This document shows, piece after piece, positions 1-39,539 of a stretch of DNA of 39,539 bases. The DNA is from Gemmatimonadaceae bacterium (lineage in GTDB: Bacteria > Gemmatimonadota > Gemmatimonadetes > Gemmatimonadales > Gemmatimonadaceae), in contig DATLUQ010000060.1 in NCBI GenBank assembly GCA_035533015.1, positions 1 to 39,539 on the forward strand. The letters are read 5' to 3'. A model generated the notes under the pieces. The model saw only the letters and a list, made by a program, of their open reading frames with translations. It did not search any database and was not told where the DNA came from. The translations under genes were made by a program, and so were the position numbers. Numbering within the stretch: the first letter of the stretch is position 1; every line of letters begins with the position of its first letter.

Positions 1-1972
1 CGGCGCGCGACTTCACGCTGTCGTTCATCATCGTCATGCAGAACGGACAGGCCACCGCAATCGTGTCGGCCCCGGTGGCCAGCAGTTCCTCCGTGCGCTC
101 GGCGTTGATGCGTTTGCCCGTGCTCTCCTCCATCCACATGCGCCCGCCCCCGGCGCCACAGCACAGGCCTCGGTCACGGTGGCGCACCGGTTCCACGAGC
201 TTCATGATCGGTAACGCGCGCTTGAGTGTCTCGCGCGGGGCGTCGTACACGTCGTTGTAGCGTCCCAGATAACACGAATCGTGATAGGCGACGGTGAGCT
301 CCCGGCCGCTGTCCGTGCGCAGCGGGATCCGGTTCTCCTCGAGCAGCCGCTCGATGAACGTCGAGTGGTGGATCACCTCGTACAGGCCGCCGAGCTGCGG
401 GAACTCATTGCCGATCTGATGAAAGCAGTGCGGACAGCTGGTGACGATGGTGCGCACCTGGTAGCGGTCCAGCGTCTCGATGGCGTTCTTGGCCAGCATC
501 TGGTAGAGGTACTCGTTGCCCATGCGGCGGGCCGGATCGCCGTGGCAGGTTTCCTCCTGGCCGAGGATCGCGAAGTCGATGCCGCACGCTTGGAGGATGC
601 GCGCGAACGCGATCGTCGTCTTCTTGGCCCGGTCGTCGAACGACCCCATGCACCCCACCCAGAACAACACTTGGGGCCGGCGGCCCTGCGCGAAGGCCTC
701 CGCCATGGTCGGCACGCCGAGCCCCTCGGCCCACTGCGCGCGGTCGGCCGGGCGGAACGCCCAGGGCGACCCGTTGCGTTCCATGGATTCGAACGCCGGC
801 TGCAACTCCTGGGGAAAGCGCGACTCCGACAGCACGAGGTGGCGCCGCATCTCATTGATGATGTCCAACTGGTCGATGGAGACCGGGCACTCTTGCACAC
901 ACGCGCGGCAACTCGTGCAGGCCCACAACTCGTCCTCGGTGATGTAATCGTCGAGCAGGTGCCGTCCGGCGGCCGCCACCGGCCCCCGGTCGTCGTCCTC
1001 CAGCACGCCAAGCCCGCCCACCGATTCCATGAGCCGCTGACGCGTATTGATCACGATCTTACGGGGGCTCAACAGTTTGCCCGTGATGTTCGCCGGGCAT
1101 GCCGCCGTGCACCGTCCGCACTCCGTGCACGAGTATCCGTCGAGCAGGTTCTTCCACGTGAGTTGCGCCACGTCCGACGCCCCGAACTGCTCCACGTCGG
1201 CCTCGAGATCCATGGCGCGCATCACGCCCTTCTGCCCGGGGCCGCTCGTGTTGGAGAAGAACACATTGAACAGCGATGTGACGACGTGCAGGTGCTTGGA
1301 ATAGGGCAGGTAGTTGAGGAAGAACAGCACCAGCAGGACGTGCAGCCACCAGTTCACGTGCGACACCGCGCGCGCCGTGGCCGGCGATACGCCCCCGAGC
1401 AGCACGGCCAGCGCGCGCGACACGAGCTTCTCGTGTCCCAGGGCCGCTGGATCAGCCACGCCCAGGAACGCGTTCATGGCCAGCAGCGTCACCATCAGCG
1501 CGCCGATCATCCCGAGAATGAAGTACGCGTCGCCGTGGTGAGTGTGGTCGCCATCGAGTCGCCGCGGATGCAACACCAACCGGCGGAAGAACGCGAAGCC
1601 CACGGCCGCGAGCACGAGCAGGGCGAACGCATCCTGCGAGAACGAATAGACCACATATAAGGCGTGCGGCAGCAGATGCGCGTAGGAGAACCCGGGCACG
1701 ATCCCCTGGACGATCAACTCCACGGTGCCAGCCGTGAGCACCAGAAAGCCCCAGAAGATCCCGGCGTGCATGGGGCCGGCCACCGGATCGCGGAAGATCT
1801 TCTCCTGCGCGATGGCGATGCGGAGCACGTTCCACGCCCGCTGCCACGGATGATCCAGCCGGCCTTCAGGCTTCCCGACGCGCAGGTACCCGACCAGGCG
1901 TTGCACGTTGAGCGAGAAGAACCCCGCCGCCAGCACCAGGACGAATACGAAGATCATGCGTTCCGCCGACAT
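1..1972 (-). CDS. Membrane Fe-S oxidoreductase, ETF:menaquinone oxidoreductase type (3' end cut off)
   Basis: The visible 657 residues start with about six hydrophobic segments (residues 5-235) of the NarI/cytochrome-b-like type with scattered histidines, suited to heme and quinone binding. Two [4Fe-4S] ferredoxin motifs follow (Cys282/285/288/292 and Cys352/355/358/362), then two CCG-type cysteine domains as in HdrD/GlpC (Cys441, CPHC near 513-516, CCG at 604-606, CPFC near 642-645). Proteins of this architecture beside etfBA pass electrons from reduced EtfAB to menaquinone in fatty-acid and aromatic degradation. The ATG at 1972 is preceded by GGAG at a good distance. The gene lies 91 nt after etfA in the same direction, so it is probably the third gene of that operon. 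The stop codon lies beyond position 1. Function is inferred from architecture and neighbours. Confidence 0.88.
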   Translation of the reverse strand, partial: MSAERMIFVFVLVLAAGFFSLNVQRLVGYLRVGKPEGRLDHPWQRAWNVLRIAIAQEKIFRDPVAGPMHAGIFWGFLVLTAGTVELIVQGIVPGFSYAHLLPHALYVVYSFSQDAFALLVLAAVGFAFFRRLVLHPRRLDGDHTHHGDAYFILGMIGALMVTLLAMNAFLGVADPAALGHEKLVSRALAVLLGGVSPATARAVSHVNWWLHVLLVLFFLNYLPYSKHLHVVTSLFNVFFSNTSGPGQKGVMRAMDLEADVEQFGASDVAQLTWKNLLDGYSCTECGRCTAACPANITGKLLSPRKIVINTRQRLMESVGGLGVLEDDDRGPVAAAGRHLLDDYITEDELWACTSCRACVQECPVSIDQLDIINEMRRHLVLSESRFPQELQPAFESMERNGSPWAFRPADRAQWAEGLGVPTMAEAFAQGRRPQVLFWVGCMGSFDDRAKKTTIAFARILQACGIDFAILGQEETCHGDPARRMGNEYLYQMLAKNAIETLDRYQVRTIVTSCPHCFHQIGNEFPQLGGLYEVIHHSTFIERLLEENRIPLRTDSGRELTVAYHDSCYLGRYNDVYDAPRETLKRALPIMKLVEPVRHRDRGLCCGAGGGRMWMEESTGKRINAERTEELLATGADTIAVACPFCMTMMNDSVKSRA

Positions 1973-2063
1973 GGCCGTCACTCCGACAAGGCGTGGCAAC
2001 ACAAGAGCCCGCGGGGAAGCTAGTCCGCCGCGGGCTCCGAGTACAAGAACGAATCCCGCGCGG

Positions 2064-3047
2064 TTAGTGCGACTGTTTGGCCGCGCGCACCGCCGCCGTG
2101 AACACCGGAACGATCTCCAGCGCGTCGCCCACGATGCCGTAGTCCGCCACTTTGAAGATCGGCGCCTCGGCATCCTTGTTGATCGCCACGATGGTCTTGG
2201 ACGTGCGCATGCCGGCCAGGTGCTGGATCGCACCAGAAATCCCGACCGCCACATACAGGTCGGGACTCACCAACCGGCCCGTCTGCCCGATCTGGTCGCT
2301 GTGCGGACGCCAGCCGTCGTCGGTCACGGCGCGCGTGGCGCCCACCGCGGCGTTGCCGAACGCGTCGGCCAGATCCTCCACCAGCTTGAAGTTCGCAGCC
2401 TCTTTGAGCCCGCGCCCGCCGGAGATGATCACCGGCGCCTCCCCCAGATCCAACTTGGCGCCGCTGCCCACCACCACCTCCGTTACCTTGACCCGCGACG
2501 CCGCCGGATCGGCGGCCGGCGCGATGGTCTCGGTGCTGAGCGGCTTGGCGTGAGCCGCGGGCGTGACCGCGTTGGGCCGAATGCTCACGACCACCGGCGT
2601 GGGAGTGGCCTTCAACGTCGCAATCACCTTGCCGGTGTACGTGGGGTGCGTGACGACAACCGACCCGTCGGACAGTCGGACCGCCAGACAGTCGGACAGC
2701 AACGGCGCGTTCAACTTGGCCGACACGCGTGGGGCGAGATCCTTGCCCTGCGCCGACGCGCTGAGAAGAACCACGGCGAACCCCGCCGCCCGCGCCGCAA
2801 TCGTCGCGCTCATCGACTCGGCGTCGGACCTGCCGTAGGCCGCGTGCTCGCACACCAGCACCTTGTCGGCGCCGTGTTGTGCCAGCGGCTCCGTCTTCCC
2901 ACCCGTCCCCGGCGGACCGAACACCAGGGCATGCACTTCTCCGCCCCCGGCCGCGTCGGCCAGGGCGCGCGCCGCCGTCACCGCCTCGAGCGCCACCTTG
3001 CGCAGTTCCCCGCCGCGCGTTTCCGCCACCGCCAGAATATTGGGCAT
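2064..3047 (-). CDS. etfA: Electron transfer flavoprotein, alpha subunit
   Basis: The 327-residue protein has the full EtfA length. The C-terminal FAD-binding domain is clear: SGGRGL at 209-214, the stretch GQTGRLVSPDLYVAVGIS from residue 254 followed by AIQHLAGM, and INKDAEAPIF at 289-298. These residues hold FAD in the EtfAB heterodimer, which accepts electrons from acyl-CoA dehydrogenases in the cytoplasm. Its start overlaps the etfB stop by one base (TGATG), so the two are translationally coupled. The membrane Fe-S protein follows 91 nt downstream and is the likely electron acceptor. Confidence 0.97.
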   Translation of the reverse strand: MPNILAVAETRGGELRKVALEAVTAARALADAAGGGEVHALVFGPPGTGGKTEPLAQHGADKVLVCEHAAYGRSDAESMSATIAARAAGFAVVLLSASAQGKDLAPRVSAKLNAPLLSDCLAVRLSDGSVVVTHPTYTGKVIATLKATPTPVVVSIRPNAVTPAAHAKPLSTETIAPAADPAASRVKVTEVVVGSGAKLDLGEAPVIISGGRGLKEAANFKLVEDLADAFGNAAVGATRAVTDDGWRPHSDQIGQTGRLVSPDLYVAVGISGAIQHLAGMRTSKTIVAINKDAEAPIFKVADYGIVGDALEIVPVFTAAVRAAKQSH

Positions 3048-3799
3048 CAGAGCACCTTCGCTTCGGTCTGGAGAAGCCGGATCAACTCCGGTACCGCATC
3101 GGGGCCGGTGCCAATGATGCGGCCCGGCGGACGATCGGCGGGCATTCCCATCTTCTCCACGGTCACCCGCACCTCACCCAGCTGCGCGGGCTTCACGTCG
3201 AGCGGCTTCTTCTTGGCCGCCATGATGCCCTTGAGCGACGGATAGCGCGGGCGCGCGATCCCTTCATCAATGGTCACCACCGCCGGAAGCGGAAATTCCA
3301 GAAGCTCGGCGGCGCCTTCCAGCTCGCGCCGCGCCACGGCCTTGCCGTCGATGAATTCCAGCTTTGACGCCGCCGTGAGACAGGGCAGCCCGAGCAGTTC
3401 GGCCGCCATCGTGCCAGCGCCGCCCGTCATCGCGTCCAGCGAGTGTTTGCCGAACAGGATGAGTTCGTAGCCGCCTTCCTTGAGTTCGGCGGCCAGCGCC
3501 TTGGCGATGGCTAGCGAATCGGCCGGCACGCTGTCGGCTTTGAGTTGGATGCCGCGCTCGGCCCCCATGCTCAGCGCCTTGCGGATCGTCTCCTGGACCA
3601 CGTCGGGACCCAGGCAGATCACGGTCGTCTCGCCGGAGCCCGCCTTCTCGTTGATCTGGAGGGCGACCTCCACCGCGTAGGCGTCGAAGTCACTGATGTC
3701 GAACTTGAGCCCGGCCTCGTCGACCGCGGTGCCGCTCGCGGCGATCTTGAAGCGCGACTCCATGTCCGGTACGCGTTTGATGCAGACGGCGATCTTCAC
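3047..3799 (-). CDS. etfB: Electron transfer flavoprotein, beta subunit
   Basis: This 250-residue protein has the typical EtfB start (MKIAVCIKRVPDMESRFKI) and length. It forms the AMP-binding half of the ETF dimer and docks to acyl-CoA dehydrogenases. The start is a GTG at 3799 with GAGGA about nine bases upstream. It is the first gene of an etfB-etfA-Fe-S oxidoreductase operon with its own promoter and palindromic operator in the 57-nt gap after lgt. A glutaryl-CoA-type dehydrogenase, a likely donor, is encoded at 4795-5970. Confidence 0.96.
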   Translation of the reverse strand: MKIAVCIKRVPDMESRFKIAASGTAVDEAGLKFDISDFDAYAVEVALQINEKAGSGETTVICLGPDVVQETIRKALSMGAERGIQLKADSVPADSLAIAKALAAELKEGGYELILFGKHSLDAMTGGAGTMAAELLGLPCLTAASKLEFIDGKAVARRELEGAAELLEFPLPAVVTIDEGIARPRYPSLKGIMAAKKKPLDVKPAQLGEVRVTVEKMGMPADRPPGRIIGTGPDAVPELIRLLQTEAKVL

Positions 3800-3810
3800 A
3801 GCCCGTCCTC

Positions 3811-3832
3811 GTATGTGAAAAGATTCACATAC
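3811..3832 (-). promoter_or_regulatory. Perfect palindromic operator upstream of etfB
   Basis: The arms GTATGTGAA (3811-3819) and TTCACATAC (3824-3832) are perfect 9-bp inverted repeats around a 4-bp spacer. The site begins right after the putative -10 element and ends 11 bases before the etfB GTG, so it covers the expected transcription start and leader. A bound protein would block initiation. A TetR- or GntR-type repressor sensing acyl-CoA is an obvious candidate by analogy with other fatty-acid regulons, but no regulator gene lies in the window and I cannot assign the family. Confidence 0.7.
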
Positions 3833-3860
3833 AAGATAGCCGGGCCTCAGGGGGGTTCAA
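3833..3860 (-). promoter_or_regulatory. Putative sigma70-like promoter of the etf operon
   Basis: Read on the minus strand, TTGAAC (3855-3860) and TATCTT (3833-3838) are separated by 16 bases. Each matches the sigma70 consensus at four of six positions. The -35 element overlaps the lgt stop codon, and the -10 abuts the palindrome at 3811-3832, so the start point would fall inside the palindrome. The arrangement suggests that etfB-etfA can be controlled separately from lgt. Confidence 0.5.
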
Positions 3861-4702
3861 GCGGCAGAATCGGAGGTCGACGTGGCCGCTGACGAGGCAA
3901 CGGACGCTGGCCGCGAGCGCAGATACACGGCGAACGCGGCTCCCACGACGACCATGGCCGCCGAAAGCAGTTGTCCGGCGCTGAACGGGCCGAGGACGAA
4001 TCCGAGCTGCGGGTCGGGCTGCCGCGTGAATTCGATGACGAAACGGATCACGCCGTAGCCGATCAGGAAGGCGGCCGACAGCACCCCGGGGCGGTACCAG
4101 TGGCGCGCAATCGAGCGCCGTTCGAGCCAGAACAACAGGATCGCGAGGACCACGCCCTCTCCGATGGCCTCATACAGCTCTGACGGATGTCGCGGGATGT
4201 GGAGCGGGTCGGTGGGGAAGATCATCCCCCAGGGCAGCTGCGTCGGCCGACCGTACAATTCGGCGTTGAAGAAGTTGCCGAGTCGCCCGAAGAACAACCC
4301 CGGGGTCCCGGCAAGCGCCAGCGTATCGGTCACCGTCAGGAACGGGATCGCGCGACGCCTGGCAAAGAGCGCCGTGGCGATGACCATCCCGATCACCGCG
4401 CCGTGGAACGAGAGGCCCCCGTGCCAGATGGCGAAGAACTCGAGGGGACGACTGAAGTAATGCCCCGGCTCGTAAACGGCGGCATACATCAGCCGTGCGC
4501 CGAGCAGCATACTAATCATCATATAGCTGATGAACGCGTCGATGTCGGCAGGCGAGAGCCGTACGAGGCCGCGGGCCGCCCGTCGCGCGGCGATCTTGGC
4601 GCCCACGATATAACCGACAACGTACATGACCGCATACCAGCGAACCGAGAACGGGCCGATGCGGAACAGGTCGGGGCGAATGGGCGGGTAGGGAATCGAC
4701 AT
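3857..4702 (-). CDS. lgt: Prolipoprotein diacylglyceryl transferase
   Basis: Lgt moves the diacylglyceryl group of phosphatidylglycerol to the lipobox cysteine of prolipoproteins in the inner membrane. The 281-residue protein has about seven hydrophobic segments and the family signatures: HGGLSFHG ending near residue 101 (His100 matches the essential His of E. coli Lgt) and GRLGNFFNAELYGR from residue 139 (Arg140, Asn143, Glu148), then HPSELYEA. The Ala/Ser-rich tail after residue 265 is typical of a variable C-terminus. It lies just upstream of the etf promoter. A clear lipobox protein at 36233-37114 is a probable substrate. Confidence 0.96.
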   Translation of the reverse strand: MSIPYPPIRPDLFRIGPFSVRWYAVMYVVGYIVGAKIAARRAARGLVRLSPADIDAFISYMMISMLLGARLMYAAVYEPGHYFSRPLEFFAIWHGGLSFHGAVIGMVIATALFARRRAIPFLTVTDTLALAGTPGLFFGRLGNFFNAELYGRPTQLPWGMIFPTDPLHIPRHPSELYEAIGEGVVLAILLFWLERRSIARHWYRPGVLSAAFLIGYGVIRFVIEFTRQPDPQLGFVLGPFSAGQLLSAAMVVVGAAFAVYLRSRPASVASSAATSTSDSAA

Positions 4703-4794
4703 CCGTCTAATTACCCGCGGCCCGCGAAAGGGTGCATGGAGGCGTCAGCGCCGGACATCCCACCCGCGGACGCCCTCCGGGCGCGGACACCCGG

Positions 4795-5970
4795 TCACTT
4801 GAACGCGTTCAACCCCGTGACCGCCTGCCCCAGGATCAACGAATGGACGTCGTGCGTCCCCTCGTAGGTGTACACGCTCTCCAGGTTCGCCATGTGCCGC
4901 ATCGACGCGTACTCGGCCAGAATGCCGTTGGCGCCGAGCAGCCGGCGCGCTTCGCGCGCGACATCGGTGGCCATGCTCACGTTGTTGCGCTTGGCCAGCG
5001 ACACCTGCTGCGGCGTGTAGGTGCCGGCGTCCTTGAGCCGGCCGAGGTGGAGCGACACCAACTGCGCCTTCACGATCTCGGTGAGCATGTCGGCCAGCCG
5101 CTGCTGCTGAATCTGGAACCCGGCGATCGGGCGGTCGAACATCACGCGGTTCTTGGCGTAGGCGAGCGCCTCTTCGTAACAGGCCATGGCGGCGCCCACC
5201 GCGCCCCACGAGATGCCGTAACGCGCCTGGGTGAGGCACATGAGCGGACTCTTCAGTCCGCCCGAGCCAGGGAGGATGGCGTCCGCCGGAAGCTGTACGT
5301 CCTGGAACACGAGTTCGCTCGTGTCGCTCGCCCGGAGCGAGAGCTTGCCCTTCTGATCCTTGGCCGTGAACCCCGTGGTGCCCTTGGGCACGATGAATCC
5401 CCGGATCGAACGGTCGCTCTTGTCGCCGTTGGTCTTGGCCCATACCACGGCGATGTGCGAGGTGGAGCCGTTGGTGATCCACATCTTGGCCCCGTTCAGC
5501 ACCCAGGTGCCATCCTTCTCCTGGCGCGCCATGGTGATCATGCCGCTCGGGTTCGAGCCATAGTCGGGTTCGGTGAGCCCGAAACAGCCGATGATCTCCC
5601 CCGCGGCCATCTTCGGCAGATACCGGCGCTTCTGCTCCTCGCTGCCGAACGCGAAGATCGGATACATGGCCAGCGCGCCCTGCACCGACGCGAACGACCG
5701 CACGCCCGAATCACCACGCTCCAACTCCTGCATGATGAGCCCGTAGGCGACGTTGTTGAGTCCGGCGCACCCGTACTCCTCGGGGAGGTTGGCCCCGAAC
5801 ACGCCCAACTCGCCCATCTCGGGCACCAGACCGAGCGGGAAATGGCCGTCGATGTAGTGTTGCCCGATGATCGGCAGCACCCGCTCATCCACGAACCGGC
5901 GCACGCTGTCACGCACCGCGCGCTCCTCTTCGGAGAGCGCGCTATCGATGTCGAAGAAGTCGGTCGTCAT
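4795..5970 (-). CDS. gcdH: Acyl-CoA dehydrogenase, glutaryl-CoA dehydrogenase type
   Basis: The 391-residue FAD enzyme resembles glutaryl-CoA dehydrogenase, which oxidises and decarboxylates glutaryl-CoA to crotonyl-CoA in lysine and tryptophan breakdown and delivers electrons to ETF. The catalytic base sits in YEGTHDVHSLILGQAVTG as Glu370. Arg91 in SGVRSFASVQG matches the arginine that holds the substrate's second carboxylate in known enzymes. FGLTEPDYGSNPSGM and KMWITNGS are the usual flavin and substrate segments. I chose the ATG at 5970, because an upstream in-frame start would add a Pro/Arg-rich tail unlike the family and overlap the preceding gene. The Shine-Dalgarno is weak and the previous stop is 10 bases away. 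Substrate specificity is inferred. Confidence 0.88.
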   Translation of the reverse strand: MTTDFFDIDSALSEEERAVRDSVRRFVDERVLPIIGQHYIDGHFPLGLVPEMGELGVFGANLPEEYGCAGLNNVAYGLIMQELERGDSGVRSFASVQGALAMYPIFAFGSEEQKRRYLPKMAAGEIIGCFGLTEPDYGSNPSGMITMARQEKDGTWVLNGAKMWITNGSTSHIAVVWAKTNGDKSDRSIRGFIVPKGTTGFTAKDQKGKLSLRASDTSELVFQDVQLPADAILPGSGGLKSPLMCLTQARYGISWGAVGAAMACYEEALAYAKNRVMFDRPIAGFQIQQQRLADMLTEIVKAQLVSLHLGRLKDAGTYTPQQVSLAKRNNVSMATDVAREARRLLGANGILAEYASMRHMANLESVYTYEGTHDVHSLILGQAVTGLNAFK

Positions 5971-5980
5971 GTCCGGAAAT

Positions 5981-6355
5981 CTAGCGCGGCGCGGGGGCCG
6001 CCGTCCGCGCCCCTGAGTCGCCGCGCAGCACCGCCCCGAGGGTGGCTCCTCCCCAGGCCAGCGCCAACGGAAACACGAACTCAACAGCGACCAGCCCCCA
6101 CAGCGGCACCTCCATCACCTTCGCGAGTGTCCGCGCGAACGGGATGGTGGGGGCACCCCCCGCGATCGGCGCCGCGAGCAGTACGGCCCAGCCGATCGCC
6201 GCCGCCAGCGCGGCGCGGACCGCGACGCGCGGCATACCCGGATTCATCGCACCCCAGATCACCCCAACCACTGCCACCGCCCACCACCCGAAGGCATACG
6301 TGCCCAGCGCGAACGCCGCGGCTACGAGCGCCAGTCTCACCAATCCGCGTATCAT
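5981..6355 (-). CDS. Small integral membrane protein of unknown function
   Basis: The 124-residue product has three or four hydrophobic helices (roughly 5-38, 45-70, 82-108) and an Arg/Pro/Ala tail. I do not recognise a family. The start ATG at 6355 overlaps the stop of the penicillin-acylase gene in an ATGA junction, and the gcdH start follows ten bases after its stop. It is therefore almost certainly translated with both neighbours. The coding strand keeps the high third-position GC of the surrounding genes, so it looks real and not an antisense shadow. Confidence 0.72.
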   Translation of the reverse strand: MIRGLVRLALVAAAFALGTYAFGWWAVAVVGVIWGAMNPGMPRVAVRAALAAAIGWAVLLAAPIAGGAPTIPFARTLAKVMEVPLWGLVAVEFVFPLALAWGGATLGAVLRGDSGARTAAPAPR

Positions 6356-8835
6356 CGCGGCCTCCCCGGCGTGAGAGTGAGCGTGGCGGTGGTGCGGTTG
6401 GCACCCAGGCTTGCCGCGTCCTTGGGCACCAGAGCAGGACTCAATCGGCCTGCCAACCACTGGGGAATGCGATTGTCGTATAGCGGGCTTGCCGGGTTCC
6501 CGCTCTGGCCGCCGGGATACGTGTCCCACGCCTTCACCTCGGGACCCAGGTCGACCACCATCCGCCAGCTCGGCCCATACCCCCCGTTTCCCGGCGCCGG
6601 ATTGAGCGTGCCACGTCCCCCGTCCATGATCAGTCCGCTCACCGAGAACGGCTTGATGCGGAGCACATGGTTGATGCTCACCTTGGCCGTGCTGTCCCAC
6701 CGCCAGCGCGCGCTGCCCGGCGGGCCGAGCCGGGTCACCAACGTGTCGTACGCCGCGCCGAGCGCGCGCACGAGCACCATGTCACGGGTCTCGGTGACCT
6801 GAGGGGTGGTCTTCTGATCCCACCAGAGGCTGTACGGCTGCTGCAGCAGTTCGAACATGATGTCGTCGCTCGGCGTCGCTACGCGGCGCCCCGTGGAATC
6901 GTCGAGTTCGTCCCACGTGTAGTCGCGCAGGTTCCGCATAGCCTGCTCGAACAGCACGGCCCCGTCGTTGTCGCGGGTGTAGCGACCGTCCCATTTCTTG
7001 AGGACCATCGCGGCCGCTACGATCGACGGCCGGGGTACCGCGCCAGCCACCGCACGGAGGAAGAACGGCAGGAACAGCTGAACGCGCACGCTGAGTGGAC
7101 TCATCTGGAAACGCCGCATGTCGTCCACCGTCACGCTCGAGTCCGCCCGCAGGAGCTGGTCGATGTCCAGCGCCCGCCACGGGTCCCACGCCCGATCGTC
7201 GCCGAGGTACGCGAACGCCTGCTTGGGATCCTCGGGCTGCTGGTTGGCCGAGGCCAAAAAGCCCTGCTTGGGATTGAACGCCTGGGGGTACTTGTCCACG
7301 GGCCAGTAGCCCGTCCAGTCGCTGGCGCTCGTCGAGCCGTCGAAGATGTCCAGTCCCGTGTGACCCTTGGGGCGGATCGGGAAATGCCCCGTGGAACGGA
7401 TGGCGATCGTGCCCTGGCGGTCGGCGGCGAGCACGTTCTGCGCCGGCACGAAGAACCCCAACGCCATGTCGTCCAGCAACTCTTTGGCCGACGTGGCGTG
7501 CGCCGCAGCATAGAACGCGCTGATCTCGTGCGACGGCTCCAGCAGCGTCCACCGCATGGACACCCACGCGCCGAACCGATGCATCAACGGACCGCGGCTC
7601 GTGTACCGCACGGTATCGGTGGCCAGCGTCTCGCCGTGCTTGCCGCGGTATACCTCGACGCGCTCCTCGAGCGGCTTCCATACGCCGTCCACCTCATACT
7701 TCGTGGGGTGAAGGGAGTCGTCCACCGTCTCGCGGTAGAAGTCGAGCACGTCGGCGCCCGTATTCGTGAACCCCCACGCCACGTCGCGATTGAACCCCAG
7801 CACGATGCCTGGGGCCCCGGGAATGGTCACGCCGTACACGTCGAGCTTGCCCGGTACGACCAGCTGAGTCTCGTACCAGATGCTCGGCAGCGTGAGGTCG
7901 AGGTGGGGGTCGTTGGCCAGCAGCGCGTGCCCGTCGGCACTGCGCGACGGAGCCACCGCCCAGTTGTTGCTCGCGAAGTGGCGCTGATCGGCGTCCGGCG
8001 TGGCCCCGGGCGGCTCGAGACTGCGCATCAATGCGGCCACGCGTGCCACCGCCGTGTCCGGACGCCCCGGCACCGGGATCTGTGCGAACTCGAACTCAGG
8101 TCCGCGCGCGCCGGTGGGCTGGAGCGGCTCCTGGATGGGCGAGTTGACGGGGAACAGGGCGGCGGCCGCGGCGTCGCCGACCTTGGCCGCCGCCGCGAGC
8201 CGTGCCGCCTCGTCAGGGATGTACGACAACGTCCATCCCATGCGGTTGAACAGGTGGATCGAATTGATCGGCTTCCAACGGTCGGGGCGAACGCCCAACA
8301 GCCGGTATTCCACCGGTACCTGCGAAGGCCGCATGCCGTCGATGTAGGCGTTCACGCCATCCGAGAACGCTTCCATGACGTGCCACGCCATCGACGTCGT
8401 GTCGATTCCGGCGAGTTTCTGCTCGGCGGCGCGGGGCATCCCGAGGTCTCGCGTCTCGCGGTCGAGTGACAGGGCCGCGGCGCCCACCCATTCCGTGAGG
8501 CGCCCCGACGCGGCGTGGGTCTGCAGGTCGAGTTGGAACAGTCGGTCGCGCGCCACGACGTAGCCCAGAGCGCGGTACGCGTCAGGTTCGGACGTGGCGA
8601 AGATGTGCGGCACGCCGCGATCATCGTACCGTACGTCCACCGCGCCCTGAAGGCCGGGAATCGTAGCGGCGGCCGTCCGGGGGAGGGTTGCATGCGAGGC
8701 GGCACCCCAGGCGCCGTTCACGGGGTCGAGCAGTTGCCCGAGCGGCGGGACTGGGCCGGCACCCCGGGCACCGAGCCACAGTGCCCCGCCGAACACCACG
8801 GCACCCGCCAGCGCGCGAACGATGCGTAGAATCAT
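6352..8835 (-). CDS. Penicillin acylase family N-terminal-nucleophile hydrolase
   Basis: The 827-residue precursor has a membrane or signal segment (residues 1-25) and an alpha-chain region containing RGVPHIFA and ARDRLFQLDLQTHAASGRL. The autoprocessing site has the nucleophile Ser289 in ASNNWAVAPSRS, followed by LANDPHLDLTLPSIWYE. Family members are exported, cleave themselves before this Ser, and hydrolyse amide bonds in beta-lactams, acyl-homoserine lactones or lipopeptides. The real substrate cannot be read from sequence. The gene follows the SprT-like gene by 30 bases and is coupled by ATGA to the small membrane protein downstream. The length is usual for the family. Confidence 0.92.
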   Translation of the reverse strand: MILRIVRALAGAVVFGGALWLGARGAGPVPPLGQLLDPVNGAWGAASHATLPRTAAATIPGLQGAVDVRYDDRGVPHIFATSEPDAYRALGYVVARDRLFQLDLQTHAASGRLTEWVGAAALSLDRETRDLGMPRAAEQKLAGIDTTSMAWHVMEAFSDGVNAYIDGMRPSQVPVEYRLLGVRPDRWKPINSIHLFNRMGWTLSYIPDEAARLAAAAKVGDAAAAALFPVNSPIQEPLQPTGARGPEFEFAQIPVPGRPDTAVARVAALMRSLEPPGATPDADQRHFASNNWAVAPSRSADGHALLANDPHLDLTLPSIWYETQLVVPGKLDVYGVTIPGAPGIVLGFNRDVAWGFTNTGADVLDFYRETVDDSLHPTKYEVDGVWKPLEERVEVYRGKHGETLATDTVRYTSRGPLMHRFGAWVSMRWTLLEPSHEISAFYAAAHATSAKELLDDMALGFFVPAQNVLAADRQGTIAIRSTGHFPIRPKGHTGLDIFDGSTSASDWTGYWPVDKYPQAFNPKQGFLASANQQPEDPKQAFAYLGDDRAWDPWRALDIDQLLRADSSVTVDDMRRFQMSPLSVRVQLFLPFFLRAVAGAVPRPSIVAAAMVLKKWDGRYTRDNDGAVLFEQAMRNLRDYTWDELDDSTGRRVATPSDDIMFELLQQPYSLWWDQKTTPQVTETRDMVLVRALGAAYDTLVTRLGPPGSARWRWDSTAKVSINHVLRIKPFSVSGLIMDGGRGTLNPAPGNGGYGPSWRMVVDLGPEVKAWDTYPGGQSGNPASPLYDNRIPQWLAGRLSPALVPKDAASLGANRTTATLTLTPGRPR

Positions 8836-8865
8836 GCGGTTTAACCTACCGACGAACCCCCGGAA

Positions 8866-9579
8866 TCAGCCAGCCAGCCGCCGCGGGGGCCGCGGCTGAT
8901 CCACCACCCGCTTGGCCGCTGGTGTCGCGCCCACTTCGCGCGCCTTGCGGCGAAAGGTGGCGCGGTGGTCCACGCGCAGCCCCGATTCGTCCTGCCACTG
9001 GTGCACCATCTCGTGCAGCAGGGTGTCCACCGCATCGTCCCAACCATCCCGCTGGATGTGGCGCCGGCTGACGACGATCTCGACGGTCGTGTGCTCGCCG
9101 GCCGGCACGTAATGGCCGAGCCGAGAACGCATGCGCCGCGATACACGCACCGGGACGGCGCGGAGCGTGCCGTCGAACCGTTCGGCGTTGAGGCGCACGT
9201 GCAGCGCCTGCAGGCGTGCTACCAGCGCCTCGTCGTCGGGGTGCGTTCGCTCCGGCGGCCGCGGCTGCACGTGGGCCACCGCCGCCGCTGCGATGATCGC
9301 GCGTCGGGCGTCCCGACGCTCGGCCCGGGTGCGGCCCTGCATGAACACGACGATGGCCCGCAGCACCGGCTCGGGCGCGTCGAGGTAGCCCTCGTGCACG
9401 CGGATCTCGCCACCGCCCACGCTCACCATGACCGTGCGGTTCCGGGTGAGCGTGCAGCGGTCGATCCGGCGGAGGCCCAGCGTGCGCAGTCGGGCCAGCA
9501 TCTCCTCGGCGGTTCGTGGCGCACCGGCCAAGGCCAGTTCGAGTTGCGCCGGGTCGGCGCCGCGGCGCAGCAGACGCAT
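8866..9579 (-). CDS. SprT-like zinc metalloprotein
   Basis: The 237-residue protein has an Arg-rich N-terminal half and a SprT-like zinc site near the C-terminus: LLHEMVHQWQ with His189, Glu190 and His193, and a probable third ligand His205 in LRVDHRATFRRKAREVG. SprT/Spartan-like domains bind zinc and in some members cleave DNA-protein crosslinks. The arginine content would suit nucleic-acid contact, but that is inference. The ATG at 9579 overlaps the upstream stop by one base (TGATG). A TTG one codon earlier is possible but less likely. The strong coupling to the metallophosphoesterase gene suggests co-expression. Confidence 0.8.
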   Translation of the reverse strand: MRLLRRGADPAQLELALAGAPRTAEEMLARLRTLGLRRIDRCTLTRNRTVMVSVGGGEIRVHEGYLDAPEPVLRAIVVFMQGRTRAERRDARRAIIAAAAVAHVQPRPPERTHPDDEALVARLQALHVRLNAERFDGTLRAVPVRVSRRMRSRLGHYVPAGEHTTVEIVVSRRHIQRDGWDDAVDTLLHEMVHQWQDESGLRVDHRATFRRKAREVGATPAAKRVVDQPRPPRRLAG

Positions 9580-10406
9580 CAACGAGCGAAGCGTTGCGAC
9601 GGTCCCGGCTGGAAGCCGCGGGCGGCGTCCGACCAGATCAGGGTGTCCACCACGATCGCGTCAGCGGTGGCCGTGATGCTGTTCACCGAGGACGGCCGGC
9701 CGCCGCGCGAGCGGGCAGAGACCGTGCCTGCCGTGGAGATCACGGTGCCCTTGGCAGTGTGCTCTACGAAGTGCACGGCTTCCTGATGATCGTGGCCGCA
9801 CAGCACGAGGTCCACGCCCAGGGAGGCGAATTCGGTGAGCAGGCGGCGCGAGTGCTTGAGCCCGTAGCGCCCCGATAGTTCGCCCTTCATCGGGTTGTGG
9901 TGCATCACCACCACCCGCAGGGCGTCCGGCGGCGCATCCGCGAAGGTCGCGTGCAGCCGGTCGAGCTGGACGCGGTCCAGATGGCCGATGATCGAGATGT
10001 CGCGCGGGTTCCAGGTGAGCGTGCTCCACCGCACACCATGCGCGGTGTTGATGCCGGCGACCACGGCGCCGGGCAAGCGCAGCACCGGCTCCGCGTCGTC
10101 GTCGATATAGCGACGGTACTTGGCAAGGAGGGCCATATCGTCGCCCAGCCCGAGCGGCGCGAACCACCAGGCCACATCGTGATTGCCCGGCACCACGATC
10201 ACCCGGCTCACCCGTTCGGCCCGCTGGATGAACACTCGCGCGCGTTGGAACTCGCCGGCCCGCGCGCGCTGCGACAGATCGCCCGAGATGGCGACCACGT
10301 CGTACCGCTGTTCCTGGATCAGCGCTTCGAGCGCCTCGTACTGCGCCGGCACCGCGGGGTGGCCGAAGTGCAGGTCGGAGCAGTGGAAGAGCGTCAGCCG
10401 GGTCAC
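9579..10406 (-). CDS. Calcineurin-like metallophosphoesterase
   Basis: The 275-residue protein shows the complete motif set of the class: DLH with Asp11 and His13, [26 protein letters not shown] and LCGHDHQ. These bind two metal ions for phosphomono- or diester hydrolysis. It most resembles the cyclic-nucleotide phosphodiesterase/DNA-repair-type branch, but the substrate is not determinable. I chose the GTG at 10406, which overlaps the dehydrogenase stop in a GTGA junction. Longer open sequence upstream is out of frame with that gene and has no start context. There is no signal peptide, so it is probably cytoplasmic. Confidence 0.88.
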
Positions 10407-11413
10407 AGTCTGGCGATGATCGCGTCGGTGAATTCGTCGGTGCTGGCCGTGCCGCCCAGATCGCGCGTCACGCGCTTCCTCTCGCGGATCGTCTCCTCGA
10501 GGGCGGTGCGCACGACCAGGCCGCGTTCGCCGTCTCCGACGTGTTCGAGCAACATGCAGGCGGCGAGGATCACCGACGCCGGGTTGGCGATGCCCTTGCC
10601 CGCGATGTCGGGCGCCGTGCCGTGCACGGCCTCGAAGATCGCGCCCTGAAGGCCGATGTTGGCGCCCGGCGCCAGCCCCAGCCCGCCCACGAGCCCGGAG
10701 ATCTCGTCGGACAGGATGTCGCCGAACAGATTCGTGGTCACGATCACGTCGTACGTCTCGGGTCGCATGACGAGGTTCATCGCCATCGCGTCCACGATCA
10801 CATCGTCGCACTGGATGTGGTCGTACTCGTGCGCGATCTGGCGGCCCACGTCGAGGAACAGCCCGGACGTGTACTTGAGGATGTTGGCCTTGTGGACGAG
10901 CGTCACCTTCCGGCGCTTGTGCGTCATCGCGTACTCGAACGCGTAACGCACGATCCGTTCGCAGCCCGAGCGGGTGATGATGGCCGTGGACTCGGCCACC
11001 GCCTTCGGGTCGTCTCCCACCTTGACGTAGTGCTCCACGCCCACGTACAACCCTTCGGTGTTCTCACGAATCAGCACGAGGTCGATGTTGTCGAACCGGC
11101 CACCGTGGACGATCGAGTACGCCGGCCGCACGTTGGCGAACAGGTCGAACGTCTTGCGCAACGCGACGTTGATGGAGCGAAATCCCTCCCCGACAGGTGT
11201 CTCGAGGGGACCCTTGAGCGCCAGCCGCGTGCGCTTGATCGAGTCGAGCGTGGCGTCGGGAAGCGGATCGTTGTACCTGGCCACGGCGGCCATGCCGGCC
11301 ACTTGTGGGTCCCAGTCGATGTCGGCGCCGGCGGCTTCGAGAATCCGCACCGTGGCGCTCGTGATCGACGGCCCGATGCCGTCGCCCGGAATCAGCGTGA
11401 CCGGAATGCCCAT
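10403..11413 (-). CDS. NAD-dependent isocitrate dehydrogenase (isocitrate/isopropylmalate family)
   Basis: This 336-residue oxidative decarboxylase has IPGDGIGP at the N-terminus and the isocitrate motif [18 protein letters not shown] from Ser80, where Ser80, Asn82, Arg86 and Arg96 would bind isocitrate. Isopropylmalate enzymes differ at the Ser position. [10 protein letters not shown] carries the metal-binding aspartates. [15 protein letters not shown] has Asp-Ile where NADP enzymes have Lys-Tyr, favouring NAD. It probably works in the TCA cycle; homoisocitrate dehydrogenase is the main alternative. It lies 28 nt after the secreted protein gene and overlaps the phosphoesterase start by four bases. 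Confidence 0.88.
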
Positions 11414-11441
11414 TAGTGACTTGTTATCTTGATCACGCCGG

Positions 11442-12104
11442 CTACGGCGAAATGACGAGATCGGCGAAATGCGACGCCAGGCTGGCCAGGACCGCCGGCC
11501 CGAAGGTCGCCGCCGGATCGCTCTGGACCTCGTGGATCCACATGAACTCGGTGGTCCGCGCGTCCACCAGCACGAGCCGGAGCACGGCCCGTTCCATCGT
11601 TCCGTCCGCCATCTTCTCGAACCGCAGGTCCACCGGCAACATCACGTACCGGGCCCCGTCCTGCATTGCGATCATGGTCCGCAGTTGGCTGGCCAGCGGA
11701 TCACCGTAGAAGTGCCCGACTTCGATGCGCGCGCCCACCAGCGGGGTCTCGGCCAGCAGGTACGGGTTGGCGGCGTACGTGGAGTTGAGCCGGTAGGATT
11801 TCTCGAGGTCAGGAGCGAAGAACCAGGTGCCGCCGAGGCCCCGCGCGTCGAAGTCGGCCACGATCGCCGAATCGAGTTGGCGCAGCATGGCCCGCGGCTC
11901 CGCAATTCCCGCTGCCCAGCCCAGCGGATCACCGTGGGCCATGGCGAACACAGGCGCCACGATGATGCGTTGCGCGGCCAGGTTGGCCAGCGGCCGCACC
12001 ACCGGCGCCGGAGACGCTGGCGGCTGCTGCGCGTGCGAAACCGGCGTGGCACAGGCCACGACGGCGAGCGCGGCGACGATACTCGATACGCGGACGCGAG
12101 GCAT
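11442..12104 (-). CDS. Exported protein of unknown function
   Basis: The 220-residue protein has an Arg-containing start and a hydrophobic stretch ending either in a lipobox-like VVAC (Cys18) or in a signal-peptidase-I-like SHA-QQ site. The mature part contains PLANLAAQRIIVAPV and DARGLGGTWFFAP, followed by predicted beta strands. I do not recognise a family. No Shine-Dalgarno precedes the ATG. TAACTT lies about six bases upstream, which would fit a leaderless transcript. It heads the minus-strand run that continues with isocitrate dehydrogenase 28 nt downstream and is divergent from cstA. Confidence 0.78.
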   Translation of the reverse strand: MPRVRVSSIVAALAVVACATPVSHAQQPPASPAPVVRPLANLAAQRIIVAPVFAMAHGDPLGWAAGIAEPRAMLRQLDSAIVADFDARGLGGTWFFAPDLEKSYRLNSTYAANPYLLAETPLVGARIEVGHFYGDPLASQLRTMIAMQDGARYVMLPVDLRFEKMADGTMERAVLRLVLVDARTTEFMWIHEVQSDPAATFGPAVLASLASHFADLVISP

Positions 12105-12215
12105 GGAGGAAAGTTAATCCATTCGCGGGCCCACCGCCTCATCGGCCACCCTCTTCCCCCCGTACGCCCGCCATCCCATTTTGGCCCCGGCCTCATCCCC
12201 CGGAGTCATTCCGTC

Positions 12216-14279
12216 ATGTCGAAGCTGCTGCGCATTATCCTCTGGATAGTGGTCGCCGTGCTCGGCGCCGGTTCGCTCGCCTGGGTCGCGTTGGCCCACG
12301 GCGAGTCGATCAATGCCGCCTGGCTGCTCACCGCCGCCGTATGCACGTACCTGGTGGCGTTCCGGTTCTATGGCCGCTTCATCGCCAGCAAGGTGTTCGC
12401 GCTCGACGCCAATCGACGCACACCGGCAGAGCGGCTCGACGACGGGCGCGATTACGTGCCCACCAACAAGTGGATCGTGTTCGGACATCACTTTGCGGCC
12501 ATCGCCGGCCCCGGGCCACTCGTCGGGCCCACACTCGCCGCCCAGTTCGGCTACCTCCCCGGCGCTATCTGGATCATCGTCGGCGCCGTGCTGGGCGGCG
12601 CTGTGCAGGACTTCGTCATCCTCTGCGCGTCGGTGCGCCGAGATGGCAAGACGCTCGGACAGATGGCCAAGGAGGAGATCGGACCGGTGGCCGGCTACAC
12701 GGCCCTGGTCGCGGTGCTGGGCATCATGATCGTGCTGATCGCCGTGCTCGGCCTCGTCGTGGTCAACGCCCTCAAAGCGAGCCCCTGGGGCACGATCACC
12801 ATCGGGCTCACCGTCCCCATCGCCTTGCTCATGGGCGTGTACCTGCGCTGGATTCGGCCCGGCCGCGTCCTCGAAGCCAGTGCCATCGGACTCACGCTCC
12901 TCGTCGTGGCGCTGTACGCGGGCCGCTGGGTGGCCGAGGATCCGGCCCTGGCGGCCACGTTCACGCTGAGCGGCACGACGCTGGCCGTGATCGTGATGGG
13001 GTACGGATTCGCGGCGTCCGTGCTCCCGGTCTGGCTGTTGCTCGCACCCCGCGACTACCTCTCGGCGTTCGTGAAGATCGGGGTGGTGCTCACGCTGGGT
13101 ATCGGTATTCTCGTCGTGCTCCCGCCACTGCACATGCCGGCGCTCACGCGATTCACCGACGGCACGGGCCCCATCTTCGCCGGCAAAGTGTTCCCGTTCG
13201 CGTTCATCACGATCGCCTGCGGCGCCATCTCGGGGTTCCATGCGCTCATCGCGTCAGGGACCACACCCAAGCTGCTGCAGCGCGAGACCGACGCTCCGCT
13301 CATCGGCTACGGAGGCATGCTGATGGAGTCGTTCGTGGCGATCATGGCGTTGATCGCCGCCTGCGCACTCAGCCCAGGGGTGTTCTTCGCGATCAACGCT
13401 CCGGCCAGCGCGCTCGGCACCACCGTCCAGAGTGCCTCGGCGGCCGTGGCTCAGTGGGGATTCACCGTGTCACCCGCCGAGCTGACGCAGCTCGCCAAGA
13501 GTGTGGGAGAGACGACGCTGCTGTCGCGCACCGGGGGCGCGCCCAGCCTGGCCGTGGGCATGGCGCAGCTCTTCTCAGGGGCATTGAGTGGGGGCGGCGC
13601 GATGGCGCTCTGGTACCACTTTGCCATCATGTTCGAGGCCCTGTTCATCCTCACCACCCTCGACGCCGGCACGCGGGTGGGCCGGTTCATGTTGCAGGAT
13701 CTCGGACGTCACGTCTGGGAACCGTTCGGCCGCGTGTCCTGGTATCCCGCGGTGCTCCTCTCGAGCGCCATCTTCGTCGCGTTGTGGGGCCACTTTCTGT
13801 ACCAGGGCGTTATCGACCCGCTGGGCGGCATCAATTCGCTCTGGCCGCTGTTCGGCATCTCCAATCAACTGCTGGCTGCGGTAGCGCTGTGCGTGGGCAC
13901 GACCGTGATCATCAAGATGGGCAAGGCGCGCTACGCTTGGGTGACCCTCCTGCCGCTCGCCTGGCTGGTGGTCGTGACCATGGCGGCGGGGTGGGAAAAG
14001 ATGTTCTCGCCCGACCCGCACCTGGGGTTCATCGCTCACGCCTGGTCGCTGGGTGCCGCGATCGACGCCGGGGCACTCCCCGCCGGCGTCGCCACCGCCG
14101 CGGCCGGGCACCGCATGATGTTCAACGATTATCTGGATGCTGCCGTCGCCGCCTTCTTCATGGTGTCGGTGGTGGTCATCCTCGCCGACTCGATGCGCAG
14201 TTGGTACGGCGTGATCAGCGGGCGCGTGCCCGCCGTGTCTTCGGAAGTCCCGGCCGAACCGGCGACGACTGGCGGCTGA
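12216..14279 (+). CDS. cstA: Carbon starvation protein CstA, pyruvate/peptide transporter
   Basis: The 687-residue protein has about 16 to 18 hydrophobic segments and the classic CstA signatures: FYGRFIASKVFALD, DGRDYVPTNKWIVFGHHFAAIAGPGPLVGP split near residues 78-105, GAISGFHALIASGTTPKLL, and the C-terminal domain with NSLWPLFGISNQLLAAVAL. CstA proteins import pyruvate or peptides under carbon limitation. The ATG at 12216 has GGAG about ten bases upstream. The YbdD partner follows after a 258-nt gap. Expression is likely starvation-linked by analogy, but no CRP-like site is visible. Confidence 0.95.
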   Translation: MSKLLRIILWIVVAVLGAGSLAWVALAHGESINAAWLLTAAVCTYLVAFRFYGRFIASKVFALDANRRTPAERLDDGRDYVPTNKWIVFGHHFAAIAGPGPLVGPTLAAQFGYLPGAIWIIVGAVLGGAVQDFVILCASVRRDGKTLGQMAKEEIGPVAGYTALVAVLGIMIVLIAVLGLVVVNALKASPWGTITIGLTVPIALLMGVYLRWIRPGRVLEASAIGLTLLVVALYAGRWVAEDPALAATFTLSGTTLAVIVMGYGFAASVLPVWLLLAPRDYLSAFVKIGVVLTLGIGILVVLPPLHMPALTRFTDGTGPIFAGKVFPFAFITIACGAISGFHALIASGTTPKLLQRETDAPLIGYGGMLMESFVAIMALIAACALSPGVFFAINAPASALGTTVQSASAAVAQWGFTVSPAELTQLAKSVGETTLLSRTGGAPSLAVGMAQLFSGALSGGGAMALWYHFAIMFEALFILTTLDAGTRVGRFMLQDLGRHVWEPFGRVSWYPAVLLSSAIFVALWGHFLYQGVIDPLGGINSLWPLFGISNQLLAAVALCVGTTVIIKMGKARYAWVTLLPLAWLVVVTMAAGWEKMFSPDPHLGFIAHAWSLGAAIDAGALPAGVATAAAGHRMMFNDYLDAAVAAFFMVSVVVILADSMRSWYGVISGRVPAVSSEVPAEPATTGG

Positions 14280-14537
14280 CCGCGCCACCAGAGACGAAGC
14301 CCGACCCACGCTCGCCATGGGCGCCGTTCGCTGATTCACACAGACCACCGATATCCGGCCCGGTGTCACCGTCTCGACCCATCGCGAGCTCGGCGACACG
14401 GCCCGAATCGTCACCGTCGCGTACGACGACACGCTTGCCTTTCACCGTTTGTCGCCCATCTTCGACCTGTTCGAGCACACCATCCGCACGGCGAAACAAC
14501 TCGCCGGACGCGGGGCTCGGCAACACACGAGGAACAC
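14280..14537 (+). other. Gap between cstA and ybdD with a coding-like frame lacking a start
   Basis: From 14335 to 14537 one plus-strand frame stays open with about 80 percent G or C at third codon positions. It reads like protein (for example RPGVTVSTHRELGDTARIVT, then LSPIFDLFEHTIRTAKQLAG). It has no ATG or GTG. Upstream in frame, ATG at 14317 gives only five codons before a TGA at 14332-14334. The only start inside the frame is a TTG at 14449. It could be a decayed or frameshifted small gene of the cstA operon, or chance openness in GC-rich DNA. I do not recognise the sequence. Confidence 0.3.
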
Positions 14538-14738
14538 ATGCGATCTTGGTCCCGACTGCGCACCAATATCCGGGCCATCGGAACGGTCACCCGCCGCGTC
14601 ATCGGCGTGCCCGACTACGAGCGCTATCTGGCCCACCTCCGCCAATGCCATCCCGGCGAGCGGCCGGTATCGCGAAAGGAATTCTCGCGGCAGCGGCTCG
14701 AGGAGAAGTATTCCAGACCCGGAGCGCGGTGTTGTTGA
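14538..14738 (+). CDS. ybdD: YbdD/YjiX family protein (DUF466), CstA partner
   Basis: The 66-residue protein has the family pattern VIGVPDYERYLAHLR, CHPGERPVSRKEF and the invariant C-terminal RCC (a selenocysteine in some relatives, here TGT TGT). YbdD-like proteins are encoded after cstA-type transporters and are needed for pyruvate uptake by them. A strong Shine-Dalgarno (GAGGAA) precedes the ATG. The gene sits 258 nt after cstA on the same strand and ends 17 bases before the convergent MFS gene. Confidence 0.92.
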   Translation: MRSWSRLRTNIRAIGTVTRRVIGVPDYERYLAHLRQCHPGERPVSRKEFSRQRLEEKYSRPGARCC

Positions 14739-14755
14739 ACGGCCAATGGATGTGA

Positions 14756-15991
14756 TCAACCCTCGGGGGTCAGATCCCTTCTCCGCCAACCTCCTCCCAC
14801 CACCGTCATCCCCACCGCCGCGACCATCGCCAGACTCGCCCCCAGCGTGAACGCCGCCGCCGGACTCACCCGGTCCCAGATCACGCCGAAGATCAGCGAC
14901 GCAGGCAGCGCCCCGATTCCCACCGCGAGGTTGAACCACCCGAATGCCGTGCCTCGCCGCGCCGCCGGCACGAGGTCCGACACCAGGGCCCGTTCGGCGC
15001 CCTCCGTGAATCCGAAATAGATGCCGTACACGGCGAACAGCACCCACGCGTGCCATTGCCGAGAGGCGTGGGCGAAAGCCAGGTACACCGCGGCGTAGAA
15101 CAGCCATCCGATCACGAGCGTCGGACGGCGGCCCATCCGGTCGCTCAGCGCCCCGCCGGGCGTGTTGGTGAGCGATTTGACGGCGTTCAACAGCGCCCAG
15201 ATGATCGGCGTGAGGGCTAGGGGTACGCCCAACTGCTTGGCCCGCAGCAGCAGGAATGCGTCGGTCGAGTTGCCCAACGTGAACACGAAGATCACTGCCA
15301 TGAACGCCCAGAAGCGCCCACCCATGCGTTGCGAAAGGTCGAGGGGCGCCCCCGTCCCGGACCGCGTCGGGTTCCTGGGCACCTCCCGCACTCCCCACAT
15401 CAGCGTCGCTATGGCAAACACGCCCGGCACGAGTGCAAGCCAGAACACGTGCCGCAGCGTCAACCCTTCCCATTGCAGCAGAAGAAAGGCAATCACGGGC
15501 CCGGCCACCGCGCCCGCATTGTCCCACGCCCGCTGGAACCCGAACGCGCGGCCGCGAATACTCACATCCACGGAGTCGGCAATGAGTGCGTCGCGCGGCG
15601 AAGTGCGCAGCCCCTTTCCCACACGATCGGTGACGCGGATGGCGAGCACCTGCCCGGCCGTTTGCGCCACGGCGACCAGCGGCCGCGTCATCGACGCCAG
15701 GAGGTAGCCCGCGAGGACCAACGGCTTGCGCTGACGGGCGCGGTCGGACCACCACCCGCTGGCCAGCTTGAGTAGCGCCGACACCGACTCGGCGGTTCCC
15801 TCGATGGCCCCCACGAACGCCGCGCTCGCGCCCAACGTGACCGTGAGGAACACCGGCAGGAGCGGGTAGATCATCTCGCTCGACATATCGGTGAAGAAGC
15901 TCACCAGACCGAGCGCGACCACATTGCGTGCCAGACGCGGAGGGCTGGCGGACGAGGTCGGTGGGGTGCGCGGCGCGTGCGGCGGGCTCAT
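14756..15991 (-). CDS. Major facilitator superfamily transporter
   Basis: The 411-residue protein has twelve likely membrane helices. The conserved loop motif occurs in both halves, GWWSDRARQRKP near residues 79-90 and GALSDRMGRRPT after the sixth helix. FFTDMSSEMIYPLLPVFL at the first helix and RVGKGLRTSPRDALIADS are typical of a widespread MFS subgroup of uncharacterised exporters. The substrate is unknown. It is divergent from the M20 peptidase (61-bp gap), so a shared control region is possible. No clear Shine-Dalgarno precedes the ATG. Confidence 0.9.
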   Translation of the reverse strand: MSPPHAPRTPPTSSASPPRLARNVVALGLVSFFTDMSSEMIYPLLPVFLTVTLGASAAFVGAIEGTAESVSALLKLASGWWSDRARQRKPLVLAGYLLASMTRPLVAVAQTAGQVLAIRVTDRVGKGLRTSPRDALIADSVDVSIRGRAFGFQRAWDNAGAVAGPVIAFLLLQWEGLTLRHVFWLALVPGVFAIATLMWGVREVPRNPTRSGTGAPLDLSQRMGGRFWAFMAVIFVFTLGNSTDAFLLLRAKQLGVPLALTPIIWALLNAVKSLTNTPGGALSDRMGRRPTLVIGWLFYAAVYLAFAHASRQWHAWVLFAVYGIYFGFTEGAERALVSDLVPAARRGTAFGWFNLAVGIGALPASLIFGVIWDRVSPAAAFTLGASLAMVAAVGMTVVGGGWRRRDLTPEG

Positions 15992-16052
15992 GGGCGTGCG
16001 ATGAATCTACCACTTGCCAAACGGCAACGAACCTCCGCTGTATTGGAGCAGC

Positions 16053-17252
16053 ATGCACCTGTCTTCCCGACGACACGCCGACGCCTTCGCGGCGCTCGCT
16101 CCCGCGCGCGCTCATCTTGCCGCGCGCGACGAGGACGTGCTGCGCGTCCAGATCGCCGTGGCCCAAGTCGCGGCGCCCACCGGCGACGAGGGGGAACGGG
16201 CCGCATGGGTGCGAGACCGGTTTGCCGCGCTCGGCCTGGCTGGTGTGCGCATCGACGACGCCGGAAACGTCATCGGGCGCCGGCCGGGCCGCCGACCCGA
16301 CGACCCGGTCGTCGTCTGTGCACATCTCGACACGGTCTTTCCGCGTGGCACGCTGCTCACGGTGCGCCGTGACGGCCGCCGATTTTCCGGGCCCGGCATC
16401 ACCGACAACGGACGCGGCCTGGCCGTGATGCTCGCTCTGGCCGAGTCGATCGACGGGCGCGGTGTCCCCCTGGACCGGCCGGTGGAATTCGTGGGCACCA
16501 CCGGCGAGGAGGGCAATGGCGATCTGCGCGGTGTGAAACGCTACTTCGCCCGCCTCGCCGACCGGCCGGCCGGCATGATCGCCATCGACGGTGCTGGCGA
16601 CGAACGCATCATCCACCGCGCCCTCGGAAGTCGGCGCTATCGCGTCACCTTCAGTGGTCCGGGCGGACACAGTTGGGCGGCGTTCGGCGCACCCAACGCG
16701 ATTCACGCCGCGGCGGCGGCCACCGCGCGGCTGGCCGCCGTACCGCTCTCGACCATGCCACGGACCACGCTCAGCGTAGGGCGCATCGGTGGCGGGATTT
16801 CCGTGAACGCGATTCCCGACCACGCCTGGATCGAGCTCGACGTGCGATCGGCCGGTCCACGTATGCTCGACCGCCTCGAAGCGGAGGTGCACCGCGCCGT
16901 GGGAGCGGCGGCCGCCGAGGAGAACGCGCGCCGCTCGGAGAACACCGCCCCGCTCACCGCGACCGTCACGCGCATCGGAGACCGGCCCGGCGGTGAGACC
17001 GCGGCCGACCACCCACTGGTCGCGGCCGCCCAGGCAATCACGCAGTTGGCCGGCTGCGACCCGGAGTTGGCGATCGCATCCACGGACGCCAACGTGCCGA
17101 TCGGACTCGGGATTCCCGCAATCGCGATCGGCGGCGGCGGGCGCGGCGGCGGCGCGCATTCCGCGGCCGAGTGGTTCGAGAACGTGAACGGCACGCGCGG
17201 TGTGTCGCGCGCGCTGGCCATCGTGCTCGCCGCGTCGCACGCGGCCGGCTGA
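16053..17252 (+). CDS. M20 family zinc peptidase
   Basis: The 399-residue protein is a cytoplasmic M20 aminoacylase/aminopeptidase with the co-catalytic dizinc residues in place: His91 and Asp93 in CAHLDTVF, bridging Asp118 in GITDNGRG, Glu152-Glu153 in GTTGEEGNGD, Asp179 in IAIDGAG and His369 in GAHSAAEWF. The dimerisation domain lies around residues 190-300. It resembles peptidase T/tripeptidase-like or ArgE/DapE-like members, and the substrate is open. I prefer the ATG at 16053 with GGAG upstream over a TTG 39 bases earlier. Its stop directly abuts the convergent ABC permease stop with no gap. Confidence 0.9.
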   Translation: MHLSSRRHADAFAALAPARAHLAARDEDVLRVQIAVAQVAAPTGDEGERAAWVRDRFAALGLAGVRIDDAGNVIGRRPGRRPDDPVVVCAHLDTVFPRGTLLTVRRDGRRFSGPGITDNGRGLAVMLALAESIDGRGVPLDRPVEFVGTTGEEGNGDLRGVKRYFARLADRPAGMIAIDGAGDERIIHRALGSRRYRVTFSGPGGHSWAAFGAPNAIHAAAAATARLAAVPLSTMPRTTLSVGRIGGGISVNAIPDHAWIELDVRSAGPRMLDRLEAEVHRAVGAAAAEENARRSENTAPLTATVTRIGDRPGGETAADHPLVAAAQAITQLAGCDPELAIASTDANVPIGLGIPAIAIGGGGRGGGAHSAAEWFENVNGTRGVSRALAIVLAASHAAG

Positions 17253-18992
17253 CTACCCGCCCGTCGAGTTCGGCTCGAGGCGCTCGAACGTCCGGCCGAG
17301 CCACTGCAGGACACCCTGAAGTTCGAACGCCAGCGCCGCGCTCCCGGTCACCATCGTCCCGGCCACGGCGAGCGGACCGTTGAGTTTCAGCGTACCGATC
17401 GCCACGATCGCCATTGCCACCGGCACGAGCAGGAGTAACGCGAGCAGCACGAGATAGAAACCCATGATGAGGATCATCTGCCCCATCATCTCCACGCCAC
17501 CCGGGACGACCGTCCCCAACCGGGCCCACCCCGGAAAGAGAATCGGCATTCCGTTCTGGATCGTCACGCTGCCCGCATTGAACGCCAGCAACACGGGCAA
17601 TGCCCCGACCGCGATCGCGAGCTGCATACCTGGCGGCGCCCATTGCAGCCCACCCGCCTGTGCCACCAGCGCGGCGGCGCCCAACGCCACCGCCTGCACC
17701 ACGGCCAACGGCACCGACACGCTCAACACCTCGGCGGCGACGACGGTCGTTCCGCTGAACGGAAGCGTCTTCAGTTCCGCGAGATGCTGGAGGTCCTGCC
17801 GCAGATCGCCGCGCAGCATCAGCGGGCCCATCAGCACCATCACCGCCGCGAACGCGAACAGCGCACTCACGATTCCACTCAGCGCTCCCAGTTTGGATCC
17901 GCTTACGAACCCGATGACGAGGGCCATCAGCACCGGGGCGATGAGCTGCCGCTGCTGCGATGTACGCCGCAGGCAGGCGATGTTCTTCCACACGATCGCC
18001 ACCGCCGGATGCCCGGTGGGGGCCAGCGGAATGCCCGTGGTGCCGCGCGCACGAGCCGGTTGGCGGGGCGCAACCCCGCCGGCGCTCCCGCCAGACAGGG
18101 CGGCCCGGCGTCCGCGCATCGCCGCGAGCTTTTGTGCGCGCTGCGCGGTGGCCGCCAGCGCCGCTTCCTCGAACGCCGTATCCGTGCGCAGCACCCACCA
18201 GACGTGCACGAGCAGCATGAACACGGCGGCGGGCACCGCGGCCAGCCAGGCCGATGTGGACATGGCGAACACGGGACCGATCACGGCGGCGAACGGCCAG
18301 AGCACGTAGCGGGCCGGTGCCTGTGACACCGTGGCGCTGAGCACCGCCACGCGCCCGCTCAGATCGGCCGCCTCGCGCAACGGCCCGATGCTCGGCACGA
18401 GACTCGCGGCCACCCCCACCACCACGACCGTGAACGCGGCCAGCGACAGCACGTGGCGCCGCACGCCCTGCCGGCCGTGCTCCGCCCACGACGTGCGCAC
18501 CAGTGACGACCCCAGCCGGTGCAGATAGATGGTGCAGAACAGGATCCAGAAGCCGATGCCCCGCGCCCACGCCGGGAGGCCACCCTGCCCCGCATTCACC
18601 AGGAGCACCCAGATCAGCGTGTTGAACAGCAGCGGTACCTGTCCACGCACGAGCTTGTACCCCACGAGCTGGCGCCGCGACACGGGCGCCGGGAACAGCA
18701 TCGACGCCTCGGCCTGGGTGAACGCGAGCGCCGTGCTGTCACCACCGAATAGCCACATGGACACCGCGCCCAGCACCAGTCCACCGAGTACGAGCAGATG
18801 GCCGCCGTCGCCGAGCAATGGGAATGACTGGGCCTTGGCGCTTCGCGGATTGCGCCAGAAGATGAAGTAGAAGTACGCCACCCCGATGATGATGGCGAGC
18901 GCGTAACGCGGGTTCTTCGACTGTCGGATCCGGTGGACGATCCGGTTGCGAAAACTCGTCCAGGTGAGATAGAAGAAGGCGCCGGTGACCAT
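17253..18992 (-). CDS. ABC exporter membrane protein
   Basis: The 579-residue integral membrane protein has about twelve hydrophobic segments in two halves and a basic, Gly/Ala/Pro-rich linker (near residues 285-330). It resembles putative ABC-exporter permeases that lack a fused ATPase. ALAFTQAEASMLFPAPVSRRQLVGYKLVRGQ in the first half (here read across 110-140) is characteristic of that group. The start lies three bases after the ATPase gene stop, so the two form one transporter. The substrate is unknown. Confidence 0.82.
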   Translation of the reverse strand: MVTGAFFYLTWTSFRNRIVHRIRQSKNPRYALAIIIGVAYFYFIFWRNPRSAKAQSFPLLGDGGHLLVLGGLVLGAVSMWLFGGDSTALAFTQAEASMLFPAPVSRRQLVGYKLVRGQVPLLFNTLIWVLLVNAGQGGLPAWARGIGFWILFCTIYLHRLGSSLVRTSWAEHGRQGVRRHVLSLAAFTVVVVGVAASLVPSIGPLREAADLSGRVAVLSATVSQAPARYVLWPFAAVIGPVFAMSTSAWLAAVPAAVFMLLVHVWWVLRTDTAFEEAALAATAQRAQKLAAMRGRRAALSGGSAGGVAPRQPARARGTTGIPLAPTGHPAVAIVWKNIACLRRTSQQRQLIAPVLMALVIGFVSGSKLGALSGIVSALFAFAAVMVLMGPLMLRGDLRQDLQHLAELKTLPFSGTTVVAAEVLSVSVPLAVVQAVALGAAALVAQAGGLQWAPPGMQLAIAVGALPVLLAFNAGSVTIQNGMPILFPGWARLGTVVPGGVEMMGQMILIMGFYLVLLALLLLVPVAMAIVAIGTLKLNGPLAVAGTMVTGSAALAFELQGVLQWLGRTFERLEPNSTGG

Positions 18993-18995
18993 GGC

Positions 18996-19739
18996 TCAGT
19001 CCGCGGCGGTCCGTTCGGTCCCGCCGCCGGTGAGCATCAGGAACACCTCTTCGAGCGTGTGCCCGGCGAGTCCGGGGCGCGCGGCCACGATCTCGGCCAG
19101 CGTTCCGTACGCCACGGCGCGCCCCTTCGCGATCACGAGCAGCTTGGTGCAGAGCTCCTCGACCAGGTGCAACAGGTGGGAGCTGAGCACGACGGCGGCG
19201 CCTTCGCGCGCCCGCGCGGCAATCGTGTTCTTCATGCGACGCATGCCGGCGGGGTCGAGCCCGGTGAGCGGCTCGTCGAGTATCAACCCCGTGGGATTGT
19301 GGAGCAATCCGCAGGCGATGGCGAGCTTCTGCCGCATGCCGCGTGACAATTCGCCGGGCAGCACGTTCGCCTTGTCGGCCAGTTCCAGTTCGCGTAACAG
19401 CGCCGGCGCCCGCGCCTCGGCATCGGCCACGCCATACACGCGAGCGATGAACGTGAGGTGCTCGGCCACGGTGAGATACTCGAACAGATATGGCTCGTCG
19501 GGAATGAAGGCCAGCGCCCGCTTGGCCTCCACCGGATCGCGCGCCATGTCGTGGCCGGCTATCGACACCGCGCCCGTGGAGGGGGCGATGATCCCCACCA
19601 GACAACGCAACGTCGTGGTCTTCCCCGCGCCGTTGGGGCCCACCAGACCGAGCACTTCGCCGGGCTCGACGTCGAAGCTGAGCCCGGACACGGCGGTGAA
19701 ATCGCCGTAGAGCTTCGTGAGTTCGTGAACAGTTATCAT
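18996..19739 (-). CDS. ABC transporter ATP-binding protein
   Basis: The 247-residue ATPase has Walker A GPNGAGKTT (residues 34-42), a signature read as LSRGMRQK where most have LSGGMRQK, Walker B LILDEPLTGLDP and the switch His in LSSHLLHLVEEL. It energises the adjacent membrane protein. I start at ATG 19739, where the family sequence (MITVHELTKLYG) begins. A GTG 30 bases upstream is possible. The Shine-Dalgarno is weak. The Arg in the signature is tolerated in several DrrA-like exporters. Confidence 0.92.
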   Translation of the reverse strand: MITVHELTKLYGDFTAVSGLSFDVEPGEVLGLVGPNGAGKTTTLRCLVGIIAPSTGAVSIAGHDMARDPVEAKRALAFIPDEPYLFEYLTVAEHLTFIARVYGVADAEARAPALLRELELADKANVLPGELSRGMRQKLAIACGLLHNPTGLILDEPLTGLDPAGMRRMKNTIAARAREGAAVVLSSHLLHLVEELCTKLLVIAKGRAVAYGTLAEIVAARPGLAGHTLEEVFLMLTGGGTERTAAD

Positions 19740-19805
19740 CGGTGCGGGGTTGCGGGGAATGCCCACCACAATAGCCTCGGCGCCGCGACGGCGCGACTGG
19801 TCGGG

Positions 19806-20792
19806 CTACTCCGCGCGGAGCTCCGAGTGGTCGCCCACCGTGGCCTGCCCCGAGAATCCTTCGACCACGGCGCCGTCCCCGATCATCGAATCGTGGATCG
19901 TGCTGCGCACGATGCGCGCGTCCGTGCCCACGATCGTGTTGCGGAGCGCCGAGCCCTCGACCGTCGTCCCGGCGCCGATCGACACGTTCGGCCCGATCGT
20001 CGCGTTGCGCAGCGTGACCCCATCTTCCACGTACACCGGCTCCACGAACGCGACGTCGGCACCCGCCTTCGGGTGCCGCGCCATGCCACGCTTTTCCAGG
20101 ATCGTGCGGTTCGTCTCGAGCAACGTGTCGAGCTTGCCCGCGTCGTACCACCCCTCGACGTCGACCACGCGGATCTTCGCCCCGTGGTCGATCATGTACT
20201 GGAAGGCGTCGGTCAGGTAGTACTCCCCCTTGTTCTTCGGCGCCTTGAGGACGCGGTCGATCCCCTCGTACAGCAGCCTCCAATCGCGGACGTAGTAGAG
20301 CCCGATGTTGGCGCGCTTCGAGATCGGGGTCGAGGGCTTCTCCACGATCTTCGTCATATTGCCGTCGGCGTCGGTCACCACCACGCCGAACCGCTGGTAG
20401 TCCTCGACCTCTTTCGTCCAGATGATCCCATCGGCGTCGATCGTGTGGATCACCGACAGATCGGCGTCGAAGATGGTGTCCACGAACACGATCAGCACCG
20501 GCTGGTCCACGTACGGCGCGGCCAGCGCCACGGCGCCGGCCGTGCCATCCTGCACCGCTTGCTCGATGAAGACCGAGTCGAACGGATACTTACCGCGCGC
20601 GTACGCCTCGACCTTGTCCTTGAGGTGCCCCGTGATGTAGATGACCTGCTCCACCCCGCCCAGCCGCTGCAGATCGTCCATCAGGTAGTCGATCACCGGT
20701 TTGCCCGCGATCTTGAGCATGGGCTTCGGGGTGACGTGCGTGTGCGGACGGAGCCGCGTTCCCTTGCCCGCCAGTGGGATGATCACTTTCAT
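19806..20792 (-). CDS. Sugar-1-phosphate nucleotidyltransferase with left-handed beta-helix
   Basis: The 328-residue enzyme starts with the nucleotidyltransferase signature LAGKGTRLRPHTHVTPKPML (residues 7-26), where the Gly loop and Lys bind NTP and sugar phosphate. VFVDTIFD and EKPSTP follow. Residues from about 245 form hexapeptide repeats (for example VTLRNATIGPNVSIGAGTTVEG), as in glucose-1-phosphate thymidylyl- and GlmU-type enzymes. It makes an NDP-sugar for surface glycans; which nucleotide and sugar is not clear. It overlaps the cupin stop by four bases (ATGA). Confidence 0.9.
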   Translation of the reverse strand: MKVIIPLAGKGTRLRPHTHVTPKPMLKIAGKPVIDYLMDDLQRLGGVEQVIYITGHLKDKVEAYARGKYPFDSVFIEQAVQDGTAGAVALAAPYVDQPVLIVFVDTIFDADLSVIHTIDADGIIWTKEVEDYQRFGVVVTDADGNMTKIVEKPSTPISKRANIGLYYVRDWRLLYEGIDRVLKAPKNKGEYYLTDAFQYMIDHGAKIRVVDVEGWYDAGKLDTLLETNRTILEKRGMARHPKAGADVAFVEPVYVEDGVTLRNATIGPNVSIGAGTTVEGSALRNTIVGTDARIVRSTIHDSMIGDGAVVEGFSGQATVGDHSELRAE

Positions 20793-21190
20793 GGTGCGCT
20801 GGTCCCCTCGCGTCCGTAGCGGTCCTGCAGCCGGACGACGTCATCGAGATTCGCCGTGGAGGCTTCGAGAATGTCGCAATCGGTCACCGCTTCCATCTGG
20901 TGCACGGTGAACGGTGTGATGCGATAGGCCTCGCCAAGTTGGAGCTTCACGTCCACCGGCTTGGCGCCGGCCACCAACGCACCGGCCACCGCCGGCAGGT
21001 CCCACACCCGATAGATCAACTCACCCGAGAGTAGATAGACGGTCTCGTCCTTGACCTCGTGATACTGCACGGATAGCGCGTGACCCGCTCTGATGTGCAG
21101 AATCTTTCCGACGTAACGGTCGGAGTGGGCCCAGATCGTTTCATGCCCCCACGGTTTGGGCACGTGGGTGACGGGAGCGCGGCCGGACAT
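20789..21190 (-). CDS. Cupin protein, mannose-6-phosphate isomerase-like
   Basis: The 133-residue single cupin starts PKPWGHETIWA, the entry typical of type II phosphomannose isomerase/mannose-1-phosphate guanylyltransferase cupin domains. It has the metal motifs SVQYHEVKDETVYLLSGE and ITPFTVHQMEAV (His residues and Glu). It is coupled by ATGA to the nucleotidyltransferase, so together they may act in nucleotide-sugar supply, with the cupin as a sugar-phosphate isomerase or regulator. Activity is not proven by sequence. It is the first gene of the pair, divergent from the phosphatase across a 306-bp gap. Confidence 0.85.
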   Translation of the reverse strand: MSGRAPVTHVPKPWGHETIWAHSDRYVGKILHIRAGHALSVQYHEVKDETVYLLSGELIYRVWDLPAVAGALVAGAKPVDVKLQLGEAYRITPFTVHQMEAVTDCDILEASTANLDDVVRLQDRYGREGTSAP

Positions 21191-21496
21191 ACGAGTTCGG
21201 GGTGAAGGACGCCGTAATATGGCACGGGACCGCCCTCGCCGCTCGCCTGCCGCCGTGGCAGCGGCTGCTTCCGGTGGTCAGCGTGCGTTCGCCCACCCGC
21301 ACCAGACGCACCAGTGGCGTTGCACGACAAGGACACGCCTGGTGGTGCGCCCACCAACGGGCCGCGGACCGCCCGGCATCGATCGGCGCCCATCGCACCT
21401 CCGGCCCCGGACGGTGTATCTTTCTTCATTCGAGTTCCCCCCGGCCCGCTGGCGGCCGGGCCCTGACGAGACTTTCCGGTACGGAAGGAACGACCC
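21191..21496 (+). promoter_or_regulatory. 306-bp divergent intergenic region with two leader hairpins
   Basis: I see no convincing gene here. On the plus side there is a possible -10 element TATCTT (21417-21422) without a clear -35. Then comes a GC-rich hairpin with 7-bp arms CCCGGCC/GGCCGGG (21440-21460). A second stem pairs CTTTCCG (21472-21478) with CGGAAGG (21482-21488, one G-T pair) and would hide the AAGGA ribosome-binding site of the phosphatase. Towards the cupin, CATATT about 30 bases upstream of its ATG is a weak -10 candidate. Confidence 0.4.
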
Positions 21497-22108
21497 GTGC
21501 GCGACACAGCACATAGCAAGCCGACGACGCGACCCCGCTGGCGGCGGATCGCAAAGCGAACGGGCATTTCTGCGCTGGTGGCAGTTCTCGCCTTGGGCGC
21601 CTACTTGGGCTCCCTCCAGCTCACCGGAAACATCCACACCGTGCAGGCGGGCGAGGTCTATCGCTCCGCTCAACTCGACAGCAGCCAGTTCTCGCGGGTC
21701 ATCCGGACGGACGGCATCAAGTCGATTCTCAACCTCCGGGGCCCGCACCCCCAATCGGGGTGGTACGAGACCGAGGTTGCCGTCGCTGGCCGCCTCGATG
21801 TCGCTCATTATGATTATGGTATATCCGCCGAGCGTCCCGTGACGCCCGAGCAGATCGCCGATCTCCTGAAGATTCTCCGCACGGCCCCGAAGCCCATCCT
21901 CGTCCACTGCCAGGGCGGCGCGGACCGGTCGGGACTGGTCTCGGCGCTCTACGAACTCGTCATCGAAGGCGTGAGCCCCGCGCAGGCCGCGGCGCAACTC
22001 TCCCTACGCTACGGCCACTTTCCCTACCTCGGCAGCAAGACCAACGCGATGGACCACACCTTCTGGGACTACGTGGATCAGCATCAGACCGTCGGGGTTG
22101 TTCGCTGA
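21497..22108 (+). CDS. Membrane-anchored tyrosine/dual-specificity phosphatase-like protein
   Basis: The 203-residue protein has a basic N-terminus, one transmembrane helix (about 22-42) and a periplasmic phosphatase-like domain. The P-loop HCQGGADRSG gives a CX5R motif with Cys138 and Arg144. GEVYRSAQL and SILNLRG are typical of the Siw14/DSP-like bacterial branch. It may act on phosphotyrosine, phosphoinositides or polyphosphates. The general acid is not obvious by eye. The GTG start is preceded by AAGGA. The ribosome-binding site could be masked by a hairpin. Confidence 0.85.
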   Translation: MRDTAHSKPTTRPRWRRIAKRTGISALVAVLALGAYLGSLQLTGNIHTVQAGEVYRSAQLDSSQFSRVIRTDGIKSILNLRGPHPQSGWYETEVAVAGRLDVAHYDYGISAERPVTPEQIADLLKILRTAPKPILVHCQGGADRSGLVSALYELVIEGVSPAQAAAQLSLRYGHFPYLGSKTNAMDHTFWDYVDQHQTVGVVR

Positions 22109-22221
22109 CCCTTGGTCTCTGATCGCTCAGGACTCGTCTCGCCCGTCATCCAGCGCGACGGCCTACGCGCGGGACGACTGATCAGGTGGGAGGTCGGAGA
22201 CCTGAATCCGGTCCTCGACCC

Positions 22222-25200
22222 CTACCACAGATCCGCAAAACCAAATGTCCACCGCACCGCAATGGTTGCGTGGCCGTGCGTGAGTCCCCCGCCGCCAGCC
22301 AACGCCGGTTGCTGCACGATGAGCGGTGCATCCAGCCGGAATGTCACGTCGCGATCGTACAGGCGCCCGCGCAGCGCCAATCCCACGCCGGCGTCGGCCA
22401 GGAACGACCCGTTCAACTGATACGTATCGGACGAGGCAAAGCCGGCGTCCCCGAACAGCGAGCCCCAGAGCGACAGTTCGCTGAACACCTGGGTCGCCAA
22501 CCGCTGCGATAGTTCCCCGTTCGCGGCTACGATCCGCTTGGCCGTGAGCGCCTGATCGTAGCCGCGCAGCCCAGCGCCCCCCAGCGGCAGATAGTTCAGC
22601 CCCGGCCGCGTGAGAATCGATCCGTTGGGCCGGTACCAGTCGTTCTCGAAGTTGGCGAGCGGATCGGTCGCCGACACATGCAAGGCCCGCTGGGCGGGCG
22701 GGTCGTTGCTGAGACCGCCGTACAGCCGCAACGCCAGGCGCTCGTCGCCGGCATCCCACGTGTTCATGCTCCCGACCGCCAGTTCGACGCGCCCGTACGC
22801 GCTGGAAGCCCCTGCGAGCGTCGGCGTCGCGCCCTCGCCCAGGAAGCCGATTTGCGGTCCCTGCCCCGGGCTCGCGGGCGTGACCGGCCGATAGAGGTAC
22901 CGGTCGCTCGGTAGCGGCGAGAACCCCAATGCAACGTCGGCCACGACCGACACGTCCCCGTCTCCCGCGTCAAACGCCGCCGCCGGCGCGCGCAGGCTGA
23001 ACGCGCCGTTCACCTCGGTGAGCGACCGTCGCTCCCAGTAGGCCGGCACCATCGCCTGGTCATAGATGTAGGCGCCCACGGCGCCCAGCGTCGCCGACAT
23101 GCGCGGGCCGCGGGCCGTCCAGAGCGTGCTCAGGTCCCAGGTCTGGGCGAGGTCCAGCTTGGCGATGCCGTCGAGGAGCGCGCCGCCACCCTTCAATCCC
23201 ATCAGCGGACGATCGGCATCGGGGATATATGGATTTTCGAATCGCAACCACCCCTGCACGCGACTGATGCCCACGGGGACCGCGCCGGAGGCCGTCGCCC
23301 TCGATGCGCTCGTCACCGCGAGCCCGAAGTCGTACCGGTCCACCAGGTTCAGGTAGCTGGTCCGCGCTCGCATCCCCAGCGTCAGCGCCCCGGTCTCGGA
23401 ATACCAGACCAGCGGTGACAGGGCCACGAGGGAGTGATCGCGGCTGGCCTGGTCCAGGAATGGCCAGTCGAACACCGCCTGCGCGCCACTCAGCCCGAAC
23501 AGCGCTGGGCCCACCACGTCGTTCCGCCGGTCCCAATCGTACGTGGTGTGCCACGGGTCGAGCCGCACCTCGAGCGGTTTGCCCGCCGTCGTGATCGAGA
23601 CCGTCTGCTCGTCGGGCGCGTGGGCGCCTCGCGCGATCGTCCACCCGCTGTCGGTCCGCACCCCCACCGGCATCGGGTGCTCGTACGCGCCGCGGCGCAC
23701 GATCGTGGCCTGTGTGAGCCACCGGCCGTCCGGCTGCTGCGAGGTGGTGGCCTCCGTGAGCGCGTAGTCCACGAGGCCCACGCGGTGTACCCATTCGTCG
23801 AAGAACCAGTCCAGCTTCCGCCCAGACACCCGTTCGGCCGATGCCTCCATCGCCCGTTCGTCCACGTGCTTCAGTGCCCACCGATTGTAATAGTCGTGGA
23901 AGAACGCCTGGAACACGCTGTCGCCCAGCACGTCGCGCAGCTGCGAGTACATGAGTTCGCCACGGGTGTAGATCATGGCGTTGTACGTGCCGAAGTCACG
24001 GAAATCGTAGGCCGGGGTCCCGATGGGCTGGGTGTGCCCCTCGATATCGCGCTGCACCATGCCAAGTCCGCGCGCCTGCTCCGGCGACATCGTGGTGGCG
24101 TACGCGCGATAGCCCACGCCCAGCAGCGGCGGCATGGGCGGGCCCAGCTGGGCCAGTTGCTGCGGCGTCTGCCCCAGCGCCCACGACGTCTGGTACGACG
24201 TCAGCCCCTCGTCCATCCACCCCGAGCGCCACTCGTTGTTGGCCAGGATGCCGTACGTGAACTGATGCCCCGTCTCGTGCAGGATGAGCGGCAGCCCGTC
24301 GCTCCCGTCCATGATCATCATTGGGAACTCGGTGCCGCCCCCCTCCAGCCGGTGCAGGTTCGTGAACGTCGGCCAGGCGTAGGGGCCCCAGATCTTTTCC
24401 AGCCAGGCCAGCGCCTGGATGGACCGCCGCACGGCGATACCGTTTCCCCATGTAGAATCATCGCCGGGACGGTACAGGACATTCACGGCCACTGTGTCCC
24501 ATGTCTTGAAGTGGGTGCGCGGCACCCGCCGCACGAAGATCCCGCCTTCATATCGGTAGTCCGGCGACACCGACCACGCGAAATGGTGTACGTTGCGCGC
24601 GAAGAAGCGCACCGCCTTGTCCCCCTCCGGCAGCGCTGCCTCGGGCGCCGGTGGCACACTGTCATAGGCCTCGCGCGGGATGTACAACGTGCCCCACCGC
24701 TTCACCCTCTCCCACCCCGGATCTCCCGCCACCGGCACCCCCGTGGCGCCGATCACCTGGTCCGCCGCCACCACCAACGTCACGTCATACGTGCCGAACT
24801 CGCCGTAGAGTTCACCCGACGGCACGAACGGATTCGGCTCCCACCCGCCGCGATCGTACACGGCCACTTTGGGATACCACTGTGCGAAATCATAGCTCCG
24901 CCCCTTTCGCCCCTGGCGCCTGAGCACGGTGGACGGCCGCGCATCCCACTGCAGATGCACGCGGATCGAATCGCCCGGCGCCACCGGATGCGGGAGGGCG
25001 AAGTGCGCCACCGTGCTGTCGCTCGCGCCGGGGTAGTCCGGCGCCACCGGCACACCGTCGAACGTCGGCACGGCCGTGAATCGCTCGTAGCCAAAGTCCG
25101 GGTTCTGCAGGTCCTGGAACCGCACGCGCCCCTCGCGCTCGTCCACCGCGCTCCACTTGGATCCCGGACGAAACGCGTTCAGGTACTGGTGGAAGTACAT

Positions 25201-25401
25201 CTCGTGCAGGGTATCGGGCGAGTGGTTCACATACGTCAGGTCGGCCACCCCGTGCACCACGTGGGCCGCTTCGTCCAGCGTGGCCACGATCTGGTAATGC
25301 ACGTGTTGCTGCCAGTAGCCGACGGTGTCACCCGACGCGGGCGTCGTGTTGGCGCCCTGCTGGAAGGCGAGCAGGAGGGCACAGAGGGCGGTGGTCGTCA
25401 T
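22222..25401 (-). CDS. M1 family metallopeptidase fused to an Omp85-like beta-barrel
   Basis: The 1059-residue protein has a short signal peptide, an M1 N-terminal domain, and the gluzincin site HETGH with His375, Glu376, His379 and the third ligand Glu398 (HEXXH-X18-E). GGGTEFPMM near 355-362 stands in the place of the GxMEN motif. From about residue 640 the sequence changes to alternating amphipathic strands with an LRGY motif at 945-948, SLFGDAGF and LADAGVGLALRG, and ends WTFGFADLW with a terminal Trp. This is like the BamA/FhaC/D15 barrel, so the enzyme is probably anchored in the outer membrane. AAAGGA precedes the ATG. It is divergent from the zinc-ribbon gene. Confidence 0.88.
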   Translation of the reverse strand: MTTTALCALLLAFQQGANTTPASGDTVGYWQQHVHYQIVATLDEAAHVVHGVADLTYVNHSPDTLHEMYFHQYLNAFRPGSKWSAVDEREGRVRFQDLQNPDFGYERFTAVPTFDGVPVAPDYPGASDSTVAHFALPHPVAPGDSIRVHLQWDARPSTVLRRQGRKGRSYDFAQWYPKVAVYDRGGWEPNPFVPSGELYGEFGTYDVTLVVAADQVIGATGVPVAGDPGWERVKRWGTLYIPREAYDSVPPAPEAALPEGDKAVRFFARNVHHFAWSVSPDYRYEGGIFVRRVPRTHFKTWDTVAVNVLYRPGDDSTWGNGIAVRRSIQALAWLEKIWGPYAWPTFTNLHRLEGGGTEFPMMIMDGSDGLPLILHETGHQFTYGILANNEWRSGWMDEGLTSYQTSWALGQTPQQLAQLGPPMPPLLGVGYRAYATTMSPEQARGLGMVQRDIEGHTQPIGTPAYDFRDFGTYNAMIYTRGELMYSQLRDVLGDSVFQAFFHDYYNRWALKHVDERAMEASAERVSGRKLDWFFDEWVHRVGLVDYALTEATTSQQPDGRWLTQATIVRRGAYEHPMPVGVRTDSGWTIARGAHAPDEQTVSITTAGKPLEVRLDPWHTTYDWDRRNDVVGPALFGLSGAQAVFDWPFLDQASRDHSLVALSPLVWYSETGALTLGMRARTSYLNLVDRYDFGLAVTSASRATASGAVPVGISRVQGWLRFENPYIPDADRPLMGLKGGGALLDGIAKLDLAQTWDLSTLWTARGPRMSATLGAVGAYIYDQAMVPAYWERRSLTEVNGAFSLRAPAAAFDAGDGDVSVVADVALGFSPLPSDRYLYRPVTPASPGQGPQIGFLGEGATPTLAGASSAYGRVELAVGSMNTWDAGDERLALRLYGGLSNDPPAQRALHVSATDPLANFENDWYRPNGSILTRPGLNYLPLGGAGLRGYDQALTAKRIVAANGELSQRLATQVFSELSLWGSLFGDAGFASSDTYQLNGSFLADAGVGLALRGRLYDRDVTFRLDAPLIVQQPALAGGGGLTHGHATIAVRWTFGFADLW

Positions 25402-25462
25402 GATCCTTTAATCAAGAGCCTCTGGACGAGTCGCGGAATCTCGGTAATAGTAGACGGGAGAA

Positions 25463-26530
25463 ATGTACTCCACCTGCATCTTCTGTCACGCGCCGCTGGG
25501 CGACAACGACGCCATCGAGCACTTCCCGGTGGGGCGACGGCTCGCGTTCGACGCCGACAAGGGACGCCTGTGGGTGATCTGCGGCAGCTGCGCGCGCTGG
25601 AACCTCACCCCGCTCGACGAGCGATGGGAAGCGATCGAGGAGGCCGAGCGCATCTTTCGCGCCACCCGGATGCGTGTGACGACGCAGAACATCGGCCTCG
25701 CCCGGCTGGCGAGCGGCGTACAGCTCGTCCGCATCGGCAACCCACTGCGTCCCGAATTCGCCGCCTGGCGTTATGGCTCGCGGTTTGCTCGCCGGCGGCT
25801 CAACGTCCAGCTGGCGACGAGCCTCACGGCAGCGGCCGCGGGCATCGCCGGCATCGCGCTGGCCCCGGTACTCGTCCCAGCGCTCGTCACGAGCACGATG
25901 TCCATCGTCGCCTTTCCCGGCTTCACGACCATCGCCGGCGCGATCCCCGTGATCGGAGCACTCGCTGCCCGCGACTACCTCCTCGACGATCGTGTGGTGG
26001 CCCGGTTCCGGAAAGGCAGGCGGGTGCTCACGGTGCGCGCACGCCACACGCGCGACGCTGAGTTCCACGTCGCCGGCGACTACCCCACGCTGCGCCTGCC
26101 CCACGAGGACGGCTGGACGTATTTCGACGGCGGCGAGGCGCTGCACCTGGCCACCGTGCTGCTGGCCGGCGCTAACCGGTTCGGTGGGTCGAACGTCCGC
26201 GTGGGCGACGCGGTAGCCCGCATCGAGCGGGCGGGTGACGCATCCAATTTTCTCCGCGAGGCGTCGCGGGCCGTGGAGTGGCGTGAAGGCCGCGTGATGT
26301 CGGTGCTCAACAGCCTGCGCGGCTTCGGCGCGCTCCACCTCTCACCCACTGAATGCCTGGCCCTCGAGATGGCCATGCACGAGGAATCCGAGCGCCGGGC
26401 CCTGGAAGGCGAGCTTGATCTCCTGGCCGACGCGTGGCGCGAGGCCGAGCAGATCGCCGCCATCGCCGACAACCTGCTCACTCCCAGCGGATTCGAGGCG
26501 CTCAGCCGTTTGCGCCCATCGGAGGGGTAG
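25463..26530 (+). CDS. Zinc-ribbon membrane protein of unknown function
   Basis: The 355-residue protein opens with a four-cysteine zinc ribbon (Cys5, Cys8, Cys40, Cys43). A helical region and a hydrophobic block (about 117-172, probably two membrane passes) follow, then a soluble C-terminal part ending in a long acidic helix (MAMHEESERRALEGELDLLA). I do not recognise a named family. GGGAG precedes the ATG. Codon use matches its neighbours. The zinc ribbon at the very N-terminus suggests a cytoplasmic sensor or scaffold tied to the membrane, which is speculation. Confidence 0.75.
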   Translation: MYSTCIFCHAPLGDNDAIEHFPVGRRLAFDADKGRLWVICGSCARWNLTPLDERWEAIEEAERIFRATRMRVTTQNIGLARLASGVQLVRIGNPLRPEFAAWRYGSRFARRRLNVQLATSLTAAAAGIAGIALAPVLVPALVTSTMSIVAFPGFTTIAGAIPVIGALAARDYLLDDRVVARFRKGRRVLTVRARHTRDAEFHVAGDYPTLRLPHEDGWTYFDGGEALHLATVLLAGANRFGGSNVRVGDAVARIERAGDASNFLREASRAVEWREGRVMSVLNSLRGFGALHLSPTECLALEMAMHEESERRALEGELDLLADAWREAEQIAAIADNLLTPSGFEALSRLRPSEG

Positions 26531-26535
26531 GACCG

Positions 26536-26591
26536 GCGGGGCCGCGGCCCCCGCAAACGAGAACGGCTCCGGGTCAGGAACCCCGGAGCCG
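26536..26591. terminator. Double hairpin between convergent genes
   Basis: Two stems occupy the 107-bp convergent gap. The first is the 14-bp palindrome GGGGCCGCGGCCCC (26538-26551), directly after the zinc-ribbon stop. The second has perfect 10-bp arms CGGCTCCGGG (26564-26573) and CCCGGAGCCG (26582-26591) with an 8-base loop. On the minus strand the second stem is followed by TTCTCGTTTG, a modest T-rich tail, so it would best terminate the S9 peptidase transcript. On the plus strand there is no T tract. Confidence 0.65.
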
Positions 26592-26637
26592 CCCTCCCCA
26601 CGTCCGACGGTCACGGTCGCCGCCCGGCCCATCCGGC

Positions 26638-29370
26638 CTATCGCCGATCGGGCTGGGGCGCCGCCACCACGGTGATCTGGTCGCCGTTCCCGGCCTTCCA
26701 CTCGCCGGCGTGCTTCACGTACAGATCCAGCCACGCCGTCCACCGCGCCCACTGGTCGAGCACCGTCTCGCGGATCAGCGGCCCGTGGTCTTCATATGGA
26801 TACATATATAGAGCCGCGGTCTTCCCGAGCGCCCGGAAGGCCTGCATCATCCGGATTGAACTGATCGGGTCGGTGCCCACGTTCTGGTCCTCGCTCGAGT
26901 GGTACATGAGCACCGCGCCCTGCACCTTGTCGGCGTAGAAGAACGGCGACATCTCCTCGTAGGTCTTCTGCGCCTCCCAGAAGCTGCGCCGCTCGTTCTG
27001 GAAGCCGTTGGGCGTGAGCGAGCGGTTGTACATGCCGTCGCCCGCGATCCCCGCCTTGAAGAACGGCGTGTGCGCCAATGCGTTCATCGTGCTGAACGCT
27101 CCGTAGCTGTGACCGCCAATGCCCAGCCGCGAACGGTCGATGTAGCCATCCTTGTCCAGCGCGTCGATCACCGCCGAGAGATCCATCACCAGGTCGGAAA
27201 CGTAGTTGTCGTTCATCCGCCCTTCGGCGCCCACGATCGGCGGGTCGAAGTCCACCACCGCGTAGCCCTGCGTCACCAGATACTCGATCGTTCTCGGCGC
27301 GGCCACGGGGAATTGATTCACGTTCTCCATCCGCAGCGTGTGGTCGTATTCCGTTTGGCTGGTGTACTCGTAGGGATAGAACCAGAACATCCCCGGCAGT
27401 CGAGTACCATCCTTGTAGCCGTCGGGCAGCGTCAGGTTCACCACGAAGTGGAATCCGTCGGCTCGCGTCACCTCGACGCGTTTGCGCACCGCGCTCGTGA
27501 ACTCCGGCGTGTAGTCCTTGTTGTCCGTGAGTCTGGTGAGCTGCCCGCCTTGCCGCGTCCACAGGTAGTCGTCGGGCACCTGTGTCTTCGTCTCCCGCAT
27601 CACCACCGCCCGCGCGAAGTCGTCGTCGAGCGGCGCCACGATCGTCTCCCACGCGTCGCTCGGCCCTTCGAAAACCCGGACTTTTTCGCCGCCCGCGATC
27701 GGGTACCGGTCCACGAACGTGCGCGGCGCGGTCTGGAGGAAATCCTTGGCATACTGGGTCCCCTGCAGATAGATCCCACCGTCCGGAGACTCCATCGCCA
27801 CTTCTCCACCTTGCGTGCCGCGGCGCAGCAGCATCGCGCCTGGATTGTTGTAGAACGCCGCGTCATCGACTCCACCGCGACCGCCGCCCCCGCCGAATCC
27901 GCGTCCGCGCCGTCCCGAGTTGAAGGTCGGCGTGAAGTCGCGTTGGTGGATGATCAGGTGCTTCTGGCCGGGCGCGGCGAGGTTCACCGCAAAGATTTCG
28001 CCCTGGCCGCTCACTGTCTGACCGATGAACAGCGTCTTGGCGTCGTCGCTCCATGCAAGCTGGCTGATCGCCCGGTCATTCGTGTAGACCACCTTGGCAT
28101 CATGCGGGCCGAACGGCGGCATCCACTCCACGACCCGCTCGGGACGGCTCGCCACGGCACCACCGCGGCCACCGCGCCCGCCCCCACCACCACCCATGCC
28201 GCGCCCCGCGCCGCTCGCGGAATCGCCCTCCGAGGCCACAGACTCCACGTAGTACATCCCGGCGCCCGCCGGCATCCAGTCCAGGAATTTCTTGCCCGGT
28301 GGGCCGTTGGCCCCGCCGCGGCCGCCGAATCCGGCGCCGGCCTGCGTGGTGTCCGGGCCCTCGCGCAGCGGACGATCCCACAACTCGACCACCGTCTTGC
28401 CTGTGGCGTCCCACAGTTGCTCCCTGGTGCCGAAGCTCGAATACTGCACGACGTACGAGAACGGCCGCTGCATGGTCGTCACGCGGAAGTACTGGCCGTC
28501 GGGCGACACGTCCACCGACTCGAACATTCCCGGCGCGCCGATCCTGCGGAACGCGTGCGTCTTCACGTTCACCACCGCCAGTTGCCCGGTCACGTAGTAC
28601 TGCATCAGGTCCTTGTCGTACGGCTCGTCGAGCAGGCTGGCGAAATTCCGCTGCGGCGATTTCACGCCGTCCTGCCACTCCCGAACCAGCGGCCCCGTGG
28701 CGACCTCTGGCATCCGGGGCTCCGGTCCGCGCGCGTCGGGCACGAACACCGCAACCACTCCGCTGCCGTCGGCTGTCCAATCGATGCTCGTGACTAGCGT
28801 GGCAAGCAGGGGGGACTTCGACACCTGCATCGACTTCCCGGTGGCGGCGTCGGCCACGTACACGTACGAGCCGTCGTCGAAGTCGGCGATGTAGGCCACC
28901 TGCCTGCCATCGGGCGACCAAACGGGCCCGCTCACGGCAGCGCCGTTGGGAAGCTGCACGGCCGTGCGCTTGCCCGTGGTGGCATCGACAATCGACAGCC
29001 CCGCCGACGCCCGCGTGGTGAGTGCCCGGGCGCGGTTGGCCTTGGGGTCCACCTGCAGCCCGCCAAAGTAGTAGTGGAACTTTCCGAACGCGTTCAGGTC
29101 GCCCATCCCGGGGCCTTCCAGGTCGAGAAAGTGCGTCCGGTCGGGGCTCAGAGCCGTGAGCGATACGTTCTGGTAGCGCGGTGCTGCAACCAGCTTCTCG
29201 ATCTCGGGGGGCGGCGTGACGTACGTCTCCTTGGCCAGGAGCGCGCGATCGGCCGCGATCTGTCGGGCAAGGTCCTGTCGCTGCGCGTGGAGAATCTGTG
29301 CCGTGAACACCACGGCGAGCAGGCCGCGGGGGACGACGCGGCGGAGGCGGAAAGAGGAGAGCCGGGCCAT
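26638..29370 (-). CDS. S9 prolyl-oligopeptidase family serine peptidase, glutamyl endopeptidase-like
   Basis: The 910-residue exported protein has a basic signal peptide ending near LHA (residues 1-29), a beta-propeller-like region with repeated SPDGRQVAYIA-type blades, and a C-terminal alpha/beta-hydrolase domain. The catalytic triad is Ser755 in GGHSYG, Asp828 in HSSEDQN and His862 in YEDHGP. The stretch YNRSLTPNGFQNERRSFWEA is like the plant chloroplast glutamyl endopeptidase/S9D group. Three Gly/Arg-rich inserts (345-359, 387-406, 486-500) interrupt the propeller. GAGG precedes the ATG. It is divergent from uppP and likely periplasmic or surface-exposed. Confidence 0.92.
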   Translation of the reverse strand: MARLSSFRLRRVVPRGLLAVVFTAQILHAQRQDLARQIAADRALLAKETYVTPPPEIEKLVAAPRYQNVSLTALSPDRTHFLDLEGPGMGDLNAFGKFHYYFGGLQVDPKANRARALTTRASAGLSIVDATTGKRTAVQLPNGAAVSGPVWSPDGRQVAYIADFDDGSYVYVADAATGKSMQVSKSPLLATLVTSIDWTADGSGVVAVFVPDARGPEPRMPEVATGPLVREWQDGVKSPQRNFASLLDEPYDKDLMQYYVTGQLAVVNVKTHAFRRIGAPGMFESVDVSPDGQYFRVTTMQRPFSYVVQYSSFGTREQLWDATGKTVVELWDRPLREGPDTTQAGAGFGGRGGANGPPGKKFLDWMPAGAGMYYVESVASEGDSASGAGRGMGGGGGGRGGRGGAVASRPERVVEWMPPFGPHDAKVVYTNDRAISQLAWSDDAKTLFIGQTVSGQGEIFAVNLAAPGQKHLIIHQRDFTPTFNSGRRGRGFGGGGGRGGVDDAAFYNNPGAMLLRRGTQGGEVAMESPDGGIYLQGTQYAKDFLQTAPRTFVDRYPIAGGEKVRVFEGPSDAWETIVAPLDDDFARAVVMRETKTQVPDDYLWTRQGGQLTRLTDNKDYTPEFTSAVRKRVEVTRADGFHFVVNLTLPDGYKDGTRLPGMFWFYPYEYTSQTEYDHTLRMENVNQFPVAAPRTIEYLVTQGYAVVDFDPPIVGAEGRMNDNYVSDLVMDLSAVIDALDKDGYIDRSRLGIGGHSYGAFSTMNALAHTPFFKAGIAGDGMYNRSLTPNGFQNERRSFWEAQKTYEEMSPFFYADKVQGAVLMYHSSEDQNVGTDPISSIRMMQAFRALGKTAALYMYPYEDHGPLIRETVLDQWARWTAWLDLYVKHAGEWKAGNGDQITVVAAPQPDRR

Positions 29371-29539
29371 CGGGACCTCGACGGGATGCGGGGGGAAGCG
29401 TGGAGGGAGAACGGAGACCGCTTGCAGACACTACGTGGCCGTTTCGTCCTCCGCTGCACCGAACATGGCCCTACGGCGCCTCCCGCGCCATCTTCCGGTA
29501 TCCGGCGGCTCCAACCCTGCGTCCACCCCGTTTCCCCGC

Positions 29540-30358
29540 ATGCACAACGTCATCTCCGCAATCATTCTCGGTCTCGTCGAAGGCGCCACCGAGTTCCTCC
29601 CCGTGTCGTCCACCGGGCACCTCATCCTGGCCGGCCATGCCTTGGGATTCGTCGGCCCGCGCGCTGACGCCTTCGAAATCATCATCCAACTCGGCGCCAT
29701 CATGGCCGTGGTCTGGCAGTATCGGGAGTTGCTCCTGCGCACGGCGCGCAATGGGATCTCGGTGCCCGAATCGCGGCGGCTCATCCTCGCCCTCTTCATC
29801 GCCTTCCTCCCAGCCGCGATCGTGGGACTCGCCACGCACCATTGGATCACCGACCATCTGTTCGTGCCGCCGGTCGTGATCGGGGCGTTCATCGTGGGCG
29901 GGCTGGTGATCCTGGCGATCGAGAAGTGGAAGCCCACGCCCCGCATCGAGACGGTGGTGCAGATCGGTTACACCACGGCACTCTGGATCGGTGTCGCGCA
30001 GGTGTTCTCACTCGTGCCAGGCGTGTCGCGCGCTGGGGCGACGATCATGGGCGCACTCCTCGTGGGTGTGGCCCGGCCGGCGGCGGCCGAGTTCTCGTTC
30101 CTGCTCGCCATCCCGGTGATGTTCGCCGCAACCGGGCTGGAGCTGTGGGAGAACCGCCACCTGCTGTCGTCGTCCGACGCGATGATCCTGTCTATTGGAT
30201 TCGTAGTGGCGTTTGCCAGCGCGCTCGTCGTGGTGCGGTGGCTCATTCGCTTCGTGTCGCACCGCTCGTTCGACGTCTTCGCCTGGTACCGCATCGCGTT
30301 CGGCCTGGCGCTGATCGCGCTCATGGCCTCGGGCCACGCCGGGCTGCTCAGCCGCTGA
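29540..30358 (+). CDS. uppP: Undecaprenyl-diphosphatase
   Basis: The 272-residue membrane enzyme recycles undecaprenyl pyrophosphate to the phosphate carrier used for peptidoglycan and other glycans. The signature GLVEGATEFLPVSSTGH (residues 11-27, with Glu14, Glu18 and His27) and the second motif PGVSRAGATIMGALLVG with its catalytic Arg are intact. There are about eight hydrophobic segments. The ATG at 29540 gives the usual length. It is divergent from the S9 peptidase and its last 11 bases overlap the convergent atpH. Confidence 0.96.
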   Translation: MHNVISAIILGLVEGATEFLPVSSTGHLILAGHALGFVGPRADAFEIIIQLGAIMAVVWQYRELLLRTARNGISVPESRRLILALFIAFLPAAIVGLATHHWITDHLFVPPVVIGAFIVGGLVILAIEKWKPTPRIETVVQIGYTTALWIGVAQVFSLVPGVSRAGATIMGALLVGVARPAAAEFSFLLAIPVMFAATGLELWENRHLLSSSDAMILSIGFVVAFASALVVVRWLIRFVSHRSFDVFAWYRIAFGLALIALMASGHAGLLSR

Positions 30359-30884
30359 GCAGCGTCGCGCGGAGCAGGCCCAGCCGCTTGCGCATCGACC
30401 CATCCATCACGGTGTCGCCGATGCGCACCACGACGCCGCCGAGGATCGCCGGCTGCACGCTAAGGTGGGGGACGATCTTCTTGCCGAAGGCGCGGGACAG
30501 CTGCGCCGCGATCATGTCGCGGTCGGCGTCGCTCGTCTCGCGGGCCACTGTGACCATGGCGTGCCGGCGCCCCTCCACCTGGTCCATCAGGTCCATGTAG
30601 GCCGCGGCGATGTCGGGGATGAGCATTTGCCGGCGGTTGTGCACCACGGCCTGGAGAAAGAGCACAAAGCGGCGCGGCGCGCCCTTGAACGCGTCGCCGA
30701 GCACCTTGTTCTTCTCTGCCGCGGCGATGCGCGGCGACTCAAGGAACAGCCGCAGCGTCCGGTCCTTACCCATGGCGTCGGCCAGCCCGCCGATCAGCGC
30801 CTCCCAGCCCGCCAGGTCGTTCCCCTGCTTCGCGAGCGCGAACAGCGTTTCGGCGTAGTTCTCGGCGATCGTGGTGTCGCGCAT
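30348..30884 (-). CDS. atpH: F-type ATP synthase subunit delta
   Basis: The 178-residue protein is the OSCP/delta subunit that joins the F1 head to the b stalk. It begins IAENYAETLFALAKQ and has the C-terminal signature PAILGGVVVRIGDTVMDGSMRKRL. The start overlaps the atpF stop by one base (TGATG). It is the last gene of this operon and its 3' end overlaps uppP by 11 bp on the opposite strand. atpA, which usually follows atpH, is absent. Confidence 0.96.
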   Translation of the reverse strand: MRDTTIAENYAETLFALAKQGNDLAGWEALIGGLADAMGKDRTLRLFLESPRIAAAEKNKVLGDAFKGAPRRFVLFLQAVVHNRRQMLIPDIAAAYMDLMDQVEGRRHAMVTVARETSDADRDMIAAQLSRAFGKKIVPHLSVQPAILGGVVVRIGDTVMDGSMRKRLGLLRATLLSG

Positions 30885-31474
30885 CAGAGCGTGGCCTTGG
30901 CCGGCTTGAGCGTGGACAGGAAGCGCTCCACGAGCGTCCGGTTCTTGGCACTGTCAAGGTTCTCCTCGATCACGCGGCCGGCGCCGGCGATCGCCATTTC
31001 CACGGCCTCGCGCCGCAGGTCGGCCACCGCGCGTTCCTTCTCGCGGCGGATCTCATCCACCGCGCGCTCCACCGTCGCCTGTTGCTCGGCCCGCGCCTTC
31101 TCGAGTATGTCGTTGCGCATCTTGTCGGCCACGGTTCGCGCCTCGGCGATCAGCTTCTGCGCGTCGCCGCGCGCGGCTTCGATCTGCGCCTGGTACTCAG
31201 CCAGGAGTTTCGCGGCCTCGTCACGATCGCGCTTGGCGGCGGCCAATGCCTCCTCCAGCGACTTCTCGCGGGCCTCGACGGCCGCCGTGATCGGCTTGAA
31301 CGCGAACTTGGTGAGCAGGAAAAACAGCACGAGGAAGATGAGCAGCGTCCAGAACATCAGGTTGTTCTTGAGGCTCACCAACGAGTCCCCCGCCCCCTGT
31401 GCTTCCTGGGCCAGCAACGGCGAGGCGACAAGCGCCATCGAGACGGCGTAAGCGATCGAACGCATGAAACGCAT
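30884..31474 (-). CDS. atpF: F-type ATP synthase subunit b, with signal-like N-terminus
   Basis: The 196-residue protein has the b-subunit layout: membrane helix near residues 38-58, then KPITAAVEAREKSLEEALAA and a long charged coiled coil that forms the peripheral stalk. Before the usual helix there is an additional hydrophobic start ending in LAQEAQGAG (residues 5-24) that reads as a cleavable signal peptide. The ATG at 31474 is chosen; an ATG three codons later is possible. The ribosome-binding site is weak. It follows atpE after a 62-nt gap with a strong hairpin. Confidence 0.94.
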   Translation of the reverse strand: MRFMRSIAYAVSMALVASPLLAQEAQGAGDSLVSLKNNLMFWTLLIFLVLFFLLTKFAFKPITAAVEAREKSLEEALAAAKRDRDEAAKLLAEYQAQIEAARGDAQKLIAEARTVADKMRNDILEKARAEQQATVERAVDEIRREKERAVADLRREAVEMAIAGAGRVIEENLDSAKNRTLVERFLSTLKPAKATL

Positions 31475-31502
31475 GGAATGTCCGGTGTGATTGGTGGTTG
31501 GT

Positions 31503-31526
31503 GGCGCCCGCCCCGGGGCGGACGCC
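31503..31526 (-). other. Strong hairpin between atpE and atpF
   Basis: A perfect 14-bp palindrome CCGCCCCGGGGCGG (31508-31521) is extended on both sides by GGCG and CGCC after one mismatch, giving a 24-nt stem-loop just after the atpE stop. No T tract follows on the minus strand, so a simple intrinsic terminator is unlikely. It could stabilise the 3' end of an atpE mRNA or mark a processing site. Confidence 0.6.
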
Positions 31527-31536
31527 GCCGCCCGCG

Positions 31537-31818
31537 TTAGGCCTTCACCATGACGATCAGCACCGACACGACGACGGCGAACAGCGCCACGCCCTCGATG
31601 AGTGCCGAAAGAACCATCGCGTAGGTGAAGATGGAGCCCTTCTCCGCTGGCTGACGCGCGATGCCGTCCATGGCCGAGCCGCCGATCCGGCCGATGCCTA
31701 TGCCGGCCCCGACGGCCGCCACACCCGCGCCGATTCCGGCGCCCAGCATGGCCCACGCATTCTGGTAACTCTTGCCAAACGTGTCGGTCGCGACCTGCAA
31801 GAGCGGAAGGATGTGCAT
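31537..31818 (-). CDS. atpE: F-type ATP synthase subunit c
   Basis: The 93-residue hairpin protein forms the rotor ring. It has two helices (about 22-50 and 62-91), the polar loop Arg55-Gln56-Pro57 and the ion-carrying Glu75 in SALIEGVALF. The positions that make Na+ sites (Gln in helix 1, Ser/Thr after the Glu) are Ile, Gly and Val, so a proton ring is expected. About 14 residues are added at the N-terminus compared with E. coli. The ATG at 31818 has GGGAG eight bases upstream, the best ribosome-binding site in this operon, which fits high demand for c. Confidence 0.96.
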   Translation of the reverse strand: MHILPLLQVATDTFGKSYQNAWAMLGAGIGAGVAAVGAGIGIGRIGGSAMDGIARQPAEKGSIFTYAMVLSALIEGVALFAVVVSVLIVMVKA

Positions 31819-32011
31819 TGTCGATCTCCCTTTGGCGTCGTGAACTGTTTCCGTGCTCCGCACCGACGGCTCTCACCGAAGATGCTGCCCGTCATCGGGA
31901 CCCGGGTCCCAACGGGCATCTCCGGTCGCTCGACCGGATACTCGGTGCGCCCTGGAGCCCTGACCGCGCACCGTCCTACCGTCCTACCGTCCTACCGTCC
32001 TACCGTCGCCA
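31819..32011 (-). promoter_or_regulatory. Structured 193-nt spacer between atpB and atpE
   Basis: This gap holds two hairpins besides the octamer repeat. Hairpin one (31886-31918) has outer arms TGCCCGT/ACGGGCA and a perfect inner palindrome GGGACCC-GGGTCCC. Hairpin two (31921-31938) has perfect 8-bp arms TCCGGTCG/CGACCGGA with a 2-base loop. In the transcript they lie about 70-120 nt before the atpE start. They may protect a processed atpE mRNA, attenuate read-through or recruit a binding protein. No clear promoter is visible. Confidence 0.55.
31971..32007. repeat. 8-bp tandem repeat, four copies plus partial
   Basis: The unit CCGTCCTA occurs four times without a mismatch (31971-32002), followed by CCGTC. 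It ends four bases downstream of the atpB stop codon on the minus strand, where it reads TAGGACGG. Slippage here would not shift a reading frame but would change the spacer length between atpB and the atpE hairpins. Confidence 0.9.
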
Positions 32012-32986
32012 TCAATGATGCGCCGTCCGGATCTGCCCGATGAACACCGCGGTGAGCAGCGCGAAGATGAACGCCTGAATGAAGCTCACCAGCACTTCGA
32101 GAAGCATGATCCCGAGCGCCATGGGAATGGGCCCCAGGAACGCGATCGCCCAACTCCCGAACAGGAGCGCCAGGCCGATCATCGTCAGCACGATCACGTG
32201 CCCCGCGATCATGTTGGCAAAGAGCCGGACGGTGAGCGCGAACGGCTTGGTGAACTTGCCGATGATCTCCACCGGCGTCATGATGAGAACACTCAAGGGG
32301 AGCTTGATCGCAATCCCGAGATCGCTCGGCCAGTACACGATTGTCTTCATGTACCCGGCGGGCCCGAGGGCGATCATCCCCGCCGTTTCGGTGGCGATGA
32401 ACGCGCAGGCGGCAAGCGTCGCGTTGACCCCGAGGTTTCCCGTCGGCGTGGACCCGTAGGGAAGCAGCCCCATCAGGTTCATGAACAGGATGAAGAAGAA
32501 GAGGGTGAGCACGAAGGGGATGTAGGCCGCGCCGTGCTCGCCGAGCGCCTCCTTGAATACCCCGCGGAGAAGCAGCACGACCGACTCCATGCCCGCCGCG
32601 AAGCCCGTGGGGTGCCCGTGCTCCCGGGTGGCCCGGGCATGCGAACGGGCCGCCCCCACCAGGGTGAGCAGGCAGAGGCCCGCCGCCACGACCATGAAGA
32701 ACACGAATTTGGTGGGGCCCAGGTCGATGGTCGTGTTGCCGATGTTCACCGGCCAGCTCGGCAGGTGCCAATCGCACTCCCATTCCTTGTTGAAGCAGGG
32801 AAGCTCGACGGTCTTGGAATCCGTGATGTGCGGCATGATGAGGTCGGCGGGGCCGAGCGCGTGCTTGGGCACCGGCGCCTGCACCGGCGCCGCCGCCGAC
32901 GCGCGTGCTGCCGCCTCCTGGGCCGCGGCGGGCATCGGAAGCGCCGCCGCCACCACCACCATCGCAAAGAGCGAGCGAAATCTCAT
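32012..32986 (-). CDS. atpB: F-type ATP synthase subunit a, with signal peptide
   Basis: The 324-residue protein has a signal peptide (residues 1-22, ending AAAQ), a periplasmic stretch with Cys64 and Cys71, and the usual helices. The essential Arg is Arg254 in TVRLFANMIAGHV. His263 and Glu297 occupy the places of E. coli Glu219 and His245, the swapped pair known from mitochondria and several bacteria. SFIQAFIFALLTAVFIGQ closes the proton channel. It overlaps the upstream gene by four bases (ATGA). It forms the proton path against the c ring. Confidence 0.96.
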   Translation of the reverse strand: MRFRSLFAMVVVAAALPMPAAAQEAAARASAAAPVQAPVPKHALGPADLIMPHITDSKTVELPCFNKEWECDWHLPSWPVNIGNTTIDLGPTKFVFFMVVAAGLCLLTLVGAARSHARATREHGHPTGFAAGMESVVLLLRGVFKEALGEHGAAYIPFVLTLFFFILFMNLMGLLPYGSTPTGNLGVNATLAACAFIATETAGMIALGPAGYMKTIVYWPSDLGIAIKLPLSVLIMTPVEIIGKFTKPFALTVRLFANMIAGHVIVLTMIGLALLFGSWAIAFLGPIPMALGIMLLEVLVSFIQAFIFALLTAVFIGQIRTAHH

Positions 32987-33330
32987 TTGAGCAGCAGGAG
33001 AGGTTCGATCAGAGTCGGGAGAAACAGGAACGTCGCACATCCGATGAGCGCCGGCACCAACGGAAACGCCAGCACCTTCACCACCAGCACTGCGTAAACC
33101 ACCAACGTGCCCAACCGCAGCAGGCTGCCCACACCCCACGCCACCCACACGCTGCGCCGCTTGAGCAGTCGGGCGAGCAAGAACGACGCCAGGTGAACGC
33201 CGAACACGACGGCCGCCGTCACCGCGAGGGCCCCGTGGTCCGAAGGCGTCGTGAACAACAGCATCAGCGCCGCCATCGAAGCGCCGATCAACCCCGCCGC
33301 CGCGAGGGCGAACAGCGCGAACACCTTCAT
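32983..33330 (-). CDS. Small four-helix membrane protein, AtpI-like
   Basis: The 115-residue protein has about four hydrophobic helices and basic loops (LARLLKRRS). Its place, between atpZ and atpB with ATGA overlaps on both sides, is that of ATP synthase subunit I, which assists c-ring assembly or Mg2+ supply in other bacteria. The sequence itself is not a clear AtpI by eye, so the assignment rests on context, size and topology. Confidence 0.72.
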   Translation of the reverse strand: MKVFALFALAAAGLIGASMAALMLLFTTPSDHGALAVTAAVVFGVHLASFLLARLLKRRSVWVAWGVGSLLRLGTLVVYAVLVVKVLAFPLVPALIGCATFLFLPTLIEPLLLLK

Positions 33331-33605
33331 CGCCCGTCCCGCTCGCCATCGTGCTGCGCTGCCGTCGCCCGCTTGTACATCGAGTAGAAGCCCCCCGCCG
33401 TGCCGGCGAACGTGCACCCAATCGTGAACCACGGCGAACTGTGCAGGCGATTGTCGAGCCACACCCCAGCGAACACGAAGACCACGATCGTCATGCCGAA
33501 CTGCAGCCCGATACCGGCGAACTCGGCGCCCGCCGGCATCGAGCGCTTCGCGGGCGGAAATTGCGGCGGCTTCCGCCCCCGGTTTGGCTCGCGATCGCGG
33601 TCCAT
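33327..33605 (-). CDS. atpZ: AtpZ/AtpI family protein
   Basis: The 92-residue protein has a basic, Pro-rich N-terminus and two helices (about 30-50 and 60-77), with FAGIGLQFGMTIVVFVFAG and GVWLDNRLHSSPWFTIGC typical of the family. Such proteins start many F0F1 operons and are thought to help assembly or ion supply. The ATG at 33605 is chosen for its short leader and for the family start. The stop overlaps the next start in an ATGA junction. It heads the F0 operon. Confidence 0.85.
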   Translation of the reverse strand: MDRDREPNRGRKPPQFPPAKRSMPAGAEFAGIGLQFGMTIVVFVFAGVWLDNRLHSSPWFTIGCTFAGTAGGFYSMYKRATAAQHDGERDGR

Positions 33606-34010
33606 TTCCGCCCTGAAACTAGGACTTTGTGAAATTTTTCGCAAGCGATCCGGGCAGCCAATCAGGCCGGCCAATCCACCCCGAAATGGACACCGCTTCG
33701 AGATCCAGATTGGCTCCCCTCGCAGAGCACCACGCCGGCCCAACGCCGGAGGGGCTGCACACCGATGGAAGCGCCCTCTGCGGCCTTTCCGCCCTGCGCT
33801 TTCGTCCCTTTCGTGATCCGGATCGCGTCCGCGCTGTCCCACTTCCGGACGTCGCCGCAAACCCACCCAAGTGCCAGTCCAGTCGTCGGATGCGCCGTTA
33901 CCTTCCGTGTTGACGGTTCGTCACTTGGTTGATAAGTTGCCCAAGCAAAGATTTGTGATCGGGACGCGCCATCACAAATCTGCAACGCCGCCCCGCCCCA
34001 CCCCGTCTCG
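33606..34010. promoter_or_regulatory. 405-bp divergent control region between atpZ and the BsuPI-like gene
   Basis: No convincing gene lies here. Towards atpZ (minus), TTGCGA (33639-33644) and TAGTTT (33616-33621) are spaced by 17 bases, a plausible promoter ending about ten bases before the ATG. Towards the plus strand, TTGACG (33910-33915) and GATAAG (33931-33936) are spaced by 15 bases, short for sigma70. TGACG/CGTCA arms (33911-33923) overlap that -35. A long inverted repeat follows at 33949-33981. Confidence 0.45.
33949..33981 (+). promoter_or_regulatory. Perfect 11-bp inverted repeat before the BsuPI-like gene
   Basis: The arms AGATTTGTGAT (33949-33959) and ATCACAAATCT (33971-33981) are perfect and separated by 11 bases, so half-site centres are 22 bp apart, two turns of DNA. 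It is AT-rich in a GC-rich setting and ends 29 bases before the ATG. It can act as an operator for a dimer or tetramer, or form a hairpin in the leader RNA. Confidence 0.55.
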
Positions 34011-34472
34011 ATGAACTCCCGTTTCGCCATCTCTCTGCTCTGCGCTGGAGCCATTGGCATCGCCTGCGCCTCACGCGCGCATACCGAAGACGCCACTCTG
34101 CCCGCCAAGGCGCAGTCGATCGACGGGCACCCGAAAATCAAATCGTTCCTCGACGTCGAACGCCACGGTAACGGCGTGCGCTTCGCACTCCATGTGGTCA
34201 ATACGGGTTCCCAGAACGTCGAGTTCGATTTTCCCAACGGCCAAGCGTACGACTTCATCGTGCTCGACTCCCTCGGCCGCCAGGTGTGGCAGTGGGCACA
34301 CGCGCGTATGTTCACGCAAACCACGCAGATCAAGTACGTGAATGCCGGGCAGGAATTCGAAGTCGCCGAGAATTGGAAGCATCCGCCGGCGGCCGGTCGC
34401 TATACCGCGGTCGCCACGCTCACCAGCACCAACTTCCCGGTGAGCGAGCGCGTCGCGTTCACGGTTCGGTAG
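34011..34472 (+). CDS. Exported BsuPI-related protein
   Basis: The 153-residue protein has a signal peptide (residues 1 to about 22) and one immunoglobulin-like domain matching the BsuPI intracellular proteinase inhibitor family. Characteristic are VRFALHVVNTGSQNVEFDF, NGQAYDFIVLDSLGRQVWQW and the W-rich strand AENWKHPPAAGRYTA. The family name comes from a Bacillus subtilis protease inhibitor, but most exported members have no known function. No Shine-Dalgarno is seen. A lipobox is not convincing (GIAC). Confidence 0.82.
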   Translation: MNSRFAISLLCAGAIGIACASRAHTEDATLPAKAQSIDGHPKIKSFLDVERHGNGVRFALHVVNTGSQNVEFDFPNGQAYDFIVLDSLGRQVWQWAHARMFTQTTQIKYVNAGQEFEVAENWKHPPAAGRYTAVATLTSTNFPVSERVAFTVR

Positions 34473-34515
34473 CCGTTCCGTCCCGTCAGCGCCCCACGTC
34501 TGGCCGGACAGCGCG

Positions 34516-36126
34516 ATGACCGAGGCGCCACCGCCTCCGACCATAGGTTCCACCCCGCGCCCCCGGCTTGCCACGCGCACCATCGCCGCGTTCGCCGCCG
34601 TCAAGGTCGCACTCCACATGGTCGTACTGGCCATCACGCCCTACGGCCTCCAGCGCGACGAGTTCCTCTACTTCGCGATGGGCGACCACCTGCGCTTCTG
34701 GCGCATGGACTTCCCGCCGTTCATCGCGATCATGGCCAATCTGCAAACGGCCCTGTTTGGCCACACGCCGGCCGCAGCCCGCGTGTTCCCCGCCCTCGAA
34801 GGAACGGTCGTCCTCGTGCTTGCCGCGGTGATCGCGCGCGAGTTGGGTGGCGGAGCCTTCGCCCAGGGGCTGGCCGCGCTCAGCGTGCTCTGCGGCGGGA
34901 TCTTCCTGCGACCGAGCAACCTGTTCCAGCCCGTGGTGCTCGACCAGCTCTGGTGGACGCTCTCGCTGTACGCGCTCCTCCGGGTCGGCCGCGCGAGCAC
35001 CGATGCAGCAGGACCCCATGGCGCGACATCGGCGCGCCGTTGGTGGATCGCGTTCGGCCTCGCCATGGGCCTCGGGCTGCTCACCAAGTTCAGCATTCTG
35101 TTCCTGGGCCTCGCGGCGCTTGGCGCACTGATCGCGACGCCGCTCCGAAGGTGGCTCGCCACGCCGTGGCCCTACACCGCGGCAGCGATCGCCTTCGCTA
35201 TCGGCAGTGCGAGCATCGTCGGGCAGATCGTGCTCGGCTATCCGGTGGTGGGCCAGATGCACGATCTTGCGGCGTCTCAGTTGGTGCACGTGAGCTGGCT
35301 CACGTTCGTCGCCGCACAGCCGTTCATGATCGGGTTCGCGGCCTGGCCCCTGGCCGTGGCCGGCGGCGTCGCACTCGTCGCGTGGACACCCCTGCGGCCG
35401 TATCGCGCCGCGGGCTGGGCCTGTGGCTTCGCCTTCCTGATCCTGCTGGCCCTGCACGGCAAGGCGTACTATATCGGACCGATCTACCCCACCCTGCTCG
35501 CCGCTGGCGCCGTCTGGCTCGAGCGAATGGGGGCACCGCCCGCGCGGTCGGCGCGCCCCGCGGTCTCGTGGGCGGTCGCCGTGGTGATACTCCTCGAAGG
35601 CGCCTTCCGCCTCCCCATCGCCCTGCCGATGCTCTCCAAGGAGGCCACCGCCCAATACGCGGTGCGCAACGGCATGGAGTGGGCGCTCGGCACCAACCGC
35701 GGCGGCACCGATCTGTTGCCGCAGGATTTCGCCGACCAGCTCGGGTGGAGGCACCAGGCCGCGACCGTGGCACGCGTGTATCACGCGCTCACGCCAGAGG
35801 AACAGCGCGTGACGGTGATCACCGGCGGCAATTACGGCGAGGCCGGTGCAGAGGAGTTCTACGCTGGACAGTACGGGCTGCCGCCGGTCGTGTGCGCATG
35901 CGGGTCGTACTGGTTCTTCGGGCCCGGCAGCCGTCCCGGCAAGGTGCTGATCGCCGTGCGCAGCGACTCGGCGCAACTCGCGTCCGTCTACGGCGATGTG
36001 CGACTCGCCGCCCGCATCCGGAGTCCATGGTCGGTGGAAGAGGAGCGGGACGTTCGCATCTGGGTGGCACGCGATCAGAAGCGTACGCTGCAAGCAGTGT
36101 GGCCGCGGCTTGCCCGGCGGAATTAA
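34516..36126 (+). CDS. GT-C glycosyltransferase, ArnT/PMT-like (family 39 type)
   Basis: The 536-residue membrane protein has about eleven helices in the first 360 residues. The first periplasmic loop carries YGLQRDEFLYFAMGDHLRF, whose RDE (Asp near 48) is the catalytic acid motif of lipid-linked sugar transferases, followed by MDFPPFIAIM. A soluble periplasmic domain (about 380-536) follows. It would move a sugar from a polyprenyl phosphate donor to lipid, glycan or protein outside the inner membrane; the acceptor is unknown. It starts 43 bases after the BsuPI-like gene, so they may be co-transcribed. Confidence 0.88.
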   Translation: MTEAPPPPTIGSTPRPRLATRTIAAFAAVKVALHMVVLAITPYGLQRDEFLYFAMGDHLRFWRMDFPPFIAIMANLQTALFGHTPAAARVFPALEGTVVLVLAAVIARELGGGAFAQGLAALSVLCGGIFLRPSNLFQPVVLDQLWWTLSLYALLRVGRASTDAAGPHGATSARRWWIAFGLAMGLGLLTKFSILFLGLAALGALIATPLRRWLATPWPYTAAAIAFAIGSASIVGQIVLGYPVVGQMHDLAASQLVHVSWLTFVAAQPFMIGFAAWPLAVAGGVALVAWTPLRPYRAAGWACGFAFLILLALHGKAYYIGPIYPTLLAAGAVWLERMGAPPARSARPAVSWAVAVVILLEGAFRLPIALPMLSKEATAQYAVRNGMEWALGTNRGGTDLLPQDFADQLGWRHQAATVARVYHALTPEEQRVTVITGGNYGEAGAEEFYAGQYGLPPVVCACGSYWFFGPGSRPGKVLIAVRSDSAQLASVYGDVRLAARIRSPWSVEEERDVRIWVARDQKRTLQAVWPRLARRN

Positions 36127-36232
36127 GGAGTCGTGAGCAGAAGGCGGCAGTAAACCTCCGCTCTCCGCACTTCGGCACCTCCCGCGCTTTCGCGAGTACG
36201 ACGCCAGAATCAACGTGAGACTGGAGGTTCAG

Positions 36233-37114
36233 ATGTCACTGCGCACCGCGCATGGGTGGTGGATGACCGGCGCCGCGATCGCGATCGTCGTCGCGGGTTG
36301 CTCTTCCGGTTCGCGCCCCACTGCGCCCGCTTCAGCCAGCCACTCGGCCGCGCTCGTGGTGGCCGCCAACTTTCAGCGCCTGGGCGACTCGGTGACCGCC
36401 GTTCACGGCGACACCGATGACGCTGGCCGCTATTATGGCGCCGCCGCAGTGCTGCGCCGGGTGCCCGTGTTCGACACCATCACGATCATGGTCGATCACG
36501 CGCCGATGACGTTCGATGCCGTCGCCCTGGCCGTAGACGACACCGGTAGTCTTGCCGGCTGCCCGATACCTCCCATGGACGACGACTCCGACGCGCAATA
36601 CGAGTGCCCGTGGGGCATGCCCCGCATGACGCGCACGCTGTTCGCGTGGCAGCCCGGCGACGCGCGACACATCGTCCAGATTGTCGCGTTGGCAGACACG
36701 GGGGCCATCGGCCTGCCGCCCTTCGGCCGGCCGCCCCGGAGCGATACCGCCGGAATCGCGGTGCCGGCACGGCTCAAGTACTTCGACGGCGCCGGCGGCA
36801 CGTGGTGGGGTAGCGCCGGCTCGCAGTCCAATTCAGTGACGCCCAACGGGCAGCCGTGTCCGGCGCCGGCGGACACCGCCCGCTCGGATAGTTCCGCCAG
36901 TCCTGACCGCGACGGCCATCACTGGGGGCACATGCAGATGGCTACCGTGACCTGCCAGATGGCTTCGTTCAGCTTCGCGTTCACGGGCACGGTGAGCGTC
37001 CCTCCGGTCGCCTGGGCGCGCAACACGGCCGCGGGCAGCCACAGCATTTCGCTGGCCACCTCGTCGGTGCCCGGCGCGTACGTCACGCTTGACTTGGCGG
37101 TCAAGGGGCCGTGA
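36233..37114 (+). CDS. Lipoprotein of unknown function
   Basis: The 293-residue protein has a signal peptide with a textbook lipobox VAGC (Cys23), so it should be lipidated by Lgt. The mature part has four further cysteines (near CPIPPMDDD, YECPWGM, QPCPAPAD and VTCQMAS) that could form disulfides, and a beta-rich C-terminus. I do not recognise a family. The ATG at 36233 has GGAGG six bases upstream. A GTG 18 bases earlier is in frame but lacks such a site. Confidence 0.78.
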   Translation: MSLRTAHGWWMTGAAIAIVVAGCSSGSRPTAPASASHSAALVVAANFQRLGDSVTAVHGDTDDAGRYYGAAAVLRRVPVFDTITIMVDHAPMTFDAVALAVDDTGSLAGCPIPPMDDDSDAQYECPWGMPRMTRTLFAWQPGDARHIVQIVALADTGAIGLPPFGRPPRSDTAGIAVPARLKYFDGAGGTWWGSAGSQSNSVTPNGQPCPAPADTARSDSSASPDRDGHHWGHMQMATVTCQMASFSFAFTGTVSVPPVAWARNTAAGSHSISLATSSVPGAYVTLDLAVKGP

Positions 37115-37140
37115 TTCCGCGCGCGGCGTGAGGGTTGGAG

Positions 37141-37183
37141 ACGCGGGCGTCCTGACGCTCAAGAGGGGCTAGGCGTCCCGCGT
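37141..37183 (+). terminator. Possible terminator after the lipoprotein gene
   Basis: Arms ACGCGGG (37141-37147) and CCCGCGT (37177-37183) pair perfectly but enclose a 29-base loop. The second arm runs into TTTCCC. The stem lies 27 bases after the stop codon. The long loop and short T run make this weak. Confidence 0.3.
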
Positions 37184-37338
37184 TTCCCATTGGGAGGGCG
37201 GCTGGACACCGCCGACTTTCGACTGAGGGCTTCGAGCTCGGGTTGGGGTGGCGTGACCTGGGCTCTGCTCTTTTCGCAGTCCTGTTCCGGGGGTTAGCTT
37301 CCCCACTCCCGCCGTTCGGTCCTCCCACTCCGCGTTCC

Positions 37339-38346
<1,008 letters not shown>

Positions 38347-38589
38347 CGTTCCGCCCCCCAGCACCCGTCGGGAACGCACCGCGGCCCATGGTGCCGCGAA
38401 GTCGCCATGACCGGGGACGGCCCCCCGGCGAGAATCCATCCGTATCGCGGGGATTGGGTACTGGCCGTTCTCGATGGTTCGCGCATCCTGGCGAATCGAA
38501 ACCGAACGCGCCATACTGGGTGTAGCGTCGACAACGCCGCCCGTACAGATTGGCGAGCCCCGCCACGCGCCCCCCCCAACGCGCCGGCC

Positions 38590-39539
38590 ATGATCTTCCT
38601 CCATACCCTAGGTGTCATCGCGATTCGCGTCGGCGCCCGTACGGTGCTCCCCAGCGCGTCGCGCGCGTTCGCGTCGTTGATGTTTCTGAGCATGGAGCGC
38701 GAGCGGACGGTGATGCGCGACGAGTTTCAATCACTGCTATTCCCGAATCAAAGCGAGCAGACGGCTTCGCATAACTTGCGCCAGCTGCTCTACCGCCTTC
38801 GTGGGATTGGCGCTCCCGTGATCACGGAGGACCGCCGGATCATCGTGCCGCCTGAGAGCGTACGCGACGACTTCTCCGCATGCCGCCTCGGTGGCATGCT
38901 CGATGCGAAGACCGTGAAAGCCATTGCGTCGGGTGTGATGCCCGGCTATGCCCCGTCGTTCTCGCGACCCTTCTCTCGCTGGGTTGACGACCGGCGCTCG
39001 CAGATTGAGCAGGGTCTCATCGGGGTGCTCGTCGCGCAACTCGCGGAGCTGCGTGGCGCGGGTCGCTGGCGCGATCTGGAGCCCGTCGCAACCGCGTGTC
39101 TGGCGTTGGATCCGCTGAACGAAGAGGCGACGCTTGCGCTCGCTGAATCCCTGGCGCTTAACGGGCAAAAGGCGCGGGCCGTGCAGCTCCTGGACACGTA
39201 CATCGAGGAGGTGGGATCATACGGCAAAGACCTCCGGATCCCGGCGCATGTGTTGCGCACGAGGATTTCGGAGCATGTTCCGGATCTGGGCTATCGCCGT
39301 TTGGGTCCCGGACCCTTCGTGGGACGTGAAGCGGAGATGGCCGAACTCTGGCGCCACTTTCAACACACCAAGCGGGGCGAGCCGCGAACCGTCGTGATCC
39401 ACGGGGAGCCGGGAATCGGCAAGACGCGGTTGGCGACCGAGTTCATGAAGGCGGCGGCGCTCGATGGGGCCACGTGTTTGAAAGTGGAGTGCGCACCGCA
39501 CGACGTACGGCGGCCGCTCGGCGTCTTTGTGGACCTGGT
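38590..39539 (+). CDS. SARP/BTAD-type regulator with AAA domain (3' end cut off)
   Basis: About 316 residues are visible. The N-terminus (1-95) looks like the winged-helix domain of SARP activators (LMFLSMERERTVMRDEFQSL, HNLRQLLYRLR). A helical bacterial transcriptional activator domain follows (about 100-230), with ACLALDPLNEEATLALAESL and DTYIEEVG. Then FVGREAEM (243-250) and Walker A GEPGIGKT (272-279) open an AAA/NACHT-like ATPase. Such proteins often end in TPR repeats, here beyond the window. ATG 38590 has no clear Shine-Dalgarno. Third-position GC is visibly lower than in the other genes, which may reflect later acquisition. Confidence 0.85.
   Translation, partial: MIFLHTLGVIAIRVGARTVLPSASRAFASLMFLSMERERTVMRDEFQSLLFPNQSEQTASHNLRQLLYRLRGIGAPVITEDRRIIVPPESVRDDFSACRLGGMLDAKTVKAIASGVMPGYAPSFSRPFSRWVDDRRSQIEQGLIGVLVAQLAELRGAGRWRDLEPVATACLALDPLNEEATLALAESLALNGQKARAVQLLDTYIEEVGSYGKDLRIPAHVLRTRISEHVPDLGYRRLGPGPFVGREAEMAELWRHFQHTKRGEPRTVVIHGEPGIGKTRLATEFMKAAALDGATCLKVECAPHDVRRPLGVFVDL

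Follow-up and report, generated by a model that had tools for sequence, protein, structure and literature searches.

A conserved fusion of an M1 peptidase module to a divergent Omp85-type barrel in Gemmatimonadota

A single open reading frame of a Gemmatimonadaceae bacterium encodes an M1 metallopeptidase module followed, in the same polypeptide, by a barrel related to Omp85 with 16 predicted strands. The frame occupies positions 22222 to 25401 on the minus strand of the window (the whole stretch of 39,539 nucleotides analyzed here), begins with ATG, and specifies 1,059 amino acids; the plus-strand reading of the same interval is broken by stop codons. The positions of all features are collected in Table 1. 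We consider it moderately probable that this protein is an outer-membrane-anchored zinc exopeptidase whose M1 domain lies in the periplasm below the barrel. Peptidase_M1 was the sole Pfam match on the 1,059-residue protein and the C-terminal part was unmatched, so the fusion would belong to an outer-membrane protein branch overlooked by standard domain annotation, which reports a peptidase alone.

Table 1. Features of the fusion gene and its conserved neighbors, in positions of the window
Feature	Residues	Position	Strand	Basis or remark
Whole fusion gene	1-1059	22222..25401	-	M1 peptidase - Omp85-type barrel, 1059 aa
Signal-like N-terminal segment, MTTTALCALLLAFQQGANTT	1-20	25342..25401	-	Model helix 3-14; homologues
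M1 N-terminal beta domain	29-310	24472..25317	-	Conservation, model, Foldseek
M1 catalytic (thermolysin-like) domain	311-540	23782..24471	-	Pfam PF01433 372-537; Foldseek to ERAP1/IRAP/aminopeptidase N
GGGTEFP	354-360	24322..24342	-	Alignment with 3cia; E358 invariant
Zinc site HETGH-X18-E	375-398	24208..24279	-	Sequence; invariance in homologues
Y478	478	23968..23970	-	Alignment with conserved Tyr of M1 'Y.KG'; invariant
Beta-sandwich at M1 domain III position	541-620	23542..23781	-	Model
Linker, no POTRA found	621-657	23431..23541	-	Pfam and model
16-strand Omp85-type outer-membrane barrel (predicted)	658-1059	22225..23430	-	Models, Foldseek, VIA, profile-profile
Long loop, strands 11-12, at BamA loop L6 position	900-955	22537..22704	-	Models; family-specific 'GADP..F.NP..R..GA' stretch
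LRGY	945-948	22558..22569	-	Sequence; R946 invariant
FGDAG, strand 13	983-987	22441..22455	-	hhalign to E. coli BamA
DAGVGL, strand 14	1003-1008	22378..22395	-	Model and alignment to E. coli BamA
Last strand, C-terminal aromatic W, beta-signal-like		22225..22254	-	Homologues and model
Cupin-like gene, downstream neighbor kept across the order (context)		20789..21190	-	Synteny
Nucleotidyltransferase with hexapeptide repeats, conserved neighbor (context)		19806..20792	-	Synteny

The N-terminal part of the protein carries an intact M1 site. Residues 372 to 537 matched PF01433 (Peptidase_M1) with an E value of 1.8e-13 and 51.1 bits, against a cutoff of 27.7. The full gluzincin site named in the original prediction was confirmed: HETGH is found at residues 375 to 379, and the third ligand, E398, follows at a spacing of exactly 18 residues (HETGH-X18-E). 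H375, E376, H379, E398, E358, and Y478, the zinc ligands included, were all invariant when 20 homologues were aligned. E358 is part of GGGTEFP (residues 354 to 360), at the place of the GxMEN exopeptidase motif; when this stretch is set against GGMENP in 3cia, a cold-active aminopeptidase, the Glu is matched and the Asn is absent. Y478 aligns with the Y of YVKG in 3cia (the M1 'Y.KG' motif). Searching with the full model, Foldseek returned ERAP1, IRAP, and aminopeptidase N at E values of about 1e-19. The M1 N-terminal beta domain is the most conserved portion of the protein. From the M1 site, we infer that this module is a zinc exopeptidase and a putative aminopeptidase.

The C-terminal ~400 residues were modeled as a beta-barrel of 16 strands in both ColabFold runs, one on the full-length protein (pTM 0.64) and one on the barrel domain alone (pTM 0.74), from 20 to 21 sequences and with a mean pLDDT of only about 70. 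The amphipathicity of the strands in this region exceeded that of all 2,000 shuffles. The best Foldseek match to the barrel was F. johnsoniae BamA (2.6e-7), and B. thetaiotaomicron BamA, Sam50, CdiB, and TamA were also matched. Compared with solved structures, the barrel gave VIA Z scores of 17.4 for FhaC, 16.7 for D. radiodurans BamA, 16.5 for TamA, and 16.2 for the Sam50 complex, with modest TM-scores to solved barrels (0.3 to 0.4 by model length). Collectively, the 16-strand model and these best matches support the original view that a single polypeptide combines an M1 peptidase with a barrel of the Omp85/BamA type. The region does not correspond to an ordinary M1 C-terminal domain: it is an extra domain that follows the M1 beta-sandwich, and orthologues without a barrel at this locus lack it.

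A search with the profile of the D15 family, proposed as a check on the original prediction, gave a mixed answer. PF01103 (Omp85/D15) matched none of the 20 members, even at an E value of 1; scans of the C-terminal region with Pfam, NCBIfam, and PADLOC returned no barrel family, and the barrel profile had no match among PDB sequences. Omp85 homology emerged in profile-profile comparison only, where hhalign against Omp85 sets of the same order gave P values of 3.4e-7 to 3.4e-5, compared with 0.2 to 0.5 for reversed profiles and 0.11 for 25 TonB receptors; this signal came from local mode without realignment; default realignment yielded a meaningless 8-column match. Bridge proteins matched PF01103 and the M1-fusion barrel profile alike. 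Since PF01103 is unmatched, the name "Omp85-type barrel" denotes a divergent branch and not a member of PF01103. The lack of a PF01103 match, together with a VIA Z score of 14.7 for the porin OpdQ, would also suit a porin-like barrel of 16 or 18 strands with no special relation to Omp85. We regard this as very unlikely, however, because nearly all of the best 50 VIA rows are Omp85/TpsB/Sam50 chains, the profile relation is specific to Omp85 and bridged by proteins that match both profiles, and strands 11 and 12 are joined by a long loop that bears an RG(Y/F) motif. As judged from models and profiles, the barrel is specifically related to Omp85, and its 16 predicted strands and profile homology place it within the barrel-based definition of the Omp85/TpsB superfamily (PMC4104836).

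The barrel motifs listed in the original prediction were all present. Omp85 proteins carry a (V/L)RG(F/Y) motif in loop 6, which connects strands 11 and 12. LRGY (residues 945 to 948) lies within this loop, and its R946 is invariant in the 20-sequence alignment; hhalign, however, sets the loop 6 motif of BamA, VRGF, against an earlier stretch than LRGY, and the loop has a pLDDT of 35 to 41 in the models. FGDAG (residues 983 to 987) on strand 13 and DAGVGL (residues 1003 to 1008) on strand 14 align with FFWDMG and SAGIAL of E. coli BamA, respectively. The protein ends in ...FADLW, and most homologues likewise end in an aromatic W or F, resembling a beta-signal. No Pfam POTRA family was matched at an E value of 1, and the linker modeled between the beta-sandwich and strand 1 has no POTRA-like fold.

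The entire 1,059-residue architecture recurs in other genomes at identities from 70% down to about 37%, indicating that the fusion did not arise by chance. The source is a draft assembly of 66 contigs, in which two neighboring genes could in principle be joined by misassembly or accident; full-length fusions in dozens of independent Gemmatimonadota assemblies, again at identities down to about 37%, make such an origin vanishingly improbable. The fusion is kept at one syntenic locus throughout the order Gemmatimonadales and occurs in other families of the class. Outside Gemmatimonadota, a genome scan found no such barrel in any of 53 more distant M1 relatives (from other phyla, plus some divergent Gemmatimonadetes paralogues), and plasmid matches consisted of M1 alone. 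Orthologues lacking the barrel group together as a nested clade (support, 0.93); they retain a free M1 enzyme at the syntenic locus. The barrel was thus lost about once; the M1 module persists without it, and anchoring is dispensable in some species. Conservation is lowest in the barrel: among more distant homologues its identity is about 25%, versus 41 to 58% for the M1 part.

The surroundings of the gene were also considered. A conserved-operon explanation was set aside, since the cupin and nucleotidyltransferase neighbors adjoin barrel-less orthologues as well and are thus uninformative about the barrel. An ORF at 25412 to 26338 (minus strand) is probably the antisense shadow of a better conserved plus-strand gene at 25463 to 26530. 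Other peptidase genes in the window include an S9 gene (26638 to 29370) and an M20/M28 gene (16014 to 17252), neither of which is consistently conserved next to the fusion gene. The same genome also encodes BamA, a second POTRA-type Omp85, and a PlpD-type protein (L247:3175-5379).

The predicted loops are asymmetric: the eight putatively extracellular ones average 18 residues, and the seven opposite turns average 6. Long loops on one side suggest that both barrel termini face the periplasm. The N-terminal segment MTTTALCALLLAFQQGANTT (residues 1 to 20) is short in this protein and has no basic n-region; clear Sec signal peptides occupy the equivalent position in three homologues (L020, L021, and L037). 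The original prediction considered the enzyme to be either tethered or self-exported. In the latter case, a type Vd-like barrel would deliver the M1 domain attached to it to the cell surface for digestion of extracellular peptides. PlpD, in which the enzyme precedes an Omp85 barrel, was first read in this way (Salacha 2010, as cited in PMC4104836), and ordinary autotransporters with aminopeptidase passengers are described (PMC3426542). Upon reexamination, however, the patatin domain of PlpD, the archetype, was shown to be exclusively periplasmic, and the passage of a folded domain of 31 kDa through an already complete barrel was argued to be unfavorable (PMC11116518); the N-terminal module here exceeds 600 residues, and the loop lengths place the N terminus in the periplasm. 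Self-export is therefore unsupported by topology and by the PlpD precedent, and we consider it quite unlikely. Tethering fits, and by model and analogy the enzyme is probably held under the outer membrane rather than exported.

Under the anchored-exopeptidase model, a Sec-type signal would export the chain across the inner membrane, and BAM would insert the 16-strand barrel into the outer membrane via its aromatic C-terminal strand, leaving both barrel ends in the periplasm. The M1 module (beta domain, thermolysin-like domain, and beta-sandwich) would fold and remain directly beneath the barrel, joined to it by a linker of ~40 residues in place of POTRA domains, and would trim peptides from their N termini at the inner surface of the outer membrane. 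The substrate would most likely be peptides taken up from soil.

The barrel may serve as more than an anchor. As a putative gated pore, it could admit peptides that the M1 module trims at the periplasmic mouth, coupling import to digestion. The anatomy would be identical to that of the anchored exopeptidase, and the further peptidase genes in the window would suit such a role; yet an Omp85 barrel that holds L6 in its lumen is usually almost shut, some orthologues have no barrel at all, and the neighboring peptidases are not consistently kept. We see peptide uptake as a minor possibility. It is doubtful that a POTRA-less Omp85-type pore with a built-in periplasmic aminopeptidase acts as a single-chain, TonB-independent peptide scavenger of Gemmatimonadota. 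We also think it unlikely that the protein acts in outer-membrane protein biogenesis or quality control, with a BamA/TamA-like barrel and an M1 module that trims or removes outer-membrane proteins that have misfolded or stalled, although the conserved R946 and the FxDxG-like strand 13 motif of an Omp85-type barrel would fit, and periplasmic quality control was proposed by the authors of an Omp85 survey for its "Metallo" class (PMC4104836). No POTRA was found by Pfam or in the model, BamA and the second POTRA-type Omp85 are already available in the genome, and the barrel is the most variable part of the fusion. Furthermore, M1 enzymes attack peptides from the N terminus and do not process folded proteins.

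With M1 aminopeptidases (3cia, aminopeptidase N, and ERAP1), the fusion has in common HEXXH-X18-E, the Glu of GxMEN, the catalytic-Tyr region, and the succession of beta domain, thermolysin-like domain, and beta-sandwich, but it reads GGGTEFP where M1 enzymes read GGMEN. Aminopeptidase N and ERAP1 have an alpha-helical domain IV, whose place the barrel occupies here. A classical autotransporter barrel has 12 strands and no relation to Omp85. The arginine-specific aminopeptidase of P. aeruginosa likewise pairs an aminopeptidase-type domain with an outer-membrane barrel but is described as a classical autotransporter (PMC3426542), a description that sets it apart from the Omp85-type fusion. PlpD and the PL-Omp85 proteins (patatin - POTRA - Omp85 barrel, "type Vd") resemble the fusion in that one chain begins with a hydrolase and ends with an Omp85 barrel of 16 strands, and by analogy with PlpD the enzyme of the fusion is expected to be periplasmic; the fusion differs in that an M1 zinc peptidase replaces patatin, POTRA is missing, and the barrel is too diverged for PF01103. 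PF00149, which we take to be the family of calcineurin-like phosphoesterases rather than of peptidases, provides the N-terminal domain of a further group, where the fusion has M1. This is the "Metallo" subfamily, which, along with "noNterm," resembles the fusion in its POTRA-less Omp85 barrel, whether or not a metal-dependent enzyme domain precedes it (Heinz and Lithgow 2014; PMC4104836). That survey lists ten classes, including patatin, phosphoesterase-type "Metallo," WD40, and no-N-terminus; M1 is absent (PMC4104836). The literature searched, with most subscription papers outside its scope, contained no M1-Omp85 protein, in line with the original prediction, which knew of no characterized example; we found no prior description of this fusion, while enzyme-Omp85 fusions as such are already known from PlpD. 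Omp85 proteins were long viewed as assembly or translocation machines with POTRA domains, until PlpD (2024) showed the scaffold carrying a periplasmic enzyme. A conserved, POTRA-less M1 version with natural barrel-less and peptidase-less relatives would constitute a second enzymatic Omp85 branch, and with this family one can ask directly whether such a barrel merely anchors its enzyme to the outer membrane or acts as a pore for it.

The fusion gene lies on the minus strand, and the plus strand of the same interval has no open reading in the matching frame. Its genome comprises 3.03 Mb in 66 contigs, and metagenome-assembled Gemmatimonadota genomes make up its near relatives in the public collection. 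Every motif named in the original prediction (HETGH-X18-E, LRGY, GDAG, DAGVGL, and a C-terminal Trp) was located in the translated open reading frame. A Pfam scan of the protein returned a single family, Peptidase_M1 (residues 372 to 537; 51.1 bits, cut-off 27.7). H375, E376, H379, E398, E358, and Y478 were invariant in an alignment of 20 full-length homologues, and a profile of 20 homologues matched the cold-active aminopeptidase 3cia (2.3e-10), with GGGTEFP opposite GGMENP and IYTRG opposite PYVKG. Structure searches with the full-length model retrieved ERAP1, IRAP, and aminopeptidase N (E about 1e-19); in this model, an N-terminal beta domain, a catalytic domain, and a beta-sandwich follow in order, and the M1 part ends at about residue 620. 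Judged by its sequence, the enzyme part is an intact M1 peptidase.

Coordinates of the fusion gene, its motifs, and the barrel strands predicted in both ColabFold runs
Feature	Position	Strand	Remark
Fusion gene	22222-25401	-	ATG start, 1059 codons plus stop
HETGH	residues 375-379		fusion protein
E398	residue 398		exactly X18 after HETGH
LRGY	residues 945-948		fusion protein
FGDAG	residues 983-987		fusion protein
DAGVGL	residues 1003-1008		fusion protein
Trp	C-terminal residue		fusion protein
Barrel strands 1-4	658-667, 673-684, 687-701, 710-723		ColabFold
Barrel strands 5-8	735-743, 746-756, 767-779, 794-806		ColabFold
Barrel strands 9-12	814-828, 867-882, 887-899, 956-969		ColabFold
Barrel strands 13-16	977-991, 996-1014, 1017-1029, 1050-1055		ColabFold

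The 16-strand barrel proposed to follow the M1 part was predicted by both ColabFold runs, one on the full-length protein (pTM 0.64) and one on residues 620 to 1059 alone (pTM 0.74). Confidence in both models is medium (mean pLDDT about 70, 20 to 21 sequences), and each places sixteen strands past residue 657. The longest loop (residues 900 to 955, between strands 11 and 12) contains LRGY and holds the position that loop L6 occupies in BamA. The top Foldseek matches in the PDB were Bacteroidota BamA, mitochondrial Sam50, CdiB, and TamA (2.6e-7 to 1e-4). VIA-align Z scores were 17.4 for FhaC, 16.7 for Deinococcus BamA, and 16.5 for TamA, and the best 50 rows were Omp85/TpsB/Sam50 chains nearly throughout, with one porin, OpdQ (Z 14.7). 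Residue alternation along the strands was 2.38 versus 1.36 +/- 0.24, above all 2000 within-strand shuffles; the strands had been picked on the model, so the result speaks for amphipathic strands and not for a fold.

The suggested search with the D15 profile (PF01103) gave no match in any member of the barrel family. Profile-profile comparison of this family with same-order Omp85 proteins gave P values between 3.4e-7 and 3.4e-5 according to the set used, versus 0.2 to 0.5 for reversed profiles and 0.11 for 25 same-order TonB receptors. When the last 200 residues were force-aligned end to end (hhalign) with a set headed by E. coli BamA, LFGDAG fell opposite FFWDMG and DAGVGL opposite SAGIAL; BamA VRGF fell not on LRGY but on a stretch of ~30 residues in loop 6 of the barrel family, GADP..F.NP..R..GA. 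Three Omp85-type barrels link PF01103 with the barrel family: L165 (570-aa ORF; above the PF01103 cut-off, barrel profile 2e-5), L210 (1662-3440, 593 aa; PF01103 22.8 bits, cut-off 24, barrel profile 3e-8), and L209 (986-3868). In L209 and L210, a weakly bactofilin-like N-terminal region precedes the barrel. On the models, the C-terminal part of the fusion is an Omp85-type barrel below Pfam's detection.

The barrel profile matched at 1e-5 or better in 57 of 249 sampled genomes of the phylum, mostly in frames of about 1000 aa, and a whole-protein search gave a strong match in 30 of the 60 nearest genomes. Fusions of 1061 to 1159 aa occur in further families of the class (L201-L204). In a scan of genome contigs, all barrel-bearing relatives were Gemmatimonadota, and no barrel was found in 53 more distant M1 relatives. 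Cupin and nucleotidyltransferase genes come after the M1-barrel gene in most sufficiently long loci and are kept beside barrel-less orthologues too; in the window, the cupin and nucleotidyltransferase-hexapeptide genes occupy 19806-21190 (-), and throughout the order they are conserved neighbors of the M1 gene, at about 60 loci. Five barrel-less orthologues with the same cupin gene adjoining (L018, L019, L020, L036, and L037; 641 to 841 aa) form one clade nested in the barrel-bearing group of the M1-domain tree (support 0.93), which is most simply read as a single loss of the barrel in this clade. Two more distant short proteins, L058 and L059, took no supported position in the tree (support 0.04). 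In some genomes, a barrel-only gene of about 460 to 470 aa adjoins the fusion (L215, 6108-7493 [-]; L052; L047). In genome G239, the fusion's N-terminal stub SGYRQQEVRYLVHARLDESTGTL runs straight into the barrel and the whole M1 domain is absent (L214, 2584-4302 [-]), either because the domain was naturally deleted or because of a join made in assembly. The two modules can be separated, yet they usually stay together. Stand-alone matches to the barrel profile (450 to 520 aa, down to 1e-16) come from another family of the class (L205, 2472-3854; L206, 2210-3772; L207, 2683-4095; L208, 2150-3499); they match no Pfam family and have the GADP...N-P...G-A-L loop stretch and the LRAY motif in common.

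With the N terminus assumed to be periplasmic, the model strands leave outside-facing loops of 5, 8, 2, 14, 38, 56, 4, and 20 residues (mean 18) and opposite turns of 2, 11, 10, 7, 4, 7, and 2 residues (mean 6). Because long loops and short turns are the usual outer-membrane pattern, the M1 domain should, on this model, be periplasmic. Export is likely Sec-dependent, since clear signal peptides begin homologues L020, L021, and L037; at the fusion's own N terminus, the hydrophobic stretch is short and lacks basic residues. Neither the Pfam scan nor the model revealed a POTRA domain. We infer activity, location, and role from these features: most likely, the M1 module would be a periplasmic aminopeptidase tethered to the outer membrane, where it would process peptides at the inner face. 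The original prediction had left tethering and self-export side by side; the tether is retained on the loop lengths and the parallel with PlpD, and export of the M1 domain by its own barrel becomes a rival. Service in assembly or quality control and a peptide-import pore are the other rivals to a tethered aminopeptidase.

Four further window genes (6352-8835 [-], 16014-17252 [+], 26638-29370 [-], and 11469-14279 [+]) encode, respectively, a penicillin-amidase-family protein, an M20/M28 peptidase, an S9 prolyl-oligopeptidase-family peptidase, and a transporter of the CstA family, which comprises peptide/carbon starvation transporters. They hint at a peptide-using life style. Divergent from the fusion and only about 60 bases away is a conserved 355-aa gene (25463-26530 [+]; 55 to 81% identity in near relatives), whose product has no Pfam match.

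Gemmatimonadota also have another type of peptidase-like Omp85 fusion (L167, 2277-5711 [+]; L168, 1768-5583 [+]; L170, 5056-8607 [-]). These proteins of about 1150 to 1270 aa consist of an N-terminal HExxH...E region with weak peptidase-MA/M9/DUF6055-type matches, a PD40 beta-propeller, and a C-terminal barrel that exceeds the PF01103 cut-off. A 2014 survey divides the Omp85/TpsB superfamily into ten subfamilies; patatin, PF00149 'Metallo', WD40, and no-N-terminus types are among them, an M1 type is not, and its section on the WD40-Omp85 class makes no mention of a peptidase part (PMC4104836). The original prediction named no characterized example, and literature searches within open-licence papers found no M1-Omp85 protein. 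In mechanism, PlpD is the nearest parallel: its patatin domain, at first believed secreted, was later demonstrated to be periplasmic (PMC11116518); the window's own genome also encodes a PlpD-type patatin-Omp85 protein (contig C51; L247, 3175-5379 [+], 734 aa). Against this open-licence literature, what is new in the fusion is an enzymatic N-terminal M1 module on an Omp85-type barrel, without POTRA.
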